IMG/VR virus record: IMGVR_UViG_3300030685_000353
Location: 1-64,000 of that record
Length of the DNA stretch: 64,000 nt
Source of the DNA: a virus
Reading direction: 5' to 3' (one strand)
Position numbers and translations under genes: made by a program. The notes beneath the pieces are model-generated. The model searched no databases. It saw only the letters and a list, made by a program, of their open reading frames with translations, and was not told where the DNA came from. Each line of letters opens with the position of its first letter. Position 1 is the first letter of the stretch. Below, piece by piece: positions 1 to 64,000 of the stretch.

Positions 1-453
1 ACTTCCGCTTATACCGGACGATCCTGAACTACCACTAATTCCAGTACTTCCACTAGAACCGTTAATTCCTGATGTTCCATTAGTACCAATACCTCCTGTA
101 CCATTATATCCAGAAGAACCTGACGAGCCCGATGTTCCAGCTATGCCATTATCTTTCTTAGCTGTAGTCCAATTTACACCATCACTAGTGTAAACTACTA
201 CTTCACCAGGTGCAAGTGTCTTAGATATAGATCCATTGATCAATCCAGACACCGCAGTTATTGTAGTATTTCCACCGCTTATATTATCGACTTCGTATTT
301 ATTAGAGCTGTAATCAACAGCAGATGGGAAAGTTACAGTGACTGGATTAGTGGTAATAATACGATAATCTACGAATACTGCCAAGTAATCACTATCAGTA
401 GTGACATTATAACATTGTATACCGTCTATTCGTATAGAAGTTTTAGTGACCAT
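1..453 (-). CDS. Collagen-like tail fibre protein, N-terminal part (cut by window edge)
   Basis: The frame is open from an ATG at 453 to the window edge, 151 codons. The first ~100 residues look like a beta-rich attachment domain (V/T/S-rich, ending near VVYTSDGVNWTTA). This is followed by Gly-X-X triplets such as GTSGSSGSSG, so the protein switches to a collagen-like shaft. The start overlaps the upstream stop as ATGA (the TCA/CAT overlap at 451-455), which indicates translational coupling to the UVR-motif gene. The same GTSG-type shaft occurs in the plus-strand fibre gene near 37.2 kb. Most likely a virion fibre or adhesin. The shaft length and receptor-binding tip lie outside the window. 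Confidence 0.75.
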   Translation of the reverse strand, partial: MVTKTSIRIDGIQCYNVTTDSDYLAVFVDYRIITTNPVTVTFPSAVDYSSNKYEVDNISGGNTTITAVSGLINGSISKTLAPGEVVVYTSDGVNWTTAKKDNGIAGTSGSSGSSGYNGTGGIGTNGTSGINGSSGSTGISGSSGSSGISGS

Positions 454-890
454 CAGTTCTGTTCTTTTTGGAGAAGATTTATCTTGTCTCTATATCTAGC
501 TGCATCTTCATATTGTTCATGCTCTATAGCATAGTTTAATCGTTCTTGCAAAATATCTAAATTCATATCTGAATCCATAGCATATGATTCGGCTACAACA
601 AAAAATGCTTCAATCCTGGCACCGGGTAGATTATTCGATATAGCAAATTCCTCATTATGCCAAATTATTACCCAGTTTCCACATTCTAACATGGGAAGAT
701 TTTTTGAAATTGCATATTTAAGAACTAACAATAATTCTTCTTTTAATTCATCAACAGATGGGACATGATCATATATGTCACCGTTTTCATCTTCTGATTG
801 CCAGACGATATTTAAGAGACTATGTGTATGACTAAGCTTAGCCCAGTCTACACCTAAGATTGTATCGTATATGAGTTTATCGTATTTCAT
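453..890 (-). CDS. Protein with a C-terminal UVR-like helical motif
   Basis: 145 residues. Residues about 110-140 (LQERLNYAIEHEQYEDAARY followed by RDKI) match the UVR motif of UvrB, UvrC and McsA: a two-helix hairpin with the signature E-x-E-x-Y/F-E-x-A-A-x-x-R-D. The N-terminal ~100 residues resemble no family I recognise. The UVR motif mediates protein-protein contacts in those families, so a docking role is an inference. The gene sits directly upstream of the fibre gene with an ATGA overlap, and a late-type promoter motif lies just upstream, so it is probably expressed with virion genes. A fibre chaperone is possible but unproven. Confidence 0.6.
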   Translation of the reverse strand: MKYDKLIYDTILGVDWAKLSHTHSLLNIVWQSEDENGDIYDHVPSVDELKEELLLVLKYAISKNLPMLECGNWVIIWHNEEFAISNNLPGARIEAFFVVAESYAMDSDMNLDILQERLNYAIEHEQYEDAARYRDKINLLQKEQN

Positions 891-913
891 GACATTTATT
901 ATAATGTGTATAA

Positions 914-924
914 ACTATATATCT
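914..924 (-). promoter_or_regulatory. Late-type promoter motif (AGATATATAGT)
   Basis: The minus strand reads AGATATATAGT about 25 bases before the ATG at 890. It belongs to a recurring GATATATA(A/G) motif found before tail, fibre and several other genes in this window. There is no TAnnTTTG element here, so it is distinct from the host-like promoters of the 46-63 kb region. Confidence 0.45.
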
Positions 925-943
925 ACAATTGCCATAACATACA

Positions 944-973
944 CAAAAAAGGGAGCTTTTAAAAGCTCCCTTT
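944..973 (-). terminator. Rho-independent terminator after the beta-propeller gene
   Basis: A perfect 10-bp inverted repeat (GGGAGCTTTT/AAAAGCTCCC, 951-970) is followed on the minus strand by six T residues. It lies just past the TGA at 975. Confidence 0.85.
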
Positions 974-974
974 A

Positions 975-2711
975 TCAAACGCCAATTAATGCCGTTATCG
1001 GTATATCAAAATCATGAGGATTTTTAAACGTTATACTTTCAATAGGGTATTCTGTAGTACCAGTTAAAGTTAACTGTTTACCCATATTATGCCAACCATT
1101 GATCGGTTCTTTTTCTATCGTCGTAAATGTTACGTCTGCAGATTGTCTAAAGAATGAATTATCTGTAGCAGTCAATCCTTCCATAACTTTAAAGTTTTTA
1201 GTTTCTGTGTAACCTAACTGTAAATCAGGGGTTATTTTGAACATATATCCACTGTCTAATGAAGTTATATGAAAATTTGAGATATCAGAAGTAAAGTGAT
1301 TAGTGATTGAATTTACAGTAGACGGTTTACTTAGACCGATATAAATAGTCTGTTGTCTAGATACATCATATTGATTATTTGCCGGGTATGAAAATAGAAT
1401 ATCAGCATTCTCATCTGTACCAGGTAAAGCATTAAATGTAGAGTTACTTACATTGAAATTACCGTAGCCATTTGAACCAGCAAAGTAGAACTCTTTATTT
1501 AATGATCTGATAATTCCCGTTGTTACAGCTATGTCACCAATTATAGCATATGATACTGCATCATATACAGAAATGTGTCCATTATTATGAGCTGCATAAA
1601 TCTTATCACCTACTGAGCCGCTGGTGTTATTATTACTGTATATAACAGATACTATATTTGAATAAGCTGCGGTTATATGAGTAACGTCTTGTTGACCAAT
1701 TTCGAATGTATAAATACTATCCGATGTTCCAGCTATAATTATGCCGTCAATAATATCTATCGATGATGTATTATTTGAACCATTCCATCCTGTAATATTA
1801 CTATCATAGAGTTTCCAAACATTAGTTGTCAAATTACCAACATGAATACCTTCTATTGATGCAGCAACTAAAGTGTCATTGTATAATAATGCTGCGTTAA
1901 ATTCATTAGTTCGAATAGTAGTAACATTTAGTTTGCTATAATTCTTACTAGTTTCTGTTTCTGTATTAAATACTGATACGCCTTTATTTGTGCTGAGTAC
2001 TAACTTGTTTCCAGAAATAGATAAGTTAGTTATATAGCTCGATAATATATTCGTATTAGTCGTGTCATATAGCTTAAAATTGTATGTAGAATCAGCATAA
2101 TACATTTTTATTAATCCTTCTGCAGATCCTATCCATAAATTACCCAAGCTATCTGATACAATAGATGTGGTTAAATTAGAAGGCATCTTAGAGTTCAATG
2201 TATTGAACAATTTAGTGCCATCTTGTTTAGACCATAATTTTACACCTCCTGAACATATTGCATATGCAGTAGTACTAGAAAAACCGATATATTCACCTCT
2301 TATTGAAGTAACAGCGGTCGCCCAGTTTAAACTATATCCATCTAAATCATCAGGTTGTGATTCTTTTAGTACACCGTTAATTTCACTCTTATATGCCCAT
2401 TGCAGATAATGTTTAGATGCATCATCGACAGAAAATTTAGGAAAGAATGCTGCAAAAATAGCTTCACCTGAACCGTTCAACCCGCAGTAATCAAAACTGG
2501 TCAATGTAGATATTGATGAGTTACCGGGAAGATTAAAAGTGGTCTTTTGTGAGGAAGTTATAGGAGCTGCAAAATCCTTTAAATCTATACTTGTAATTTC
2601 AGTTGCACCTTGTACTACAGCCAATTTGGTAGGTGAAGAATATACTACATATTGTGCAGTTTTAGAGTAACCTTGAGGACAAGATAGAATGTCCAATGCA
2701 TACTGATTCAT
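975..2711 (-). CDS. Beta-propeller virion protein with a C-terminal Ig-like region
   Basis: 578 residues. Repeated blades of the type SDSLGNLWIGSAEGLIKM, NKLVLSTNKGVSVFN and DTLVAASIEGIHVG span roughly residues 130-430 and match 'two-component regulator propeller' blades. The last ~130 residues are beta-rich (FSYPANNQYDVS...YIGLSKPS...KNFKV) like bacterial Ig-like domains. No signal peptide is seen. The position among fibre and membrane genes and the strong terminator behind it suggest a tail or baseplate adhesin component. The fold assignment is fairly secure; the role is inference. Confidence 0.6.
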   Translation of the reverse strand: MNQYALDILSCPQGYSKTAQYVVYSSPTKLAVVQGATEITSIDLKDFAAPITSSQKTTFNLPGNSSISTLTSFDYCGLNGSGEAIFAAFFPKFSVDDASKHYLQWAYKSEINGVLKESQPDDLDGYSLNWATAVTSIRGEYIGFSSTTAYAICSGGVKLWSKQDGTKLFNTLNSKMPSNLTTSIVSDSLGNLWIGSAEGLIKMYYADSTYNFKLYDTTNTNILSSYITNLSISGNKLVLSTNKGVSVFNTETETSKNYSKLNVTTIRTNEFNAALLYNDTLVAASIEGIHVGNLTTNVWKLYDSNITGWNGSNNTSSIDIIDGIIIAGTSDSIYTFEIGQQDVTHITAAYSNIVSVIYSNNNTSGSVGDKIYAAHNNGHISVYDAVSYAIIGDIAVTTGIIRSLNKEFYFAGSNGYGNFNVSNSTFNALPGTDENADILFSYPANNQYDVSRQQTIYIGLSKPSTVNSITNHFTSDISNFHITSLDSGYMFKITPDLQLGYTETKNFKVMEGLTATDNSFFRQSADVTFTTIEKEPINGWHNMGKQLTLTGTTEYPIESITFKNPHDFDIPITALIGV

Positions 2712-2720
2712 ATTTTACGA

Positions 2721-3299
2721 TTAATTTTCTTTTTCTATTCCCACGTCTTTTAATTTAGCGCGTAGATTCTCACGTTTCTGTGAATTCATATCAAATATAC
2801 TGTTGGAATCTGACGAATTCAATTCTTTTACTTCTTCAGGTTTTAGATAATCCATAGCAGATTTTAGAAGAAAGACTGATATAATAGGAATAGGCCAAGA
2901 TATCAGTATAGTAAGATACATCATTACATTTTTCACGTCTACTTCTCCGGTGAAGAATTCCATCATTCCTCTGAATGAAGAAATCCAATTAGGATTATGT
3001 TTCATAGATTCAGAAATGTAATCATATGAAAAGTACATGTTACCTACAATCTGCATAAAGAATAAGATGATGAATACTGTCCAAACGATAGTCTTATTCA
3101 GCTTATTTAGTATAGAAAGTGTAAGAAAACTGGCAATAGACCCTAATTCGATAGCTATTGCAAGGGCTACAGATAACCATGAAGGGTTACCTAAACTAAA
3201 GAAATCAACAATGTGTAAAGCAGATATAGCAGAAGAGATTAGTGGAACAATAATGAATGACCAAACTATTATTTTACGTAATACTTTTTCTGTGTTCAT
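2721..3299 (-). CDS. Polytopic membrane protein
   Basis: 192 residues with about four hydrophobic segments: residues ~8-27 (IIVWSFIIVPLISSAISAL), ~40-62, ~70-90 (IVWTVFIILFFMQIVGNMYF) and ~125-148. These are followed by a polar C-terminal tail rich in E, N and K. Its start overlaps the end of the single-span gene behind it by 4 bases, so the two form a coupled pair. A lysis role (holin-type) or superinfection exclusion are possible. No diagnostic motif was seen. Confidence 0.6.
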   Translation of the reverse strand: MNTEKVLRKIIVWSFIIVPLISSAISALHIVDFFSLGNPSWLSVALAIAIELGSIASFLTLSILNKLNKTIVWTVFIILFFMQIVGNMYFSYDYISESMKHNPNWISSFRGMMEFFTGEVDVKNVMMYLTILISWPIPIISVFLLKSAMDYLKPEEVKELNSSDSNSIFDMNSQKRENLRAKLKDVGIEKEN

Positions 3300-3595
3300 T
3301 TACCCTCCAATTTCTTTATTTCGATGTCATATTCATTCATTCTGTCATCAGGACGAATTGCGGTACGAACAATCGCATTATTATCATAAAGCATACGCTT
3401 CGATATTTTAAATCCTTCTATCGAAAATTGTTTCGATGTGATTTTTGTAGTAGAATCAATTTTTTCAATAGATTTTTTCAGATCATTGTACTTACGATTT
3501 ACGCTACATGTTTGAAAAAATGTCAATACCAGAAAGATTAAAATTATTAGCCAAGATTTTTCTTCAATTTTCTTTAAGAGTGTTTTCTTTTCCAT
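3296..3595 (-). CDS. Small single-span membrane protein with coiled coil
   Basis: 99 residues. One N-terminal membrane segment (WLIILIFLVLTFFQTCSVN, residues ~15-33) is followed by a short coiled coil (KYNDLKKSIEKI) and a charged tail ending in KKLEGK. The N-in/C-out layout is what an inner-membrane spanin or a membrane-anchored partner looks like. A Cys follows the hydrophobic stretch, but no good lipobox is present. Coupled to the following polytopic membrane protein by a 4-base overlap. Confidence 0.55.
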   Translation of the reverse strand: MEKKTLLKKIEEKSWLIILIFLVLTFFQTCSVNRKYNDLKKSIEKIDSTTKITSKQFSIEGFKISKRMLYDNNAIVRTAIRPDDRMNEYDIEIKKLEGK

Positions 3596-3620
3596 AAATG
3601 TTTTAATTTAATATTTAGTA

Positions 3621-3633
3621 GTTTATATATCTT
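3621..3633 (-). promoter_or_regulatory. Late-type promoter motif (AAGATATATAAAC)
   Basis: The minus strand reads AAGATATATAAAC about 25-35 bases before the ATG at 3595. It is one of the clearest copies of the GATATATAAAC motif. Confidence 0.45.
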
Positions 3634-3655
3634 CGCCTGCAATAAAACACACAAA

Positions 3656-3676
3656 TAGGGAGTTTATCACCCCCTA
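3656..3676 (-). terminator. Possible weak terminator
   Basis: The minus strand reads TAGGG-GGTGATAAACT-CCCTA followed by TTTGTGTGTTTT. It is a short 5-bp stem with a T-rich tail behind the gene ending at 3689. Confidence 0.35.
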
Positions 3677-3688
3677 CTTATTTTCTTA

Positions 3689-4195
3689 TTACAGACTTGC
3701 TTCAGGATTTGAAGGATCAATACCTTCTCTACGTGATGCAGTAATGAATTCCATTTCTTTCAGTTTCTCGTTTTCTTGAGCGATAACGTTTCTTACGATA
3801 TTGATATTCTTCAAGATAGTAAGATATGTATCTACTGATTCAATGAATTTGCTGTTAACAGTATCACCTGCACCTTCAATTCTAGATAAATAGAAATAAA
3901 GTGCTTCGATCGAAATAGCACTCATGAATAATTTACCTTTTGTAACACAAACACCTAGTTCATTTACAACCTCTCTGATACCCAATGCTTCTGTGAATTT
4001 CCATGCTGCTTCTTTAGAAATATAGCCTTCCAATTTCTTGATATCTTCAAGTTTAAGATCGACTAGATACTTCTTAGTTTCTAAATCTTTCTTGAATTTG
4101 TCTAGTTCAAGTTGAGCTTGTTCATAAGCTTCTTTTTGAATTTGATTTAGACCACCTTCTAATTCTGCACTTTCTGTTGTTTTTACGATTTCCAT
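3689..4195 (-). CDS. Helical coiled-coil protein, function unknown
   Basis: 168 residues, mostly alpha-helical. Residues ~15-60 form a long heptad-rich segment (IQKEAYEQAQLELDKFKKDL) and a second helical stretch occurs near residues 120-150. No enzymatic motif was recognised. It is immediately followed upstream by the PD-(D/E)XK nuclease gene (1-base gap), so the two are probably co-transcribed. Confidence 0.55.
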   Translation of the reverse strand: MEIVKTTESAELEGGLNQIQKEAYEQAQLELDKFKKDLETKKYLVDLKLEDIKKLEGYISKEAAWKFTEALGIREVVNELGVCVTKGKLFMSAISIEALYFYLSRIEGAGDTVNSKFIESVDTYLTILKNINIVRNVIAQENEKLKEMEFITASRREGIDPSNPEASL

Positions 4196-4196
4196 T

Positions 4197-4958
4197 TTAC
4201 TTTTTTATTTGTTCGTTATAATAGTTTTTAATTTTATCTGATTCCCAGATTTCGTGATATTTATGACAATAATAAATGAATTCTTTTTTACAGCTTTCAA
4301 GTTCATCACCTTTAATTTCTACTAATTGTACACCATCTGGATTTGATAACCAAATTTCGATTCTGTCCACTTTTCGTTTATGAATCTCTTCAAATGCTAA
4401 AGTATAGGCTCCACCTTGTAAACTATATTTGTGTATAGTCTCAGCATCTCTAATTCCTGAAGCACTTTTAAAGTCTACAATGACTATTTTATTTTCATTG
4501 TCTAAATATGCAAAATCCGTAGTACCAGCAAATAGATATGTTTCAGAGTATAAAAATCCTTCAGATAAAAGAATCTTTTTTACTTTATCGAATTGTCCAC
4601 TGTGATAGAGATTATAAAATAATGCTCTTCCACCGTCTACTAGAGGTTTTTCGATGTCATTCAATAATTCATCAGTGCTTTTTCTCTGTGTATACAAAAG
4701 ACACTTTTCAGAGTCTCCCATATTCTTCATGCATATAACATAATTCTCCAAGAATTTATGCATTGCTGTTCCCTTAAGTGCTGCTTTCTGGCCTATTTCT
4801 GCTAATCTATCCTTGCCTATAGATTCCTCTATTTCTTTTAATCTCTTAGATGGTATTAATGATAAAATAGTTGTAACAGAGGGTAAAAATTTAGGGTCTT
4901 CTCCTTCTATAACATAAGCTCTTCCCCACTGTGTATCTAATCGTTTTAGTTTTTTCAA
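4197..4958 (-). CDS. PD-(D/E)XK nuclease of the RecB/Cas4-like type
   Basis: 253 residues. The motif order fits RecB-family nucleases: SVTTILSLIPSK near the N-terminus, GTAMHKFLENYV (His-containing motif I) near residue 60, GTTDFAYLD...IVIVDFKSASG (motifs II and III, D and D-x-K) near residues 145-165, and YSLQGGAYTLAFE (Q-x-x-x-Y) near 180. No cysteine cluster for a 4Fe-4S site is evident, so it is not a complete Cas4. A single-strand or end-processing exonuclease acting in phage recombination or replication is the likely role. It overlaps the upstream gene by 4 bases. Confidence 0.8.
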   Translation of the reverse strand: MKKLKRLDTQWGRAYVIEGEDPKFLPSVTTILSLIPSKRLKEIEESIGKDRLAEIGQKAALKGTAMHKFLENYVICMKNMGDSEKCLLYTQRKSTDELLNDIEKPLVDGGRALFYNLYHSGQFDKVKKILLSEGFLYSETYLFAGTTDFAYLDNENKIVIVDFKSASGIRDAETIHKYSLQGGAYTLAFEEIHKRKVDRIEIWLSNPDGVQLVEIKGDELESCKKEFIYYCHKYHEIWESDKIKNYYNEQIKK

Positions 4959-5353
4959 ATTATGCTAAGTAATATTCCGATAGGTAGAGCAACATTAGTT
5001 ACTATCCATTTTAGTGTAAGATTGTTAAAGTATGGAGTGTAAACCACAAGATATGATCGAGAATTTGCGATTTCTTCTACTGTGGGAATTATTATTTCTT
5101 GTAATCCTAGTTTAGAAAGGTACATATTTAGTGGACGCATCTTATCTAGAATTTTCAATTTTTTCATATCTTCCATTTCACCCATATCTTCCTCTTTCAA
5201 AGAAAGAACTGTATAGATTCTATTGTAAATATCTGTTCTAAGATTAAAGTTTTTCCACTCTTCAGTCTTTTCATTCTTTTCGATTGTAGAAAGAATAAAG
5301 AGAAAATTAGATATTTCTCTGAATACAGATTGGGTCTGTTTAAATCCTATCAT
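4955..5353 (-). CDS. Small protein with a C-terminal membrane anchor
   Basis: 132 residues. The body is helical and charged. The final ~20 residues (IVTNVALPIGILLSII) form one hydrophobic segment, so it looks tail-anchored. It overlaps the nuclease gene by 4 bases and follows the sigma factor gene by 17 bases, placing it in the same operon. Function unknown. Confidence 0.5.
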   Translation of the reverse strand: MIGFKQTQSVFREISNFLFILSTIEKNEKTEEWKNFNLRTDIYNRIYTVLSLKEEDMGEMEDMKKLKILDKMRPLNMYLSKLGLQEIIIPTVEEIANSRSYLVVYTPYFNNLTLKWIVTNVALPIGILLSII

Positions 5354-5370
5354 AAATATTATTTTCTATA

Positions 5371-6054
5371 TTATAGTGCATCTACCTCATTGTTCAGAAC
5401 AGGAGTCTTCATCGATATAAGGGCGATATTTTTTATGTTAATATCATTCGTCGTGGTAGCTCTTTTCTTATCTATCCATTTATTTCGCACTAGTTTTTTC
5501 GCAACATGGATTCTGCTTCTTACTGTGTTAATTTTGATACCTCTTTTTTCAGCTATTTCTTCATACTTAAGCTTATGAATTTCTCTGTCTTGTAAAATAT
5601 CTCTGTATGGAGAAGGTAAATCGTCTATTTCTGCCATAACTTCATCATATACTGTATCAACTTCGATGTTATCGACATCGTCATAATACTCATAATCTGG
5701 ATTGACGGTCCACTCATCTTCTTCTGCTGGTTTCACTTTAATATTACTTTCTTCCATTGCATTCAATGAATATGTAGCATTTTTTCTTCTAAGCTCCATT
5801 AAACATTCATTTTGGCATATTTTGTATACCCATGTACTGAAATTCCATCGTGGATCGTACATGTCGGCAAACACGAACGCTTTAGATAGTGTAATAGCAA
5901 GTATTTCATCAATAGTTTCGTCGTCTTGATGGTATTTTGTGACCATTTTTCTTAGGCCTGGTTTCAATCTATGATAAAGTTTATTAAACGTGACTTCAGT
6001 TCGTTGTTCAACAAAATTCATTGCAATGTCTTGTAGAGATTCTTCTTTTTTCAT
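5371..6054 (-). CDS. Sigma-70 family RNA polymerase sigma factor (ECF-like)
   Basis: 227 residues. Region 2 is visible at ~residues 20-90, with IDEILAITLSKAFVFADMY then WNFSTWVYKICQNECLMELR (the -10 recognition helix). An acidic linker of ~60 residues follows. Region 4 is at ~residues 150-195, DLPSPYRDILQDREIHKLKY then EEIAEKRGIKINTVRSRIHV, a good helix-turn-helix. Region 3 is missing, as in ECF sigmas. It presumably redirects host RNA polymerase. As it is close to the tail genes, it is one of two candidates for reading the GATATATA late-type motif. Confidence 0.85.
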   Translation of the reverse strand: MKKEESLQDIAMNFVEQRTEVTFNKLYHRLKPGLRKMVTKYHQDDETIDEILAITLSKAFVFADMYDPRWNFSTWVYKICQNECLMELRRKNATYSLNAMEESNIKVKPAEEDEWTVNPDYEYYDDVDNIEVDTVYDEVMAEIDDLPSPYRDILQDREIHKLKYEEIAEKRGIKINTVRSRIHVAKKLVRNKWIDKKRATTTNDINIKNIALISMKTPVLNNEVDAL

Positions 6055-6222
6055 TATGCGAGCGTATTAAGTAATTTGAATAAAATAACAAAGATTTTTT
6101 AAAGAGTAAATGTGTGTAAAAAATTTAAAAAAAATAATGAGTGTCATGCTTTTCACACATAGCAGTAAATATACTAAGTATATTACCTATTAATCTAACA
6201 AAGAAAATTCATACAGGAAACT

Positions 6223-6456
6223 CTATGTATTGGACCAAATACCTGTAGTGAAAACAACATCTTTTTTTTCATTGTCATGTCTCTGGTCATCAGACCACAT
6301 ACCAGTGTCAACAGTCTTTGTTTTCTTAACGTCGTCCAGTGCGGTTCTTATTAATTCAAAGCCTTTATCGCCCTCTTGAGGTGCAACAACGTATTTAGGC
6401 CCTGTGTAAGGAACTTGAGAAGTTTTTACGAATTCAGCGAAGGTTTTAAGTCTCAT
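6223..6456 (-). CDS. Small protein with a duplicated TG-[MI]-WS motif
   Basis: 77 residues. The N-terminus MRLKTFAEFVK resembles the short helical leader seen on various T4-like internal or capsid-targeted proteins. That resemblance is suggestive only. The C-terminal half has two related segments, VDTGMWSDDQ and FTTGIWSNT. It lies 1 base after the tape measure stop and so is co-transcribed with tail genes. Function unknown. Confidence 0.5.
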   Translation of the reverse strand: MRLKTFAEFVKTSQVPYTGPKYVVAPQEGDKGFELIRTALDDVKKTKTVDTGMWSDDQRHDNEKKDVVFTTGIWSNT

Positions 6457-6457
6457 A

Positions 6458-9400
6458 TTAGAATGAATTTGGGAGTTTCTTTACTAGCTCTTGTACGGCT
6501 AGAGTTAAATTGCCAGTTTTTTCAGCCATAGAACTATTTTGTTGAACCATGATCTGTATTTCTGTAAATAGCATATCGATTTTAGTCATTAAGTTAGCAG
6601 TAGTAGCAGGTACAGGTTTAGAATTATCTGTCTGTTGTCCACCAGCAGAAGTAGGCGTATAAGAAGGATGTGCAACTACCATTAAAGCTGCACTATCAGC
6701 AATCTTTTTAGCAGATTCTGCGACATCTTTAAATCTTGTAGTATCAAGATCAATCATCTTCTGCAATTCAGCAGTTATCTTTTCGAAATTCTTTATAGAT
6801 GGTTCAGATATTCTAGCTATTCCATCAGCAAATATTCCCGTATCAGAAGCTATTTTAGAAAATGGACTACTTAACTTTATCATGTTCCCATAATTATTAG
6901 CTAATCCATTTGTAAAACTAATGAATGATCGGTATTGCCATATATTTCTACTGAGCTTATCGAAATTAGTACCCATTACAGCTAAAGTGCTTGCAAATCT
7001 TACTAACGGATCCTGTAATTTTATGAATGCGTCAACGAATACTGCAAAACCAGAACCTCCGACAGATACACTTTTTAGTACATTACCTAATCGTTCAAAT
7101 CTCGTTAATGAATCATCAGTTAATGAACTAGACTGTATATTATTTGCCATATCAGTAATAGAACTGGAGATAGCTGATATAGCATCAGTTTCAAGATTCT
7201 TTACTTTTATAGGTTTCATCTTACTGTAGATGTTACTGATACTGCCTAGATTTTCTGCAATTCCTCTGAATGTTTTAGTCAATTCATATGCAGCTTTAGC
7301 TTTATCTTCAGCATCTTCAAATGCACTTAGATCAAGTTTTGTGAATACGCTAGGTAAAACATTCAATACAGAGCTTATGCTTCTTATAATACCAGGGATA
7401 TTTATAGCCCCGTATTTTGTAGGTCTTCCGTCTGGACCATATTCGATTGGAAAATGATTCATGTTGGCGAAAGAAGTAATACCACCTGCTAAGTCAGATA
7501 TTACTGAACCCATTCCAGAAACTGCATCTATACCTTTTTTGACATCACTTTTACCCATCCCAAAGAATCCTCCGGGATATTTTGCACCAATTGAACCGAA
7601 AATGTTAGCCAATGCATATAAAATTCCCGGGTTATTAGAATCTAAACCGTCACCTAATAATGATTTTTGAATGCCAGCTACAATAGTAGATAATTTAACT
7701 GATTGCCAAGATAGACCACCTTTACCGTTAGCCGTCTGTACTGGGAAATGGTCAGGATCAGAGAATGCAGCAATTCCTCCTGCTAATTCTTTAAGTATTT
7801 CACCCATTCCACTTACCATCTTGATACCTAATTGAACAGGATCAGTTCCGGTAATTGCTCGAAGCATACCAAGTCCTAAAACTCCAGCACTTCCACTATT
7901 ATCAGTGTATAATTTCTTGAAACCATTTGTTAATGCTGGTATTATGCCTTCTTCTCCAAATAATTTATCAGTAAAGTCCTTAGGATCAGGAATTTTACTG
8001 ATTGCATTAGCAGCAGATATTAATCCGGCACTTATAGCGATGAGTGAAGTTCCTAAAAGTAATGCAGTTACTGAACCGATGAGTATAGGAACAGATAATA
8101 TTGACATTTTAGCAATTTCTTTACCTAATGCGAACATGATTCCCATGCCTTTCATGGTTTTCTCTTTCTCATCATATAGTCCCATCTTCATTATCGCTTT
8201 CGTAGACAGAGCAAATAGAATTAAACCTACTGAGAATAGTCCTAATGAAGCTCCTACTATACCTAATGCTATGGCGCCTATACCTATTGGTGCTGCTAAC
8301 AGACCAATTCCAGCAAATAATACACTCATACCACCGATTATTGCAACTGCACCGATAGCAGCTTCTTTGTAATCATTTTTGAATAAAGCCATCACTCCTT
8401 TTAGAGCTAGTGCATATACCATTATTCCAGCTGAAAATAGTAATAAAGATGCACCTATTAGACCGATTCCTATTGCTCCAGCGACTATAGAAGGTAATTC
8501 AGCTCCTATTATGCCGAACATTATAGCCATACCTCCTAATATTGCAACAGTTCCTATAGCAGCTTCTTTATAATCATTTTTGAATAAAGCTAGAACGCCT
8601 TTTAGAGCTAATGCAAATATTAAAATTCCTACTGAGAATATAGCTAGACCTGCACCAATAGATGCCACACCTAATGAACCTTGTACTATATCTTTACCAA
8701 GTTTACCGATAAGTTCAAACATTAATGCGAATGCACCAATGACTAATACAGACAGTAATGCATCTGTCATAGAAAACTTAGAAAAAGTATACGATAATAA
8801 AAGCATAGCACCTGAAAAGAAAAATAGTCCTACAGATAATCCAAGTATTATTGTCAATGCACCTTGTGCGATATCTTTAGAAAGTTTCCCAATTAAATAA
8901 AATGCTAATCCGTATGCCGCAAGCAATAACATTCCACCCAATAAATCTTTCATTGGAACTAACATCATTACTAATGAAATCGTAGCTATACCAGCAGAAA
9001 GTGCAATTAAAGCTATACCTATTCCTTGGACAGCTTTTGCACCCTTATCAATATATTCAGCTCCTTTACCTAATACGATAAATGCTCCTGCTACAAGCAT
9101 AGTTATAGCCGTTACTCCTAAAAGTGTAGTAACAGGAACTAATGATACTAATAATGCCATAGTAGCAAGACCTGCTGTAAGCATAACTAATCCTTTACCG
9201 ATTATGCCTATTGCAGCAAACCCATCTTTAAATTCTGATAATTGGGTACCTAGACTCGCAAACATCTTTATGACTAACCATGCAACTCCAGCACCTATCA
9301 TAACTAAAGGAGCGATAATAGATACTAATGCCAATGTAGCCATAGCTTTCCCTATATTCGCAAGCCCAGAGATTAAGAGGTGTATACCGATACCTGCTTG

Positions 9401-9883
9401 TTCCATCTTTTTAATGTCACTATCTGAAAATCCATTCATAGCTGACACTGCTCCATCAATAATTCTCTTAACTACTGGGTCTTTGCCACCAAATAGTACT
9501 TTACCAGCAAGCGCTATTTTTGCTATACCCATTATCGATAAGTTAGCAAACGTATTTACAAATGTAGATATAGATGTGGCTGAATTACTCAAAGAATCCA
9601 ACTTAGTAGAATCGATGTTACCCGTAATAGAAACTAATTCAGATAAAAAGTCGAGTATTACTGATCCATTAGTTGATATCGATTTATTCTTAGCAGATAA
9701 CGCATCAGATATTAGTTTTATACTTGTTGCCATACCAGCCAGTACAGCAGAAGAATTCATAGAGGCACTTGGATCTGCCGCAGCATTAGATGTATTAGCT
9801 TTTGCTTCAATAGCATGTAAGCTTTTTTCCATTGATCTGGAAATACCAATGAGTGTGTCGAGTTGTTTGTCTTGTAGAGCCAA
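6458..9883 (-). CDS. Tail tape measure protein
   Basis: About 1141 residues. The central ~650 residues are strongly hydrophobic, Ala/Gly/Ile-rich helical repeats. Two near-identical modules contain LFKNDYKEAAIG followed by a glycine-rich hydrophobic stretch. The N-terminal region is coiled coil (KQLDTLIGISRSMEKSLHAI) and the C-terminus is again helical and polar. Length, hydrophobic repeats and position behind tube and hub genes fit a tape measure that sets tail length and is ejected during infection. The frame has no ATG at the front. A TTG at 9883 follows a late-type promoter motif, whereas the more upstream TTG at 9922 lies inside the preceding terminator. Confidence 0.85.
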   Translation of the reverse strand: MALQDKQLDTLIGISRSMEKSLHAIEAKANTSNAAADPSASMNSSAVLAGMATSIKLISDALSAKNKSISTNGSVILDFLSELVSITGNIDSTKLDSLSNSATSISTFVNTFANLSIMGIAKIALAGKVLFGGKDPVVKRIIDGAVSAMNGFSDSDIKKMEQAGIGIHLLISGLANIGKAMATLALVSIIAPLVMIGAGVAWLVIKMFASLGTQLSEFKDGFAAIGIIGKGLVMLTAGLATMALLVSLVPVTTLLGVTAITMLVAGAFIVLGKGAEYIDKGAKAVQGIGIALIALSAGIATISLVMMLVPMKDLLGGMLLLAAYGLAFYLIGKLSKDIAQGALTIILGLSVGLFFFSGAMLLLSYTFSKFSMTDALLSVLVIGAFALMFELIGKLGKDIVQGSLGVASIGAGLAIFSVGILIFALALKGVLALFKNDYKEAAIGTVAILGGMAIMFGIIGAELPSIVAGAIGIGLIGASLLLFSAGIMVYALALKGVMALFKNDYKEAAIGAVAIIGGMSVLFAGIGLLAAPIGIGAIALGIVGASLGLFSVGLILFALSTKAIMKMGLYDEKEKTMKGMGIMFALGKEIAKMSILSVPILIGSVTALLLGTSLIAISAGLISAANAISKIPDPKDFTDKLFGEEGIIPALTNGFKKLYTDNSGSAGVLGLGMLRAITGTDPVQLGIKMVSGMGEILKELAGGIAAFSDPDHFPVQTANGKGGLSWQSVKLSTIVAGIQKSLLGDGLDSNNPGILYALANIFGSIGAKYPGGFFGMGKSDVKKGIDAVSGMGSVISDLAGGITSFANMNHFPIEYGPDGRPTKYGAINIPGIIRSISSVLNVLPSVFTKLDLSAFEDAEDKAKAAYELTKTFRGIAENLGSISNIYSKMKPIKVKNLETDAISAISSSITDMANNIQSSSLTDDSLTRFERLGNVLKSVSVGGSGFAVFVDAFIKLQDPLVRFASTLAVMGTNFDKLSRNIWQYRSFISFTNGLANNYGNMIKLSSPFSKIASDTGIFADGIARISEPSIKNFEKITAELQKMIDLDTTRFKDVAESAKKIADSAALMVVAHPSYTPTSAGGQQTDNSKPVPATTANLMTKIDMLFTEIQIMVQQNSSMAEKTGNLTLAVQELVKKLPNSF

Positions 9884-9902
9884 AATTGCAGGTTTATTTC
9901 GT

Positions 9903-9913
9903 ATTATATATCT
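9903..9913 (-). promoter_or_regulatory. Late-type promoter motif (AGATATATAAT)
   Basis: The minus strand reads AGATATATAAT between the terminator at 9921-9953 and the tape measure start. It suggests the tape measure mRNA begins here. Confidence 0.45.
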
Positions 9914-9920
9914 AACACAC

Positions 9921-9953
9921 AAAAAGGAAGAGCAAAACTCTTCCTTTTTGTTA
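9921..9953 (-). terminator. Rho-independent terminator
   Basis: The minus strand reads AAAAAGGAAGAG-ttttg-CTCTTCCTTTTT. It is a long perfect stem ending in a T tract, overlapping the TAA at 9951. Confidence 0.9.
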
Positions 9954-10229
9954 CAATTTAAAGTTCGGTAATGATGGCAATGAACTTGCTATACCTCTTT
10001 GCATACTACTCATCTGTGAATTAATATTCAGATTCGGTACTTGTGAATGTTGCCCCTTTTCTTGTTTCTTCCTTTCATTTTCTTCTTCTTCGCTGAGAAT
10101 TTTCAATTCATCCAGCATAATCTCCAATTCATAAAATGGCATCTGTTCAACCTCTGAAGGTTGGCATCTGACATATTTAAGAAGTGATGCTTTAAGCTTA
10201 AAGTAATTTTGAAGAGATATCTGAAACAA
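9951..10229 (-). CDS. Putative tail-assembly chaperone or hub accessory protein
   Basis: 92 residues if translated separately. It overlaps the 3' end of the gp26-like gene by 32 bases in the +1 frame. It has no ATG near its front: the first start-type codon is a TTG at 10229 and the first ATG encodes residue ~30 (QMPFYELEIMLDEL). The segment PSEVEQMPFYELEIMLDELK followed by a charged EEEENERKKQEKG tail resembles the downstream part of two-frame tail-assembly chaperones found just before tape measure genes. That similarity is by eye. Either translational coupling or a programmed frameshift could produce it. Confidence 0.5.
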   Translation of the reverse strand: MFQISLQNYFKLKASLLKYVRCQPSEVEQMPFYELEIMLDELKILSEEEENERKKQEKGQHSQVPNLNINSQMSSMQRGIASSLPSLPNFKL

Positions 10230-11127
10230 GGAAAAGACTTTTGATTCCTCCTCGAAAGTTAATTGGTAAAGCTGTTGCCTCCCCGCATACAGAACAGTTG
10301 TTTAAGATTTCAGGTTTGATAGTTTCCTGCATATGTTTAACAAACCAGTCTGCTACAGAAATCTTATCAGTTCCCCAACTATATGAATCTTGTAAAGCTT
10401 TTGTGTAATATGCATCATTTAATCCTCTCCAGTCAGAAAATAAAAATGGTGCCCATTTCAAAAATGCTTTATCATATTCTACTTTATTCTGAATTTTATC
10501 TTTCACGTATCCTTTGATATAATTCATGACACCTAGAGAAGGTAGATATAATTTCAATTCTTCGCCATTAGTAAGTTTAAGATGGAAACATCTTTCATCT
10601 TCATTAAATCTAGTGGCCAATTCAGGTGATGGAGTATAGTACGATAGCATCTCTTTAGAGATACTGCGTTCATCTACAGTTCCACAATTACTACAATTGA
10701 AAGAAATATTCAACTGATTCTCACCTTGTTTGAATGTCAATTCACGGATGGCAAATACTAAGAAAAATCTGTCAATTTCTTTAATATCTTTATATGATGC
10801 TATCGAATTACCGAATTTTATCTTACAACACTTTTCAATAATCTTGTTCAGTGCATCATCCATGTTAAAAATATCTTCCTCATCTATAGTAGACCAGTGT
10901 CTAATTTCAGCTGCCATAGCAGATCTGATAGTAATTTCAGTTGAAGCTGGGTAATAAAGACCTTGAGAAGGTAAAGTATCTGGTTTTACTCTAATCCAAC
11001 CGATATCATGTACAAGATGTGTGGGTTCAGCTGTTTTAGATACATTTACCTTTTCCTTGGGTTGATTCTGTGACTCGAAGATTTTTTTAGCTTCATCTTC
11101 TGTACTAGGAACAAATGTTTCGCTCAT
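10198..11127 (-). CDS. T4 gp26-like baseplate hub protein with a four-Cys zinc site
   Basis: 309 residues. The segment LPSQGLYYPASTEITIRSAM near residue 55 and the downstream EI-x-x-W-S-T pattern resemble the T4 base plate protein family (gp26/PF12322 type). Two CxxC pairs, FNCSNCG near residue 148 and NNCSVCGE near residue 285, are likely to bind one zinc. T4 gp26 belongs to the hub of the baseplate. The position between tail tube and tape measure genes fits. The family call comes from memory of motif pattern and was not searched. Confidence 0.6.
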   Translation of the reverse strand: MSETFVPSTEDEAKKIFESQNQPKEKVNVSKTAEPTHLVHDIGWIRVKPDTLPSQGLYYPASTEITIRSAMAAEIRHWSTIDEEDIFNMDDALNKIIEKCCKIKFGNSIASYKDIKEIDRFFLVFAIRELTFKQGENQLNISFNCSNCGTVDERSISKEMLSYYTPSPELATRFNEDERCFHLKLTNGEELKLYLPSLGVMNYIKGYVKDKIQNKVEYDKAFLKWAPFLFSDWRGLNDAYYTKALQDSYSWGTDKISVADWFVKHMQETIKPEILNNCSVCGEATALPINFRGGIKSLFLVSDISSKLL

Positions 11128-11146
11128 TATTTTTCTATGTTTATGT

Positions 11147-11175
11147 ATTTATAATCGTACGCATATGCGTATCTG
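11147..11175 (-). promoter_or_regulatory. Upstream region with TATAAATA and a 14-bp palindrome
   Basis: On the minus strand a perfect palindrome TACGCATATGCGTA is followed by CGATTATAAATACATAAAC, about 25 bases before the gp26-like start. TATAAATA equals the T4 late promoter consensus. The related hexamer ATACGCATA recurs near 22.24 kb. Confidence 0.35.
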
Positions 11176-11217
11176 ATTTATTTAAAATTATAGTATACGT
11201 CCGTAAAAGTTCAGACA

Positions 11218-11247
11218 CAAAAAAGAGGGAACTTACATTCCCTCTTC
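11218..11247 (-). terminator. Rho-independent terminator after the tail tube gene
   Basis: The minus strand reads AAGAGGGAA-tgtaag-TTCCCTCTTTTTTG, a strong stem with a T tract. Confidence 0.9.
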
Positions 11248-11267
11248 GTTTATATAAAATGATTCTG

Positions 11268-11834
11268 TTACAAAGTTGTATCGTCAAAATAATCAGCTCT
11301 GAATGTAAAACCAGTGATGGTGTATTTATCAGTAGAATTATAATCTAATTCAATTGCGTTGATATTAGTAGTAGGCCATACAGTTGGGAAAGAATAAGTT
11401 CTGAATACATCACCAGGTCTGTTGTATACTACGATAGTCATTGGACCACCAGCATAGTCAGCTTTTAAGTGTTGCATACCTGTATTTGTATCAAAGATTT
11501 GATTACACCAAGCTTTAAGACCTTTGTACATATACATAGAATTAGTGTCATCTAAGTTTACCTCAAAATCTATTGCGATGTCTACAAAAGTTTGATCAAG
11601 TTTTGAATTTGCATAAGAGCGAGTCCATCCTTTATATGTCTGTTGAACACCTGCTGCAGGTGTCTTATCGACATCCAAACCACTAACCTTGATAACCTGT
11701 TCCATCAATAAAGATGTTGACCAGTTACCTAGACCAGCAGGAGGATTTATAGTAACCTCAAATAAGTTATTATAAACGGGTTCCCAATTCTCCATTGAGG
11801 CTCTTGAATTTCTATAGTGCGGAAGTTTAGCCAT
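11268..11834 (-). CDS. Tail tube protein (T4 gp19-like)
   Basis: 188 residues, close to the size of T4 gp19 (163). The pattern fits myovirus tube proteins: NLFEVTINPP near residue 25, a central beta-rich stretch (VDIAIDFEVNLDDTNSMYMY), the segment KGLKAWCNQIFD, and the C-terminal TITGFTFRADYFD. It lies between the sheath gene and the hub gene, exactly where tube genes sit, and has its own terminator, as expected for a very abundant product. It forms the inner tube through which DNA passes. Confidence 0.85.
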   Translation of the reverse strand: MAKLPHYRNSRASMENWEPVYNNLFEVTINPPAGLGNWSTSLLMEQVIKVSGLDVDKTPAAGVQQTYKGWTRSYANSKLDQTFVDIAIDFEVNLDDTNSMYMYKGLKAWCNQIFDTNTGMQHLKADYAGGPMTIVVYNRPGDVFRTYSFPTVWPTTNINAIELDYNSTDKYTITGFTFRADYFDDTTL

Positions 11835-11869
11835 GTTGCTTTTATTTTCTTTTTTTCTAGTTAGTTTTA

Positions 11870-11899
11870 AAGGAGCTTGAAAAAATCCAAGCTCCTTTT
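11870..11899 (-). terminator. Rho-independent terminator after the sheath gene
   Basis: The minus strand reads AAAAGGAGCTTG-gatttttt-CAAGCTCCTTT. It is a strong stem with moderate T content behind it, located between sheath and tube genes. Confidence 0.8.
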
Positions 11900-11903
11900 A
11901 TTT

Positions 11904-14900
11904 TTATGCAACTGTAAATCCACCAGATGAAATCTGGCCAGTTTTTAATACAGTTACTCTATTTATGAATTTCTGAGCACCTTTGACTGGTTCAACGCCG
12001 ATATCAATTATTGCAAAATTCTGATCGATTACTTCACCGGTGTTATTTCTACCGTTCATTACTGTAGCATAGTCATATATACCACCAGCTGTCTTAACGT
12101 TAGCTAAGAATTTGTCAACGATAGTTTTAATTTCTAGACGTGTAGTTGAATCGTTAAATTCAAATACATAATTACCCAAGATATCTTCAACAGATTCTTC
12201 TATTGTGATAAGTAAATCACGAACGTGTAAGCTATTGAATGCAGTATTAGTTTTTTGATAAGCAGTTTGATTACCGTAGATTTGGAAACCTGTGTTATTT
12301 CTAAACACGATTGGATTCCATCCAAATGGCTCTAAATAACCTCTATCTGTATCAGTAAAGTCATACTCAAGTGATACCAATCTAGGATTCGATAGAATAC
12401 CTCTTCTTGGACCAGCTGCAATTGAATAAGGTTGACCGTTCAAGAACTTTCTAATAAAGTTGTTTGATACATCAGCTGCGGGAGGAATAGAAATATTCTT
12501 GTTATTTTCTTTGATAACCAACCAAGGAGCAAAGAATCCAGCAAATTTAGCACCATTATCTTCGTCAGGTAAACTATAAGTGTAAGATGGTCCTAGTGAT
12601 AGATTTCCACCTTGTGAAATATAGTAAGTACTTAATACAGGTTTTGGATCAACTAAAGTTGGTACTTCAGTAAATCTAGGATCAGTACTATCAATAAACT
12701 CTTGAATAGCAGGAGCATTGATAATAGCTAAACATTTCTGTCTGTTCATAGCCAACTTAGATAGTAGATTTTTTGGATAAGATTGTGCATCTAAACCACC
12801 GTTGAAGGTATCTACGATATATCTGTAAGTTATCATATTTCTATCTGCTAATGCAACAGATAAATTAGAAACAGCAGGATCTAAAAGACCAAGAATTTTA
12901 GCAAGTTGAGTTTTTGAACCAGGTAAATGGTATGTTCCCAATTTGAAACCAGAAAGATAAGTGAACTGAACATTTGTTGCAGCTTCTTGAATCTTCTTGA
13001 ATCTTGTTATGAAACCGTCTTGTATATGTATTCTTTGGTTAGTAGTTAATTCATAGCCATTAGTTACTTTTCGTTTTGCTATAATTCTAGTTAATACAAA
13101 TTTACTTGAATCACCTGAATTTTCAGGGTCGGCTACCAAATATTGACCAACCTCAGCTTTTGTTCCATCTTCAGTAGAAATATAAACTTTTGTTCTAGTA
13201 GAGTTAGAAGTAGCGTTTAATTCAATGCTAGTTTCGTAATCTCCTACGATAGAATAAATTTTTAGCGCATTAGCTAATGTAGAACCATTTGATTCGCGAA
13301 TATCTGAAATGTCCCAATCTCCATCAAATGGTACAAGATAATCTGCAGTAGTCCATGCGAAAAGCTCAATATATTTCACATTTTGAGGATCTCTAGAATA
13401 CGTAGCAGTTAAATAATGAGGATTTTGTGAATTTGTATAAACTAAATCACCATTTGCAAGAACTCCAGTGTTAAACTTCTTGTATAAATCAGATCCTTCA
13501 TATGCAATGTAGCTATTCGTTACATCAGATAGATATTGTACTTTATCGGGTGCTACTACTAATTTGTAACCACCTGTTGCACCGATTACATCTAGAGCAG
13601 AACCATAATGTATAGTATAAGTCGTATCTATTTCAGCAAGATTAGCAGCGCCATTGAAATTAACTGTATCAATAGTTAGTATCGTGTTAGAACCTGTTTG
13701 ACCGATATCGTTGGCACGGAAATAAAATCTTACACCAGCCTTTTCAGCATATACGAAATCTCCAGCTGCAATATTAGAGCCAGTACCTGCAATATGGATT
13801 TCACCATTATTTTTTGCAAATATTGGTGCAGTTAATGAACCTTCAGATGCTTTATCAGGATGTGAAATTGAAATCTTTATAAAATCTGCAGTTTCAGTTA
13901 TTGTATCAACTGTAGCTGTTTTAGTTCCAGTTTGATCTAATAGTAAAGAGCTTCCAGCTTTTAAAGATGTGAAATAACTAATTTCTGCATTAGAAATTAA
14001 CGATTTATCCAATACTAGTAAGTTATTAAATTTACCAGTGTTTGTAGTACTATAGAAACTTTCAAAGTGTGCTCCTTGATTAGTTGATGGACCAGTGTAA
14101 CCATATGTCCAGTTTGTAAATGAACCGCTATTGAACGATCCACTAATTACAGTGAAATCAGGTTTTGCTTGGAAATCAAATGTTTCTTTAGCAGCAAAGT
14201 TATACGATAAGAAATCTACAGTATCTACAGCGGCATTATTTATCATTGTATGACCGATAACATCTAGTCTTCCCATTGCTTCTGTCGCAGTAGGATCGTA
14301 GTTATTTAGTGCATTTCTATCTAATGCAACGAACAAACCAGTCGTTGCAAAATTACCATTGATTATAGTATCAATTGAATAGTTTACACCATTGTCATCT
14401 ACTAAATCAGGAATTAATGATCCTTGGAAGCTACCGATAGTTACAACATCAGGAGAATTTAAAAAAGCTTGAATTTTATCTTTTTTAAGTCCTTTTGAAT
14501 CAAAGTATTGTGCAAATACTGGATCGATACTTAACTGTGCGTTATTTGTCCAGTCTCCTTGTACAATATCGACTTGTACAAAATATTCAGATATATAATC
14601 GAATTCTTTTATATAATCTGGAACATTTCCTGCACCGAACCATTCTCTAGCAGTCAAATTAAATCCTGTTAGATCACCAGTTTTTCTTACAATGATAGAA
14701 AAAGGAATTTGTCCTAGATTAACGACAGATAATAATTTACCAGCATTAGCTGATTGTTCTTTGTTTGCCAACAGATAAGCTGTATCAGGGAAGAAAAATC
14801 TTTCCTTGTTAAAATACGAGCTGTATAGTTTGTTTACTGTTGTCCCATTTGCTTCTGTAGCACTAAGAGAGAATGATTTGAATGAGTCATAGTCTGGGTT

Positions 14901-15212
14901 AGCGCTTTCAATGTCATTATTTAATGGCATCAGTGCAATTGCAAAACAAGGACCTGTTTCTAGACAAGTAAATAGAGATCTGTGAAAGAATGATCCTCTA
15001 GCTTCCAATGTCTTATCAATTTCACCAAAAATCCTTTTAGCAGTCTTTATGTCTTGACAGAACACCGGTGCGTTGATAGGACCTTTTCTAGAGAACCCTA
15101 CAACGAGTCTTGTAGTCTGTGTGTTTAAAACGATGCTCTCTGTCTGATCGAATTCTAGAGTGTAAACTCCAGAAGCTTTGAACTGACTAAGATCGAGTCT
15201 TATTTTCGCCAT
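11904..15212 (-). CDS. Contractile tail sheath protein, unusually long
   Basis: 1102 residues. The C-terminal ~250 residues are typical sheath: RGILSNPRLVSLEYDFTDTD, GYLEPFGWNPIVFRNNTGFQ, HVRDLLITIEESVEDILGNY and the final GVEPVKGAQKFINRVTV. The N-terminus (YTLEFDQTESIVLNTQTTRL) is the usual handshake region. T4 gp18 has 659 residues, so this one carries ~400 extra residues, mostly beta-rich, T/S/N-rich insertions in the middle (about residues 330-700). These probably form surface-exposed domains on the outside of the tail. The gene is framed by terminators, consistent with high expression. Confidence 0.9.
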   Translation of the reverse strand: MAKIRLDLSQFKASGVYTLEFDQTESIVLNTQTTRLVVGFSRKGPINAPVFCQDIKTAKRIFGEIDKTLEARGSFFHRSLFTCLETGPCFAIALMPLNNDIESANPDYDSFKSFSLSATEANGTTVNKLYSSYFNKERFFFPDTAYLLANKEQSANAGKLLSVVNLGQIPFSIIVRKTGDLTGFNLTAREWFGAGNVPDYIKEFDYISEYFVQVDIVQGDWTNNAQLSIDPVFAQYFDSKGLKKDKIQAFLNSPDVVTIGSFQGSLIPDLVDDNGVNYSIDTIINGNFATTGLFVALDRNALNNYDPTATEAMGRLDVIGHTMINNAAVDTVDFLSYNFAAKETFDFQAKPDFTVISGSFNSGSFTNWTYGYTGPSTNQGAHFESFYSTTNTGKFNNLLVLDKSLISNAEISYFTSLKAGSSLLLDQTGTKTATVDTITETADFIKISISHPDKASEGSLTAPIFAKNNGEIHIAGTGSNIAAGDFVYAEKAGVRFYFRANDIGQTGSNTILTIDTVNFNGAANLAEIDTTYTIHYGSALDVIGATGGYKLVVAPDKVQYLSDVTNSYIAYEGSDLYKKFNTGVLANGDLVYTNSQNPHYLTATYSRDPQNVKYIELFAWTTADYLVPFDGDWDISDIRESNGSTLANALKIYSIVGDYETSIELNATSNSTRTKVYISTEDGTKAEVGQYLVADPENSGDSSKFVLTRIIAKRKVTNGYELTTNQRIHIQDGFITRFKKIQEAATNVQFTYLSGFKLGTYHLPGSKTQLAKILGLLDPAVSNLSVALADRNMITYRYIVDTFNGGLDAQSYPKNLLSKLAMNRQKCLAIINAPAIQEFIDSTDPRFTEVPTLVDPKPVLSTYYISQGGNLSLGPSYTYSLPDEDNGAKFAGFFAPWLVIKENNKNISIPPAADVSNNFIRKFLNGQPYSIAAGPRRGILSNPRLVSLEYDFTDTDRGYLEPFGWNPIVFRNNTGFQIYGNQTAYQKTNTAFNSLHVRDLLITIEESVEDILGNYVFEFNDSTTRLEIKTIVDKFLANVKTAGGIYDYATVMNGRNNTGEVIDQNFAIIDIGVEPVKGAQKFINRVTVLKTGQISSGGFTVA

Positions 15213-15260
15213 GTTTATGTCTTATTTATTTTAATTGAATATGAAATTCTGCGAATTTTT

Positions 15261-15275
15261 ACTATATATTATAGA
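15261..15275 (-). promoter_or_regulatory. Late-type promoter motif (AATATATAGT)
   Basis: The minus strand reads CTATAATATATAGTAAAAATT about 50-60 bases before the sheath ATG. It is the same TATATAGT core as before the genes at 890 and 20562. Confidence 0.45.
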
Positions 15276-15301
15276 TCAGTCTTTTATTTCTCTATCGGTT
15301 A

Positions 15302-17131
15302 TCACATAAATTCTTTTACGTAACTTATGTCATCACGTTTTTCATCATTGAGCTGACTTAATTCTACTACTGCAGTCTTAAAACGATCAGTTGCAGTATC
15401 TATCATATCTTCTACAACATAGCCAAAATCTTCAGATAAACAAAATGTTGCACCATACATTGTAGTTACTGCTACGTCATCATATCCTGACTGTGATGAA
15501 TACGATCCTTTATTGTTTATACCGAATGCACTTAGTTCATTATACGTGGTCTCTTCTGTGACTATTATTCGTTTTTCTAGTACAAGCTTTCTCAATTCAC
15601 GACAGAACATCATCTTATTATGTTGGTACAATCTTATACCCATCGAGAAAAATCTTGCCTTTTCATTATGTCTAGTATGTAAGAATATCTCATCGTAATA
15701 GTTTTCATTTTTACGCAGTTTTTCTACAAAATAATCGCCTTTGAAGTTCATTTCTAGCGCAACTTTTATGTTCTCTGTTTTGAAAACTTCGAAAAATAAA
15801 ATTTCGGCTATCTGTGCCACATCTTCTACAGCCGTAAGATTCGATCTATACATGCCGACTTGTCTTAGTCTAAAGAAACTTCGTTCATCTTCAATTCTAT
15901 CTTTTCTCAATTTTCTCATAGAAGCTATACTCATCTCTTCTATTTTAAAGATATTAATTACTGAAAAATCTCGCCCTACTCCATCGGCTAAATCGACTGT
16001 AAATGTAAATTTATCTGTATCTTTTATCTCATCTAAATTAAAGTCTGGATGCCACTTTAAGTCTTTATATTTTATATCGCTGAATTCGAATGCATCAATC
16101 TGTTTCCATACATATTTCTTTACGATCTTTTTTAGATAACGTAATGAATCAGACGTTAACAACAATGAATCTGATGAAATAAATTGGTTACCGTACTCTT
16201 GATTGAATAGTTCTTCGGAACCCAAATTGGCAATTTCTCGTTTCTTCCAATTTTCATCTCTACCTGGTACTTGCCACCAATCTACACGGAATGCAGAATA
16301 CTCATTCTTGCCATCTTGTCCGGGTTCTTTCAGAGCATTTGAATAAATTTCCCAGAACTTATTTTGACCATTAGCGGTCGAGGTTATGATTACACGTGAA
16401 ATCTGTGATGATGAAAGTGTAGGATATACAGAACGATAGAACGGTTCAATAAAGTTACCATGGATATGGGCAAACTCATCCATGAATAATAAGTGTAATG
16501 TAAAACCGATAGCTGCAGTTTTAGTAGTACTCTGACACATGATTCTACATCCATTGTCAAATTTCATTGTCATTACGTTATTCTGAGCTATGCCAGGTTT
16601 CATGAAGAATGGTAATCCCTTTATGACAGATTTTGTCTTGTCAACGATTTCAGCAGCAGTAGCACCTTTATTCGCTAATACCATGACATTCTTTTCAATA
16701 TTGAATAAAACGTACCATGCTATAAATATACCAGTCATAACAGTTTTACCAATTTGTCTACTAGCTAGTACAACAGACCATCTATTATGTTGATAATGGC
16801 GTAATAAATCTTCTTGATACGGTCGTAAAGTGATTCTTCGTATGCCTTCATCAGTCATTGATACGGCATAATTATTTGCGAAATAGACAATATCATTTGC
16901 ACATTTTACAAGCTCTGAAAGTTCATAGTCTGTGTACTCGTATACTAGATCAGCTCCCTTAAAGTCGATATCACCTTCATAAAACGGGGAGCCTCCTATT
17001 GGGGGATTTCCATTCTCTATCTGTGCACGTAATTCATTAACAAGCTCAGTGTTCCAAACCCTTATTTTTCCATGTTGTTGACCAGATCGTTGATTTTGTT
17101 TAAGATTTCTATTTGTTAATGGTTGATTCAT
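15302..17131 (-). CDS. Terminase large subunit (T4 gp17-like)
   Basis: 609 residues from the ATG at 17131; the frame extends to a TTG at 17143, but the ATG is the better start. The ATPase part shows Walker A SRQIGKT near residue 123, Walker B LLFMDEFAH near 222 and coupling motif TSTANG near 255. The RNase H-like nuclease part shows VDLADGVGRDFS near 380, EMNFKGD near 475 and GYDDVAV near 555 for the metal-binding acids. Length matches T4 gp17 (610). It packages DNA into the prohead. It overlaps or abuts the upstream LRR gene, whose stop is at 17133. Confidence 0.95.
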   Translation of the reverse strand: MNQPLTNRNLKQNQRSGQQHGKIRVWNTELVNELRAQIENGNPPIGGSPFYEGDIDFKGADLVYEYTDYELSELVKCANDIVYFANNYAVSMTDEGIRRITLRPYQEDLLRHYQHNRWSVVLASRQIGKTVMTGIFIAWYVLFNIEKNVMVLANKGATAAEIVDKTKSVIKGLPFFMKPGIAQNNVMTMKFDNGCRIMCQSTTKTAAIGFTLHLLFMDEFAHIHGNFIEPFYRSVYPTLSSSQISRVIITSTANGQNKFWEIYSNALKEPGQDGKNEYSAFRVDWWQVPGRDENWKKREIANLGSEELFNQEYGNQFISSDSLLLTSDSLRYLKKIVKKYVWKQIDAFEFSDIKYKDLKWHPDFNLDEIKDTDKFTFTVDLADGVGRDFSVINIFKIEEMSIASMRKLRKDRIEDERSFFRLRQVGMYRSNLTAVEDVAQIAEILFFEVFKTENIKVALEMNFKGDYFVEKLRKNENYYDEIFLHTRHNEKARFFSMGIRLYQHNKMMFCRELRKLVLEKRIIVTEETTYNELSAFGINNKGSYSSQSGYDDVAVTTMYGATFCLSEDFGYVVEDMIDTATDRFKTAVVELSQLNDEKRDDISYVKEFM

Positions 17132-17132
17132 G

Positions 17133-17657
17133 TTAAAATCCAAATTTTGTAGACATGATTAGACCGCGTTTATTTGTCATAAAGTCTTTTAATGACAAAT
17201 CACTGTTTAACCATGCATCTAGCAAATCTTTATCGTAGATAATAGTACACTCTTCTGCTGATATTGAAGGAGTATCTTCAAATACATATCTCTCTTTGAC
17301 ATTTTTCGGGGCATATTCGATAGTTTCTAACTTAGCACAATGTCTACAGTAGAAGCTTAGATCTATTCTTTCAGGTGCTCCCCTTAATGTCTTTAACTCA
17401 TCACAGTTAAGAAGAAGTAATGTACCACAAATTATACGTGGACCTCCTTCTAATGATTCAATATGAGAATTAGCACAAGAAAAATATCCATCTACTGTAC
17501 CAATCTGTAACGGTAAAAAAGATTTAGCTGTTACTTTGCTAGTTCCTAACCATTCTAAATTACCATGTACATCAACTTCACCCTTTTCATTGATAGTATA
17601 CGGTTCCTTTTTTGAGGTAGGGTTTTTTATGAGTGACTTTAATTCTTGTATCGTCAT
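17133..17657 (-). CDS. Phage leucine-rich-repeat-like protein with C-terminal KFGF tail
   Basis: 174 residues. Degenerate repeats of the form C-x-x-L-x-x-L-x-G-[GA]-P-x-x-[IV] are visible (HIESLEGGPRIICG, ELKTLRGAPERID, KLETIEYAPKNV), as in the LRR-like proteins of many T4-like phages. The protein ends with KRGLIMSTKFGF. Three other, unrelated proteins in this window share that C-terminal peptide. It overlaps the preceding gene by 4 bases and ends right at the terminase start. It probably acts in a protein complex. The exact role is unknown. Confidence 0.65.
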   Translation of the reverse strand: MTIQELKSLIKNPTSKKEPYTINEKGEVDVHGNLEWLGTSKVTAKSFLPLQIGTVDGYFSCANSHIESLEGGPRIICGTLLLLNCDELKTLRGAPERIDLSFYCRHCAKLETIEYAPKNVKERYVFEDTPSISAEECTIIYDKDLLDAWLNSDLSLKDFMTNKRGLIMSTKFGF

Positions 17658-18307
17658 TTTATTTCTTCAAATTTATCTTGTCCTTGCTCTTTTATAGCAT
17701 CATGTAAAAGTCCGATAAGTCCTCTTGTTCCTCTAAATTTAGAGCTATCTTGTTGTCCCATGACTTCTACGTCACCTTCTCCGACTTCTAGAACTTTTTC
17801 TGCTTTAGAATTTTCATAGTCAAATTTAAGATTCTTGTAATTGTTTTCCATTACAACCATGAATTGTGCTAAATGTTTTACTATCTCCATTTTTGATTTC
17901 TGAAGAGAAGCTAAAACTTCAAATGATCTAGCATGTAAATTACCGTTATCAATTTCTTCCAGTAATTTTTTTATTGCATGTTCAGAGGTTTTCATTTGGG
18001 ATATTAAATCGGATACTGTCAATTTATCGACCGACATCTTTTGTTTAACATATTCATGCTCCACTACAAACTCTACAGGCAGATAAAGTAATACCACTGA
18101 TTCTACTATTTCTTCTGCTTTATTGTCAGTTTCTTGTTGTAATACGGCATAGTTAAGAGGTTTAATTGAACTCATAGCAGGCAAATCAACTTTACCAGCT
18201 TCTTTTACTTCGGCTAAATCAGTCCGTAAAATTGTATTTTCGAGGTCTTCAGCGATCTTTTTTAAATGATCCATGTGCTCGTTCGTTGTATTTCGGTTAG
18301 TTTTCAT
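17654..18307 (-). CDS. Helical protein upstream of terminase, possible small terminase subunit
   Basis: 217 residues, mainly alpha-helical and acidic. A middle helical block (ISQMKTSEHAIKKLLEEI, then SFEVLASLQKSKMEIVKHLA) could form the oligomerisation core expected for a gp16-like small terminase. The gene order (this gene, LRR protein, terminase large subunit) supports the idea, but no clear DNA-binding helix-turn-helix was seen. The start shares one base with the previous gene's stop, so the genes are coupled. Confidence 0.4.
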   Translation of the reverse strand: MKTNRNTTNEHMDHLKKIAEDLENTILRTDLAEVKEAGKVDLPAMSSIKPLNYAVLQQETDNKAEEIVESVVLLYLPVEFVVEHEYVKQKMSVDKLTVSDLISQMKTSEHAIKKLLEEIDNGNLHARSFEVLASLQKSKMEIVKHLAQFMVVMENNYKNLKFDYENSKAEKVLEVGEGDVEVMGQQDSSKFRGTRGLIGLLHDAIKEQGQDKFEEIK

Positions 18308-20562
18308 TAATGTGTATATGAAATGTAAGGTAATCTTGATTGTGGAATAGCGTTATCGATTATTATTGCGTTATTTGCATCTTTAACGATATTCTGATTA
18401 AGCACTAGTGATTGTTTGTCTGTTTCGATCTTCTGTGACCAAATTCTTATGTTAGTTAAATCCATATCAGATGCTGGTATAGTATAATTGTATAGTGAGC
18501 TTCTGTCTTGTTTAACAATATTCTTATCTACTTTACCGTATACTAATTTTAAGTCAGAAGAACCACTCTGTGTTTCCCAGATATTCATAGTTAGTTGTGA
18601 AAATAGATTACTCATACTTACACAGATACTATACCATTTATCAGTACTTAAGTTTGGTTGAGTATTTGGGATAGCATAGAAATAACGTGTATCGTTAAAT
18701 GTCGCTTGAACGTATCTTTTACCCCATAATTCTAGTTTTGTACCCTTATTGTTTAACATAGAATCGATGAATACTCTTGGTTGAGAAAGCTCAATGTACC
18801 AGCCAGAAGCAGAAACCCATGATGAGTTCCAAGACGGATAAGACAGATTCAAGTAATTTGCTATTCTATCATCTACATATAATTTTATAGTTGATCGATC
18901 AATAACTTCTATAATTTTGGCATAAACTTCGATAGATGCATTTGACTTCTGAATAGAAATAAAGTCTCCTATCAGATAATCATGTGGTCTATCTAACGAT
19001 ATTATCGTTTCTTTTGAAGCTGGTGAATATGGTGAAGATATACGTATTCCACAAGTAAAACGTTTATTTGAATTTATTCTAAACCAAGTAGAATATGATC
19101 TATCACTATTTATGTCGAAACTAGATATAGCAGAATACTTTACAGATTCTGGCTGATAGCTTTGTGCTGTGTAATTATTGCATTTGAATATTGATACATC
19201 AGTTCCATCGATATATTCCTCTGCGAACATTTCCATGTTCGATGTATAAAGGAATATGCTAAATATTGGATGATTTGTTTGCAGTGAATTTTTACCTGCA
19301 TAGACTTCGAAATATGGGTGTCTATCTCTGGTAACTCCTACATACTTAAACTTCTTAACTGAACTATGATCATCTAATGATAATGTATTTTTCGGTCTAG
19401 CATAATATGTCTTATTTATGACTAAAGTTTTCACTATATTATCGGGCAAATCTAATTGGACTATATTCTCCGTCAATGTAGAAGACAATTTATAGAAATG
19501 TTCAGCTATAATCAAATAGTTATTCATAAACTGTTCTTCTATTATATCTGTTAAAGGCGATAAGTAATCTCTAGTTACGTCTGATATAGTAGTAGGTTCA
19601 ACGAACTGCTGAGGATTAGATACTGCTTCTGCTTCTTCTTTTTGTGCAATTCCAAATAATTTTTCTACACTTACTGACATAGATTCCAAGTCATCTAAAC
19701 TTGATGATTGTTCAGAATTACTCTTTGGTTGCCATTTGATAAGCGTGGCTTTAAAATATAAAGGCTCATTCATGAAGTCACGAAATATAGTAGAACTAGA
19801 TATTTCATAGATACGATTAGTTCGTGGGAAAAATATCACATCTCGTTTCTGTGGGCCTGAACCTTCACCGAAAATTGATTGAAAGTAATCTTTGTCGATC
19901 TGAATCTCAAATGGCATTTCAAAGTCTTGACCAAAAGGACCCATATTGAGTTTATTATCTGGGAATGCATTGTTTGGAACTACTATCTTCATGCATTGTT
20001 TTTCATCATGTTGATAGAGTGAATACTCGAGTAAGTATACGTCTTTAGTTCTACCTTTCGGTAAAGCACGATAGTATTGAACTTCATGACCAAATAGTGA
20101 ATTGACCATTAAGTTCAGATCTTTATATAACCTAACAGCTTTATTTACACGATACGGATCCCATGTAGCACCTGTCTTAAATGTTATAGGAGAGGCTGAT
20201 ATATTATCTTGATCTTGTATACTCACATACTCGGATCCACTTAATGCTGGTGCAGGAAATGAATCATATTGCAAGTTGACATTATTAACGGTAACCGGTC
20301 CACCAGACATTAGAATATATCTAAATTGGAACCAGAATGATTTTCCGTTTTCGAAAGGGAGAGTATTTAATGATGGAATATTTAGTTCAGAGTATTCGGA
20401 GAATGTTTCATTATCGTATGAATATCTGAATTCCTTTTTTAGGATAGTCCCTGGAGCATTCGCTACTAAATTTTCTTGTATAGTAGTGAATGTTTTAGGG
20501 TTGGCTATAGGAGCTGCATAAGCTAGTATGACATAATCTCCTGAAGTAATAAGTTCTTGCAA
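18307..20562 (-). CDS. Large virion structural protein with a lectin-like C-terminal domain
   Basis: 751 residues. The N-terminal half is beta-rich and resembles baseplate/neck-type structural proteins (FEIQIDKDYFQSIFGEGSG, VIFFPRTNRIYEISSSTIFR). The last ~270 residues carry features of a concanavalin/LamG-like jelly roll (YSTWFRINSNKRFTCGIRIS; DKWYSICVSMSNLFSQLTMN; TNIRIWSQKI). No ATG is available near the front. The gene starts with a TTG at 20562, a short distance after a TATATAGT late-type motif. It is probably a virion protein made late; its position in the particle is not known. Confidence 0.6.
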   Translation of the reverse strand: MQELITSGDYVILAYAAPIANPKTFTTIQENLVANAPGTILKKEFRYSYDNETFSEYSELNIPSLNTLPFENGKSFWFQFRYILMSGGPVTVNNVNLQYDSFPAPALSGSEYVSIQDQDNISASPITFKTGATWDPYRVNKAVRLYKDLNLMVNSLFGHEVQYYRALPKGRTKDVYLLEYSLYQHDEKQCMKIVVPNNAFPDNKLNMGPFGQDFEMPFEIQIDKDYFQSIFGEGSGPQKRDVIFFPRTNRIYEISSSTIFRDFMNEPLYFKATLIKWQPKSNSEQSSSLDDLESMSVSVEKLFGIAQKEEAEAVSNPQQFVEPTTISDVTRDYLSPLTDIIEEQFMNNYLIIAEHFYKLSSTLTENIVQLDLPDNIVKTLVINKTYYARPKNTLSLDDHSSVKKFKYVGVTRDRHPYFEVYAGKNSLQTNHPIFSIFLYTSNMEMFAEEYIDGTDVSIFKCNNYTAQSYQPESVKYSAISSFDINSDRSYSTWFRINSNKRFTCGIRISSPYSPASKETIISLDRPHDYLIGDFISIQKSNASIEVYAKIIEVIDRSTIKLYVDDRIANYLNLSYPSWNSSWVSASGWYIELSQPRVFIDSMLNNKGTKLELWGKRYVQATFNDTRYFYAIPNTQPNLSTDKWYSICVSMSNLFSQLTMNIWETQSGSSDLKLVYGKVDKNIVKQDRSSLYNYTIPASDMDLTNIRIWSQKIETDKQSLVLNQNIVKDANNAIIIDNAIPQSRLPYISYTH

Positions 20563-20578
20563 AGCAATATTATATTTT

Positions 20579-20589
20579 ACTATATATTG
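20579..20589 (-). promoter_or_regulatory. Late-type promoter motif (CAATATATAGT)
   Basis: The minus strand reads CAATATATAGTAAAATATAAT about 16 bases before the TTG start at 20562. Confidence 0.45.
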
Positions 20590-20629
20590 AAATGCAAGAA
20601 AAGTATTCTAAATTTAGAGTGAGGTGAAG

Positions 20630-21061
20630 TTATTTGAAATATCCTTGACTTCGCAAGATTTTTTCTAAATCAATTAACTCGGCAGTGAAGCTGTCTCCGA
20701 ATGTTTTAGCAGTATAGTCAAACTCTTTTCTTCCAATTTCCTCTTTTTGACAATACCATTTTATCATTTCTTCAGAAAGACCATTCTTTTTCTTTTCTTC
20801 TATGACTTTCTTTTTAGTTTTTGCATAAATCCAAGGCGGAACAGTTTTATACATTCTACTCATATTTGCATGCCAGTAATCAGATGTTGCTGCTGCGTTA
20901 ATTTTTATATGAGATAAAACAGCTACTTGAACAGGATATTTTATGCTAAGAAATCTCGAAGTCATGAAAAAGTTTCGAGCTTTGTCATTATCCATTACTT
21001 CTTTCCACTGTTTTTCGTTAGCAGTAAATACTAACTTAATATAATCGAACAAGGGTATCAT
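20630..21061 (-). CDS. Putative clamp-loader small subunit (gp62-like)
   Basis: 143 residues. The pattern ARNFFMTSRFLSIKYPVQVA, then INAAATSDYWHANMSRMYKT and PPWIYAKT is what I associate with phage clamp-loader A subunits (T4 gp62 type), which are small, all-helical and poorly conserved. Support comes from context: the clamp-loader ATPase (gp44-like) is 1.6 kb upstream in the same transcription direction, with only a homing endonuclease and two small genes between. It would load the sliding clamp for the replicative polymerase. A profile search would settle the call. Confidence 0.6.
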   Translation of the reverse strand: MIPLFDYIKLVFTANEKQWKEVMDNDKARNFFMTSRFLSIKYPVQVAVLSHIKINAAATSDYWHANMSRMYKTVPPWIYAKTKKKVIEEKKKNGLSEEMIKWYCQKEEIGRKEFDYTAKTFGDSFTAELIDLEKILRSQGYFK

Positions 21062-21064
21062 TTT

Positions 21065-21790
21065 TTAATGTTTTAAAGTTTTAAAAGATTTATTTTCTAT
21101 TTGTATATCGAAATCTCGTATTTGATTTCGAGTAATTCTATTTCTATGTACACCAAAGAAATCAGATGCTTTCTTTATAGAGATAAATTCATAATGTTCA
21201 TGCTTCCTATAGACATGAACTGTTACACCCTTATTTCCAGGCTTACGTTTGCTCAATATTTTATCTCTCTGTTCAGCTGTCCAGGATTTCCCTGATAGTG
21301 CTTCAGATAAATGTTTACAGTGTTCAAGAGTTCGCGGAGGTAGTTTTATACCAAGATGTGAATTTCGCAATTTGTCTTTAGCTTCGTCAGTATGTGTTTT
21401 ATTGTACATCCCATTTTTATAGCCTGACACTTTCTCACTTATCAATGTTCTAAGTTTTTCTATATCAGCCGGAAGTCTATCTTTTGACCACCCATTCCTG
21501 AAATTTTTCACGAATTTAGATAGATTACCTCCTTGACCACCTGATACAAGGTTGTAACTCATCTTGTCATTTACTGCATCAGTTTGCTCTATCCATATAG
21601 CTTCTCTCTGAGAAAGTTGTTCAAGGGTTTCGCACTCTTCTAATATTTCCTTCTTAAAATTTTCTTTGCCATATTTCTTAATAGCAGACAAGATTGCAGT
21701 ACCTGAACCCAGATACCCGTAATAGTTTTTAGCATCTTTCCCTATGTACCATTTGCCGTTTATTTGATTTACAGTTTTGTATATGACCAT
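21065..21790 (-). CDS. GIY-YIG homing endonuclease with NUMOD-type DNA-binding modules
   Basis: About 241 residues from the ATG at 21790; a GTG at 21805 would extend it but sits next to the terminator stem. The catalytic GIY-YIG domain is at the N-terminus: VIYKTVNQINGKWYIGKD, then YLGSGTAILSAIKKYGKENF and a conserved Glu in AIWIEQ. The C-terminal half has NUMOD3-like repeats (GMYNKTHTDEAKDKLRNSHLG and ALSGKSWTAEQRDKILSKR) and a helix-turn-helix-like SIKKASDFFGVHRNRITRN. It is a selfish free-standing nuclease inserted between clamp-loader genes. Confidence 0.9.
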   Translation of the reverse strand: MVIYKTVNQINGKWYIGKDAKNYYGYLGSGTAILSAIKKYGKENFKKEILEECETLEQLSQREAIWIEQTDAVNDKMSYNLVSGGQGGNLSKFVKNFRNGWSKDRLPADIEKLRTLISEKVSGYKNGMYNKTHTDEAKDKLRNSHLGIKLPPRTLEHCKHLSEALSGKSWTAEQRDKILSKRKPGNKGVTVHVYRKHEHYEFISIKKASDFFGVHRNRITRNQIRDFDIQIENKSFKTLKH

Positions 21791-21807
21791 ACCTTTATAG
21801 AACACAA

Positions 21808-21836
21808 AAGGGAGAAGTTTTAATTTCTCCCTACAA
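21808..21836 (-). terminator. Rho-independent terminator
   Basis: The minus strand reads GTAGGGAGAA-attaaaa-CTTCTCCCTTTTGTG. It lies between the gene ending at 21854 and the homing endonuclease, which would isolate the latter from upstream transcription. Confidence 0.75.
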
Positions 21837-21853
21837 AATTTATTATGAAAGGT

Positions 21854-22189
21854 TTATAGTCCGAAAAGTTTCTGTCCAAATATAGAAATAACAGTTAATG
21901 CAAACTGAACTATAGCAAATATTGTAACTGCTTTCGTTTTAAATGTTTTCAGATCATCGATCTCTTTCACCATTGCTGCTAATTGAGTAGTCGATATAAC
22001 TTCATCCATTTTTTGTTTCCACTGTCTTAATTCATCAACTTTGTCTTCGCGATCTTTCATAATCGCAAGCTCCTTTTTGATGTCTTGTATTTCTGCATTT
22101 AGCTCAACTATACCTTTCGATAAGGTTTCTAACTCCTTAAGAACGAGTCTTGAATATTCGTTCCACCCGTTTTGTCCATTTTCAGCCAT
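21854..22189 (-). CDS. Coiled-coil protein with C-terminal membrane anchor
   Basis: 111 residues. A coiled coil at ~20-75 (VELNAEIQDIKKELAIMKDR) is followed by a hydrophobic C-terminal span (VTIFAIVQFALTVISIFGQK). This layout is like XhlA-type phage membrane proteins that assist holins, but similar small proteins also act as membrane tethers. The ~65-base upstream gap contains CAAATAAATAGTAAG, but no TAnnTTTG element. A terminator follows. Confidence 0.5.
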   Translation of the reverse strand: MAENGQNGWNEYSRLVLKELETLSKGIVELNAEIQDIKKELAIMKDREDKVDELRQWKQKMDEVISTTQLAAMVKEIDDLKTFKTKAVTIFAIVQFALTVISIFGQKLFGL

Positions 22190-22266
22190 TACATAAACTA
22201 ATTTTACTTACTATTTATTTGCATCTACTAGTAATTTTCGATACGCATACGATAGTTAAGGTAAAA

Positions 22267-22641
22267 TTAGAATAATTCATGTATTTTTTGTTTACAGAGA
22301 TAAACTTCCGTATATTTAACAATCAGAGCTTCTATAGTATCTATTTTATACATTTTTCGTGTATTAGACAATGCCGATAAGATATCGCCATGACAGGATA
22401 TGTTTCTATGTGGCTTCTTACAAAAACAACCTAGAACTTTGTCTTCTAATTCAAATAGAGAAGATAAAAGCTCTTGGTTATGTAAAATGTAATCCTCGTA
22501 TTTAGATATAGCTTCTGTTCGTGTCTTAACTTTATATGCAGCTAGGGTATGATCTTTATGTGAATAAGGATTTCCCCATTTTGATCCTCTACCGATGTAG
22601 ATATCATAAGCGTCATATCTTAAGTTGACAACAGTTGTCAT
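22267..22641 (-). CDS. DUF4326 domain protein
   Basis: 124 residues. The N-terminal signature VVNLRYDAYDIYIGRGSKWG followed by NPY, the helix RTEAISKYEDYI, and ELEDKVLGCFCKKPHRNISC with CHGD match the DUF4326 family found in many phages and bacteria. A conserved cysteine/histidine set (CFCKxP...CHGD) suggests metal or nucleic-acid contact. The molecular function is unknown. It overlaps the clamp loader gene by 4 bases (ATGA-type), so it is translated with it. Confidence 0.8.
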   Translation of the reverse strand: MTTVVNLRYDAYDIYIGRGSKWGNPYSHKDHTLAAYKVKTRTEAISKYEDYILHNQELLSSLFELEDKVLGCFCKKPHRNISCHGDILSALSNTRKMYKIDTIEALIVKYTEVYLCKQKIHELF

Positions 22642-23594
22642 TTAACTGATAAAATAGATTGTATTTTGAATATACACGATAACATCGAAATAGTAGGATC
22701 AATTACTTGTATACGCTGTGCTTGATGAGCTGCAATTTCGTAGATTATTTGTGGAATCGTATTTGTTTTATGCGGATACTTTTCAAATATCCATTTCGGT
22801 AATTCTTCTCCTAATGCTCCTAGTACATCTTCTACTCTTGAAGAATATTGTCCAATTAGAAAGATGTAATTGTTATAAGGATCGGGTGTAGATGCACATA
22901 GATTGAATACATCTTCGAATGACCATTCAGTCTTTAAGATTGCTTCCTGTGTAAGTTTCTTGACACCGGAAATTTGAATCGTTTGAATTTTATTGAACAA
23001 TTTTCGCATGTCAGGAAAACTACGTTTTACTAATTCATGTACTGCTCCTTCCTCAGATTCAATTTTTAATTTGGTTAATACTGTAGTAGCTCTAGCTTTT
23101 ATCTGAACGAATACTTCTTGTTCTTCTTCTGCATCTACATAATCAAAATTGACAGAAGTAAATCTAGAAAGAATAGCTTCTGGAATTTTATTTATATAGT
23201 TAGTAGTAGCAACAAATCTTGCTTGTTCCGCAAATTTCTCAATTGTACCACGTAATGCTTTGAAGAACTGATCAGATACCCCTTCAATTTCATCTAGAAT
23301 GATAACTTTAAATGCTTCTTCTCCATCCATTACAGATATAGTCGAACAGAATTTATTTATAGTTTCTCTTACTACATCCACAGATGTTTCATCTGAACAG
23401 TTAATGTATTTATGTGGATGTTTACTTGCTAATATCTTAGCTGTACTCGTTTTTCCTTGACCCGGTCCACCGTGAAAAAGATAATTTTGTTTAAGTTCAC
23501 CACTTCCTATAATATCGCGGATACGTTTAGGTAAGATGAGTTGTTCAATTTGTTTAGGGCGTAAAATTTCTGTAAGTAATCTATTGTTGCTCAT
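22638..23594 (-). CDS. Clamp-loader ATPase large subunit (T4 gp44-like)
   Basis: 318 residues, the same length as T4 gp44 (319). AAA+ motifs in order: Walker A GGPGQGKTS near residue 43, Walker B VIILDEIEG near 103, sensor 1 VATTNY near 135 and the arginine finger region ILSRF near 148. The C-terminal helical collar follows. In the complex, four gp44-type subunits plus one small subunit open and load the sliding clamp. Together with the gp62-like gene it forms the clamp-loader module. Confidence 0.93.
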   Translation of the reverse strand: MSNNRLLTEILRPKQIEQLILPKRIRDIIGSGELKQNYLFHGGPGQGKTSTAKILASKHPHKYINCSDETSVDVVRETINKFCSTISVMDGEEAFKVIILDEIEGVSDQFFKALRGTIEKFAEQARFVATTNYINKIPEAILSRFTSVNFDYVDAEEEQEVFVQIKARATTVLTKLKIESEEGAVHELVKRSFPDMRKLFNKIQTIQISGVKKLTQEAILKTEWSFEDVFNLCASTPDPYNNYIFLIGQYSSRVEDVLGALGEELPKWIFEKYPHKTNTIPQIIYEIAAHQAQRIQVIDPTISMLSCIFKIQSILSVK

Positions 23595-23661
23595 TTAAAA
23601 AATATTTAGAGTTTTCTTTTATTAGATAAAAATAAAAGAAAGTTTAGTGTTTATTTTTTGT

Positions 23662-23841
23662 TTATTGATACGATAAATCAAAACCTTCTAGATTTTCAAC
23701 GATTAAATCTTCAAGTAAAAATTTATCTGTATGTAATGTTTGCTCTACGAACCATACACAATAAGCATACCCATCTAGGATATGATCTAGTGTCATAATC
23801 GGACCGCCTGAGCGATGAATAACAAGACTTCCTTCATTCAT
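23662..23841 (-). CDS. YodC/DUF2158-like small protein
   Basis: 59 residues from ATG at 23841 to TAA at 23662. The sequence LVIHRSGGPIMTLDHI followed by YAYCVWFVEQTLHTDKF matches the small DUF2158 (YodC-like) pattern: SGGP-x-MT-[VL] then C-x-WF. The function of that family is unknown; it is a small beta-barrel-like domain. A late-type motif (CGATATATAAAAC) lies 16-29 bases upstream. Confidence 0.75.
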   Translation of the reverse strand: MNEGSLVIHRSGGPIMTLDHILDGYAYCVWFVEQTLHTDKFLLEDLIVENLEGFDLSYQ

Positions 23842-23856
23842 AAATAAATTGGTTTT

Positions 23857-23870
23857 GTTTTATATATCGG
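23857..23870 (-). promoter_or_regulatory. Late-type promoter motif (CGATATATAAAAC)
   Basis: The minus strand reads CCGATATATAAAACAAAACC upstream of the DUF2158-like gene. This is a good match to the GATATATAAAC consensus of this window. Confidence 0.45.
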
Positions 23871-23890
23871 CACTGTTAAGTACAGCTCAA

Positions 23891-24259
23891 TTATTTCTCT
23901 GTGTTACTTGGTGGTGGAGAATCAGGTGTGTTGAATATTTGCATCATAATTTCGACAAGGCCGAATATAGTAGAAAACATGTGATTAGATCTGTTCCCTT
24001 CGCTATCTATTATTATTGCAGCCCATTTACTTTCTCCAGTTAGTTCAGGCGGAAATAGACACAATTCTTTATCACCAATGCCAAATCTATGAGGCCCTGG
24101 ATTTGCTAAGATGAATTTACCATCTTGTTGCAAAATTTCTATTTCATTATCTATTACTCGCTTGGCATCACTCATAAATTTATCCGAGTGGATAACTATC
24201 TTCTTATCTGTACACTCTGAGTGAAAAAGTGTAAGCATTGCTAATGATTCAATAAACAT
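23891..24259 (-). CDS. Hypothetical protein
   Basis: 122 residues, no family recognised. Beta-rich centre (DGKFILANPGPHRFGIGDKE) and a C-terminal helix (FGLVEIMMQIFN) ending in a Pro-rich tail. Overlaps the upstream small gene by ~11 bases and lies in a run of small genes between replication genes. Confidence 0.5.
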   Translation of the reverse strand: MFIESLAMLTLFHSECTDKKIVIHSDKFMSDAKRVIDNEIEILQQDGKFILANPGPHRFGIGDKELCLFPPELTGESKWAAIIIDSEGNRSNHMFSTIFGLVEIMMQIFNTPDSPPPSNTEK

Positions 24260-24452
24260 GGAAAAATTTTTTTAATTCTGTGTCGTCTTTACTTATAAAG
24301 TATTCATCATATAGTTTCTTAAAATCCCATGCAAATGAATCTTCAAATAAAAGTGCATCGGCCCTTAATAAATTGTTCAACCCGTCTACTCCATTTGATT
24401 CATAAGCAGATTTAAGTATTTCTGCATTTATATAGCGTTTATTAAAGCTCAT
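24249..24452 (-). CDS. Small hypothetical protein
   Basis: 67 residues from the ATG at 24452 (MSFNKRYINAEILKSAYESN). The reading frame extends further up to 24533, but that part lies wholly within the Cys-rich gene, so the later ATG, one base after that gene's TAA, is preferred. Helical, acidic. Function unknown. Confidence 0.55.
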   Translation of the reverse strand: MSFNKRYINAEILKSAYESNGVDGLNNLLRADALLFEDSFAWDFKKLYDEYFISKDDTELKKFFHVY

Positions 24453-24453
24453 T

Positions 24454-24744
24454 TTACCATAATTTATTTTCAGTATTCGGACATTGTTGATCAGTAAGTG
24501 ATGTTTTAGCATGTAAGAACCCTCCGCTACCATAAGTGCATTTTTCTTTATTCAATACTATTTTACAAAATGAACATGTTCTGCATAATTCTAAACGTTC
24601 ATTTTGTATTTCTGCTATTACTAGCGGTGTATGAACTATGTCATTCTCAACGCGGATAGAATGAATACCTGAAGATATAATTTTTATATCATTATTATCA
24701 CTATTGAAGGTGAATGATTCAGAGTTATTGCAATTACATCCCAT
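24454..24744 (-). CDS. Small cysteine-rich (probably zinc-binding) protein
   Basis: 96 residues. The C-terminal part RLELCRTCSFCKIVLNKEKC ... FLHAKT ... CP resembles small phage/bacterial Cys-cluster proteins in which C-x-x-C pairs are followed by a G-F/L-x-x-A-K-T and CP signature. An N-terminal CNCNN is also present. A zinc-ribbon-like fold is likely; the partner is unknown. Preceded by an AGTATATAAACAC late-type motif. Confidence 0.65.
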   Translation of the reverse strand: MGCNCNNSESFTFNSDNNDIKIISSGIHSIRVENDIVHTPLVIAEIQNERLELCRTCSFCKIVLNKEKCTYGSGGFLHAKTSLTDQQCPNTENKLW

Positions 24745-24750
24745 ATATGT

Positions 24751-24762
24751 GTTTATATACTT
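24751..24762 (-). promoter_or_regulatory. Late-type promoter motif (AGTATATAAAC)
   Basis: The minus strand reads AAGTATATAAACACATATATGG directly before the ATG at 24744. It is a close variant of GATATATAAAC. Confidence 0.35.
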
Positions 24763-24776
24763 ATTTTATGCTAAAA

Positions 24777-25637
24777 TCATATCAGATATGTATCTAGATC
24801 ATACGACAGAGCATTTTTTAAAATATCGCTTCCGAGAATAGAAATAGCTATTGCTGCAGCTATTCTAGAATTAAATAGACCAGGTTGACCAGAATTTTTA
24901 GTATAAGCTGATATGTACGGTTCACCGTCATCATTTAACGATATTTCAGATATCGTTCGCTTATCGCATTTTGACAATACACTTGCTATCCTACGTATAC
25001 GTTTTCTATTCTTCAATTTTTCTATCTCAGATAGAGCTATTTCTATTTCACCAAATTCTAATGCTCCTCCACTTACTGACCACCCATCTTCATGAAATTC
25101 CTCACCTTTATCTTCGATACTAATTTGTAATTTATAACGAAGACTCGATGTGTCGTCAGATATGAAAGAAGATTTAGCAAGCTCATACATATAGTCAGGT
25201 ATAAACTCTATCAAGTCTTCTTTTTGCGTTTTAAAAAATTTACGTTCAGGCGTATTGATGTCTAAAAAGACATATAGCATTTTATGACGTAATCTGTCAT
25301 ATTCCATACCCTGTAGTATCAATGGGTAATCTTTATCTTTTACTGTAAATACTTTACCGTTTTCCCAGCCTTTATTTTTTCTATACGGAATATAGAAATC
25401 ATAAGTCTGTTCGAATGAAGCTAATGAAAACGTATCAGCTGATACGTTTTCATATAGTGTATTTCCATTTATGTCTTCTACCCAAATCTTCTTTTTGTAG
25501 GTTCCTTCTACTCTTGTAACAATACAAAGATTTTGATCATCATCTAGTAAAATGTCATTTAATCTTGGAGTATGCCATTCTCTTAATGACCAGTCTTTAT
25601 TTATTACATCTTTACTTGCACGATCTTGTTTTAACAT
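24777..25637 (-). CDS. Hypothetical protein
   Basis: 286 residues; no family recognised. The N-terminal half is beta-rich (LCIVTRVEGTYKKKIWVEDI); the C-terminal half is helical and basic (EIEKLKNRKRIRRIASVLSK). It shares one base with the upstream KFGF-tail gene, indicating coupling. It lies between clamp loader and exonuclease genes, so a DNA-metabolism accessory is conceivable, but nothing in the sequence proves that. Confidence 0.5.
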   Translation of the reverse strand: MLKQDRASKDVINKDWSLREWHTPRLNDILLDDDQNLCIVTRVEGTYKKKIWVEDINGNTLYENVSADTFSLASFEQTYDFYIPYRKNKGWENGKVFTVKDKDYPLILQGMEYDRLRHKMLYVFLDINTPERKFFKTQKEDLIEFIPDYMYELAKSSFISDDTSSLRYKLQISIEDKGEEFHEDGWSVSGGALEFGEIEIALSEIEKLKNRKRIRRIASVLSKCDKRTISEISLNDDGEPYISAYTKNSGQPGLFNSRIAAAIAISILGSDILKNALSYDLDTYLI

Positions 25638-26059
25638 TAGAATCCAAACTTTCTGCTCATTATTAATCCTCTATGCGCCTGACGTTCCTCAGCTGTCTTA
25701 AAAATCTTAGAGCCTATTTTTTCCCACCCTTTTAGCTCTTGGTTAGCTCGTTTAATAACTTTATTTATGCATTTTATGATCGAAGCATCACCATCTTCAT
25801 CTACTACACCTACATATTGACGATCTCCAGTCCAGATAGTATATTTTACTGGTTCTTTTACTTCATCATTTTTATGATATATCATGATTTTAAATGCGAT
25901 ATCTTTTGGAATATCTCCATGAGGCGATATAATTACATCTTCATGAAACTTAAATGTTATAGTACCATTTTTCTCCTGTCTTTTAGTAGAAGCGTAAACT
26001 AATCCTAAAGCTAGAAGCTTATCATATTCTTTAAATTTCGTGAGCTGATCGATATTCAT
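25637..26059 (-). CDS. Hypothetical protein with C-terminal KFGF tail
   Basis: 140 residues; the body is not recognised (TITFKFHEDVIISPHGDIPK; YTIWTGDRQYVGVVDEDGD). It ends HRGLIMSRKFGF, almost the same as the ends of the LRR protein at 17133 and the proteins at 55601 and 57386. The bodies of these four proteins do not resemble each other. The tail is therefore likely a docking or sorting peptide. Lies 14 bases downstream of the exonuclease gene. Confidence 0.6.
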   Translation of the reverse strand: MNIDQLTKFKEYDKLLALGLVYASTKRQEKNGTITFKFHEDVIISPHGDIPKDIAFKIMIYHKNDEVKEPVKYTIWTGDRQYVGVVDEDGDASIIKCINKVIKRANQELKGWEKIGSKIFKTAEERQAHRGLIMSRKFGF

Positions 26060-26073
26060 TACATATTGTTATT

Positions 26074-27327
26074 TTAAAATAGAGCTGAAGAACCCGAGTT
26101 TGCTCCTTTAGATGTACCAAGTTTTATGCCAGATGTTACTGGCTTGCCTAATACTCCAACATTATCTTCTGCTCCAACAAATGATCCACCATATCCCTGA
26201 GGTACAAAGCTTTTCTTATCAGTCCACCAATGTGTTCCTTCTAAGATTTGCTCTCTTGCCATATTAATAGGAGAAGATGTTATTTCATTCGATATAAGTA
26301 TGAATGCATTTTGTATTTCTTTCGGGATAACGTCGAAATTAAGTATAACGAGTGTAATGTTTCTGTGTATAAGTTTTTGAATATCGTCTTTCTTATAGAC
26401 AATTCCGTTAGATTTATATACAGTATTCACTGCATCTACAAAAAATTCTGTCATTTCTCCAGATTGAAGATTCTGCCAAGTAACAGGAGATAAAGTAGCT
26501 AATGCCTTATCTAATTTGGAATCAGTCATTCCACGTGTTTTTGTAACGTCTTTTTTATCTATCCATGTGATTACTCCTGGTACTGCATCACCACCGTCTC
26601 CTAAGATAACTTTACGTGTTGCTACTCTATCAGGATCAGTAATCTGATGATCATTGTGACTAAGCAATATGTCTAAAATGTTGCTTGTTCCTGCCCAACT
26701 TTCTGGATTAAATAAATTGAACAAATCGTCACCGGTAGTATCATTTTCAACATCATTTACAAGTCTAGAATCATAAGTTTCTTGTGTTAATATGATTCTT
26801 CTTCTATTTGATACTGGATCTAAAACGATAGTAAACGATCCGTTTTTATGAGTCTGAATACACTGGTGTAAATCTCGGTCACCTGTAACAAGCATTACAG
26901 ATTCTCCTATGTCATTAAGTCTTCTTGACCATAAAAACAAAAGATCATCAGCTTCTGCATCTTTAACCTTTGATATTATATATCCTTTAGATTGTAAAAT
27001 TTCACCAAACTCGTTCGTTAATTCATAGAATGAAGTCCAATCTATTGTAGGTTTTTCTTCATCATGGGCCCGGTTACTTTTATATCCTCCTCCGTCTATC
27101 GGAATCTTTTTCCTCCATGAGTTAGAGTCTAAGCACACTATAACTCTATTTACATTTTCTATTGATTTGACTAATGCAGCAAAATCAGTAGCAAGCTTTC
27201 TAATAAAAACTCCCTTGGAATCATCAGATTCCAAGAGAAGTTGTCCTTTTTTTACACCGTAATTACCAATCGTAAATAAAGTTCTATAAAATATGCCACT
27301 TGCGTCTATAACAAGATTTAATTTCAT
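26074..27327 (-). CDS. 5'-3' exonuclease / flap endonuclease (T4 RNase H-like)
   Basis: 417 residues. The PIN-like/FEN core is clear: LNLVIDASGIFYRTLF (metal-binding Asp) at the N-terminus, VIVCLDSNSWRKKI near residue 62, AEADDLLFLW and VMLVTGDRDLHQ near residues 120-150, then the helix-hairpin-helix region including GDGGDAVPGVI near 240. It would remove RNA primers and flaps during lagging-strand synthesis. It is longer than T4 Rnh (305), with extra C-terminal sequence ending in a low-complexity GTSKGANSGSSALF. Follows the sigma factor gene by 7 bases. Confidence 0.88.
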   Translation of the reverse strand: MKLNLVIDASGIFYRTLFTIGNYGVKKGQLLLESDDSKGVFIRKLATDFAALVKSIENVNRVIVCLDSNSWRKKIPIDGGGYKSNRAHDEEKPTIDWTSFYELTNEFGEILQSKGYIISKVKDAEADDLLFLWSRRLNDIGESVMLVTGDRDLHQCIQTHKNGSFTIVLDPVSNRRRIILTQETYDSRLVNDVENDTTGDDLFNLFNPESWAGTSNILDILLSHNDHQITDPDRVATRKVILGDGGDAVPGVITWIDKKDVTKTRGMTDSKLDKALATLSPVTWQNLQSGEMTEFFVDAVNTVYKSNGIVYKKDDIQKLIHRNITLVILNFDVIPKEIQNAFILISNEITSSPINMAREQILEGTHWWTDKKSFVPQGYGGSFVGAEDNVGVLGKPVTSGIKLGTSKGANSGSSALF

Positions 27328-27334
27328 GATGTGA

Positions 27335-28027
27335 TCATTTTTTTTCTTGCATCTTCTTTAGAGATGATCTTAATATTTGATTAATTCTTGTAGTAGTGAG
27401 GGAAAAATGTTCTGCTATTTCTTTAACGTCCATTTCTTCCTTACCGTTCAGGCCATATGCCATTTCTACAACTTCACGTTCTTTCGGTTTTAGTTCATCG
27501 AGAAATGTATTAACTTTTCTACAAGTTAATTCATCTTCTTCTCTACGAAAGATATCGAGTTTCTGATCTTTATCTTGAATAGTATCAGCTAATGTGTTAC
27601 CATCTTCGTTTGGTCGGTCTATTTGAACTTCAGAATATGTGTAGTCAATTCTACCGTCTTTCATAAGTTCAGAAATATGTTCAGGTAATCTAACAACCCG
27701 GTTATTATGCATACAGTTACGTATGATGGATTGTTTAATATACCAAGATGCACATGTAGTAAAAGATGCACCTTTTTCTGGTTGCCATTTTTCTAAGGCA
27801 GTAATTAAACCGGCATTACCTTCACCTAACAAATCATGAAATTCGACACCTTTTCCGATGAATCCTCTTGCTATACTTACTACTAATAAAAGATGATTTT
27901 TGAATAACTTTTCTTTAGCTGCTGTGTTACCAGTTAAAGCTTCTAATGCAATTGCATGAGTTTCTTCTTTAGTTAATCCCTTGTTGTGACGAATTTCTTC
28001 AAAGTAAGTTTTTGTAATGTCTAACAT
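27335..28027 (-). CDS. RpoD-like sigma factor (regions 1.2 to 4)
   Basis: 230 residues from the ATG at 28027. Region 1.2-like LTKEETHAIALEALTGNTAA, region 2 HLLLVVSIARGFIGKGVEFH then DLLGEGNAGLITALEKWQPE and FTTCASWYIKQSIIRNCM, region 3 (RLPEHISELM) and region 4 (LKPKEREVVEMAYG ... TTTRINQILRSSLKKMQ) are all present. The longer frame to 28072 would start inside a TATTTTTG promoter, so the later ATG is chosen. It is a primary-type sigma; a phage copy presumably competes for host RNA polymerase and complements the ECF-like sigma at 5371. Confidence 0.92.
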   Translation of the reverse strand: MLDITKTYFEEIRHNKGLTKEETHAIALEALTGNTAAKEKLFKNHLLLVVSIARGFIGKGVEFHDLLGEGNAGLITALEKWQPEKGASFTTCASWYIKQSIIRNCMHNNRVVRLPEHISELMKDGRIDYTYSEVQIDRPNEDGNTLADTIQDKDQKLDIFRREEDELTCRKVNTFLDELKPKEREVVEMAYGLNGKEEMDVKEIAEHFSLTTTRINQILRSSLKKMQEKK

Positions 28028-28049
28028 AATTTTATTAATTTTTGATTGA

Positions 28050-28095
28050 TTTATGATACAAAAATAATACAATAATATCGATTAGAAAAATGTGG
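28050..28095 (-). promoter_or_regulatory. Bacteroidota-type promoter before the RpoD-like sigma gene
   Basis: The minus strand has TATTTTTGTATCATAAA (caaaaata at 28059-28066), i.e. a TAnnTTTG -7 element about 35 bases before the ATG. Confidence 0.65.
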
Positions 28096-28106
28096 ATGAT
28101 ATTTTT

Positions 28107-28259
28107 TTAATTTTCTTTCCATAATAAATCATCTATATTATCACGGATAATGGCATTAAATTCTGGTTCTAATTCTATTGAATCATTAACAATCTTTGAT
28201 GCTAATTTAGTTAGTCGAGTTTCAAATTCCTCAGATAATATCGGTAAAAATAATTCCAT
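28107..28259 (-). CDS. Small hypothetical protein
   Basis: 50 residues, ATG at 28259 to TAA. Helical and acidic (FETRLTKLASKIVNDSIELE). The start overlaps the end of the upstream small membrane protein by one base (TAATG), which favours real translation. Function unknown. Confidence 0.5.
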   Translation of the reverse strand: MELFLPILSEEFETRLTKLASKIVNDSIELEPEFNAIIRDNIDDLLWKEN

Positions 28260-28450
28260 TATACAATATGCTTAATTAATGTTAGAATGCCCCAAGTTAT
28301 GAAATAGAAAAAAGCTGTGGAAATTCCAGTTAATAGGAATTTTATAAATTCGAATTGCCTAACATACCGTTCACCCTTGATAGTTAATCTATACCAACGA
28401 CTGAAGCATGTAAGAATAAGAATTACGTACCAAACAGATGGATTAATCAT
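28259..28450 (-). CDS. Small two-span membrane protein
   Basis: 63 residues with hydrophobic segments at ~5-18 (SVWYVILILTCFSRW) and ~38-60 (FLLTGISTAFFYFITWGILT). It overlaps the gene behind it by 8 bases and the small gene in front by one. Function unknown. Confidence 0.5.
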   Translation of the reverse strand: MINPSVWYVILILTCFSRWYRLTIKGERYVRQFEFIKFLLTGISTAFFYFITWGILTLIKHIV

Positions 28451-28727
28451 TCGACCTTTTAAGTAATTTATACCACACGGTAACTATTTCCCTTTTTTCC
28501 TCTTGTAAAACATATTCATATATCTCTATCATATCTTCCAGTAATGAAATATGTTTAGTTCTTTCCATCATAGATTTCATGTCCGGATTTGACCAATAAT
28601 CAATGGGAATTTTAATAAGTTGATCATATAGTTGATCATATTCTGTGACTAATTCTGCTATAGCATCCGGTCCTAAAACTTGTAGCATGCTAAAATCACT
28701 TACTGTATTAGATTGATTGTTCGTCAT
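28443..28727 (-). CDS. Hypothetical helical protein
   Basis: 94 residues from the ATG at 28727 (MTNNQSNTVSDFSMLQVLGP), which overlaps the TGA/ATG of the preceding gene. The longer frame to 28799 lies within that gene and is not preferred. Helices with EYDQLYDQLIKIP and MIEIYEYVLQEEKREI. Function unknown. Confidence 0.55.
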   Translation of the reverse strand: MTNNQSNTVSDFSMLQVLGPDAIAELVTEYDQLYDQLIKIPIDYWSNPDMKSMMERTKHISLLEDMIEIYEYVLQEEKREIVTVWYKLLKRSND

Positions 28728-29133
28728 TTTCTTCTTCAATTTCAGGGGTTTCGTAATCGTTAGATGGAATTTCCATTTCTTCATCAATCTCAATTTCAAT
28801 TTCAGCTTCTTCCACTTTTTCTTTACTTTTCTCCTTATCGAGTTTGTTCAGTTGCCGTTCTGAAAGATATACTGTACGTTTCTTAGATAATAAAGCATCT
28901 TGAACTGTACGATATTCAATTGCCCAAAGAGTATGATCATCCGATTTCCAGCAACTTAATTCTTTATCGTTGACTTTACCTTGTAATTTATACTCGGTAG
29001 TTTTGATCATGAATGGTACTCCCACATGCTCCATCTTCACATCCATCGCTCTGATAAATTTTTGGCAATCTTGCCAGAAATCTTTTGAAAATAACTCTAA
29101 TAACGAATCTGAGTACACATTAATTTTTCTCAT
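28708..29133 (-). CDS. Hypothetical protein with acidic tail
   Basis: 141 residues. The first ~100 residues are mixed alpha/beta (FWQDCQKFIRAMDVKMEHVG). The C-terminal ~40 residues are strongly acidic (EEAEIEIEIDEEMEIPSNDY). Function unknown. Upstream of the frame-split HAD gene in map order. Confidence 0.5.
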   Translation of the reverse strand: MRKINVYSDSLLELFSKDFWQDCQKFIRAMDVKMEHVGVPFMIKTTEYKLQGKVNDKELSCWKSDDHTLWAIEYRTVQDALLSKKRTVYLSERQLNKLDKEKSKEKVEEAEIEIEIDEEMEIPSNDYETPEIEEENDEQSI

Positions 29134-29158
29134 ATAACTGTTTGTTTAATTTTTATTG

Positions 29159-29594
29159 TTAATATCTTGGCAGAAATGCTTCCAATTCTGTTATCCATTC
29201 ACTTTTTCTACATGCTATTATACGTAAAGTATCATAACATTGATGTTTCCAATTGTTTTCAATATTGCGTAAAATTGGAAACACGTTAGTTTCAGCTCTT
29301 ATGGATTCTAATTCTATATCGTCATCATCTAAGTGCCATATAAAGTCTGGATTCTCTTTAAAAAAATTCAGACTTGTTTTTCATATTACAGAAATGAATA
29401 TTCTCGATGGGAATTTTTAATTCTTCGGCAACATTGAATACTTCAGTATTACTTACTTTATTGCCACTATTATCGGCAAATTCGAATCTACCAGTGACAA
29501 TATGTACATCATGTCCAGCATATATAAGTTTAGATGCTAATTTTTGTACACATTCTAAAGTCAGTGTGGAATCGAAATCAAACGATACTTTCAT
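29159..29594 (-). CDS. HAD-superfamily hydrolase, split by a +1 frame change at a T7 run
   Basis: The annotated-looking frame (29358-29594, 78 residues) has HAD motif I SFDFDSTLTLE and motif II IVTGRFEF, then stops at GAA-TTT-TTT-TAA. Skipping one T in the run continues in frame as KENPDFIWHLDDDDIELESI and on to a TAA at 29159, giving ~144 residues. WHLDDDD is the HAD motif III/IV region that the short form lacks. The site TTT-TAA-A allows P-site tRNA-Phe to slip +1 over a stop codon, as in prfB. Alternatives are a disabling mutation or a homopolymer sequencing error. It belongs to a cluster of three HAD genes. Confidence 0.65.
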
Positions 29595-30045
29595 TTGCTA
29601 ATATTTTTTCTAATTTGTCAGTTATTACTTTCCAATTTTCATTGTCTTTTTCTCCGAATTGCCACCATTGGCCTTTGAAAGTTTCCTGGCCGTATTTACC
29701 GGAGTCATCAATAAGTATATCTCCTATGAGCAAATCTTTTTGAGGACATAATATTAATCGTTCTAACATTTTGGTACCAAAATGTCGTTGAATACTTTCG
29801 GCCTTTTCAGTATAACAAGCAATATTGTTAATAGAAGGCCTGGTCAGGAACCAAAGTTCACATCTATCTTCAAATTGTTTAAAGAATTCCATTGCACCTT
29901 CAATAGGTGGTAAATATTTGAACAGACCAGTCATTGACCAAGGCCATGTTTGCTCAACGTCAGTTATAGCAAATTCACGCCATGCAGCTGCTCCTTTTGC
30001 CATATCGAAGAACGTATGATCCATATCGATGTAAATTCTCAACAT
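29578..30045 (-). CDS. 5'(3')-deoxyribonucleotidase-like HAD phosphatase
   Basis: 155 residues. HAD motif I IYIDMDHTFFDM (D-x-D), a substrate loop with GLFKYLPPIEGAMEFFKQF, motif II ELWFLTRPS, and motif IV DILIDDSGKYG. The layout matches the phage and bacterial 5' nucleotidase, deoxy (NT5C-type) family, which dephosphorylates dNMPs. In a phage it may shape nucleotide pools, for example by removing one dNMP. It overlaps the following HAD gene by 17 bases and the upstream gene by 7. Confidence 0.8.
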   Translation of the reverse strand: MLRIYIDMDHTFFDMAKGAAAWREFAITDVEQTWPWSMTGLFKYLPPIEGAMEFFKQFEDRCELWFLTRPSINNIACYTEKAESIQRHFGTKMLERLILCPQKDLLIGDILIDDSGKYGQETFKGQWWQFGEKDNENWKVITDKLEKILANESIV

Positions 30046-30455
30046 AATGATCTCAGTTCCTTTCCTAGATCAAAATTATTTGAAAGTTTTTTAATCAACT
30101 CAACAGGAATTATTACGACATTAGTAGTAACAATTTGTAAGAACTCAATAGTTTTTACTTCATATTCAACATGTTCATGTTCATAGCTTTGTTGCCACTC
30201 AAACTTAACGAGATATGAATCTGTGTTCGGATATACTATCCGTCCTATCGATGTGTTAGTTTCATTGTTATAATGAATACTTTCAATATAAAATCCTGAA
30301 CGTTCTTTTAGTAGATTGATCACTAATGGCTTACCAATAGTAACGTCTACATTAACTCTAAGCTCCACTTCAGCGTCTAAGAAATCTGATAGAGGATCTA
30401 TTTGTTCATCTATACAGCGTAGAACGAAGTATGTACTATCACTTAAATTACTCAT
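30039..30455 (-). CDS. Hypothetical protein
   Basis: 138 residues, beta-rich and acidic (AEVELRVNVDVTIGKPLVIN; YEVKTIEFLQIVTTNVVIIP). No motif recognised. Overlaps both neighbouring HAD genes by a few bases and so belongs to the same operon. Confidence 0.5.
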   Translation of the reverse strand: MSNLSDSTYFVLRCIDEQIDPLSDFLDAEVELRVNVDVTIGKPLVINLLKERSGFYIESIHYNNETNTSIGRIVYPNTDSYLVKFEWQQSYEHEHVEYEVKTIEFLQIVTTNVVIIPVELIKKLSNNFDLGKELRSLC

Positions 30456-30871
30456 TTATGCAATTGTTTTAATGTTTCACGAATTTCGATCCAATCTGTT
30501 TCATGTTCAAATCCAGCTTTGTCATCTACTATGACACTTACATAAAACTTTTCTTCAAAATATCCAGTCTTCGTGTTTAAAATCCCTGGGTTTTCATTGA
30601 ATGAATCAATGTCGATATATTGTTTCTTGAAAAAATTTAAAATATTGGGCTTTTCTTCAGGATAGCATGAAGACCATAAAATTATTTTAGATTCTGGATA
30701 AGATCGTATTAATTTTATAACTTCTCTTGCCTGAGGGTTTATCCACTCGTAATCACCAGATTGATAATTACTTTTTATGCAAGTACCGTGTAAATCTATA
30801 CACCAAAATATACGTGTATATCTTTTTTCTTGCAATTGGGCATATGCTCTTTTTATTGCATTACTTATCAT
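30452..30871 (-). CDS. HAD-like hydrolase
   Basis: 139 residues from the ATG at 30871 (MISNAIKRAYAQL); the frame reaches 30925, but that part overlaps the MazG-like gene. Motif I FWCIDLHGTCIKSNY (D-x-x-G-T), motif II KIILWSSCYPE and a C-terminal VIVDDKAGFE fit the HAD fold, although motif I has Leu-His between Asp and Gly, so the second catalytic Asp (D-x-D) is replaced by His. It may bind nucleotides without being an efficient phosphatase. Third HAD-like gene within 1.7 kb. Confidence 0.65.
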   Translation of the reverse strand: MISNAIKRAYAQLQEKRYTRIFWCIDLHGTCIKSNYQSGDYEWINPQAREVIKLIRSYPESKIILWSSCYPEEKPNILNFFKKQYIDIDSFNENPGILNTKTGYFEEKFYVSVIVDDKAGFEHETDWIEIRETLKQLHK

Positions 30872-31340
30872 AATAAAACAAAGTGTAAATTTGATTTGAA
30901 GAGGATATTGATACAATATCAACATTAGAAGTATTAACGAAGGTGGTTAATCGTATTTCTTCTTCGAATTGTTCAACTTTTAAAAGTGGTCTTGGAATTA
31001 AAGTTGATATAGATTGATCTGGTAGTTCAATTGTTTGAGTATAAGAAGATATTTTCTCCAGCCACTTCTTATTCTTTTCTGGAATAGTAGAAAGTATTTC
31101 ATCTACTTTTATGTCTGCTTCATTTTCTAGCTGAACAAATATAGACAATAAAACCTGTAATGAATCAGCTGCTTCTTCGATTAGATGTGCTCTATCGTAC
31201 GGTTTATAACTAAATCCCAAATATTTTATAACTTCAGTACAAAATTCACCAAATTCTTCGTTGAATTTTACAATTTTTACAGGTAACGATTTATTTTCAT
31301 ATTTCGATATGTACCTTATCTCTTTAATTATTCTTTCCAT
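30861..31340 (-). CDS. MazG-like nucleotide pyrophosphohydrolase
   Basis: 159 residues. The all-alpha NTP-PPase signature is visible: KFNEEFGEFCTEVIK (E-x-x-E) near residue 25 and HLIEEAADSLQVLLSI (E-E-x-x-D) near 52, which bind Mg2+ and the NTP phosphates. The C-terminal ~60 residues are not part of the core. It could hydrolyse dNTPs or signalling nucleotides. It leads the HAD cluster, suggesting a joint nucleotide-pool function. Confidence 0.75.
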   Translation of the reverse strand: MERIIKEIRYISKYENKSLPVKIVKFNEEFGEFCTEVIKYLGFSYKPYDRAHLIEEAADSLQVLLSIFVQLENEADIKVDEILSTIPEKNKKWLEKISSYTQTIELPDQSISTLIPRPLLKVEQFEEEIRLTTFVNTSNVDIVSISSSNQIYTLFYYDK

Positions 31341-31398
31341 ATATTTGAATATAACCTAAAAGGTATCTGCAGTAAAACATATAATGTTAATGTTTCAA

Positions 31399-31755
31399 TT
31401 AAATTCCTAGTGCATCTCTTATCTCAGCAGATTTCATGTCTTTACCTAATCTATATGCATCATTCCTGAGTCTTTCGATAGAGTTATAGATGCAATCTAT
31501 CTTAGTATATTTTAATGCTTGCTGATCGATATATTTTTGAATACCCTCGATTGGAACCTTTGCTTTGATCATAGCAGTAATTTTTTTACCGGGTATAGTA
31601 TCTTTGTATATCTTACCAGAAATTCCAAGAATACAATTACTTACCCAATATGAAATATCATTCTGTGATATTGAATGATCACCGAGTATGTCAAATACTC
31701 TTACAGCTGAACATCTTTTTTCACCTTTTCCTATTACAAATTCATTCCAACTCAT
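31399..31755 (-). CDS. Hypothetical protein
   Basis: 118 residues with a likely helical C-terminus (KIDCIYNSIERLRNDAYRLG). No motif recognised. It lies between the MazG-like gene and the tRNA-like gene; the tRNA gene ends 15 bases before its ATG. Confidence 0.5.
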   Translation of the reverse strand: MSWNEFVIGKGEKRCSAVRVFDILGDHSISQNDISYWVSNCILGISGKIYKDTIPGKKITAMIKAKVPIEGIQKYIDQQALKYTKIDCIYNSIERLRNDAYRLGKDMKSAEIRDALGI

Positions 31756-31769
31756 ATTGTTTTATTTTG

Positions 31770-31850
31770 TGGTCTCCGGAGGATTCGAACCTCTTACATA
31801 TCAGGGTTAGAATCTGACGCCTAGTCCACCGGGCATTATGTTCGAAGACC
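31770..31850 (-). tRNA. tRNA-like gene, probable anticodon CUA (amber), abnormal D-arm region
   Basis: Minus strand: a 7-bp acceptor stem GGTCTTC/GGAGACC with discriminator A and a T-arm GAGG-TTCGAAT-CCTC. The anticodon arm is TCAGA-TTCTAAC-CCTGA, whose loop has U33, anticodon CUA and A37; the closing A31/C39 pair is a mismatch. The D arm GCC-cGGTGGACTA-GGC is present but preceded by ~7 extra bases after the acceptor stem. No CCA is encoded in full (ACCACA). CUA would decode UAG. A TCT anticodon cannot be fully excluded. A TATTTTTG promoter lies directly upstream. Confidence 0.6.
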
Positions 31851-31865
31851 ATGATTGATTAATTA

Positions 31866-31898
31866 TGATACAAAAATATAACAAATTCTATATTCTAG
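31866..31898 (-). promoter_or_regulatory. Bacteroidota-type promoter for the tRNA-like gene
   Basis: The minus strand reads TTATATTTTTGTATCATAATT; caaaaata at 31871-31878 is TATTTTTG (-7) about 20 bases before the tRNA 5' end. Same variant as before the RpoD-like sigma gene. Confidence 0.6.
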
Positions 31899-31924
31899 AA
31901 AAAGGGATCCGAAGACCCCTTTTC
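31899..31924 (-). terminator. Rho-independent terminator with UUCG loop
   Basis: The minus strand reads AAAAGGGGTC-TTCG-GATCCCTTTTT, a stable stem with a UUCG tetraloop and T tract behind the gene ending at 31935. Confidence 0.85.
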
Positions 31925-31934
31925 TTTTTTCTTT

Positions 31935-32456
31935 TTAATATCTAGTAACGTCAAATTCTGGATCAAATTTAGCTTTTAAAGATAGATACAATTCATATTC
32001 TTGTTTGTAACGTTGTTCTGCCGCAAGTTTTGCTCTTTCTTCAGCTTCTTTTGCTCTACGAATAGAATCATTTTTTTCAGTTTCTATTTTCTTAACTAGA
32101 TCATCTAAATAAGCTTTAAATATTTCATTTATGGCATCAGTATTTTGATTAGTATGTTTTATTGCAACCATACGCTTTGCACAATATGTAGTGACAAGAA
32201 ATAATTTGTGAGATATAACATTCTTAGTATTTTGTCCATGATACGAAATTTCTCTATTGATATTAATAGAAGTTACATTATTTTTATGTAATACGAAAAT
32301 ATTCTCTTTATCCTCAGATAATTTTACTACGAAAAATGATTTCTGATCACTATATACGCCTTTATATCCACTACGAATGGAATACTCAAAAATGTGTTTT
32401 GATGTTTCTTCGATGTACTTGATAATGTCCAATTTGATTTCTTCTGTTGTTTTCAT
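31935..32456 (-). CDS. Hypothetical protein with C-terminal coiled coil
   Basis: 173 residues. Residues ~1-110 are mixed alpha/beta (SIRSGYKGVYSDQKSFFVVK). Residues ~115-160 form a charged coiled coil (KNDSIRRAKEAEERAKLAAE). No family recognised. Ends at a strong terminator. Confidence 0.5.
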   Translation of the reverse strand: MKTTEEIKLDIIKYIEETSKHIFEYSIRSGYKGVYSDQKSFFVVKLSEDKENIFVLHKNNVTSININREISYHGQNTKNVISHKLFLVTTYCAKRMVAIKHTNQNTDAINEIFKAYLDDLVKKIETEKNDSIRRAKEAEERAKLAAEQRYKQEYELYLSLKAKFDPEFDVTRY

Positions 32457-32465
32457 GTTGTTTTT

Positions 32466-32798
32466 TTATTTTTTTAAAATTAGGGGTAAATTAGATAGTT
32501 CTTTTCTTATGGGGGAATTTGCATATAGACATAAGGATGTACACTGATCAATGTCTGGTTCGTAGAACTTTGACACTTCAGTGACATCCTTGTATTTATC
32601 GTAATAAAAATCTAAATGTAATTCTGTAGGAACTGATAGACAGATAATGGAATTCGATTCCTCTTTCCAAGAGGAAAATCTATCAGGGTAAATATGTGCA
32701 AAATCAGCTATTGAGTGAGCGGATTGTACAACTTGATATCCAGGGTGGATATCAGATCTTGTAATAATGACTAGTTTCGGTTCTTTAATCTATAGCAT
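32466..32798 (-). CDS. Pth2-like peptidyl-tRNA hydrolase domain with in-frame amber at codon 3
   Basis: The reading frame IKEPKLVIITRSDIHPGYQV ... VQSAHSIADFAHIYPDRFSSW ... SNSIICLSVP ... FYEPDIDQCTSLCLYA resembles Pth2-type peptidyl-tRNA hydrolases: K-x-V-I-x-R-D near the front, G-x-x-x-Q-S-A-H helix, W-x-x-x-S-N-x-I-x-x-L, and a F-x-E-P-D motif near the end. The only ATG in frame (32798) is followed by CTA, then TAG, then the domain. So the protein needs either UAG readthrough or a non-standard start (ATT or another codon). A tRNA-like gene with a CUA anticodon lies ~0.95 kb away. A late-type motif is upstream. Possibly a regulated gene or a recently inactivated one. Confidence 0.6.
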
Positions 32799-32816
32799 AA
32801 TAAAAAATTATTTGTT

Positions 32817-32830
32817 GTTTATATATCAAT
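32817..32830 (-). promoter_or_regulatory. Late-type promoter motif (TTGATATATAAAC)
   Basis: The minus strand reads TTGATATATAAACAACAAATAA about 20-30 bases before the ATG at 32798. It supports the Pth2-like frame being a transcribed gene. Confidence 0.45.
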
Positions 32831-32848
32831 ATAACATATTGTTCTGTC

Positions 32849-33286
32849 TTAGAAAATTTCTAGCATTTTTATAGCATCTTGTTTAGTCATGATCTTGCCA
32901 TAATAATGCCAATTAGCTTTAGTGGTATTTATTAATCTATCCGTTATCCGAGAGACTAACATTTCGCGTTCAATATCAGTAGATGTATAGTCATTAAAAA
33001 CATTATACACTGTCCAATTCTTTTTATAATTCTCTACTTTGAATCCACGTCTTATGCACTCATCATATAGTTCAAAATACCTGTCTAGAGTAAACTTACC
33101 CTTATTTGCAAAGAAAATTACATGACCCGATCCAAGTGTAAATTTATCTGGTGAATCTGAAAAATCTTTACCCTTGTCTATCCTTTTCTTGTATACTGAA
33201 GGTAGTCTTTTGATTTCTCTATGTTCAGCTAACAAATGTTCATCTGTCAGATTTCTAACATTAATGGCAGAATTAATACGTGTCAT
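32849..33286 (-). CDS. denV: Pyrimidine-dimer DNA glycosylase / endonuclease V (DenV-like)
   Basis: 145 residues from the ATG at 33286, beginning MTRINSAINVRNLTDEHLLA EHREI. In T4 endonuclease V (138 aa) the nucleophile is the alpha-amino group of Thr2, so the start must be at MTRIN; the longer frame to 33325 is not real. The catalytic Glu (E23 in T4) corresponds to E24 in the AEHREI segment. FTLGSGHVIFFANKGKFTLD and ECIRRGF match T4 ILGAGHVTFF and ECLKRGF, and the C-terminus WHYYGK matches W-x-K-YYGK. It excises UV dimers and nicks the backbone. UV repair fits a host exposed to light. Confidence 0.93.
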   Translation of the reverse strand: MTRINSAINVRNLTDEHLLAEHREIKRLPSVYKKRIDKGKDFSDSPDKFTLGSGHVIFFANKGKFTLDRYFELYDECIRRGFKVENYKKNWTVYNVFNDYTSTDIEREMLVSRITDRLINTTKANWHYYGKIMTKQDAIKMLEIF

Positions 33287-33331
33287 TTTTTTTTGTTTTA
33301 ATATAACACATTTTAATTCTGCCATAAACTA

Positions 33332-33616
33332 TTAGAGCTTTTCTAAATCATCATTTAGTCTCTGTAGGAATGATTCAATTCCGTCATCTCCACTTATTAG
33401 CCAATCTACTCGGTTAGCATAGACTTGTGCTATACGAATAGCCTGTACTGCGTCTTTAAATTTAGATATTACCTCTTCGGGATATTCATAAAAGTTAGCA
33501 TCCTCCCAGGATTCTCTATGATCCCTTGGCTTTCCGCTATTTACTATTTCCTGTTCGATTGAATCAGCAATATATCCAAGATAATACTGCTTATGATCAA
33601 ATGCCCCTCCACTCAT
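33332..33616 (-). CDS. Conserved phage protein of the MSGGAFDHKQY type
   Basis: 94 residues starting MSGGAFDHKQYYLGYIADSI, with AQVYANRVDWLISGDDGIESF near the C-terminus. I recognise this start and the WL-x-SGDDG-x-E-S-F motif from a widespread uncharacterised family of phages and bacteria. The function is unknown. Lies 4 bases after the RNR gene, in the same operon. Confidence 0.65.
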   Translation of the reverse strand: MSGGAFDHKQYYLGYIADSIEQEIVNSGKPRDHRESWEDANFYEYPEEVISKFKDAVQAIRIAQVYANRVDWLISGDDGIESFLQRLNDDLEKL

Positions 33617-33620
33617 AAGA

Positions 33621-35879
33621 TTAGATTTTAGTTATTTCACAACTAGTACCTGAACAAGCCTGAGCTGCGAAATCATTAATATCTTTATATGCTGGTCTAT
33701 CTAAGATTTCATTGAAGTCTACAGCTTTCATCTGTCTATTAATAACTTCCCATTTGTGTAGCAAGTGTACATCTTTTAGACAGTTGACAGTTTTTCTGAT
33801 GTCTCCTTTGAAATAATTTTTAGCATAACGTTTTGCTCTATCTATCCAGTAACGTTTGAGAAGTACATCTTCTCTTGTACCTGAGATAGGGATCGATCTG
33901 TCTATTACACTATCACAAGCTGACCAAAGGTTTCCTTTAAAGTAATGCAAGCCATCTACAATCATTCCTGAAGCAAACATTGCACCTTTTCCGTAATCTT
34001 CTAAAATTTCTTGCATAGTAGAAACAGAAGTAAATGGAGCTTGGTGGAAATCTTTATCTCCAAATTTAGAAATAAATGATACTGCATTGAATACATCCTT
34101 ATTTTCCCAGATATAATCTATCACTTCATCTTTTTCTTCTTCACCAACAATAACTGTACAACTTACATTGTGACTTATATTAGGATATACAGAAAGTTCT
34201 CTGTCTGTTCCTTCATTTACCCAATTCTCTTGTACAAGTTTTATTTTTTCTAAGTGTTCGATAGCACCTAAATCTTTCTTATATAAGCCATCCTTTGGGT
34301 TTTCGATAGGTACAAATACTACATAGTCAGTCTTTGTTTCAGAGAATACAGAATCTTCCAATAAGAACTCCATATTCTGTTCAAGCCATTTTGCAGTATC
34401 TGTTTCTTTACTAAGTTGCATGATACGGAAATAACGTTCACTATGTTCAGGGTGTATACCTGAGGCTGTTCCTAAGATAACTGATGCATTACCAGAAGGT
34501 TTAACACAAGTGGTTCTTGCAGCTGGATTGATACCGATTAATTCCGCTACTTCTCTGTTGATAGATTTAACCAAGTTTGCTCCTTCTTTTAACAATGCTG
34601 CATTGAAAAGTTTAGGGTTATTCATCCAGCCAGTAATTGATACACCAAGTAATGCTTCTCTTTTGAAAATTTCCTCAGTTACTTTTCCTAGATATGGGAA
34701 ATTAGTCCAACCAGCTTGGAATGTACCTTGAATTGAAGCACTTTTACATGCCTTTAAGAATTTATCCTTAGTCGAACATGATTCAGCATTAATTTCTGTA
34801 AGATTACAACCTTGTATACCAAGAAGATTTTCATTGTCCGATATAAATTGTGCAATTTGTTCATATTGAATACTTTCAAAATCACCTTTCCAAAGCATTG
34901 GAATTTTTGAAATTTCAAAACAAGGATTGAACATGTCGAACCATGAGTTTGCAAATACGAATCCGATATCAGATCTACCATCATTCATCTTTACGATTTC
35001 TGCAAATCGTTCGTATGATGTTTTAGTACGAAGTAATATTACAGAGTTGTTACTTCTTGCTCTATGTGGATTGACACTAAACCAGTCACCTATTTTAGCA
35101 TTAATCATTTCGTCATCATAAGGATCGACAATTAGATTCATTGCTGATCTTCTTACTCCTCCTGACAATACTGCATTAGAAATATGACATAAAATGTCAA
35201 AACCTAAGATAGGACGTACTGTATCACCTTCAGTGTTTATCCATTTGTTAATAAGTTCTTCTATTCTGTTAATTGAACTTCTTAAACCTTGTGAACCTGG
35301 AGCTTTAAAACCACCACTAATGAAAGATCCTTTTTCACGGATAAGTGAATAATCAAACTTTATTTCATATCCAGCATATTCTGGAAACGGTTGTTTGTCT
35401 ACGAAGTAAGATGACATTAATACCCCTAATGAATCAGCCCAGCCTTCTATTGTATCGGGGATAACAAAGGTTTTTGTTCCCAATGTTCGTTTCTGTATCT
35501 TAGAAATATTTGCCACGAAAGGTTTTAGTACGCCTACTCCTACTCCACAACCCGATAGCATCAAATAGAAGATTTCCTGAAATGCTCTATTTCTTGCTAA
35601 ATAAGTAGATGTACAATTATACAAACGTGTATTGTGTTTGTTCAACTGTTCACCACGATATTGCAATGTTCGTTGTGATGCCAAGATAGATTTATCTTTC
35701 ATAGAAGCTAATGCTATGTCAGAATATGGTAGAATTTTATCGCCATACTTATCTATGTGTGATTGCATGATATTTTCACATGCTTCTTCCCAATTTTCAT
35801 ATCTATCCAATGACTCATTCCACTTGAAATAATCAGAGTATAGTTTTAAATCGGATAAGAATTTTTTTCCTTTTTGCAT
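33621..35879 (-). CDS. nrdJ: Class II (adenosylcobalamin-dependent) ribonucleoside reductase
   Basis: 752 residues, monomeric RTPR-like. The radical cysteine motif is N-P-C-F-E with C320, N318 and E322. The reducible pair is C89 (RLYNCTS) and C358 (QGCNLTEIN). The phosphate-binding TCVKPSGNASVILG lies near residue 458. The C-terminal re-reducing pair is C742/C747 (CSGTSCEITKI). No glycyl-radical motif, no NrdB-type partner and no zinc-rich NrdD C-terminus are present, so class II is the best fit. It makes deoxynucleotides for phage DNA without needing oxygen, but needs cobalamin. Divergently transcribed from the glycosyltransferase gene. Confidence 0.9.
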   Translation of the reverse strand: MQKGKKFLSDLKLYSDYFKWNESLDRYENWEEACENIMQSHIDKYGDKILPYSDIALASMKDKSILASQRTLQYRGEQLNKHNTRLYNCTSTYLARNRAFQEIFYLMLSGCGVGVGVLKPFVANISKIQKRTLGTKTFVIPDTIEGWADSLGVLMSSYFVDKQPFPEYAGYEIKFDYSLIREKGSFISGGFKAPGSQGLRSSINRIEELINKWINTEGDTVRPILGFDILCHISNAVLSGGVRRSAMNLIVDPYDDEMINAKIGDWFSVNPHRARSNNSVILLRTKTSYERFAEIVKMNDGRSDIGFVFANSWFDMFNPCFEISKIPMLWKGDFESIQYEQIAQFISDNENLLGIQGCNLTEINAESCSTKDKFLKACKSASIQGTFQAGWTNFPYLGKVTEEIFKREALLGVSITGWMNNPKLFNAALLKEGANLVKSINREVAELIGINPAARTTCVKPSGNASVILGTASGIHPEHSERYFRIMQLSKETDTAKWLEQNMEFLLEDSVFSETKTDYVVFVPIENPKDGLYKKDLGAIEHLEKIKLVQENWVNEGTDRELSVYPNISHNVSCTVIVGEEEKDEVIDYIWENKDVFNAVSFISKFGDKDFHQAPFTSVSTMQEILEDYGKGAMFASGMIVDGLHYFKGNLWSACDSVIDRSIPISGTREDVLLKRYWIDRAKRYAKNYFKGDIRKTVNCLKDVHLLHKWEVINRQMKAVDFNEILDRPAYKDINDFAAQACSGTSCEITKI

Positions 35880-36013
35880 ATATGTAATAAATTTTGTAAA
35901 TCTGTAATGGTTTTAGTGTATAATCATTAAGGTTCTTGCTGCTCATGGTACGCATAAATAAGTATGAACTTTTTTATCAGTCTACTATAAATAGATAGTT
36001 AAAAGTATATAAT

Positions 36014-36649
36014 ATGGAACATTATCGTATGACAGTTGTAATGCCGTGTTTTGGTAGACCAGCTAGAACGAGAAGAATGATAAATTGTATTTTATCTCAG
36101 ACAGCAGAACATTGTGAGATTTATGTGGTAGGAGATGGGTGTCCACATTTTCAGACTATTATAGATTCAGGTGAAGCAGAATTCTATAAAGAAGTAGCAA
36201 AGAAGCGAAATAATACTCTGCATATATTCAACAACGATAAGAATGTCGGCGGATATGGAACTTCTATAATACAGTCTGCATTAGTGAATGCAAAAGGTAG
36301 ATATTTTATGATTCTGGGTAATGATGATATAATATTACCTAATCATTTTGAACATTACTTGAATGAGATAGAAAATAGTAAGTATGAATTAGTGTATTTT
36401 AATACATATATGAAGCCCACAGACTCTATAAGAAGTACAAAATTCGAAATAAATCACATAGGTCATTCAGAGATCATATTTAAAGTAGATATAGGTAGAA
36501 AAATAACGTATGATGTTTCATATGGACATGATTGGCGGTTTATCCACGATATCTCTAAACATACTAATAGAATTAAAAAAGCTGCATCTATAGATTACAC
36601 ATATATAGTCATGCATATACCAGGCCATAAAGAAGAAATTATTGATTAA
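36014..36649 (+). CDS. Family 2-type glycosyltransferase
   Basis: 211 residues on the plus strand. GT-A fold: [20 protein letters not shown] at the N-terminus, [20 protein letters not shown] near residue 78, then [20 protein letters not shown] with the NDD (D-x-D equivalent) near residue 105. It transfers a sugar from a nucleotide-sugar; the target may be the fibre encoded immediately downstream, a surface glycan or DNA. Upstream bases contain CTATAAATAG and GTATATAATATGG but no TAnnTTTG. One of three plus-strand genes in the window. Confidence 0.8.
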
Positions 36650-36650
36650 C

Positions 36651-37946
36651 ATGAATGAATTGAAAACTTACTCACTACGAATAATTGATCCAGTATCGAA
36701 AGATTATATTGTAACTAAGAAACTGAAAGCTGTAAATGAAACATTGTCAGGAGATTTAGATGTTTCTTTTGATGCAAAAAATGCCATCATAGATAAAGGG
36801 AAAGCTAAGTTTTTCTTAGATCAGGAAGAATTAGAGTTACCCCTTGAAACTTTTCTCTGGTTGCCATTGGGTGAAAAGATAGACATCAAAGAAGCTACAA
36901 TAGAACTCAGACATTTGGATATGAAATATCCAGACACTTTCGAATATAAGCTTTTGGTAGCTACACCGAAAATGATAAAGACTAATCAGACTTATAATGT
37001 AAGTGTGACAGCTCATTTTGTAGTATATTTTGGTTCAAACTATTATTTCTACGATAATAAAGGAGTACTGTTATACACTGCACCTTTTGCATACATAGAA
37101 TTCCTGCCTTGGGGTAGTATGATATCTAATCTACGTATTTGGAATCCTTTTACAGGTCTCTTTTCTGACGAATCTCTCTATAAGAAACATAACATTTTAG
37201 GTGCTAATGGAACATCTGGAACTTCAGGCATCAGTGGTACATCAGGATCTAGTGGAACATCAGGTGAATCAGGAACCAGTGGAACTTCGGGTTCTTCTGG
37301 TGAAACAGGAACTAGTGGAACATCAGGTGAATCAGGAACCAGTGGAACTTCAGGCATTTCAGGAACTAGTGGAATTGATGGAGTAAATGGTGAAGATGGT
37401 GTACCAGGAGTAGATGGAATAGTATATGTATGGGAAGGATCATGGGAAAATGAAAGACATTATGCTGCATATTCAGTAGTACGTTATAAAAATGCTATAT
37501 GGGTAGCTATATCTGACAATTCAGACGAAGAACCCGATAAATCTCCAGACTCATGGGATATAATGATGGGTATGGGTGGTGATTCTATGATTTCTACCCT
37601 CAAGTTCACTTTGACTTCAAAAGAATTTTCACACTTAAAAACTATACCACTGTCACTAATCAAAGTTGATGAAAATGCTGCAATAGAAATTATATCTTCA
37701 GTTATTATATCCTCTACTCCTAAGATACACAATAATTTCGATATTGCACTATGTGTAGGAAATGATATAATAGGTGGATTTGAAGATGTTCTAAACAATG
37801 ATAAGACAGTTAATAAATGTGCTTTCTTCGATAACTCTTCTTATTTGATAGGCAAACCTGTAATGTTACGATCTACCACAGATATTCCTGAAATAGAAGA
37901 TGCAAAACTGATACTATCGATATCGTTCAGATACATTTACATTTAA
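36651..37946 (+). CDS. Collagen-like tail fibre / adhesin
   Basis: 431 residues from the ATG at 36651 (a TTG at 36642 is also in frame). Residues ~1-185 form an attachment/beta domain with similarity to receptor-binding or BppU-type N-termini by style only. Residues ~187-255 are pure Gly-X-X collagen-like repeats ([20 protein letters not shown]). The distal part has [20 protein letters not shown] followed by KNAIWVAI (a carbohydrate-binding 5/12-like WxxxxxY pattern) and a beta-rich tip. It is likely a host-binding fibre. It begins directly after the glycosyltransferase, which may modify its Ser/Thr-rich shaft. Confidence 0.75.
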
Positions 37947-37952
37947 ACACAT

Positions 37953-37984
37953 AAAAGAGGAGAATCAAAGTTCTCCTCTTTTTT
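37953..37984. terminator. Bidirectional terminator between convergent genes
   Basis: AAAAGAGGAGAA-tcaaag-TTCTCCTCTTTT flanked by A and T tracts. It serves the plus-strand fibre gene and the minus-strand gene ending at 37983. Confidence 0.9.
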
Positions 37985-38222
37985 AGTTTAATTTATTACT
38001 TATGCCGAGCTCTTTCCTAACTTCTTCAACTTCTTCTATAGTAAGAACATATTCAAGTTCTTGTATACGTCCTCTGAACTCTGTCAGTATATCTACATAT
38101 TCAGTTATTTTAGCATGATCAGTATAAAATCTCAGATTACATACAAATGTTTTTTCTGTTTGTGTCCTAGCATTATACATGTCACGTAATCTAGAAATTA
38201 ACTTTCCTCTTACATCGTTCAT
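37983..38222 (-). CDS. Small hypothetical helical protein
   Basis: 79 residues: helical, ending VEEVRKELGISNKLN. Starts with a 4-base overlap to the upstream gene. No family recognised. Confidence 0.5.
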   Translation of the reverse strand: MNDVRGKLISRLRDMYNARTQTEKTFVCNLRFYTDHAKITEYVDILTEFRGRIQELEYVLTIEEVEEVRKELGISNKLN

Positions 38223-38917
38223 AAATAAAATTCTATATCAGCGGTAGTTTTTTCAGTACCTTGTAAATTTAACGTTAGTGGCACATCAATTATTTTAGCT
38301 GGGCCTTGTTTAAATCTACGAGGTTCAGCAGTAACATAGCTTTCAATGTTGCGAAATCCAAAGTTTGTGATAACGGAGAAATTAGAAAGACTACTAGCAG
38401 CTGAAAATTCAGAATTTAATCTATACGGCAATGCAAGATAACCTTGAACCGTGTGAAATTCCAAAACTTTTTCTTGATATTCAAATCCATACTTATTTGT
38501 AGAATGTTTCACGGCAGTAACACTATAGTTGATATTCACTTTACCATAATATACATACGGTCTATTTTGCAACAAATAAACATGTCCTACTGTCAAATGT
38601 TTTTTCGTTATTATGCCAGTACCGGATTTCTTTACAGTAGCAAAACGTTTAGCTACAACTTTGCTGAATACACATAGAGATTCATCTTTGATAACGATAT
38701 CTTCGAAACATTCTTTATATTGTACTGGAGTCATAGATGTTAGAGTAACAGCTAATTCACCAGACTTTGAATATTTCCATCTACCTCCAAGTGCTTTAAC
38801 TTGATCGGGATCAGATAATAGAGTCAAAAAATCTTCTTTATCGTATGCAGTAATAGCTGTACGAACACTCGTTCTCGATCCTCTTGATGTATGCAAAAAG
38901 ATAAATTTACTTGACAT
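38219..38917 (-). CDS. Hypothetical protein
   Basis: 232 residues, beta-rich with YVYYGKVNINYSVTAVKHST and a C-terminal VPLTLNLQGTEKTTADIEFY. Nothing recognised. Coupled to neighbours by short overlaps on both sides. Confidence 0.5.
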   Translation of the reverse strand: MSSKFIFLHTSRGSRTSVRTAITAYDKEDFLTLLSDPDQVKALGGRWKYSKSGELAVTLTSMTPVQYKECFEDIVIKDESLCVFSKVVAKRFATVKKSGTGIITKKHLTVGHVYLLQNRPYVYYGKVNINYSVTAVKHSTNKYGFEYQEKVLEFHTVQGYLALPYRLNSEFSAASSLSNFSVITNFGFRNIESYVTAEPRRFKQGPAKIIDVPLTLNLQGTEKTTADIEFYL

Positions 38918-39368
38918 CTTTTTCTTTTTTATTTCCGGCGTTAAATAGCATTACGAATAAGTTCTCTATTTTACCATAGATGAATTCATATGCATCCATG
39001 AATAATTTGCCAAATACCCAATTTAAACATGATACTGGCCATAAAAACCACCATCTGAATACTGCAAATCTAAGATCGAAATCACTCTTTTCAGTAGTGC
39101 TTAATTCTTTTCCTTTAAAATAAGTACGGATTAATGAAAAGATGAAACCGATTAGGACGTATCCGATAATATTTTTCCATGTAAATACATGCAATACCGG
39201 TAAATTTCCCCATAAGTAATTCACTGCAAGAAAGACAAGTGTTACTGCAAATGCAGATGATCCACTGTCAGACAAATCTGAAACGAAAAGGAGAATAATA
39301 AAGATTAACAATGACAATGCGAGAATCCACGAACTGCCAAATAAAGTAAAACCTAGAAGTAAACTCAT
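38907..39368 (-). CDS. Membrane protein
   Basis: 153 residues with hydrophobic segments at ~1-30 (LLLGFTLFGSSWILALSLLI FIILLFV), ~36-53, ~60-80 (IIGYVLIGFIFSLI) and ~105-125 (WWFLWPVSCLNWVFGKLFMD). Charged C-terminus KKEKDVK. No family recognised. Overlaps the downstream gene by 11 bases. Confidence 0.55.
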   Translation of the reverse strand: MSLLLGFTLFGSSWILALSLLIFIILLFVSDLSDSGSSAFAVTLVFLAVNYLWGNLPVLHVFTWKNIIGYVLIGFIFSLIRTYFKGKELSTTEKSDFDLRFAVFRWWFLWPVSCLNWVFGKLFMDAYEFIYGKIENLFVMLFNAGNKKEKDVK

Positions 39369-39411
39369 ATTTTTTTATTTTAATGATTAGATAAAATATA
39401 ACAAATGCATG

Positions 39412-39852
39412 CTACAATAGAAAATTATCGGCACACCATAGAATATCAGACTTTGGATAATCATGCACGCTTTTAAATCTAAGAAATATTAATTCGTCCG
39501 AAACGATATCGCCATTTGTACCTACATAATATTTAGCACCTTTAGGTATACGCCAAACAGTATTCGAAAATCCAGTGCTTTCACGTTTAGCATGTAGTCC
39601 ATTTTCTATGTCCCATCTGAAGTGTTTATAAAACCAACCTAATTCTACAAAATGTTGGGAAGTTTTACGTTTCTTGAATGTTGCTGTTTCTCTCAAAGAA
39701 TACCAATGATTCTCAAAGAAATGTCCGTATAATGCAATTTTCTCATTTTTAGTTTCAGTAGCTTTTTCTACTAATACTACAGAACATTTTTTATAGACTT
39801 CTATGTCTTTCTTAGCAGTTTTGGCAAAGTAATGGGTAGTTTGTAGGCACAT
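39412..39852 (-). CDS. MCLxT-family protein (paralog 1)
   Basis: 146 residues. It begins MCLQTTHYFAKTAKKDIEVY KKC and shares with the proteins at 40644 and 41176 a common plan: start MCL-x-T, then D-I-x-V-Y-K-x-C, a central NGLHAKRE-type motif, and W-R-I-P-K-G-A-K-Y-Y-V-G near the C-terminus. I recognise this start from uncharacterised proteins of Bacteroidota phages. The function is unknown. Ends with a TAG, so TAG acts as an ordinary stop here. Confidence 0.6.
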   Translation of the reverse strand: MCLQTTHYFAKTAKKDIEVYKKCSVVLVEKATETKNEKIALYGHFFENHWYSLRETATFKKRKTSQHFVELGWFYKHFRWDIENGLHAKRESTGFSNTVWRIPKGAKYYVGTNGDIVSDELIFLRFKSVHDYPKSDILWCADNFLL

Positions 39853-39853
39853 A

Positions 39854-40651
39854 TTATAAAATGTTTTCTTGTTCTTGTTCTTGTTCTATTTTATCACAAT
39901 TTGGATTAAACTGTGCAACTTCTTTAAGTTCTACAATTTTTTCTTTTATCGTAGTACTAATCTTTTTTGGCTTTAATTTAGATTCTTCTATTATCATCGG
40001 TTCTATGACATATTTCCAGTCTGATATACTACGATACAGATAACAACCTACAGACATTTTTCTATTTCTGTCTTTGTCGATATTAAAGTATGAGCTGCTA
40101 CTAGATGAAAAATGATACTGATGTTCAGTTGAAAATACAGGATATGGTCCAATCCGATGAGAAGCATGTACGAAATCATCATTTGACCATAGAGGAAATA
40201 ATGTAGCTAACTTCTGTGTCCAATCTCGTTCACTAGCATATCTATAGCCAAATTGATCCATGATAAATTTTATTTCAGCTGGTTCAATATGAATGCTATC
40301 CATAGTAAATTCTTTTATGAAAATATCGAATAATTCAGCTTTAATATCATCTCTACTATCGTTCAATTTGATAATTGAAGAATACGCATCATTATATGCA
40401 TCAACTAAATCTCTGAAGTTTATGAATTCTACGTAAGCTTCATGTCTAACTGCATTTCTCCTTCTTGTGGCTTTACTAGAAGGATTATTTGATGCAAACT
40501 GAATGTATGCATCATACATGACCAAGTATTTAACCGCTTTTGTACGTTGTGAATCAATATCAGTTAGTTTATCGTACAATTTTACTAACATCTGTATCTG
40601 CTTTTCAGATATATCGGAATATTTCTTTATGAATTTTGTATAACTACTCAT
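39854..40651 (-). CDS. Hypothetical protein between two MCLxT paralogs
   Basis: 265 residues, mainly helical in the first half (YTKFIKKYSDISEKQIQMLV), then a region with HASHRIGPYPVFSTEHQYHF and a C-terminal low-complexity NCDKIEQEQEQENIL. Not recognised. It overlaps paralog 2 by 8 bases and precedes paralog 1 by 1 base. Confidence 0.5.
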   Translation of the reverse strand: MSSYTKFIKKYSDISEKQIQMLVKLYDKLTDIDSQRTKAVKYLVMYDAYIQFASNNPSSKATRRRNAVRHEAYVEFINFRDLVDAYNDAYSSIIKLNDSRDDIKAELFDIFIKEFTMDSIHIEPAEIKFIMDQFGYRYASERDWTQKLATLFPLWSNDDFVHASHRIGPYPVFSTEHQYHFSSSSSSYFNIDKDRNRKMSVGCYLYRSISDWKYVIEPMIIEESKLKPKKISTTIKEKIVELKEVAQFNPNCDKIEQEQEQENIL

Positions 40652-41174
40652 CTCTCCACTTTATTAGCTTCTCCATTTTTTCTGTCTTCGTTTTCATCGG
40701 TCCATAAAAACTTTCAAATATCATCTTTTCTGCTACAATATCATTCTGTGTACCCAAATAGTATTTTGTACCTTTTGGTATTATCCAAATAGTATTTATT
40801 GATCCCCTTAATTTAGTGGAAACTCTAGCATGAAGACCATCATCTATCATCCAAAAGAACCCATCCAATTTAAAAGTTTTCTTAAACGTTGCAGTTTCTT
40901 CTTTACTATACAAGTAAGAAGATTGAAAAGAACCTCGTAATTGAATAGCACAATATTCTTCTTTTCGTGAATTGTATTCATCATGACGATAGATAGTAGT
41001 ATCTACAGTATTGTAAAATTCATTACGATAATATCCTAAACTGTTTGATCCAAGAAAATATTTTTTCTTTTCAAGCGTAGATTGATTGAAAACACCCATA
41101 ATTCTGCAATGCTTATATACTAAAATATCTTGCTTGGCAGTTTTTGGGAAAAAGTGTGTAGTTTTTAAGCACAT
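40644..41174 (-). CDS. MCLxT-family protein (paralog 2)
   Basis: 176 residues, starting MCLKTTHFFPKTAKQDILVY KHC. Shares DGLHARVST, then TIWIIPKGTKYYLGTQNDIV with paralogs 1 and 3. It carries a longer, Tyr-rich central insertion. Function unknown. Confidence 0.6.
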   Translation of the reverse strand: MCLKTTHFFPKTAKQDILVYKHCRIMGVFNQSTLEKKKYFLGSNSLGYYRNEFYNTVDTTIYRHDEYNSRKEEYCAIQLRGSFQSSYLYSKEETATFKKTFKLDGFFWMIDDGLHARVSTKLRGSINTIWIIPKGTKYYLGTQNDIVAEKMIFESFYGPMKTKTEKMEKLIKWRDE

Positions 41175-41175
41175 A

Positions 41176-41682
41176 TTAACATTCAGTTAAAGTTGTTGTA
41201 TTATCTTTCCATTGTATGATGAAGTGTTTTTCATGTGACCATTTGCCCCAATATCCATGGTGATCAGGATCTAAGATGTATAGATATTCTCCTGCTTCAC
41301 CATTTAGATTACTATGATTATAAGGTAGTAGTCTTGAAAAGTTCAATCTGGTAGATACTATCTCAGACTCAGACTTATAGTAACATGAACCTCTTGGTAT
41401 AATCCATTCAGTATTGTTACGAAACTTGTTGTTTATATTAGCATGCAATCCTTCTTCGATATTAGCACGATAATTAAATAATGAATTTTGAACAACTTTC
41501 ACTCCTAATCCGGAACGTTCTTTTTTATTGTATACATGTCCTCTTCTCACAGCAGCTTTCAATTCTATCACTGTGGGATTGAATTCATCACCTTCATACT
41601 TAAGATAGATTTCACAATTTTTGTACACTACGATATCTTTCCATGCAAATCGTGGAATAATTTGAGAGGTTCTTAAACACAT
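41176..41682 (-). CDS. MCLxT-family protein (paralog 3)
   Basis: 168 residues, starting MCLRTSQIIPRFAWKDIVVY KNC. Shares EEGLHANINN and TEWIIPRGSCYYKSESEIVS with the other two. The C-terminus differs (YILDPDHHGYWGKW). Function unknown. First of the three in transcription order. Confidence 0.6.
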   Translation of the reverse strand: MCLRTSQIIPRFAWKDIVVYKNCEIYLKYEGDEFNPTVIELKAAVRRGHVYNKKERSGLGVKVVQNSLFNYRANIEEGLHANINNKFRNNTEWIIPRGSCYYKSESEIVSTRLNFSRLLPYNHSNLNGEAGEYLYILDPDHHGYWGKWSHEKHFIIQWKDNTTTLTEC

Positions 41683-41691
41683 ACTATTATG

Positions 41692-41883
41692 CTAATTTAA
41701 TTTTGGATTTAAAAGAATAAATGATTGTACTGCTATAGTAGTCATAGAAACTGTTTTTTCAACTTCTGGACCACCTGGAAAACTATATTCTTTAACCATC
41801 TTAGAAATGAATGACATGTTCGATACTGCTTCACAGGGTGTTAAAGAATTCCACCAAGCTGTAATTTCTTTAGTTAATTTCAT
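41692..41883 (-). CDS. Small hypothetical protein
   Basis: 63 residues (MKLTKEITAWWNSLTPCEAV). Ends in TAG. It overlaps the upstream gene by 4 bases. The mix of WW and SLTP motifs suggests a compact helical protein. Function unknown. Confidence 0.5.
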   Translation of the reverse strand: MKLTKEITAWWNSLTPCEAVSNMSFISKMVKEYSFPGGPEVEKTVSMTTIAVQSFILLNPKLN

Positions 41884-42074
41884 AATTTTCTTTTTCGTAT
41901 TTCACGTTCTAAACATCTTCTTTGAATATGTTGAGGTCCTTTACTAATAGTCCAATCATACATATAGTACAAAACTTTTAATTCACTATCAGTTAAATCT
42001 CTTGCTTCTTTTACTATTCTTCTAGCAGAAGTTCCCCACCACCAATTAAAATATTTTGTAGTATCTCTTACCAT
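41880..42074 (-). CDS. Small hypothetical protein
   Basis: 64 residues from the ATG at 42074 (MVRDTTKYFNWWWGTSARRI), two bases after the upstream TAG. The frame extends to 42122 inside the previous gene, but that part is not preferred. Highly basic C-terminus (RRCLEREIRKRKL). Function unknown. Confidence 0.5.
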   Translation of the reverse strand: MVRDTTKYFNWWWGTSARRIVKEARDLTDSELKVLYYMYDWTISKGPQHIQRRCLEREIRKRKL

Positions 42075-42076
42075 AT

Positions 42077-42322
42077 CTAAAAGTTTGAATTTAAAAAATC
42101 TTTCCAAGAAACCCAACCACAATCTTTATATGTTTTGTTAGGCCTTAGTGGTAGAAAACCTACTGCCCAACCTTGCATTTTTTTCACAAATTGGGCTTTT
42201 GTCTTTATATTGGGATAATGGGTTGCCATATGAGCTTTTGACTCTTCGTATGTCCAATAGTTCATAAAATGATATTCAAGAGGATTATTATACAGATGAT
42301 CAAGATGGAAATCAGTGACCAT
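42077..42322 (-). CDS. Small protein with WxSWxDFL motif
   Basis: 81 residues: EESKAHMATHYPNIKTKAQF ... NKTYKDCGWVSWKDFLNSNF. The segment P-x-K-x-Y-K-D-x-G-W-x-S-W-x-D-F-L matches the short repeat found in 'phage-integrase repeat unit' type proteins, here as a single copy with the preceding helical half. The function is unknown; such repeats may bind DNA. Ends in TAG. Confidence 0.6.
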   Translation of the reverse strand: MVTDFHLDHLYNNPLEYHFMNYWTYEESKAHMATHYPNIKTKAQFVKKMQGWAVGFLPLRPNKTYKDCGWVSWKDFLNSNF

Positions 42323-42346
42323 TTCAAGCTATATTTGAGTATTTTT

Positions 42347-42610
42347 CTACTGTACATCTACAATACAATCATTATTTTCGATATGTCTATGTACTTTATC
42401 CGGATTTATGTATACGTGTGGAAGATTAACAGGTTCAGACAATCTCCAACATCTATTAATTTTTTCACCAACAACTATTGTATTGTTAGGAGAAATAAAT
42501 GCTATTCTTCCTCCCGGTGCATTATCTAGTACCGCAAAAACTTCGAATTTAACTATCTGTTCTCCGAAATCAGTTTTTACTGCAATCGTTATCTTATCTC
42601 CTTTATTCAT
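42347..42610 (-). CDS. Small hypothetical protein
   Basis: 87 residues; beta-rich start (MNKGDKITIAVKTDFGEQIV) consistent with a small barrel. Nothing recognised. Confidence 0.5.
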   Translation of the reverse strand: MNKGDKITIAVKTDFGEQIVKFEVFAVLDNAPGGRIAFISPNNTIVVGEKINRCWRLSEPVNLPHVYINPDKVHRHIENNDCIVDVQ

Positions 42611-42630
42611 AATAACATATTTTGTGAAAA

Positions 42631-43290
42631 TTAAAAAACTTTTGTTTGATCACCACATTTACCTACCTCTTTTTTCTCCATACGTTCTTCCCAGTCACCA
42701 ATACTGCATGGATAATTTCTACAATTGTCACATGCATACTCTTTTACTAGTGATATAATTTCAGGTGTATTACCTGAACGTTCTACACGTCCTATACTTT
42801 GCAGATTTCTTATTTCATCTTCAGTTGATACTGGACCCATATCGATCGGATCCATTAGAATTATGTTATTGGTAGTTTCTCTGAACTTAGCAAGTTTACG
42901 ATTCATTTCCATCATCTTCTCGTCAATCATCTCGGCTGCACTGGGTAGAGGTTTTAGCCCATCATCTGCTTGTTTAATTTCACATATCATACAATCTAAG
43001 AAAGCTTCTCTACTTTTTCTGTCATAAGAAGGCCACCAATGACTAGTATCACGAGGTTTTTCTATTCGCTTATCAGTTTTACTGTAGAAATTTGCATTCT
43101 CATACGTGAATAGAGGAATACAACGCTCTAAATCATTATATCCTTTACAATAATGATTATAATGAGCTAAAGATTTGCTTATTTGCCAACATAATCCTCT
43201 TCTACAGTCATCTTCGAATAGTTCAATCTTCGCTCTTTCCAGTACTTGAATCTGTTGTTTCAGTGTCAGTCTTTTTGATTCTATTTGCAT
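42631..43290 (-). CDS. GLC/YWW-family protein (paralog 1, longest)
   Basis: 219 residues. The N-terminus MQIESKRLTLKQQIQVLERA and the motifs RGLCWQISKSLAHY, IPLFTYENANFYSK, HWWPSYDRKSREAFLDCMIC match the proteins at 43485, 44394 and 44828. This copy has an extra C-terminal domain of ~90 residues with four cysteines (YACDNCRNYPC plus KVGKCG), possibly a metal site. Function unknown. Confidence 0.6.
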   Translation of the reverse strand: MQIESKRLTLKQQIQVLERAKIELFEDDCRRGLCWQISKSLAHYNHYCKGYNDLERCIPLFTYENANFYSKTDKRIEKPRDTSHWWPSYDRKSREAFLDCMICEIKQADDGLKPLPSAAEMIDEKMMEMNRKLAKFRETTNNIILMDPIDMGPVSTEDEIRNLQSIGRVERSGNTPEIISLVKEYACDNCRNYPCSIGDWEERMEKKEVGKCGDQTKVF

Positions 43291-43495
43291 TTCGTCTAAA
43301 TTTAAAAAAATATACGATTAGTAAAACGATAAGTAGAGGTAATGTTAATGGCCATAGTAAGCCAATTCCAAATACTCCGAGCATTGGATTCTCTACAACT
43401 TTATCTCTATTTTTAGGTAACTTATCGTCTAAGTATTTTGTAATCAGAACAGCTGCTGCAAATCCTGATACATAAATTTGTGTTCTATTCAGCAT
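43223..43495 (-). CDS. Small membrane protein
   Basis: 90 residues with hydrophobic segments at ~7-20 and ~42-65 (VFGIGLLWPLTLPLLIVLLI VYFF), then a basic/polar tail. It overlaps the start of the GLC/YWW paralog 1 by 68 bases in another frame, which is long but both frames look real. Function unknown. Confidence 0.45.
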   Translation of the reverse strand: MLNRTQIYVSGFAAAVLITKYLDDKLPKNRDKVVENPMLGVFGIGLLWPLTLPLLIVLLIVYFFKFRRNANRIKKTDTETTDSSTGKSED

Positions 43496-43913
43496 TGAAA
43501 TAGTTTTTAATTGATCTCAAATATCCGGCAAATCTCTGTTTAATCTCATCCACTCTTATTGTCCACTCGATTTCATGCATCATCATGAATAGAAAAGCTT
43601 TTCTTGATATGAAATCATCTTTTGGCCACCAGTATCTATCGTGTGCCATTATTGGCTTACTTATTCCAAAACGTCTAGAATACTTTTTAGCAACCTCAAA
43701 TCTTAGTTGAGGAACATATCTGTGTGATAAAACAACATTATCAGGTCCGACAAAACCAAGCTCTCTAATTGCTACTGCTACATAATAGCATAATCCATGA
43801 GTAAGAGGCATTGGTAATGTATCAACATCTTTCCTCATAATTTCATCAGCTCTCCTCAGAACTAGTAGCTGATCAAGTAATCCGATCTTATCCGACTTTA
43901 TAGTTACTTTCAT
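43485..43913 (-). CDS. GLC/YWW-family protein (paralog 2)
   Basis: 142 residues from the ATG at 43913, chosen because MKVTIKSDKIGLLDQLLVLR aligns with the MKIKS starts of the other paralogs; a frame-compatible ATG also exists at 43934. Shares HGLCYYVAVAIREL, VPQLRFEVAKKYSRRFGI and RYWWPKDDFISRKAFLFMMM. Function unknown. Confidence 0.6.
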   Translation of the reverse strand: MKVTIKSDKIGLLDQLLVLRRADEIMRKDVDTLPMPLTHGLCYYVAVAIRELGFVGPDNVVLSHRYVPQLRFEVAKKYSRRFGISKPIMAHDRYWWPKDDFISRKAFLFMMMHEIEWTIRVDEIKQRFAGYLRSIKNYFNAE

Positions 43914-43923
43914 ATTCTTTATT

Positions 43924-44172
43924 TTAGATTCCAAGTAACCGATCTATAGCATCATCCCATTGATGGAAAATACATTCTCTCCTAGGAATTTTACCTTCAA
44001 CCGGTATTTCAATAAGTTCATCTTCATATTTAAGTTTCCATCCAGTCTCTTTTTTCTCACGGATATCAGCTAATAAAATGAGAAACTCTATCTCATTTAT
44101 GAAACCCTCGGTTTCTCCAATAGGATTAAAGACTTCTACTGTCTCAATCTGAATTCTACACAGTTTAATCAT
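43924..44172 (-). CDS. Small hypothetical protein
   Basis: 82 residues (IETVEVFNPIGETEGFINEI), mixed alpha/beta. It sits between GLC/YWW paralogs. Function unknown. Confidence 0.5.
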   Translation of the reverse strand: MIKLCRIQIETVEVFNPIGETEGFINEIEFLILLADIREKKETGWKLKYEDELIEIPVEGKIPRRECIFHQWDDAIDRLLGI

Positions 44173-44173
44173 A

Positions 44174-44404
44174 TTACTTTACAAAATTTGGTTTTCCTTC
44201 AAATACTTCCCATGATAAGTGAATCCATCCACTAGGGATATAGTGGCTAACCATTTTACTGTCTAATATTCTATGACCTCCACTATCACTTACGTTCAAA
44301 TGTGTTGGCTTGTCTATTGTTACAGTAGCTCCATTAGCCCATCGATAAGTTCTAGATTTCTCTGAAGATATCTCTTTAAATACTAATCCACTTTCATTGT
44401 ACAT
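44174..44404 (-). CDS. Small hypothetical protein
   Basis: 76 residues, beta-rich (TYRWANGATVTIDKPTHLNV). Overlaps the upstream paralog by 11 bases. Function unknown. Confidence 0.5.
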   Translation of the reverse strand: MYNESGLVFKEISSEKSRTYRWANGATVTIDKPTHLNVSDSGGHRILDSKMVSHYIPSGWIHLSWEVFEGKPNFVK

Positions 44405-44831
44405 ACTTTATAAGTTTATTGTAAGCATCCTTTAAATGATTCTTAATCTTAGTCTTCATTTCTTCCCATACAATAAGAACCTCAATTCTTACTAAGATTT
44501 GTTCAAAGTATGCAATACGTGCAACTTTATTTTTGACGTCCCACCAATATCCCATAGTTTCATTACACAGTTCTGGAACTTCAAACTTATGTTTCTTTGC
44601 ATATTTCTTTGCAATCTTGTAATCAAACTGAGGAATGAACTCTCCCAAGGTATTGTACGATATTTTCCACGAATCCCTTTCACGTTCAGTTCCCTCAAAA
44701 TGCTTAATTAATGCATTATACGTATAGTTACAAAGACCTACTTTATCATCTAACGTTTTCAGTGAATTAATGACACTTTCAACTATCCCTTTCTGTTCCA
44801 GTAGTGTAATTCTTTCCGATTTTATTTTCAT
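44394..44831 (-). CDS. GLC/YWW-family protein (paralog 3)
   Basis: 145 residues, starting MKIKSERITLLEQKGIVESV. Shares VGLCNYTYNALIKHF, LGEFIPQFDYKIAKKYAKKH and GYWWDVKNKVARIAYFEQIL. It overlaps paralog 4 by 4 bases; the two are clearly a recent duplication. Function unknown. Confidence 0.65.
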   Translation of the reverse strand: MKIKSERITLLEQKGIVESVINSLKTLDDKVGLCNYTYNALIKHFEGTERERDSWKISYNTLGEFIPQFDYKIAKKYAKKHKFEVPELCNETMGYWWDVKNKVARIAYFEQILVRIEVLIVWEEMKTKIKNHLKDAYNKLIKYVQ

Positions 44832-45274
44832 ACCAACTTCGTTAGTTTTGTAATTGATTCTTTAACATCTGACTTCACATTTTCCCATAAATCACCAATA
44901 GTAATAAGGATCGTCACTCTCACCATCATTTGATGCAAGTATGCTAGTCTCGATAGCTTATCATCAACTGGCCACCAATACCCTGAACTGAATGTAGATT
45001 CATCTAGTCTAGTTAATGGCATTTCATAGTGATGTTGTTTCGCATACTTCTTTGCTGTCTTCAAATTGAACTGAGGGATGAACTCTCCCAAACTAGTATG
45101 CGTTATTTTCCACGGTTGCTTAATGTTACCTGTGGCATTTGAGTAACTGACTAATGCAGTATAGAGATAGTAACAAAGTCCTTTATTTTGAACAGAGTCT
45201 TTCACCAATGACATAGCAATTCTGAGCACTGCTTCCTGTTCCAATAAAGTAATTTTTTTCGATTTGATTTTCAT
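44828..45274 (-). CDS. GLC/YWW-family protein (paralog 4)
   Basis: 148 residues, starting MKIKSKKITLLEQEAVLRIA. Shares KGLCYYLYTALVSYS, LGEFIPQFNLKTAKKYAKQH and GYWWPVDDKLSRLAYLHQMM with paralog 3. The conserved pattern suggests a helical fold with a Cys and aromatic core. Function unknown. Confidence 0.65.
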   Translation of the reverse strand: MKIKSKKITLLEQEAVLRIAMSLVKDSVQNKGLCYYLYTALVSYSNATGNIKQPWKITHTSLGEFIPQFNLKTAKKYAKQHHYEMPLTRLDESTFSSGYWWPVDDKLSRLAYLHQMMVRVTILITIGDLWENVKSDVKESITKLTKLV

Positions 45275-45450
45275 TTGAACTCCGTTAAGAATAGAACAAT
45301 ATAAAACATAGAATAAATCAGCATAATAGGCATTCCGATCATTATAGCTGGATATCCGTGTGTAAATTCACCATTAGTTACATAGTCCATAATTTTCCAT
45401 ATTAGGAAATAGCCTATTAGAAATAAAGTGAACCCTAAGACATAATTCAT
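45271..45450 (-). CDS. Small two-span membrane protein
   Basis: 59 residues, ATG 45450 to TGA 45271, overlapping the following ATG (ATGA). Two hydrophobic segments: VLGFTLFLIGYFLIW and AIMIGMPIMLIYSMFYIVLF. Function unknown; it is the first gene of the minus-strand run before the gene-free region. Confidence 0.5.
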   Translation of the reverse strand: MNYVLGFTLFLIGYFLIWKIMDYVTNGEFTHGYPAIMIGMPIMLIYSMFYIVLFLTEFK

Positions 45451-45639
45451 ACATTTTCATTTTGATAGAATACAATTACTAATAATTGATAGAATACAAT
45501 ATAACCAATTAGATACTCAAAAGAAACTGATTACTCTGATCAAATCTGTGTATAACTCAACATGCTTCAAAAGCTTCATAGTTGTTGGATTTGATAAGGT
45601 ATCTATGCATAGCTGCGTTACTATGGTGGTAGTTGAAGT

Positions 45640-45742
45640 AGCTGGGTACTCTGAGGTTATCTGAGGAATATCTGAGGTGATACTGAGTACTCTGAAGGAT
45701 ATCTGGGTAGTCTGAAAGAACTGAAGAATCTGATGCAGATCG
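45640..45742. repeat. Degenerate short tandem repeats (CTGAGG / ATCTG)
   Basis: At least eight imperfect units spaced ~10-13 bases, e.g. CTGAGGTTAT, CTGAGGAATAT, CTGAGGTGATA, CTGAGTACT, CTGAAGGATAT, CTGGGTAGT, CTGAAAGAA. Spacing is near one helical turn, as in protein-binding iterons. No coding frame explains it. Confidence 0.55.
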
Positions 45743-45787
45743 AACCAGGGAGAATCTAGCTTAGCCCCGCCCTATGTTCTCTGCGAG

Positions 45788-45822
45788 TTGGGCACCTATA
45801 TGCGCACCTTTGTACAAGCAGC
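45788..45822. repeat. Intergenic TGCGCA element, copy 1
   Basis: TTGGGCACCTATATGCGCAC followed by CTTTGTACAAGCAG. It contains the palindrome TGCGCA and a GTACAAGCAG half-site. The same arrangement occurs at 45908, 53600, 57094 and 59002. Confidence 0.65.
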
Positions 45823-45857
45823 TGATCCTTTTGAACAAGCTTTGCAGCTGCTTGTAC
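45812..45857. repeat. 13-bp perfect inverted repeat
   Basis: GTACAAGCAGCTG (45812-45824) and CAGCTGCTTGTAC (45845-45857) are exact inverse complements with a 20-base spacer. It could form a hairpin or bind a dimeric protein. No T tract follows, so it is not a typical terminator. Confidence 0.7.
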
Positions 45858-45907
45858 CTTACTTGCTCCTAACTGCTTGCTAAGCTGTCCACTATGTTCC
45901 CCTCAAG

Positions 45908-45942
45908 TTGGGCACCTATAGTGCGCATCTAAGTACAAGCAG
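45908..45942. repeat. Intergenic TGCGCA element, copy 2
   Basis: TTGGGCACCTATAGTGCGCA followed by TCTAAGTACAAGCAG. The preceding ~12 bases (CTATGTTCCC) also resemble those before copy 1 (CTATGTTCTC), so the duplicated unit is ~45 bases long. Confidence 0.65.
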
Positions 45943-45971
45943 TAGGTGGATGAATCACAAGCAATCTACTC

Positions 45972-46331
45972 CTAGATTGCTTCCTGTATTACAGGTGTGT
46001 TATCCATTACCAAGAATGAGGTTCCTGAAGTTCCACTTCCGTATGTACGGTAAAAGTCCTGCTTATCGAGGATGATAGAGCTTATTCTTCTCCATTCCTT
46101 CTCATCGTCATCTGTAAGCCATACCTCTGTATGACCACTTTTCCGAGTCTTAAGGGTGGATACCGTACAGTGCTTACTGTAGAAGTAATGTACTTTCTCA
46201 GTATCATGCTTGCTTTTGTAACATACGATAACTAACACCTTCATCCCTTTAGTCAGCTTATCCGGAGATAGTCTAGAGGTACGATGTTTAAGGTATTCTG
46301 CTTTCGTTGTTGGGTTAGCCATGTCTCTCAT
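45972..46331 (-). CDS. Hypothetical early protein
   Basis: 119 residues from ATG 46331 (or 46322, MANPTTKAEYLKHRT). Mixed alpha/beta with basic centre (HCTVSTLKTRKSGHTEVWLT). Ends with TAG inside an 8-bp hairpin GCAATCTA-ggag-TAGATTGC, which may terminate transcription. Overlaps the small Cys-rich gene by 4 bases. Function unknown. Confidence 0.55.
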   Translation of the reverse strand: MRDMANPTTKAEYLKHRTSRLSPDKLTKGMKVLVIVCYKSKHDTEKVHYFYSKHCTVSTLKTRKSGHTEVWLTDDDEKEWRRISSIILDKQDFYRTYGSGTSGTSFLVMDNTPVIQEAI

Positions 46332-46423
46332 ATTATATTGTTAGAGCAAAATTGACAGTTTCTTATTTTGCATGTTTTACAATCGTAAATTGATGTATTA
46401 TTATCGATCCAATCTTCTTCCAT
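46328..46423 (-). CDS. Small Cys-rich peptide
   Basis: 31 residues (MEEDWIDNNTSIYDCKTCKI RNCQFCSNNII) with C-x-x-C-x4-C-x-x-C, a likely zinc knuckle. It follows an early promoter directly, and its TGA overlaps the next ATG. Confidence 0.5.
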   Translation of the reverse strand: MEEDWIDNNTSIYDCKTCKIRNCQFCSNNII

Positions 46424-46437
46424 GTGGTTTTATTTTT

Positions 46438-46481
46438 AATTACAATACAAATATAACACATTTCTATCATAGTGGGAAACG
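46438..46481 (-). promoter_or_regulatory. Early-type promoter
   Basis: Minus strand: CGTTTCCCAC ... TATATTTGTATTGTAATT, with the -7 element TATATTTG at 46448-46455. This is one of about twenty near-identical copies in the window. Confidence 0.8.
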
Positions 46482-46562
46482 CTAGATAAAAAGAAGTGCA
46501 AGAATGAAACAGATTGATAAGACGTAGAACGAAATGACGACTTTTGGGAATGTAAGTTTCAT
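46482..46562 (-). CDS. Very small membrane peptide
   Basis: 26 residues, MKLTFPKVVISFYVLSICFI LALLFI, with one membrane span and a basic N-terminus. It ends in TAG right at the next promoter. Similar peptides occur elsewhere in the early block. Confidence 0.4.
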   Translation of the reverse strand: MKLTFPKVVISFYVLSICFILALLFI

Positions 46563-46653
46563 GTCTGTAGCATTTTGATTAGTAATAAGTACCTATTTAG
46601 GAGTCTTTAAGATTAAGGACGAATACTCGAAGGAATTGGCGTTGGATAATGGA

Positions 46654-46782
46654 TTAGATATTTAATCCGAAATCTATGAACGTAGTAGTCTTTCCTTTCA
46701 TGAAATCTCCATACGAGGGAGCTGCGATATTGTTCTTTGAACAGTAAATGCAATACAGTAACCAGAGTTTGAATGGGTTCAT
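46654..46782 (-). CDS. Small hypothetical peptide
   Basis: 42 residues (MNPFKLWLLYCIYCSKNNIA), the first half hydrophobic with two Cys. ATG 46782, TAA 46654. Lies just behind the 70-residue acidic gene. Function unknown; could be spurious. Confidence 0.35.
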   Translation of the reverse strand: MNPFKLWLLYCIYCSKNNIAAPSYGDFMKGKTTTFIDFGLNI

Positions 46783-46793
46783 ATGTCTATTTG

Positions 46794-47006
46794 TTATTCA
46801 TCTTCTTCTGATGGATCTAGTTCGATTAGTTCAAATTCCTGAAAGAGTCCTTGGACGAAAATGTCAACTTCTCGGTAGGTTTGAAGGATGTCTTTATAAC
46901 GAAGTACACATTCGATGAAATTCTCAGTACATTCTGGAGTCAAATATCCATTAGCGAGATCGATTAGATATTGACGAAGTTCTTCTAGTGTGATAGGCTG
47001 TTCCAT
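46794..47006 (-). CDS. Small acidic protein
   Basis: 70 residues, helical, pI very low (QGLFQEFELIELDPSEEDE at the end). No family recognised. An inverted repeat lies between it and the upstream gene. Confidence 0.5.
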   Translation of the reverse strand: MEQPITLEELRQYLIDLANGYLTPECTENFIECVLRYKDILQTYREVDIFVQGLFQEFELIELDPSEEDE

Positions 47007-47033
47007 GATAATGGTTTATATTAATGATGGTTC

Positions 47034-47076
47034 CAAGTTTAAGACGAATACTCGAAGGAAACGTCTTAAACTTGGT
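47034..47076. repeat. 14-bp perfect inverted repeat with conserved 18-base core
   Basis: CCAAGTTTAAGACG (47034-47047) and CGTCTTAAACTTGG (47063-47076). The core GACGAATACTCGAAGGAA (47044-47061) occurs again, exactly, at 46618-46635 without the arms. No T tract follows the stem in either direction, so it is not a clear terminator. Confidence 0.7.
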
Positions 47077-47088
47077 CTATCCTTGCTG

Positions 47089-47472
47089 TTAATGATTACG
47101 ATAGTACTCTTTGCGTCTATTTACGATTCCTCTGATGCAGCAATGTAGAGCTTCGATAGGGTCAGTGAAGAGGATGCGATCTACCATATAGCTGATGAAC
47201 TGGTCATTTCCATAATTAGCAGGGCGTTTGACTTTTATCACTGGGTTTATCTGATACATCTGATTCCAGCCGACGTGTTTAACTATTCTACGTACATATC
47301 CTGATGAATATATGCCGTAGTAGACTTTTGATTCAGTATCGAAAATGAAGATAGTTCCATTCTTCCGTTGAGTATCTGAAGAAACATCTGATATACCACC
47401 TATCTGACAAAGTGTAAGAAGAATGTGTTTTCTGATGTCGTCTGTGAGTGTGAATGTATGTGGGGTTGCCAT
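47089..47472 (-). CDS. Hypothetical early protein
   Basis: 127 residues, mixed alpha/beta (GTIFIFDTESKVYYGIYSSG; DPIEALHCCIRGIVNRRKEY). No motif recognised. Lies 4 bases behind the 33-residue membrane peptide and shares its promoter. Confidence 0.5.
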   Translation of the reverse strand: MATPHTFTLTDDIRKHILLTLCQIGGISDVSSDTQRKNGTIFIFDTESKVYYGIYSSGYVRRIVKHVGWNQMYQINPVIKVKRPANYGNDQFISYMVDRILFTDPIEALHCCIRGIVNRRKEYYRNH

Positions 47473-47476
47473 AATA

Positions 47477-47578
47477 TTAAGAACAGATGATTTGACCTAC
47501 TACATAGAATACAAGGCATGAAAAGAGGGTGATTTCCCAAGGAGAAGATTTTTTGATGAGTTGTTTGATACGTTTCAT
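47477..47578 (-). CDS. Very small membrane peptide
   Basis: 33 residues (MKRIKQLIKKSSPWEITLFS CLVFYVVGQIICS): basic N-terminus and one membrane span. It is the first gene behind an early promoter. Confidence 0.5.
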   Translation of the reverse strand: MKRIKQLIKKSSPWEITLFSCLVFYVVGQIICS

Positions 47579-47589
47579 ATTGTTTAATT

Positions 47590-47636
47590 TTTAATTACAA
47601 TACAAATATAATACAATTCTATCAAGTGGGGAAACG
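47590..47636 (-). promoter_or_regulatory. Early-type promoter
   Basis: TATATTTGTATTGTAATT with -7 element at 47603-47610 and the distal CGTTTCCCC at 47632 on the minus strand. Confidence 0.8.
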
Positions 47637-47644
47637 TAAGATGA

Positions 47645-47806
47645 TTAATCTTGAAAATGTTTTATCGAACTGTCTTCGTCTTCTTCATCCTTTTCGATGT
47701 TGGTTGAAAAGGACTTGTCGTAGTCCTCTTCTTCCTTATCTATGTTAACAGAGAAGTTATCGTAGTCATCCTCTTCTTCTTTCCAATCACTTCCAAATAG
47801 TGTCAT
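47645..47806 (-). CDS. Small, extremely acidic protein
   Basis: 53 residues with about 21 Asp/Glu against five Lys, arranged as a twice-repeated unit (NFSVNIDKEEEDYDKSF and STNIEKDEEDEDSS). ATG overlaps the preceding TAA (TAATG). Such charge is typical of DNA-mimic antirestriction proteins, but no homology is claimed. Confidence 0.5.
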   Translation of the reverse strand: MTLFGSDWKEEEDDYDNFSVNIDKEEEDYDKSFSTNIEKDEEDEDSSIKHFQD

Positions 47807-48324
47807 TAGTCTATCAGAAATTTGAGGCGGTACATTCTTGTGTTGCCATTATCGTAAGGGTCATTGATGATTCCGTGGAATATCCAAAGGTCATCTGATT
47901 CCACTCTATCAGTAGCATCTAGGATACATTTAGTTATTTCGCGAAGGGAAGTAGGAGCGTTGTCCACTTTGATATCGATTGCGATATCACAATCTTCTGT
48001 GGCCCTGCCATTGTTTTTAACAGATGAACAATAGATTTTATGACCGTAAAATTTGAGGGACTTTTCCAGTTTGGCTTTCTGTTTCAGAAGAAGTTCGTGA
48101 CGAGGATCGATTACTGTGACATCTACTGTTTCTTTGTAGTTCTCAATGTCATTGAAGATCGTGGAAGAGTTAATTCCAGTACAAATTGAAAGCATATTGG
48201 CCATGTCTGAATGAGTAAAGATCGGATCATTCGATAGATGGTTATGAGCGTTCTTGATAAGAAGTTTGTAGTGCTCTTTAATGTGTCGTTTATCGACTTC
48301 TAATTGTGAGGGAATATTGTTCAT
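47806..48324 (-). CDS. Hypothetical early protein, possible nucleotidyltransferase-like
   Basis: 172 residues. The segment NNGRATEDCDIAIDIKVD resembles the minimal nucleotidyltransferase motif (G-x-A-x-x-x-S/C-D-x-D-x-x-V), though the usual G-S pair is absent, so this is weak. Own early promoter. Coupled to the acidic 53-residue gene. Confidence 0.5.
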   Translation of the reverse strand: MNNIPSQLEVDKRHIKEHYKLLIKNAHNHLSNDPIFTHSDMANMLSICTGINSSTIFNDIENYKETVDVTVIDPRHELLLKQKAKLEKSLKFYGHKIYCSSVKNNGRATEDCDIAIDIKVDNAPTSLREITKCILDATDRVESDDLWIFHGIINDPYDNGNTRMYRLKFLID

Positions 48325-48337
48325 AAGTTTTATTTTT

Positions 48338-48381
48338 AATTACAATACAAATTTAATACAATTCTATCAATATTGAAAACG
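48338..48381 (-). promoter_or_regulatory. Early-type promoter
   Basis: Variant TAAATTTGTATTGTAATT (-7 at 48348-48355) with distal CGTTTTC. Confidence 0.75.
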
Positions 48382-48387
48382 CTGGAG

Positions 48388-48894
48388 CTATAATTTTTGC
48401 AGTTCAGAGAGTCGAATTCTTATCCTTGCAAGTTCTTCATCAGTGTAAGTGCCCGGGATGATATTTTGAGGATTTATGCGACTCCAAACGACTTTGCCGT
48501 CATGTATTAAGTCCCATGATATAAATTGGTTAAATCTGAGCTCTTTCTTTTTACCTTTCTTTCTGAGTATGAGAAGGTCATTATCAAGTCCGTAGCTTCC
48601 GAAGATGTAGCATTCGCATTCTTGAGCGGTTTGGAAGCAGTGGATTGAATCATCCTGGTATTCGTGTAATCGAATAGTGACTTTATCTCCAGGTTTGAGT
48701 CCCATACTCTCAAGGTGTGCTTGGCCGTAGATTTCTTCTTTCTTTTTGTAACTTTCTAATACGGCTAATTCACTTTCACAAATATGATCGATCTGTTCCG
48801 CTGTAAGTAGACAACGGGTAGTTTGGAAGTACCTCATTCCCATATATTCTCTTACTTCTTGAGTCATGTAGTCCCAAAGTTCTGTTTTTGTCAT
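48388..48894 (-). CDS. Hypothetical early protein
   Basis: 168 residues. A beta segment after a helical N-terminus (MGLKPGDKVTIRLHEYQDDS) looks like an SH3-like barrel start. C-terminus helical (LARIRIRLSELQKL). Ends in TAG. Function unknown. Confidence 0.5.
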   Translation of the reverse strand: MTKTELWDYMTQEVREYMGMRYFQTTRCLLTAEQIDHICESELAVLESYKKKEEIYGQAHLESMGLKPGDKVTIRLHEYQDDSIHCFQTAQECECYIFGSYGLDNDLLILRKKGKKKELRFNQFISWDLIHDGKVVWSRINPQNIIPGTYTDEELARIRIRLSELQKL

Positions 48895-48895
48895 C

Positions 48896-49072
48896 TTAGC
48901 GTTGATTACGTGAATTGTAGCGATCGATTGTCTCTTGATCAGTTTGACCGGGTCTGGCTTCTATTTGAACTCCTTTTGCCACTGTAACCATGCGTCCTTT
49001 TATTACTCCCATTGCTAGTTTCGTAGCTGGTACTTTACTTTTGTATACTCCGTATTTTGTATTATTGTCCAT
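48896..49072 (-). CDS. Small hypothetical early protein
   Basis: 58 residues from ATG 49072 (MDNNTKYGVYKSKVPATKLA). The frame to 49120 runs through the promoter (giving YYICIVI) and is rejected. Basic, with GRMVTVAKGVQIEARPG. Confidence 0.55.
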   Translation of the reverse strand: MDNNTKYGVYKSKVPATKLAMGVIKGRMVTVAKGVQIEARPGQTDQETIDRYNSRNQR

Positions 49073-49085
49073 ATTGATTGTTTTA

Positions 49086-49131
49086 TTAATTACAATACAA
49101 ATATAATACAATTCTATCAAAGTGGGAAAAG
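49086..49131 (-). promoter_or_regulatory. Early-type promoter
   Basis: TATATTTGTATTGTAATT with distal CTTTTCCC, directly before the gene starting at 49072. Confidence 0.8.
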
Positions 49132-49140
49132 CTTGATAAA

Positions 49141-49362
49141 CTAAAATCCGTCGAATCCTAAAGTTACTGCCTCTTTGAGGTTTGCAACTTTTTTGGCGTT
49201 AGGGTACGTGGTCATGATTTCTTCCTCTGTGAGGATATTGTGAACAAGAACTTCTCCATGTAACATGCATGCTACGTATTTCTGAGAAGCGACAGCCTTA
49301 CCGAAAGTAGCGTACGTTTTATCGACTGGTAAAAAGTAGAGGTTTCCTATTGTGAATAACAT
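49141..49362 (-). CDS. Small hypothetical early protein
   Basis: 73 residues from ATG 49362 (MLFTIGNLYFLPVDKTYATF). The long frame up to 49527 overlaps the upstream gene and is rejected. Beta-rich start, helical end (NAKKVANLKEAVTLGFDGF). Confidence 0.55.
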   Translation of the reverse strand: MLFTIGNLYFLPVDKTYATFGKAVASQKYVACMLHGEVLVHNILTEEEIMTTYPNAKKVANLKEAVTLGFDGF

Positions 49363-49370
49363 AATTTGTC

Positions 49371-49715
49371 TTATTTTGTGGATGGTGTGATTGGTAGAAT
49401 GTAAACGTATCCATCGTATCCTTTGCATTTCCCTGAAGTGCAAGAAACGTAAGAAATAAGGTAATAAAAAGCCTCTGGGCGTTCTGAGTTTTCTGATTGG
49501 AGGAAAACTGATTGGTGAACAGAGCATCCTGATGGATATCTATTCTCTACTCTGGTTTCTGGATCGCCATACCAAGTGACTAATTGATGGGCTGCATTCC
49601 ATAGATTGTCTCCTTGTTTAACTGGAGTTCCGAAATCTGCTGCATCCTCGAAGATTTTAACTGCTCTTTTTTCTAAAAGTGCTTTACAATGGAATCCTTC
49701 TTTATATACTGACAT
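49371..49715 (-). CDS. Hypothetical early protein
   Basis: 114 residues from ATG 49715 (MSVYKEGFHCKALLEKRAVK); the ORF extension to 49754 is promoter sequence. Contains a Gly/Cys-rich C-terminal third (SYVSCTSGKCKGYDGYVYIL). Function unknown. Confidence 0.55.
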   Translation of the reverse strand: MSVYKEGFHCKALLEKRAVKIFEDAADFGTPVKQGDNLWNAAHQLVTWYGDPETRVENRYPSGCSVHQSVFLQSENSERPEAFYYLISYVSCTSGKCKGYDGYVYILPITPSTK

Positions 49716-49729
49716 AATGTATGATATTT

Positions 49730-49774
49730 TAATTACAATACAAATATAATACAATTCTATCAGTATGGGAAACG
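49730..49774 (-). promoter_or_regulatory. Early-type promoter
   Basis: TATATTTGTATTGTAATT (-7 at 49741-49748), distal CGTTTCCCA. Confidence 0.8.
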
Positions 49775-49778
49775 CTAA

Positions 49779-50201
49779 TCAATTTTTTGACAATTTTATT
49801 TTTCGTGCAAGTTCTTCATATGAATAGTCTCCAACTACTGCATCCATTATGAGAACATCGGGTGATTCAATGTTAGTACCCTTTCCATTGATAGTATCTC
49901 CTTTGGCGTAAGTATTATGTAAGGCGTTCGTAATGCCACTTTGTGAATAATAATGCAGAGTGCCATTGCCATCCTTTACGATTATGTCGTACATAGCGGA
50001 ATATCCTACTACAATAATCGGTCGTTTCAGAGTATTGAGTTCATGACATACGTACTCATTATACTCATCGATATTTTGGGGTGAAGCTACTTTACGAAAG
50101 TCTTTGTCAACTTGGTAGATCGTGCCTATTGTGAATCCCATATATGCATTGCCTGCCATTAAAAATAGTGCTATTGCACCGATGATCAGTATCTTTTTCA
50201 T
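49779..50201 (-). CDS. Exported or membrane-anchored early protein
   Basis: 140 residues. N-terminal signal-like segment MKKILIIGAIALFLMAGNAY; the rest is soluble-looking (PIIVVGYSAMYDIIVKDGNG). Probably anchored in or secreted across the inner membrane. Shares the promoter of the gene at 50204, 2 bases behind it. Confidence 0.6.
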   Translation of the reverse strand: MKKILIIGAIALFLMAGNAYMGFTIGTIYQVDKDFRKVASPQNIDEYNEYVCHELNTLKRPIIVVGYSAMYDIIVKDGNGTLHYYSQSGITNALHNTYAKGDTINGKGTNIESPDVLIMDAVVGDYSYEELARKIKLSKN

Positions 50202-50203
50202 GT

Positions 50204-50794
50204 TTAAAATTTTGAAATAGGAAAGTGGAACGGAAATCTTGATTGGTATGCGGATTGTCTACGTAAGAACTTTAGTTCTCCTTCTTCTCTTTCTCTGTGA
50301 AGGTCTAAGAGGTCCTTTTCGCGATCAGATTGATTAACATATACTCTGATTCTGCCATTTAAACAGAAACCGAACGTTTGTCCTTTATTTATTTCTACAT
50401 TTCCCGTGACCATATTAGTGATTGGGAATGTAATAACTATGCCATCTCTAGGGGTTTGAGTTACCGCTTGGACGCGTTCAGTAACTGATACAGGTTCTTT
50501 ATCACCAAAGAAGTGTAGGCAATAAATTGTATCACCAGCTTTAACATCTTCAAGTTCTTTATAGTCGAGGCGGTTGGCTTTTGCCATAATGTCAGCTGCT
50601 AGAGCTTTACATTTCTCGATTATTTCTGGTTGGTAAGGTAGACATTTTCCAGCCTTCCATTCTTTGCCACCGACTGTGACTTCTGTCTTTTCTGGGACTC
50701 CCGAAGGTAAATCACCACTGTACTGAATAAAGGCTCTGAATACTCCTGTATTCGTGAATCGAACCGTGATGTGTACTTTATTTGTTGTGTTCAT
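50204..50794 (-). CDS. Hypothetical early protein
   Basis: 196 residues from ATG 50794 (MNTTNKVHITVRFTNTGVFR); the longer frame runs into the promoter. Beta-rich with LEDVKAGDTIYCLHFFGDKE, then a charged helical end. Function unknown. Confidence 0.55.
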   Translation of the reverse strand: MNTTNKVHITVRFTNTGVFRAFIQYSGDLPSGVPEKTEVTVGGKEWKAGKCLPYQPEIIEKCKALAADIMAKANRLDYKELEDVKAGDTIYCLHFFGDKEPVSVTERVQAVTQTPRDGIVITFPITNMVTGNVEINKGQTFGFCLNGRIRVYVNQSDREKDLLDLHREREEGELKFLRRQSAYQSRFPFHFPISKF

Positions 50795-50808
50795 TTGATT
50801 TATAATTT

Positions 50809-50852
50809 GATTACAATACAAATATAATACAATTCTAATGAAGTGAGAAACG
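50809..50852 (-). promoter_or_regulatory. Early-type promoter
   Basis: TATATTTGTATTGTAATC (-7 at 50819-50826), distal CGTTTCTC. Confidence 0.8.
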
Positions 50853-50857
50853 TAAGT

Positions 50858-51094
50858 TTACAATTTTGTAACTATAGCGTCTGGAACGACTTCTTTTATT
50901 GCGATATCTAAAAATTCGTGACCAGTGTTAAATGCGACTAACATGTGGTTAGTTATATGTCCTGTTTCGATTAAGATAGTAGCTATTTGGCTATAATCTA
51001 ATCGTTTACGTATCAGGACAAGAACTTCAGGGTTCTGACATGTTATCTGAAGTCCATTCGGCGTTTGATCTCTATTTATTGTTATCAGTGTCAT
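50858..51094 (-). CDS. Small hypothetical early protein
   Basis: 78 residues (MTLITINRDQTPNGLQITCQ). It overlaps the upstream gene by 23 bases. Mixed alpha/beta. Function unknown. Confidence 0.5.
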   Translation of the reverse strand: MTLITINRDQTPNGLQITCQNPEVLVLIRKRLDYSQIATILIETGHITNHMLVAFNTGHEFLDIAIKEVVPDAIVTKL

Positions 51095-51377
51095 TTTGTT
51101 CTCTTCGTGCTTTGCGTAGTTTAACCAATTCTGAATAGTTAATAAGTGTCATGTCATACATTCCTTTTGGCCACCGTGAAAGTTCGGCATTCTCATTGAA
51201 CGTAAGTTTATCGTCTTCGTGCATTATATAATACTCCTGAGTGAGGTTCGCTTTAAGGAGGTCTATTTGGAAAGAAGTTAGTTCAACGTCATTGTTCAAA
51301 ACTCCAGCATATTTGTCATCTTTCGTATAGACCCTTAGGATAGGGTATGTGTATCTTCTAATTGGGAACTTTTTCAT
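51072..51377 (-). CDS. Small hypothetical early protein
   Basis: 101 residues (MKKFPIRRYTYPILRVYTKD), basic N-terminus, helical C-terminus (ELVKLRKARREQNDTDNNK). 6 bases behind the lipoprotein gene. Function unknown. Confidence 0.5.
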   Translation of the reverse strand: MKKFPIRRYTYPILRVYTKDDKYAGVLNNDVELTSFQIDLLKANLTQEYYIMHEDDKLTFNENAELSRWPKGMYDMTLINYSELVKLRKARREQNDTDNNK

Positions 51378-51383
51378 AGTTGA

Positions 51384-51755
51384 TTATTTTGTTGTTACAA
51401 ATTCGAGTTCGTCTCCGTATACTGTGCTGTATTTAGTTGTGATATATGCACGAATATAATATTTTGTGTTCGGTTGGAGGTCGCTTAAGTTGGCAGTAAA
51501 AGTGATTGGAGTTTTGGCCTTTTCAAACAATTCTTGATTCAGTGACATAATTTTGGTATCACGAATAGTGGGTTGTGGATGTGTAGACCAGACTACTCCA
51601 GTTTCTGTTAAAGAGCTTACATGAATGCCGTATCCACCAGATGTCGCATAATTAGCGGAAATCTTGGTTACGGGCGTTGTACTGATATACTGTGTGGTCT
51701 CTGATGTACAACTGAGAGTGAAAAGGATAAGGGCGAAGAGGATATACTTTTTCAT
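51384..51755 (-). CDS. Lipoprotein with fibronectin III-like domain
   Basis: 123 residues from ATG 51755 (MKKYILFALILFTLSCTSET). A short signal peptide is followed by Cys and polar residues, a lipoprotein signal of the Bacteroidota type. The mature part has GVVWSTHPQPTI and LQPNTKYYIRAYITTKY plus YGDELEFVTT, the FN3-like repeat common in Bacteroidota surface lipoproteins. A phage-borne surface lipoprotein expressed early suggests superinfection exclusion. Its start overlaps the stop of a 29-residue membrane peptide (TAATG). Confidence 0.75.
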   Translation of the reverse strand: MKKYILFALILFTLSCTSETTQYISTTPVTKISANYATSGGYGIHVSSLTETGVVWSTHPQPTIRDTKIMSLNQELFEKAKTPITFTANLSDLQPNTKYYIRAYITTKYSTVYGDELEFVTTK

Positions 51756-51844
51756 TATAAATGGAATAAGATGATGAATACTAATCCTAAGATAATTGAA
51801 AGTGCCACGAGGCAAATTTTCTGATAAGTAGTGAAGCGTTTCAT
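51755..51844 (-). CDS. Very small membrane peptide
   Basis: 29 residues (MKRFTTYQKICLVALSIILG LVFIILFHL), one membrane span. Its TAA overlaps the lipoprotein ATG, so translation of the two is coupled. It directly follows an early promoter. Confidence 0.55.
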   Translation of the reverse strand: MKRFTTYQKICLVALSIILGLVFIILFHL

Positions 51845-51855
51845 ATTGTTATGTT

Positions 51856-51901
51856 TTAATTACAATACAAATATAATACAATTCTATCAGTTTGGGAAAC
51901 G
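51856..51901 (-). promoter_or_regulatory. Early-type promoter
   Basis: TATATTTGTATTGTAATT (-7 at 51868-51875), distal CGTTTCCCA; drives the membrane peptide/lipoprotein pair. Confidence 0.8.
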
Positions 51902-51907
51902 TAAGCA

Positions 51908-51945
51908 AAAAAAAAGAAGAGAACTGAGTCCCTTCTTCTTTTTAA
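51908..51945 (-). terminator. Rho-independent terminator
   Basis: The minus strand reads AAAGAAGA-...-TCTTCTTTTTTTTTG with a ~13-base loop, behind the gene ending at 51957. Confidence 0.7.
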
Positions 51946-51956
51946 CAGATTGTTTT

Positions 51957-52640
51957 TTATTTAGCTATAAAGTGAACTGAAAGCATACCGGGTGAGTCTG
52001 TGGCTGGAGCGATCATTACGTCTTTCCAACCGGCTTCCAAGTAGAGTGCCTTGACTTCTTCTAGAATATCGGTGCTTATGCCCTTTGCGTTAATAAAAGA
52101 GTGAATGAAACCGTCTTCTCTAACGTCTTTCGGGTTAGCGTCTTTAACATGAGCTTCGAAGATTGCCACTGTTTCTTCAAGGGAAAGATCGGGGAAGAAC
52201 TTTTTAGGCCCGGTTACAGAGAATGGGCTTTCTTCTCCTACTGGAGGAAGAGAAATGGGCCAGATACCAACCATATCGGCTTCTTTAACTTCATATCCTG
52301 AATCATGGGCTAATGCTTGAGCTTCTATGAATCCGATTCGAGTTCCTGGTGCATTAACCAGTACGGCATAGAATGATTCAGGGTCTCCATTATGAATATC
52401 AAAGACTACGAGGTGGTTTGGATCGGGCATACCTCTGTGTACTGGAATCAACCAACTTTCTGGATAACCAAATTTGTCATCTTCTTCAATGAGGTTCATT
52501 TGAGGATGTGACCTTAATAGAAAGGTGATGTTAATGTTGTTCTTTTCGAAGCCGGAAATACTCCAATTTCTGTTTGATATGAGGATGCAGGGGTTACATC
52601 TTGCATCTGAAATTTCTGATTTGAAAATAATTTTGTCCAT
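51957..52640 (-). CDS. Hypothetical early protein
   Basis: 227 residues, acidic, mixed alpha/beta (PESFYAVLVNAPGTRIGFIE; LEETVAIFEAHVKDANPKDV). The phrase NAPGTRIGFI is echoed by NAPGGRIAFI in the gene at 42347, hinting at a distant shared domain. Own promoter and terminator. Function unknown. Confidence 0.55.
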   Translation of the reverse strand: MDKIIFKSEISDARCNPCILISNRNWSISGFEKNNINITFLLRSHPQMNLIEEDDKFGYPESWLIPVHRGMPDPNHLVVFDIHNGDPESFYAVLVNAPGTRIGFIEAQALAHDSGYEVKEADMVGIWPISLPPVGEESPFSVTGPKKFFPDLSLEETVAIFEAHVKDANPKDVREDGFIHSFINAKGISTDILEEVKALYLEAGWKDVMIAPATDSPGMLSVHFIAK

Positions 52641-52654
52641 TTGATTTTATTATT

Positions 52655-52699
52655 TGATTACAATACAAATATAATACAATTCTAACGAAGTGTAAAACG
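52655..52699 (-). promoter_or_regulatory. Early-type promoter
   Basis: TATATTTGTATTGTAATC, distal CGTTTTAC, directly before the gene at 52640. Confidence 0.8.
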
Positions 52700-52701
52700 T
52701 A

Positions 52702-53064
52702 TCAATAATTATGTAATCTAAGTGTGTGGTCGATATAAAAATCTACAAGGGACTCGATGAATCCATTTCCTTTCGGGAGGTACAGTTCAGAATAATCGTT
52801 GGTTAAAATTTCTTCACGTTTTCCCATTATTGTAACTGTGATGCATTCCTCGTTTGAACCGAAAGTCTTCGTGAATTGTTGGAACTCGTACTTTTCAGTT
52901 ATTTCGTCACCATTTCTGAATTTAATGGAGATGTCTGATTCGCATTCGTCTACAGTACCGGTTACTTCTTCTACGAGGTGATGCCATCTCCAATTTTCGA
53001 CATTTCCTGCTTCTGCCTTGATTACAGTGGCATCACCTTGTAGTTTTAAAAGTGTCTTTAACAT
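52702..53064 (-). CDS. Hypothetical early protein
   Basis: 120 residues, beta-rich (SDISIKFRNGDEITEKYEFQ; EECITVTIMGKREEI). Overlaps the upstream gene by 7 bases. Function unknown. Confidence 0.5.
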   Translation of the reverse strand: MLKTLLKLQGDATVIKAEAGNVENWRWHHLVEEVTGTVDECESDISIKFRNGDEITEKYEFQQFTKTFGSNEECITVTIMGKREEILTNDYSELYLPKGNGFIESLVDFYIDHTLRLHNY

Positions 53065-53297
53065 TTCTTTTTCCCTTTCTTTTTCTCAATTAGAGGTTTA
53101 GGGGCTAAAGAAGATCGGAACCATGCTGCATTTGCGAAAGAAAATTCTGGTGCTTCTTCTTTTTGAAAGAGTTCAGGGTGGCGGGTTCCTGATGCTATGG
53201 ATTGTGCTACGGCAGAATTTGTGTCTACCGAACGTGCTGAATGTTTAAATCCTGATAAAGTTTTGTCTTGTACGTCTCCGATATGTCCTGATCTCAT
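53058..53297 (-). CDS. Small basic early protein
   Basis: 79 residues from ATG 53297 (MRSGHIGDVQDKTLSGFKHS); the longer frame is promoter sequence. Very basic C-terminus (IEKKKGKKKC). Possibly nucleic-acid binding. Confidence 0.5.
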   Translation of the reverse strand: MRSGHIGDVQDKTLSGFKHSARSVDTNSAVAQSIASGTRHPELFQKEEAPEFSFANAAWFRSSLAPKPLIEKKKGKKKC

Positions 53298-53321
53298 AAT
53301 GTATAATTTTATATTGTTGTT

Positions 53322-53368
53322 TTTAATTACAATACAAATATAATACAATTCTAACAGTGTAGGAAACG
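53322..53368 (-). promoter_or_regulatory. Early-type promoter
   Basis: TATATTTGTATTGTAATT, distal CGTTTCCTA. Confidence 0.8.
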
Positions 53369-53381
53369 CTACTCAATTTAT

Positions 53382-53564
53382 TTATTCATGATGTTTTTTA
53401 CAATTATAAATCCGTGCTCTTCTGGAACGTACTATTGAGGTGACTACTGCAATAATGATCGATTCTGCATTGATCAAGATTACGTCCCCTATTTTCGGTC
53501 TGATGCGGTCTGAATTGAACTGTGTCGTTCGACCTCTGTGCAAAATCTTGATTATATGTTTCAT
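53382..53564 (-). CDS. Small basic hypothetical protein
   Basis: 60 residues from ATG 53564 (MKHIIKILHRGRTTQFNSDR); ATG 53606 is also in frame but lies closer to the TGCGCA element. The sequence RPKIGDVILINAESIIIAVV suggests a small beta barrel. Function unknown. Confidence 0.45.
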   Translation of the reverse strand: MKHIIKILHRGRTTQFNSDRIRPKIGDVILINAESIIIAVVTSIVRSRRARIYNCKKHHE

Positions 53565-53599
53565 GTGGCTTAGCAGACGCATAAGGCTTTGTGCCTTTG

Positions 53600-53638
53600 T
53601 GCCCATATAGTGCGCAATGTTTGTCTTAAATGTACAAG
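53600..53638. repeat. Intergenic TGCGCA element, copy 3
   Basis: GTGCCCATATAGTGCGCA followed after 16 bases by TGTACAAG. It adjoins the hairpin at 53641-53671. Confidence 0.55.
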
Positions 53639-53640
53639 AA

Positions 53641-53671
53641 ACTGCATCCTTATAATTGTTAAGGATGCAGT
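53641..53671. terminator. Perfect 12-bp hairpin, probable terminator
   Basis: ACTGCATCCTTA-taattgt-TAAGGATGCAGT, followed on plus by TTTTAT and on minus by TTCTTGTACATTT. It sits behind the KAEK-rich gene and next to a TGCGCA element. Confidence 0.75.
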
Positions 53672-53692
53672 TTTTATATTTCCTTACCCGGA

Positions 53693-54265
53693 TTAATTAT
53701 GGGCTAGGATGGCTTTTTTCAATTTGAAAATCTTTTTGTTACCTTCGATTTCGATACGTAACCATTCATCTCCTTTTTCATCTTTGTCGTAAACTTTCAG
53801 GAGTTTTCCTTCTTGAACCCCGGCTGATCGGAATTTTGAATTTCGGGCTGGGAGGAATGATACGATTTGGTCAGCTTTAAGAGCGGTTTCCGGAGTCATA
53901 AGGTTGGTGGCGTTCGGTGTGATACCATCGATAACTTTCGGAGTAAGTTTTACCTTTGCAGGTTTTTCAGCTTTTGGTGTTACCACTTTTTCAGCTTTTA
54001 CTTTGGCCACTTTTTCAGCTTTTGGTTTTTCAGTTTTTTCCTTGGCTACCTTTTCAGTTTTAGGTGCTTCTGTTTTTTCAGCTTTTGGTTTGGCCACTTT
54101 TTCAGCTTTTGGTTTTTCAACTTTTGCCTTTGGAGCTGTTTTTTCGTTACGAGATGCTACGATTTCTTGGGCTGAGGCTAAATCTTCAGGAGATAAGTTA
54201 CCAGTAGCGATTTTTTTGTTAAGTTCAGTTGTACTGAATTTTGACATTGGGTTTGTTGTTGACAT
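53693..54265 (-). CDS. Lys/Ala/Pro-rich histone-H1-like protein
   Basis: 190 residues. Residues ~45-115 are repeats of K-A-E-K and K-P-K-A-E-K-[VT] (e.g. EKPKAEKVAKPKAEKTEAPK), like bacterial AlgP/histone-H1-like C-terminal domains. The last ~70 residues are a compact domain (SAGVQEGKLLKVYDKDEKGD; WLRIEIEGNKKIFKLKKAIL). The first ~40 form a helical segment. Three tandem promoters precede it, implying strong early expression. Non-specific DNA binding or host nucleoid remodelling is likely but inferred. Confidence 0.65.
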   Translation of the reverse strand: MSTTNPMSKFSTTELNKKIATGNLSPEDLASAQEIVASRNEKTAPKAKVEKPKAEKVAKPKAEKTEAPKTEKVAKEKTEKPKAEKVAKVKAEKVVTPKAEKPAKVKLTPKVIDGITPNATNLMTPETALKADQIVSFLPARNSKFRSAGVQEGKLLKVYDKDEKGDEWLRIEIEGNKKIFKLKKAILAHN

Positions 54266-54309
54266 AATTTCTAAGTTTTTGGAAGTTTATAAAATTGTTA
54301 TTGATTAAT

Positions 54310-54350
54310 TACTATACAAAAATAATACTTTTTGAATGAATGGTAAAAAG
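54310..54350 (-). promoter_or_regulatory. Tandem promoter P1 of the KAEK-rich gene
   Basis: The minus strand reads AAAAAGTATTATTTTTGTATAGTAATT; -7 element TATTTTTG. Confidence 0.7.
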
Positions 54351-54398
54351 TATTTCAAATTATTTTTTCGTTTTGTAAAAGAAATGTTTAGTTTGATT

Positions 54399-54440
54399 TA
54401 CTATACAAAAATAATACTTTTTGACTGAATGGTAAAAAGT
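54399..54440 (-). promoter_or_regulatory. Tandem promoter P2 of the KAEK-rich gene
   Basis: The same TATTTTTGTATAGTAAAT core, within a near-exact ~95-base duplication of the P1 region. Confidence 0.7.
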
Positions 54441-54485
54441 ATTTCAAATTATTTTTTACGTTAAAAAATAATGTTTGGTTTGATT

Positions 54486-54526
54486 TACTATACAAAAATA
54501 ATACTATTCTATAGGTTAGTAAAACG
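54486..54526 (-). promoter_or_regulatory. Tandem promoter P3 of the KAEK-rich gene
   Basis: Third copy of TATTTTTGTATAGTAAAT; its distal part (CGTTTTACTAACC) matches the CGTTT block of the other early promoters. Confidence 0.7.
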
Positions 54527-54537
54527 TATCGAAAAAA

Positions 54538-54759
54538 TTATTCCTCTATAATAAGTTTATTTTCGAACATAGAAGGAAATTCGGTAACGTTCTCACCTTC
54601 TATTTCTAGCATCTTACATACTATTTTTTCTTGCTTGTCATGGACAGTAATTTTGCCGTACGAATCAAATTGAAGCTCTATGCCTAATTTAGTCATCAGG
54701 TCTTCAATCTGTCTGAGTTTCTGAGTTGTTGGATGTGTCTCCAGTAGTCGCTTTGCCAT
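54538..54759 (-). CDS. Small hypothetical early protein
   Basis: 73 residues from ATG 54759 (MAKRLLETHPTTQKLRQIED). ATG 54771 and 54696 are also in frame. The longer forms overlap the membrane peptide gene at 54704 by 56-68 bases. Mixed helix/beta (LGIELQFDSYGKITVHDKQE). Function unknown. Confidence 0.5.
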   Translation of the reverse strand: MAKRLLETHPTTQKLRQIEDLMTKLGIELQFDSYGKITVHDKQEKIVCKMLEIEGENVTEFPSMFENKLIIEE

Positions 54760-54859
54760 CTTTGTGATCATTTATTAGTGGTACAAATATCATTAGTGCT
54801 AGTAAAAGTGTAGCGACTAAGAATGAAAAAATTAACTCTTCGAAAATATTGAGTTCCAT
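54704..54859 (-). CDS. Small membrane protein
   Basis: 51 residues with one span (IFSFLVATLLLALMIFVPLI) and a polar tail. Starts in a TAATG overlap with the upstream small gene. Function unknown. Confidence 0.45.
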   Translation of the reverse strand: MELNIFEELIFSFLVATLLLALMIFVPLINDHKDGKATTGDTSNNSETQTD

Positions 54860-54957
54860 TAGTCGAGGATTTCAAATTCTGCTTCCTCTACAACTCTAAC
54901 TTCTGCTGTGGCGAGGTAAATGAATACCAAAAGTGCCATAATTTCAAGATCTGTCAT
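54859..54957 (-). CDS. Very small membrane peptide with acidic tail
   Basis: 32 residues (MTDLEIMALLVFIYLATAEV RVVEEAEFEILD). First gene behind an early promoter. Confidence 0.45.
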   Translation of the reverse strand: MTDLEIMALLVFIYLATAEVRVVEEAEFEILD

Positions 54958-54970
54958 ATTATTGTTATGT

Positions 54971-55017
54971 TTTAATTACAATACAAATATAATACAATTC
55001 TATCAGCTGGGGAAAAG
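54971..55017 (-). promoter_or_regulatory. Early-type promoter
   Basis: TATATTTGTATTGTAATT, distal CTTTTCCCC. Confidence 0.8.
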
Positions 55018-55022
55018 TCTGG

Positions 55023-55319
55023 TCAATAATTTTGTTTTAACCAAGACTTGAAGCTATTCTTTTTATTTCGTTGATCGTTTTGAGTCTTAAGCGTGGCATA
55101 GAATATGTCGTACTCTTTATAAATTTCATCCCAACTTGGCTTCGTGAAGTCGTTTTTAGGATAGGAATACATTTCGTACCCTAATCGATCTACCAATTTA
55201 CGGGCTGAGGCTTTCATTTCGTCATCGTGACAATCATTTTGATAATTTCCTAATGCCACTGCTATTAAAGCTATCTCTTTACACGATAGTTTCGTTTTTA
55301 TTACTCCATTAATGTCCAT
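55023..55319 (-). CDS. Small hypothetical early protein
   Basis: 98 residues, helical (LSCKEIALIAVALGNYQNDC; DDEMKASARKLVDRLG). Lies 2 bases behind the 71-residue gene. Function unknown. Confidence 0.5.
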   Translation of the reverse strand: MDINGVIKTKLSCKEIALIAVALGNYQNDCHDDEMKASARKLVDRLGYEMYSYPKNDFTKPSWDEIYKEYDIFYATLKTQNDQRNKKNSFKSWLKQNY

Positions 55320-55321
55320 AA

Positions 55322-55537
55322 TTATCTGTATAAAATTACATGTTCACCGAAATATTTTTCAAATACACTTATAAGATTCTCGTAATCTCCAGAGGTTAAT
55401 TCAGCTTGAATTGCGTCGTGGTCGAGGCCGAGTTGTTTAGATAAGTCGCTGGCATATCCAAGTAATACAAATGCATTGCCTTGTGGTCCAGTCAGATCTA
55501 GACTTGGATATTCCGGTTCAATTTTTTTCCTTATCAT
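55322..55537 (-). CDS. Small hypothetical early protein
   Basis: 71 residues, with LDLTGPQGNAFVLLGYASDL then LGLDHDAIQAELTSGDYENL. The phrase GPQGNAF...A...L recalls uncharacterised phage proteins involving a 'GPEGNAF' start. Function unknown. Confidence 0.55.
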   Translation of the reverse strand: MIRKKIEPEYPSLDLTGPQGNAFVLLGYASDLSKQLGLDHDAIQAELTSGDYENLISVFEKYFGEHVILYR

Positions 55538-55549
55538 TTTTTTATTATT

Positions 55550-55594
55550 TGATTACAATACAAATATAATACATTTCTAACAAATGGTAAAAAG
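55550..55594 (-). promoter_or_regulatory. Early-type promoter
   Basis: TATATTTGTATTGTAATC (-7 at 55561-55568), distal CTTTTTAC. Confidence 0.8.
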
Positions 55595-55600
55595 CTTTAC

Positions 55601-56395
55601 TTAAAAACCGAACTTTTTTCCTAAAATTTGTCCCCGTCTTGTATGAACCTCTTCATGTGATAATAATACTATACATTCATTTCGCTTCAATTCATTGTAG
55701 CCGCTTCTCCATTTCTTGTAGAGCAGATCTGCAGCTTTATCCCATCCTTCTTGGGTTTCAGCGATGAATGCCTTATCCTCGTAAAATAAAAATGCATTCC
55801 CTTTAACACCTATTGTAGCATTTTGATTCATTTTGGCATATCCATAACCATTGAACTGTGCCCATGAATTTCGAGTACATATTAATCTCATTGTGAAAAA
55901 GTTACTCAAGTCAAATAGTTCATTTTTCGAGTCGATTATTACAAAATGAGGCAATGTTAATAAAATGCCAACCTCAGTGTCAGAGTTTATGTAACTTATA
56001 TTGAAGCCAGCTTTTTTGTATTTTTTTAATTCAGTGTGCTTTGCCTTACGGAGTAAAGATTCAGAGTCAATATTTAATTCTCTAAGGCGTTGCTCCTCTT
56101 CATTTTGTTTTATCCTTTTAAGGAGCTTTAATAACCCATTCTTCCACCCTTCTAAAGTGTCAGGAATAAAACTTACGCATGGTCTATTGTCGCAATTTAT
56201 TTTTCCGCCATGATAAATTTGATATGACACTTTATAATCATCATTATTGTATCGCTGACGTGATTTTAAGGCCTTTATTTTAAATGTCGTTACAGCTTGC
56301 CTATTCGTTCTAATATTCTCAAAGCCCATCTTCAGAATCTCTTGATATTCAGGGAGGTTCTCAATTACTTTGCGGGTGGTTTCATCAATAATCAT
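55601..56395 (-). CDS. Hypothetical early protein with C-terminal KFGF tail
   Basis: 264 residues. Two related-looking halves: FIPDTLEGWKNGLLKLLKRI and FIAETQEGWDKAADLLYKKW, each after a beta region, suggesting an internal duplication. The end is TRRGQILGKKFGF, the third instance of the shared tail. It has its own early promoter. Function unknown. Confidence 0.6.
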   Translation of the reverse strand: MIIDETTRKVIENLPEYQEILKMGFENIRTNRQAVTTFKIKALKSRQRYNNDDYKVSYQIYHGGKINCDNRPCVSFIPDTLEGWKNGLLKLLKRIKQNEEEQRLRELNIDSESLLRKAKHTELKKYKKAGFNISYINSDTEVGILLTLPHFVIIDSKNELFDLSNFFTMRLICTRNSWAQFNGYGYAKMNQNATIGVKGNAFLFYEDKAFIAETQEGWDKAADLLYKKWRSGYNELKRNECIVLLSHEEVHTRRGQILGKKFGF

Positions 56396-56407
56396 AAAAG
56401 TTATTTT

Positions 56408-56452
56408 TAATTACAATACAAATATAATACAATTCTTCCAACTGGCAAAAAG
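56408..56452 (-). promoter_or_regulatory. Early-type promoter
   Basis: TATATTTGTATTGTAATT, distal CTTTTTGCC; drives the KFGF-tail gene at 55601. Confidence 0.8.
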
Positions 56453-56465
56453 TAAACATAAAAAA

Positions 56466-56495
56466 GTGGCCCCTCTTCACAGAGAAACCACCCGG
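56466..56495 (-). terminator. Terminator behind the tRNA-like cluster
   Basis: The minus strand reads GTGG-ttt-CTCTgtgaAGAG-ggg-CCACTTTTTT, a stem followed by six T residues. Confidence 0.65.
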
Positions 56496-56533
56496 TGGCC
56501 GAAGCCGTGTAATCAAAAATCTTATGAAACTCT

Positions 56534-56624
56534 TGGTGCCGAGGGAGGGTTACGATTCCTCATTCCTTCGTCAGAAGGACTTACACAGCAGCTGAAGCCA
56601 TGTCTACCATTAGTTTACCTCGGC
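56534..56624 (-). tRNA. tRNA-Leu-like gene, anticodon CAG, with encoded CCA
   Basis: Minus strand: a perfect 7-bp acceptor stem GCCGAGG/CCTCGGC, discriminator A and encoded CCA. The anticodon arm is ATGGC-TTCAGCT-GCTGT (anticodon CAG) and a long variable arm has the hairpin TCCTTC-TGAC-GAAGGA, giving the class II shape expected for Leu. Weak points: the D stem is poorly paired and the T loop reads ATCGTAA instead of TTCnAnn. Confidence 0.55.
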
Positions 56625-56688
56625 CACACTCCGTCCGATTATTACGAACCAAATCGATTATGGCATAGCCAATCGGAGGGCAGTGTGG
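56624..56688. ncRNA. Structured RNA candidate between tRNA-like genes
   Basis: Nested complementary arms CCACACT/AGTGTGG (ends) and CCGATT/AATCGG (inside), with a small GGC-tat-GCC hairpin on the minus strand. At 65 bases it is too short for a normal tRNA. It is flanked by tRNA-like genes, so it could be a highly reduced tRNA or another structured element. Confidence 0.35.
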
Positions 56689-56691
56689 GAT

Positions 56692-56707
56692 TGTTTTGAT
56701 CAAAACA
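56692..56707. repeat. 16-bp perfect palindrome
   Basis: TGTTTTGATCAAAACA, self-complementary over all 16 bases, between two tRNA-like genes. It could be a dimer binding site. Confidence 0.6.
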
Positions 56708-56725
56708 GACGGTGATCAGCCATCG

Positions 56726-56792
56726 TGGGGTTAGCAGAATCGAACTACTCTTTGCCGTGCACTAGCCGTCCTAACCGATAGACGAAACCCCC
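56726..56792 (-). tRNA. tRNA-like remnant (Glu-like D arm, shortened anticodon arm)
   Basis: Minus strand: acceptor GGGGGTT/AACCCC (first pair mismatched), D arm GTCT-ATCGGTTA-GGAC like tRNA-Glu, and T arm AGTAG-TTCGATT-CTGCT with 5 pairs. Between D and T arms only 18 bases remain where 22-23 are needed, so no proper anticodon stem can form. It is probably a decayed tRNA or a tRNA mimic. Confidence 0.45.
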
Positions 56793-56825
56793 AGAGTGTA
56801 TAGCTATACCACTCCTTTCTGTCCT

Positions 56826-57041
56826 TTAGCAGGACATAATGCTTGTCGTAGCCATTGTATTTAACGAATTTGCAATAACGTTAGCTACGTTACTTATATT
56901 TTTCTTTGTCACCTTACCTCCTACATATACACGTGATACTTCTACTTTATCGAGGTGTATTCCTGTGTCTACTTTGACCTCTGTTACCTCCACTATACGA
57001 TATGTATTAACGGTATGTTCTTCTGCAATGTAATGTGCCAT
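56826..57041 (-). CDS. Small hypothetical early protein
   Basis: 71 residues (MAHYIAEEHTVNTYRIVEVT), beta-rich and then helical. A TGTCC-tgctaa-AGGACA hairpin overlaps its stop codon. Own TATTTTTG promoter. Function unknown. Confidence 0.5.
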   Translation of the reverse strand: MAHYIAEEHTVNTYRIVEVTEVKVDTGIHLDKVEVSRVYVGGKVTKKNISNVANVIANSLNTMATTSIMSC

Positions 57042-57052
57042 AATTGATTTAT

Positions 57053-57095
57053 TTTATGATACAAAAATAAACAAAAAACTCATTATGGTAAAACG
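57053..57095 (-). promoter_or_regulatory. Early-type promoter
   Basis: TATTTTTGTATCATAAA with distal CGTTTTACC; same variant as at 28.05 and 31.87 kb. Confidence 0.75.
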
Positions 57096-57134
57096 CCTAT
57101 ACACATGCGTTCTTGTGCATTTTGTACAAGCAGC
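57094..57134. repeat. Intergenic TGCGCA-type element, copy 4 (diverged)
   Basis: CGCCTATACACATGCGTTCT ... TTTTGTACAAGCAGC. It keeps the CCTATA and TGTACAAGCAG parts, while TGCGCA is changed to TGCGTT. Confidence 0.45.
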
Positions 57135-57217
57135 AATTGCAAGGTTGCCATATATAAACCATTAATCGCCTTATTATTGTCATAATACCAGAGTTTACGT
57201 CTTTGAAAAAGGTTTAA

Positions 57218-57231
57218 ATGATATATAAACC
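57218..57231 (+). promoter_or_regulatory. Late-type promoter motif (ATGATATATAAACC)
   Basis: Plus-strand copy of GATATATAAAC, 18 bases before the ATG at 57249. Its orientation matches that of the downstream gene, which supports the motif being a real promoter. Confidence 0.5.
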
Positions 57232-57248
57232 AAAATAAATTTGAAAAT

Positions 57249-57389
57249 ATGAAGGTGATAGCTTATATTCTACTCGGCATTCTTCTTACAATTGGTCTAG
57301 CTTATGGAGGATTTGTGCTCTGGGCTAACCGTATATTGAAAGATTTTGTAATAGGTGACTTAGATTTTGATGAAGACGAAATGATTTAA
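57249..57389 (+). CDS. Small membrane protein on the plus strand
   Basis: 46 residues (MKVIAYILLGILLTIGLAYG GFVLW...), one N-terminal span and an acidic tail ending FDEDEMI. One of only three clear plus-strand genes. It converges with the KFGF-tail gene and the two stop codons overlap by 4 bases. Confidence 0.6.
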   Translation: MKVIAYILLGILLTIGLAYGGFVLWANRILKDFVIGDLDFDEDEMI

Positions 57390-57808
57390 AACCCGAATTT
57401 TCGTGACTTAATCATGCCTCGCTTGACATGTTTCCATTCTTCCCATAATGTATATTCTGATTTCTCGAACAGTTTCCAATCAGTAGGAAACTCTTCTTTG
57501 ATAAATTTATAGCTCAAACGTATTGCCATAATGCGAGTTGCTACAGAAGACCAAGGAAGATCTGCAATGATGACTTCCTGATGCATTCCTACGACTACTG
57601 TTTCTACCTTACCCTCAACTGGCTTAAAGTAAAAAACTTGGGCCTTAAGTGCTGGCATATTTTGTAATCCAGAAGTATTTGTGCAATGATCTGAAAGTAT
57701 TTTATCTAAGTACCAAGAACCCTGTTCAGTCACAAGAACAGGGGCAATCCCCTGTTCCCATGGCCAAATACCTAAGCATTCCAGTATTGTATCAACCTTT
57801 GTGTTCAC
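57386..57808 (-). CDS. Hypothetical early protein with C-terminal KFGF tail
   Basis: 140 residues. The N-terminal part (ECLGIWPWEQGIAPVLVTEQ) is unlike the other KFGF-tail proteins. The end is VKRGMIKSRKFGF. It overlaps the upstream gene by 17 bases. Function unknown. Confidence 0.6.
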   Translation of the reverse strand: MNTKVDTILECLGIWPWEQGIAPVLVTEQGSWYLDKILSDHCTNTSGLQNMPALKAQVFYFKPVEGKVETVVVGMHQEVIIADLPWSSVATRIMAIRLSYKFIKEEFPTDWKLFEKSEYTLWEEWKHVKRGMIKSRKFGF

Positions 57809-58367
57809 TTACTAAGCGTTTATATTCGGTGATTATATCGAGCATATACTGTACCATTTCTCTTGCAGATTCAGTACCAGAAACGTTATTCGGATAACCG
57901 GTAGAGTAGTCTCCTATATACCAAGTATTACGAGCATAATAACCGGATGTGTATATCTTAGCAGCTTGTGACTTTCTCGTAAACTCAGCTTTTTCATAAT
58001 CCTTTTTTGCAAAAGTACTACCAGTCTTACTGATAAAGAAATTATCTGATTCATCCACGATTTCTACTTCAATTGTACGTTGGCCTTTCTTTTTGGCTAG
58101 TTCATCGTTAATGATACGTAATCCCTTGGTCACATATTCACCTTTGCCATTTAAAATAGCTAGAGCTTTTTCTAGTGAAGTAGTTGGTATGTCGAATCTG
58201 GCATTATCTTTACGGAAATAGAATCGTTTGCTTTCGCGGAAACGTGGAACTTGATAGACAAATTCTACATTAGGTGCTATTTCAATACGTTCAGTTTCAG
58301 TGATTTTATCAGAAAATGATAAGACCGTACGATGTGTGATAGTCTGTAGGTGATCTATTTTTGTCAT
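57792..58367 (-). CDS. Hypothetical early protein (pair member 1)
   Basis: 191 residues. It shares IEVEIVDESDNFFISKTGST followed by KKDYEKAE with the upstream gene (IRATVIEESEKYFITAKGAF, KEDFEKT). Both also begin with a short helical segment containing R-T/K-V-x-S. The pair is a tandem duplication. Function unknown. Confidence 0.55.
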   Translation of the reverse strand: MTKIDHLQTITHRTVLSFSDKITETERIEIAPNVEFVYQVPRFRESKRFYFRKDNARFDIPTTSLEKALAILNGKGEYVTKGLRIINDELAKKKGQRTIEVEIVDESDNFFISKTGSTFAKKDYEKAEFTRKSQAAKIYTSGYYARNTWYIGDYSTGYPNNVSGTESAREMVQYMLDIITEYKRLVSEHKG

Positions 58368-58909
58368 TTGGTTACCTCCTTTGCTTTAAGATTGTCGTAT
58401 TCTGCGAATACGGCTAAAATATAGTCAATTAATGTGATATACTGAGCAATTCCAGACTCTATGAAACCAACAAATTGGTTATTATAGTAGAACTGATCCT
58501 TTGTGATCTTTAAATGCTTAAACACCGGAGGAGCCATTGTTTTTTCAAAGTCTTCTTTACTAAATGCTCCTTTGGCAGTTATGAAGTATTTTTCAGACTC
58601 TTCGATTACAGTGGCACGAATGATACGTTTCGTCTTAAGGTTTAACAAAGCTGGTTCTTCAGTGGCAGTATTTGTTAGGAACTCCTTAATGCGAAGCAGA
58701 TCAGTAACAGTTGCTTTTTGGCAACCAAATGCTACTAAATGATTCGAAAAATAAAATGCGGCGTCATATGATCGAATACATGGTGTATTATATGTTAACA
58801 CATGCATTCCTATGTTTTCAGACCTGGTTCGCTTCTTAAAGAATGAATCATTTTCATCCATTGACAACGACACAACTTTACGTTGAATAATCTCTTCTGT
58901 TCGTATCAT
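58364..58909 (-). CDS. Hypothetical early protein (pair member 2)
   Basis: 181 residues, paralog of the gene at 57792, overlapping it by 4 bases. It has its own early promoter. Shared central motif V-[IV]-[DE]-E-S-[DE]-x-[FY]-F-I. Function unknown. Confidence 0.55.
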   Translation of the reverse strand: MIRTEEIIQRKVVSLSMDENDSFFKKRTRSENIGMHVLTYNTPCIRSYDAAFYFSNHLVAFGCQKATVTDLLRIKEFLTNTATEEPALLNLKTKRIIRATVIEESEKYFITAKGAFSKEDFEKTMAPPVFKHLKITKDQFYYNNQFVGFIESGIAQYITLIDYILAVFAEYDNLKAKEVTK

Positions 58910-58920
58910 GTTTTAGTTTT

Positions 58921-58965
58921 AAATTACAATACAAAAATAACTAAAAAAGCTCATTAAAGAAAACG
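58921..58965 (-). promoter_or_regulatory. Early-type promoter
   Basis: Variant TTATTTTTGTATTGTAATTT, distal CGTTTTCT. Confidence 0.75.
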
Positions 58966-59001
58966 TAGCTAAGCCTCTCTTAAAATAGGTTTGTGTTAAT
59001 G

Positions 59002-59030
59002 GCACCATATATGCGCATCTATTCACACTG
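59002..59030. repeat. Intergenic TGCGCA element, copy 5 (partial)
   Basis: GGCACCATATATGCGCATCT without the TGTACAAGCAG part. It adjoins the hairpin at 59033-59059. Confidence 0.5.
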
Positions 59031-59032
59031 CA

Positions 59033-59059
59033 AAGGGTCTTCATCTCGAAGACCCTTTT
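59033..59059. terminator. Hairpin behind the ligase gene, probable terminator
   Basis: AAAGGGTCTTC-atctc-GAAGACCCTTT, an 11-bp perfect stem directly past the ligase stop. The T tract is short. Confidence 0.7.
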
Positions 59060-59064
59060 GCTAC

Positions 59065-61008
59065 TTAAAACAAACTATGGCTAGCTGATTTATCCGGGTT
59101 TTGCGTTCCGGTATTTTCGTCTATTGGAGGCAGTTCACTGAATAGTTCTGTATATGTCATAATCTTGACTCCTCTTAGAGTGGCTTGTGACATTTTACCA
59201 GAGCTTGAAGAGTGTGAATCAGTTAAGAGGATTTTTGCCTCTTTAAGTCCACAGTGATAATATCCATGCTTACCGAGGAACTTTTCGAGGTCACCTTTCG
59301 TTTTGAAACCAGAAGATGATGGAGAACCGGTCATTTCATATCCGATACCACCTTGGACATCTATTTCATTTTCGATTGTAATACCACGATCTTCGAGTAG
59401 CTTTTTAAAGTTGTAGACTTTTACCCATTTAGGATCATTTATTTCAAATCCATCTACCGCTTTCTTTTCGAGGCCGCTGAATGAGAATGTCTGACCAGCT
59501 ATTTTTCTAGCTAACTGTTTGGATGCAGTATGTCCGATGCCGTCGAAGCCAAGAGCTAGTATGACTCTAAAGAAAGGTATTATGGTTACCTTATCAATTT
59601 CTTCAAGCAATGCATCCAGGGTTCTTCCTTCCTTGAATTCGCCGGTTTCAATTAGCTTTTCCTTATTGAACTTTTCTTTGTCGAATAAGTCCACTATGGA
59701 TGTATATCCGGCTTTATAGAGGGTTCGTGCTGTTTCAGTACCAAAATATGCGAGTTTAATAGTTCCAATTCCACCTCTGAAGCGTCTGAACATTTTTCCT
59801 TCGCATTCCTCGTTTGGACACATTAGGTGAATCGTATCGACTACAGTAGGAGTGCCACATACCGGACATGTTAGCGGGTAGTGAAATAACTTTTCATTAC
59901 CGGGCTTATTGACCTTTGCGATAATCGGAATAATATCTCCCGATTTAACAATGGTTACTTCGGCACCCGGATAAAGCTTTTCACGGATAATATAGCCAAG
60001 GTTAAAACCTGCTGTGTTCTGAATCGTTGTCCCGTCAAGGTCGATTGGGTTTAAGCGGATGATTGGCGTAATTTCTCCTGTGGTTCCTACTGTGAATCGA
60101 TAGTCTTTTACCGTGGTTCGTGCTTCCTGAGGTGGAAACTTGATTGCGATGGCCCAATTTGGGTGGTGACCTGTATCCCCCATTTCTTTCCTCATATGTT
60201 CCGGTGCTTTAACAACGAAACCATCTAGCTGATATAGCGAATCATTTTCACGATGGGCTTTCATTTCCCAATACACTTTTTCAAATTCTATAGCTTTGAA
60301 CTTGATAGTGAAGGGTACAGGTAGATTTTGAGATGTTAACCAGGTCTGTGTATCTTTTGGGAAATCGTAATCACCGTCATGAAGCCGAACTTCTACCGGT
60401 AAAAATTCTATATCCTTTGTACTTTCTGTAATCTGGTCTGTGTTTAACATACCAGCTACAAAATTTCTGGAATTTTTAATTTCGGGCTGTATTGCCTTAT
60501 ATTTAAGGTAATTGGCAATTGAAAGGATAGCTTCGCATCGTATTTCTACGTCTCCGGTAATTCCTTTCAGAGTCTTGGGAACTTTATTGATGAATTTTGG
60601 GGTCAAATCTTTACCATATTCTTTATCTCCTCTTGAAAGAGTTTGAAGGTATCTACCTGTTTTGTAGATATGGTTAATTGCATTACCATCGAACTTAGGT
60701 GAACCTTCGAATTCAGTATCAACTGGAAACTGAGTGAACCATTTTTTCATTTGTTCTAGTGGTGGTACTCCAGCTAATGTAGCTTGGTGTTTTGCTAGGC
60801 TACACATCATACTTAAATGAGGGTATTTCTGTGTCCTATCAGAGGTAGTACCTACAATTTCAACTACTTCAGAACCCATTTCTCTTAGGGTTTCCTCTAA
60901 TTCATCAAATTCTGCATCTGACATGATTTCTTCTCCAGCATAATATGCTTCTTTTGCTTGGAGATATAATGCTTCCAATTGAATTTGTTCCTTTGTCTTT
61001 TTTGCCAT
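59065..61008 (-). CDS. ligA: NAD-dependent DNA ligase
   Basis: 647 residues from ATG 61008 (MAKKTKEQIQLEALYLQAKE); the extension to 61044 is promoter sequence. Domain Ia YYAGEEIMSDAEFDELEETL; adenylation motif KFDG with Lys ~105; OB-fold part TVGTTGEITPIIRLNPIDL; a four-Cys zinc finger CPVCGTPT ... CPNEEC near residue 400; HhH region; C-terminal BRCT (TKGDLEKFLGKHGYYHCG). All LigA domains are present, so the enzyme is probably active and seals nicks using NAD+. Its promoter is placed within the 3' end of the upstream gene. Confidence 0.93.
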   Translation of the reverse strand: MAKKTKEQIQLEALYLQAKEAYYAGEEIMSDAEFDELEETLREMGSEVVEIVGTTSDRTQKYPHLSMMCSLAKHQATLAGVPPLEQMKKWFTQFPVDTEFEGSPKFDGNAINHIYKTGRYLQTLSRGDKEYGKDLTPKFINKVPKTLKGITGDVEIRCEAILSIANYLKYKAIQPEIKNSRNFVAGMLNTDQITESTKDIEFLPVEVRLHDGDYDFPKDTQTWLTSQNLPVPFTIKFKAIEFEKVYWEMKAHRENDSLYQLDGFVVKAPEHMRKEMGDTGHHPNWAIAIKFPPQEARTTVKDYRFTVGTTGEITPIIRLNPIDLDGTTIQNTAGFNLGYIIREKLYPGAEVTIVKSGDIIPIIAKVNKPGNEKLFHYPLTCPVCGTPTVVDTIHLMCPNEECEGKMFRRFRGGIGTIKLAYFGTETARTLYKAGYTSIVDLFDKEKFNKEKLIETGEFKEGRTLDALLEEIDKVTIIPFFRVILALGFDGIGHTASKQLARKIAGQTFSFSGLEKKAVDGFEINDPKWVKVYNFKKLLEDRGITIENEIDVQGGIGYEMTGSPSSSGFKTKGDLEKFLGKHGYYHCGLKEAKILLTDSHSSSSGKMSQATLRGVKIMTYTELFSELPPIDENTGTQNPDKSASHSLF

Positions 61009-61018
61009 ATTGATTGTT

Positions 61019-61363
61019 TTAATTACAATACAAATATAACACATTTCTCTTCAATGCCAAAATGCTATCAAATTTTTTTGATAGCATATTTAAAGCTCTT
61101 TGCTCAGTTGCATTGTAGAAGAATATGAAGTATCTGTCTATACAGAATATGTTCTGCATTCTGGAAACATGATCTAACCATAATTCTTGACGGGTAAATC
61201 TTGTCTTATAACTTACGCTTAATTGTTCTTCAAATATGTCGTAACTTGAATGATCAAGATCAGCGTATTCAGTAGGTGTCAATTCTACATAATTAGCATA
61301 CTTGAATATTGTACGTATACGTGATATACGATCGTCGATTCTGGATATCCTTAGAATTCTCAT
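61019..61363 (-). CDS. Small hypothetical protein
   Basis: 114 residues (MRILRISRIDDRISRIRTIF). Its last ~10 codons (VLYLYCN) are the ligase promoter read as protein, so promoter and gene end overlap. Function unknown. Confidence 0.5.
   Translation of the reverse strand: MRILRISRIDDRISRIRTIFKYANYVELTPTEYADLDHSSYDIFEEQLSVSYKTRFTRQELWLDHVSRMQNIFCIDRYFIFFYNATEQRALNMLSKKFDSILALKRNVLYLYCN
61021..61064 (-). promoter_or_regulatory. Early-type promoter of the ligase gene
   Basis: TATATTTGTATTGTAATT, distal CATTTTGGC. It overlaps the end of the upstream gene. Confidence 0.8.
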
Positions 61364-61599
61364 CGTAGTGTCCCCTGCAATCTGTTTATTTCATAGCGTA
61401 GTTCTTTAGCTTCGTCTGAAATGAAACTTTTTAAGTTGGCGTATCGAGCTTCTAATGCTTCAATTTGTATACTCGCTGCGATCTGAGTATTTCGTTTTTT
61501 CGTGCCATATGCTGGTTCGCAGTAGTTCGGGTCCTCTTTATTGTCTTTTCTAACTGAAAGGGGGCGTAAACCAGAGAAGTCATAGTCATCTTTTTTCAT
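61360..61599 (-). CDS. Small hypothetical protein
   Basis: 79 residues; proline and charge-rich start (DFSGLRPLSVRKDNKEDPNY), then a helix (SIQIEALEARYANLKSFISD). Coupled to the next gene by an ATGA overlap. Function unknown. Confidence 0.5.
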   Translation of the reverse strand: MKKDDYDFSGLRPLSVRKDNKEDPNYCEPAYGTKKRNTQIAASIQIEALEARYANLKSFISDEAKELRYEINRLQGTLR

Positions 61600-61629
61600 A
61601 ACCTTTATGGAACGTGTTAGTTTAAATTT

Positions 61630-61673
61630 GGTTCCAATACAAAGGTAAACAAAAGAAGTTGTGTTAGAAAACG
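61630..61673 (-). promoter_or_regulatory. Early-type promoter (variant)
   Basis: TACCTTTGTATTGGAACC, still a TAnnTTTG match, distal CGTTTTCT. Confidence 0.65.
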
Positions 61674-61677
61674 CAGC

Positions 61678-62394
61678 CTACTTTTTTTCGATATTTTGTT
61701 CCACAAATTCAGCAACCTTATCGAGATCGGCCTCTAGCATTTTCAACTCGTATACCTTTCCTTCGTCACCTGCATCTTTGCGTAATTGATCTCTTTCAAG
61801 TTCCGCTTTCTTTCTCTCTTTCAGATCAGTAGCATCTTTGATTCGCCATTCATTTAATGTAAGCAATGCTCTGTAACTTGGCCAAATGTCCACAACTTCA
61901 GCTTCAGGGTTAAATATGAGGTCTGGATCGTATGAGATATACTGTATACGAGCAATGTCTTTGCAGTGGTTATCTCTAAGTGCTCCTGTTTCAATTTCCC
62001 ATTTACGAGCAATGATACGTTCTGCGATAGTGTATGAATCCCTGGTTGCATTTGTTTTAACAATGACTTTTAAACCTCTACCAGATGGTGTAATATAGGC
62101 AGCGTATACGAATGGTAAAGTTCTAGCTATGTCTTTCACTTCCTCTACATTGTCAATATTATCCACATCCAAGCAGATGACTCCATTGTAAACATCAAGG
62201 CCGGCAATTGATCTATGGGAAAAGGTGCCTGTAGGTGTAAAGCATGGCAGATAGTCTTTCGCCTTCAGGTCAGTATGGCATTTTTCAATACGTTTTTGCC
62301 ATTCAGTGCTTTTAATTCGTTCTAAGACATCAGCTATGGTACATTGAAGTACCGGAGCTGTGCTTACTCTATTTTTAAATGTAGTAGTGTTCAT
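61678..62394 (-). CDS. VirE N-terminal / BT4734-like primase-type domain protein
   Basis: 238 residues. DYLPCFTPTGTFSHRSIAGL, then VICLDVDNIDNVEEVKDIAR (acidic D-x-D), YAAYITPSGRGLKVIVKTNA, CKDIARIQYISYDPDLIFNP match the BT4734-like/VirE-N domain of Bacteroidota mobile elements and phages, which is related to archaeo-eukaryotic primases. A coiled-coil C-terminus (LKERKKAELERDQLRKDAGD) follows. No helicase part is attached. Likely role: primer synthesis or replication initiation. Confidence 0.78.
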   Translation of the reverse strand: MNTTTFKNRVSTAPVLQCTIADVLERIKSTEWQKRIEKCHTDLKAKDYLPCFTPTGTFSHRSIAGLDVYNGVICLDVDNIDNVEEVKDIARTLPFVYAAYITPSGRGLKVIVKTNATRDSYTIAERIIARKWEIETGALRDNHCKDIARIQYISYDPDLIFNPEAEVVDIWPSYRALLTLNEWRIKDATDLKERKKAELERDQLRKDAGDEGKVYELKMLEADLDKVAEFVEQNIEKK

Positions 62395-62756
62395 TAGATA
62401 TTTTCAAGGATTTCACGTACCGTTTTGATAAAGAATTCGGAGCATTTTGGGGATTGTAAAGCTGTTTCAATATCTGAATCAGATGCCTGTTGAAAGTATT
62501 CGTGGTATGATTTAACAATAGATACCGCTCCTATTTCATGTGCATCATATTCGATAGTACCACATGAGGTAGTTATTTTTGGTTCGCCGTAGAAATATGT
62601 AGCAGCTCCAAAATGTGAATCAATAGGAATCACGAGCATTAAATTCCGGTCTTCAAAAAGTGAATATGGTTCATCACATACTACTAATACTGGTCTACCA
62701 CAACCCTTATACATCGGGCGAATGGGTGTTTTTGGTGTTGTTTGTTGTTCTGACAT
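62394..62756 (-). CDS. Hypothetical early protein
   Basis: 120 residues. RPVLVVCDEPYSLFEDRNLM and FGAATYFYGEPKITTSCGTI suggest a small alpha/beta fold. One base overlaps the next gene's start. Function unknown. Confidence 0.5.
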   Translation of the reverse strand: MSEQQTTPKTPIRPMYKGCGRPVLVVCDEPYSLFEDRNLMLVIPIDSHFGAATYFYGEPKITTSCGTIEYDAHEIGAVSIVKSYHEYFQQASDSDIETALQSPKCSEFFIKTVREILENI

Positions 62757-62771
62757 AAGATGTTTATTATT

Positions 62772-62817
62772 TGATTACAATACAAATTTAATCAATTTTC
62801 TTATATGTCCAAAACGC
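62772..62817 (-). promoter_or_regulatory. Early-type promoter
   Basis: TAAATTTGTATTGTAATC, distal CGTTTTGG. Confidence 0.75.
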
Positions 62818-63436
62818 TATCGAATTTTAATTTATTACAGTCAGATAGCGTAGCCCAGAATCGAAGAGCTTTCTGCTTCTTCATCTTTTCAGGCTTCATG
62901 CTATCAGCTCGCTTCGTAATTTCTTTGAATCCCTTGGCATAAAAAGTGATGCTTGAATAGTCACCTTTTCCTTTGCGAATGTAGATTCGATCCACAGATA
63001 AGACAGTTCCAGCTGGTAGCGTTACGATAAGCTTCGAACTTGTCTTCAAAATGTTATAGATATTATGTCGATAGACGATGTTATCTGCATTCCATTTTAC
63101 ATACTCTGGGTTGTTCAGTCTTGCTTCTTCACAGGCTTGGTTGTATGCTAACGTATCCACATATGATCGGAAATTGGCCGTCTTCTTGAACCTTGGATCA
63201 TCAGTACGAGGGTACTCAATCATGTAATCAACCGGCCTCATGATCGGTACTTCATTGGATATCCAGCCATTTAGAACTTCTTGTTTGTCGGGATATGAGA
63301 TGAAACCTCTTTCAAGACGGTAGCCCATAGCTACGCCTAAGTCTTCATTTCTGTATTCGTCGTGTAATTCAAATGACCAATCTTCTGCGAGTTTGAATGA
63401 ATCACCTATTTCGGGTACGTATAATTGTTGCATCAT
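62801..63436 (-). CDS. Hypothetical protein
   Basis: 211 residues. Region KLIVTLPAGTVLSVDRIYIR followed by GDYSSITFYAKGF is beta-rich; the N-terminus LYVPEIGDSFKLAEDWSFEL repeats the style. No family recognised. Starts ATGATG, overlapping the small membrane peptide upstream. Confidence 0.55.
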   Translation of the reverse strand: MMQQLYVPEIGDSFKLAEDWSFELHDEYRNEDLGVAMGYRLERGFISYPDKQEVLNGWISNEVPIMRPVDYMIEYPRTDDPRFKKTANFRSYVDTLAYNQACEEARLNNPEYVKWNADNIVYRHNIYNILKTSSKLIVTLPAGTVLSVDRIYIRKGKGDYSSITFYAKGFKEITKRADSMKPEKMKKQKALRFWATLSDCNKLKFDSVLDI

Positions 63437-63537
63437 GGGTAAAAAATTAAAAGCGTTATGACAAAAGATAATAGTAATGCTAGTACTATTCCCAATGCCT
63501 TTTTGAAATTCTGTTTGTCTTTGGTACTAATATCCAT
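63433..63537 (-). CDS. Very small membrane peptide
   Basis: 34 residues (MDISTKDKQNFKKALGIVLA LLLSFVITLLIFYP), one C-terminal span. Overlaps both neighbours by 4 and 11 bases. Confidence 0.5.
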   Translation of the reverse strand: MDISTKDKQNFKKALGIVLALLLSFVITLLIFYP

Positions 63538-64000
63538 AATTCTTTGTTTCTTTTCGGCATTTAAGTTGCCAGTGGACGTTATTAGCGACTCTGTTTCCGT
63601 CTTCTAGTTTTGCATTTGGTCGTTTAAGTACCCAACCTTCATACATTTCTATTGTGACTATGTTTTCCCATAATATTTTAAAGTTATCAGGGAATGTCTC
63701 TACAACGAAACAGTTAGCAGATATACGTCTAATATATGGATCATAAGATGTGGTATCATACATGTTGGCTAAAAGATTTAGTCGTGTATCTAAATCCATT
63801 CCTACAAGTTGTAAGCCATTGAATACGAGTATATCCCATATAACGAATTTACCGTTAAATAGGTTATTATTAATATCACGTTGTGATTTATTCATGTATT
63901 CGCCTGTTAGAACCATCCAGCCTTCTCCTCTATGTAGCCGTGCTAACTCTTCTTTATCTATGAGAAGCTTATTTTTGAACTGCTCCTTATGTCTATTGTA
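63527..64000 (-). CDS. ATP-dependent nucleic acid ligase, C-terminal part (cut by window edge)
   Basis: The frame is open to the window edge; 157 codons are visible and an internal ATG at 63916 is not the true start. Visible ligase motifs: GEGWMVLTGEYMNKS and KFVIWDILVFNG (motif III region), MYEGWVLKRPNAKL (motif IV) and WQLKCRK (motif V). The KxDG lysine motif lies beyond the edge. Short, without a DNA-ligase OB domain after motif V, so an RNA ligase or a minimal ATP ligase is likely. It is the second ligase besides LigA. Confidence 0.75.
   Translation of the reverse strand, partial: YNRHKEQFKNKLLIDKEELARLHRGEGWMVLTGEYMNKSQRDINNNLFNGKFVIWDILVFNGLQLVGMDLDTRLNLLANMYDTTSYDPYIRRISANCFVVETFPDNFKILWENIVTIEMYEGWVLKRPNAKLEDGNRVANNVHWQLKCRKETKNYGY

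Follow-up and report, generated by a model that had tools for sequence, protein, structure and literature searches.

Two overlapping genes behind a host-type promoter

At positions 51384-51844 of the window (the whole 64,000-nucleotide stretch of DNA that was analysed), two small genes follow each other, one for a membrane peptide and one for a predicted lipoprotein. The pair is real and lies where the preliminary description had placed it, on the minus strand, which that description left unstated; the TAA of the peptide and the ATG of the lipoprotein share one A, giving the TAATG overlap already described. Both start codons have an A at -3 (read from the sequence), a context reported as favoured in F. 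johnsoniae (PMC6847099). The pair apparently heads a four-gene unit, with the following features in order of transcription:

51904-51946, minus strand: A/U-rich hairpin with a U tract behind it (folding energy -16.5 kcal/mol, z -3.6)
51894-51900, minus strand: GTTTCCC in the place of the -33 element, kept in most of the promoter set (spacing read from the sequence)
51868-51875, minus strand: -7 element TATATTTG, of the TANNTTTG type (exact core copies and profile matches)
51755-51844, minus strand: membrane peptide of 29 aa, 29 codons (open reading frame, hydrophobicity, codon score)
51384-51755, minus strand: predicted lipoprotein of 123 aa, ATG at 51755 (lipobox, FN3-like homology, fold)
51072-51377, minus strand: 101-aa protein, next gene of the apparent unit, its ATG 6 bases past the lipoprotein stop
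50858-51094, minus strand: 78-aa protein, final gene ahead of the following promoter (core 50829)

For the 101-aa protein, the family search gave nothing at the gathering score.

The promoter of the pair is one of 10 copies of an exact 20-base core, TATTATATTTGTATTGTAAT, all of which lie on the minus strand; its core is at 51878, and the peptide ORF begins 14 bases after it. A promoter profile trained on these 10 copies, so that they match by construction, gave 27 matches in 73.5 kb, again all on the minus strand and all but one (26/27) at 46-73 kb. Fourteen of the 27 are strong (profile score >50), and the pair sits directly behind one of these. The form of the promoter fits the -33/-7 consensus reported for Bacteroidota, TTTG/TANNTTTG (PMC6847099). 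The preliminary description had both genes follow an early promoter: a Bacteroidota-type promoter copy does stand upstream of both, and early transcription of the pair is suggested by the promoter type and by the clustering of these host-type promoters away from the virion genes that were recognised. At 54300-54520, three diverged promoter-like copies are arranged in tandem (54327, 54416, and 54503), two of them without a start codon within 100 bases. The hairpin at 51904-51946 is likely the terminator of the upstream gene for a 227-aa protein (51957-52640) and marks the beginning of a new transcription unit; it was not listed by a terminator scan that requires G+C, and Rfam found nothing over 42000-57000.

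The virus record from which the window was taken comprises 73,505 bases in total, with a G+C content of 34%. Genes for a tail sheath, large terminase, clamp loader, ribonucleotide reductase and NAD-dependent ligase were recognised. The sheath, terminase and tail-fibre genes are found at 12-17 and 36-38 kb (tail-fibre-like gene at 36642-37946), away from the promoter block. In the phage collection, the sheath is closest to those of an uncultured 462-kb phage, Flavobacterium phage MaF61, Lak phages and Tenacibaculum phages, at roughly 29-37% identity. Since neither an integrase nor a repressor was found among the 20 proteins scanned with PHROGs, the phage is likely a lytic, T4-like myovirus, although the record is a fragment; no tRNA was found. 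The one other contig with the 28-base promoter represents the same phage (99.9-99.97% identical) and stops at window position 48910; it is thus no independent witness and does not cover the region of the pair. Two adjoining genes at 44394-44831 and 44828-45274 are paralogous, with 68% identical DNA over about 270 bases.

The membrane peptide and the lipoprotein

The peptide (MKRFTTYQKICLVALSIILGLVFIILFHL) has a basic N terminus with three basic residues, followed by a single hydrophobic segment (about residues 10-28) that extends to the C-terminal end; it is single-pass, and no domain follows the membrane segment. Its hydrophobicity (KD) is 2.92, and its codon score of 0.098 fits coding sequence (0.27±0.15) better than the wrong frame (-0.93±0.47). 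Four ORFs of 20-60 aa with KD>=2.8 are present on the minus strand and none on the plus strand, against 0.17±0.37 in 30 mononucleotide shuffles. Further very hydrophobic ORFs on this strand, of 26-34 aa, lie at 46482-46562, 42262-42357 and 63433-63537.

It is possible, if short of probable, that the peptide is only a leader whose translation determines how much lipoprotein is made, with no role besides, an estimate that concerns the peptide alone, is outside the sum for the other readings and is compatible with each of them. The direct TAATG overlap agrees with such a role, as does the presence of another tiny peptide likewise positioned behind the promoter at 47613, and without the peptide, the leader ahead of the lipoprotein gene would measure about 108 bases, compared with 13-17 bases after the core for most genes behind this promoter. 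However, the peptide is strongly hydrophobic and ORFs of this kind outnumber those in shuffles, which suggests that insertion into the membrane has been selected for. The second tiny membrane peptide (33 aa, MKRIKQLIKKSSPWEITLFSCLVFYVVGQIICS) is encoded at 47474-47575, directly behind the promoter core; its promoter and first codons, compared on the twin contig, share 86% identity with 51816-51905 over 93 positions, and the cassette front at 47613/51878 looks as if duplicated.

The lipoprotein begins with a signal peptide, MKKYILFALILFTLS (residues 1-15), which is followed by Cys16, its only cysteine and the predicted lipid anchor. The lipobox ...FTLS-C16 matches a PS51257-type pattern, and a basic n-region, a hydrophobic h-region and the lipobox Cys are all present, as predicted for a bacterial lipoprotein. 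The short signal with its Cys noted in the preliminary description is thereby recovered by pattern, while the Pfam model LPAM_1 (E 0.027, 15.4 bits vs a cut-off of 20) and the Pfam model fn3 (E 0.023) stay below their cut-offs. The mature chain has 108 residues and contains one FN3-like domain (about residues 23-120). That this sequence is FN3-like and of Bacteroidota type is borne out by genome matches and by the predicted fold. At E<=1e-5, the domain was found in 61 of 395 Bacteroidota genomes; the best match (E 9.9e-16, 37% identity) is a 157-aa single-domain protein without a lipobox, and the second best (E 6.6e-14) is a 267-aa lipoprotein of which the mature part begins CSGSDEDE. One genome (G002) has 43% identity over residues 24-122, and a close-relative scan of genome contigs confirmed 3 of 201 pattern stretches.

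AlphaFold, given eight sequences, predicts an FN3 sandwich (pLDDT 82.6). The top structural match of this model is the RsgI4 sensor domain (7cg8; Z 11.4, rmsd 2.7 over 96); Bacteroides DUF3823 (4eiu; Z 10.6, rmsd 2.2 over 100) follows further down, and many other FN3 domains match at Z about 10, whereas by sequence no PDB chain matches at E<=1. With the FN3-like repeats of Bacteroidota lipoproteins (SusD-neighbour, sulfatase-like and similar), the phage protein shares the fold and the hallmark residues ETGVVWST..P.., L.PNT.YY.RAY, and YG.E..F.T. Unlike those repeat proteins, it is phage-encoded and stand-alone, with a single copy of the domain, a weak export signal and an extra loop at residues 66-84, while most host proteins with the domain have several hundred residues or more. 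The loop comprises about eight residues: at least four residues are missing there in 238 of 270 alignments (several per protein and hence non-independent), eight being the commonest value.

Distribution and origin of the domain

Among viruses, the FN3-like domain was found in 78 loci, nine of which carry a lipobox, all in proteins of at least 338 aa; none of the eight closed ORFs of <=250 aa has one. The strict pattern missed lipoprotein-looking rows (L004, L034, L044 and L047), so these lipobox counts are lower bounds. No match to the lipoprotein at E<=1 exists in six related phage records, and no FN3 match in the five of these scanned with Pfam and PHROGs. Small predicted lipoproteins are nonetheless encoded by three of the four related phages surveyed (three in PAU, two in pT24, one in PTm1, and none in MaF61). 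These phages are related myoviruses as judged by the sheath, and their lipoproteins likewise lack a named function; they differ in that they do not match the window lipoprotein, and no coupled hydrophobic micropeptide lies beside the small lipoproteins of the phages surveyed. A phage lipoprotein as such is thus ordinary, and a compact FN3 version preceded by a coupled membrane peptide turned up a single time. In PTm1, ORF-088 (AP019524.1 68500-70500, L108) is annotated from 69477; starting instead at the in-frame ATG at 69438 gives the protein a lipoprotein signal peptide and a resemblance to pT24 BPT24_296.

The lipoprotein gene looks private to this phage. In viral contigs, a single-protein query with the lipoprotein gave 19 pattern stretches, of which none was confirmed; queries with the upstream 227-aa protein and the DNA ligase confirmed no relatives, and a DNA search of 49000-53500 gave no match among phages. 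Contig L137, which shares the sample number of the twin contig, has no promoter copies, and its DNA kinship does not go beyond chance. Two matches labelled 'Bacteriophage sp.' (MT836136.1, L003; MT838140.1, L004) were rejected as phage relatives on their gene content, which looks bacterial: SusD-like, FN3-repeat lipoprotein and glycosidase-like genes (named by eye). Another phage match, H3, belongs to a 735-kb phage and is a long protein of FN3 repeats.

Host homologs had been proposed as a sign of capture. The homologs exist in the 61 genomes mentioned above, and capture of the domain from a host is plausible; the tree could not place the source, be it a host or another phage. In this tree (quick method, 146 rows, 100 columns), the lipoprotein has no supported position and belongs to no supported set, and its end branch measures 1.97 against a median of 0.53.

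Candidate roles in the host envelope

Building on the gene layout, promoter copies, lipobox pattern, domain homology and fold model, we tentatively put forward that the pair is a module acting early on the envelope: the lipoprotein would bind a receptor and close it, Llp of phage T5 being the functional model, and the peptide would serve as a coupling device or inner-membrane partner. The steps would be: I) the host polymerase transcribes the pair soon after infection, starting at the phage's version of the main host promoter; II) the 29-aa peptide enters the inner membrane and, via TAATG, its translation promotes that of the lipoprotein; III) signal peptidase II processes the lipoprotein, which is carried to the outer membrane, by default to the periplasmic face; IV) the FN3 domain, whose extra loop is specific to the phage, attaches to a protein of the host envelope, the likeliest being an outer-membrane transporter that serves phages as receptor; and V) once bound, the lipoprotein prevents any further adsorption or entry of DNA, in the way that T5 Llp acts on FhuA. 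Llp is reported to be a small phage lipoprotein that closes the TonB-dependent receptor FhuA from the periplasmic face (PMC9586334), and exclusion therefore needs no surface display. The occurrence of other small predicted lipoproteins in three of the four surveyed related phages agrees with the model. Against it, no PDB chain is kin by sequence, and FN3, being a generic binding scaffold, says little on function; the family searches returned no exclusion or defence family, and since the six related phage records lack a match, nothing shows that the gene has been kept for a role.

Like Llp and Cor, the window protein is a small phage lipoprotein with a lipoprotein signal, from a probably lytic phage and apparently expressed early; by its predicted lipobox it may be an outer-membrane lipoprotein like those of that group. 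It differs in its FN3 fold, its 108-residue mature chain, its Bacteroidota host and the coupled membrane peptide before it. The intramolecular disulfide of these proteins (Cys11-Cys58 in Llp; PMC9586334) has no counterpart, because the single Cys is the lipid anchor. Whereas the Llp/Cor gene lies beside a receptor-binding gene, no such gene adjoins here, and the tail-fibre-like gene is 13 kb away; another receptor-binding gene may lie beyond this fragment. By these sequence features (no second Cys, not beside a receptor-binding gene), the lipoprotein is not a member of the Llp/Cor group; the absence of Llp (8A60) among the structural matches listed says nothing either way. A more specific version of the receptor-closing model, in which the phage would have cut a host-type FN3 lipoprotein to a single domain, added a new loop and coupled its translation to an inner-membrane micropeptide, so that a two-membrane exclusion unit obstructs a TonB-dependent receptor, SusC-type or other, on its periplasmic side, is improbable as a whole.

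Superinfection exclusion in Bacteroidota phages seems hardly described, and among the titles and abstract openings of the open-access papers searched none on a lipoprotein-based form was found. A stand-alone FN3 lipoprotein is a small, concrete exclusion candidate, of a fold that hosts use widely on their envelope; if it acts in exclusion, Llp-type receptor closure would extend to another fold and phylum.

Almost as likely as the receptor-closing module is a general role as an envelope accessory without exclusion, in which the lipoprotein would stabilise the envelope, alter nutrient-uptake complexes or neutralise an envelope-based host defence. The domain occurs in host lipoproteins, one of them directly after a SusD-like gene (in MT836136.1), and in glycan enzymes, and the several unrelated small predicted lipoproteins of the related phages suggest varied roles. 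An NCBIfam arabinosidase model also matches residues 21-122 (E 8e-8), but far below its cut-off and over about 100 of its 639 positions, and no catalytic or glycan-binding module accompanies the single FN3 domain.

Display on the cell surface, where the lipoprotein would be flipped outwards and mask a receptor from outside, is unlikely. The export signals (LES) of Bacteroidota surface lipoproteins are described as at least two acidic residues closely following the Cys, namely K-(D/E)2 or Q-A-(D/E)2 in C. canimorsus, SDDDD in B. fragilis and SDDFE in F. johnsoniae, the single-acid signals KD and KE being very weak in C. canimorsus (PMC5080379). The mature protein starts C-T-S-E-T-T-Q, with one acidic residue in the export-signal window, and none of these motifs occurs right after Cys+1. 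Leaving aside rows in which the frame continued past the end of the locus, 11 distinct lipobox-bearing host relatives were compared; six have at least three acidic residues at +2..+7, acidic export signals being frequent in host FN3-like lipoproteins. The other five have one or none, weak signals thus occurring in such lipoproteins anyway, and the missing signal is therefore only mild evidence for the periplasmic face. Of the early remodelling of the host surface that had been proposed, envelope targeting is supported, as predicted from the lipoprotein signal and the membrane peptide, and surface exposure is not supported.

It is very unlikely that the FN3 domain decorates the virion, as FN3-like domains often do in phages: 69 of the 78 viral loci with the domain lack a lipobox and many are long and structural-looking (products not assigned singly), yet this protein has a lipoprotein signal, an early-type promoter and a distance of at least 13 kb from recognised virion genes. 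A lysis role, in which the two proteins would make up a two-component spanin or the lipoprotein would by itself be a unimolecular one, is scarcely credible in spite of a gene layout reported for two-component spanins, in which an inner-membrane protein and a lipoprotein are encoded side by side or in overlap (PMC6139136): an i-spanin is defined there by a periplasmic domain after the membrane segment, while the segment of this peptide reaches the C terminus; the promoter type and region point to early expression; and the lipoprotein, unlike the proline-rich Rz1, is a folded FN3 domain and ends in its last FN3 strand rather than in a membrane segment.
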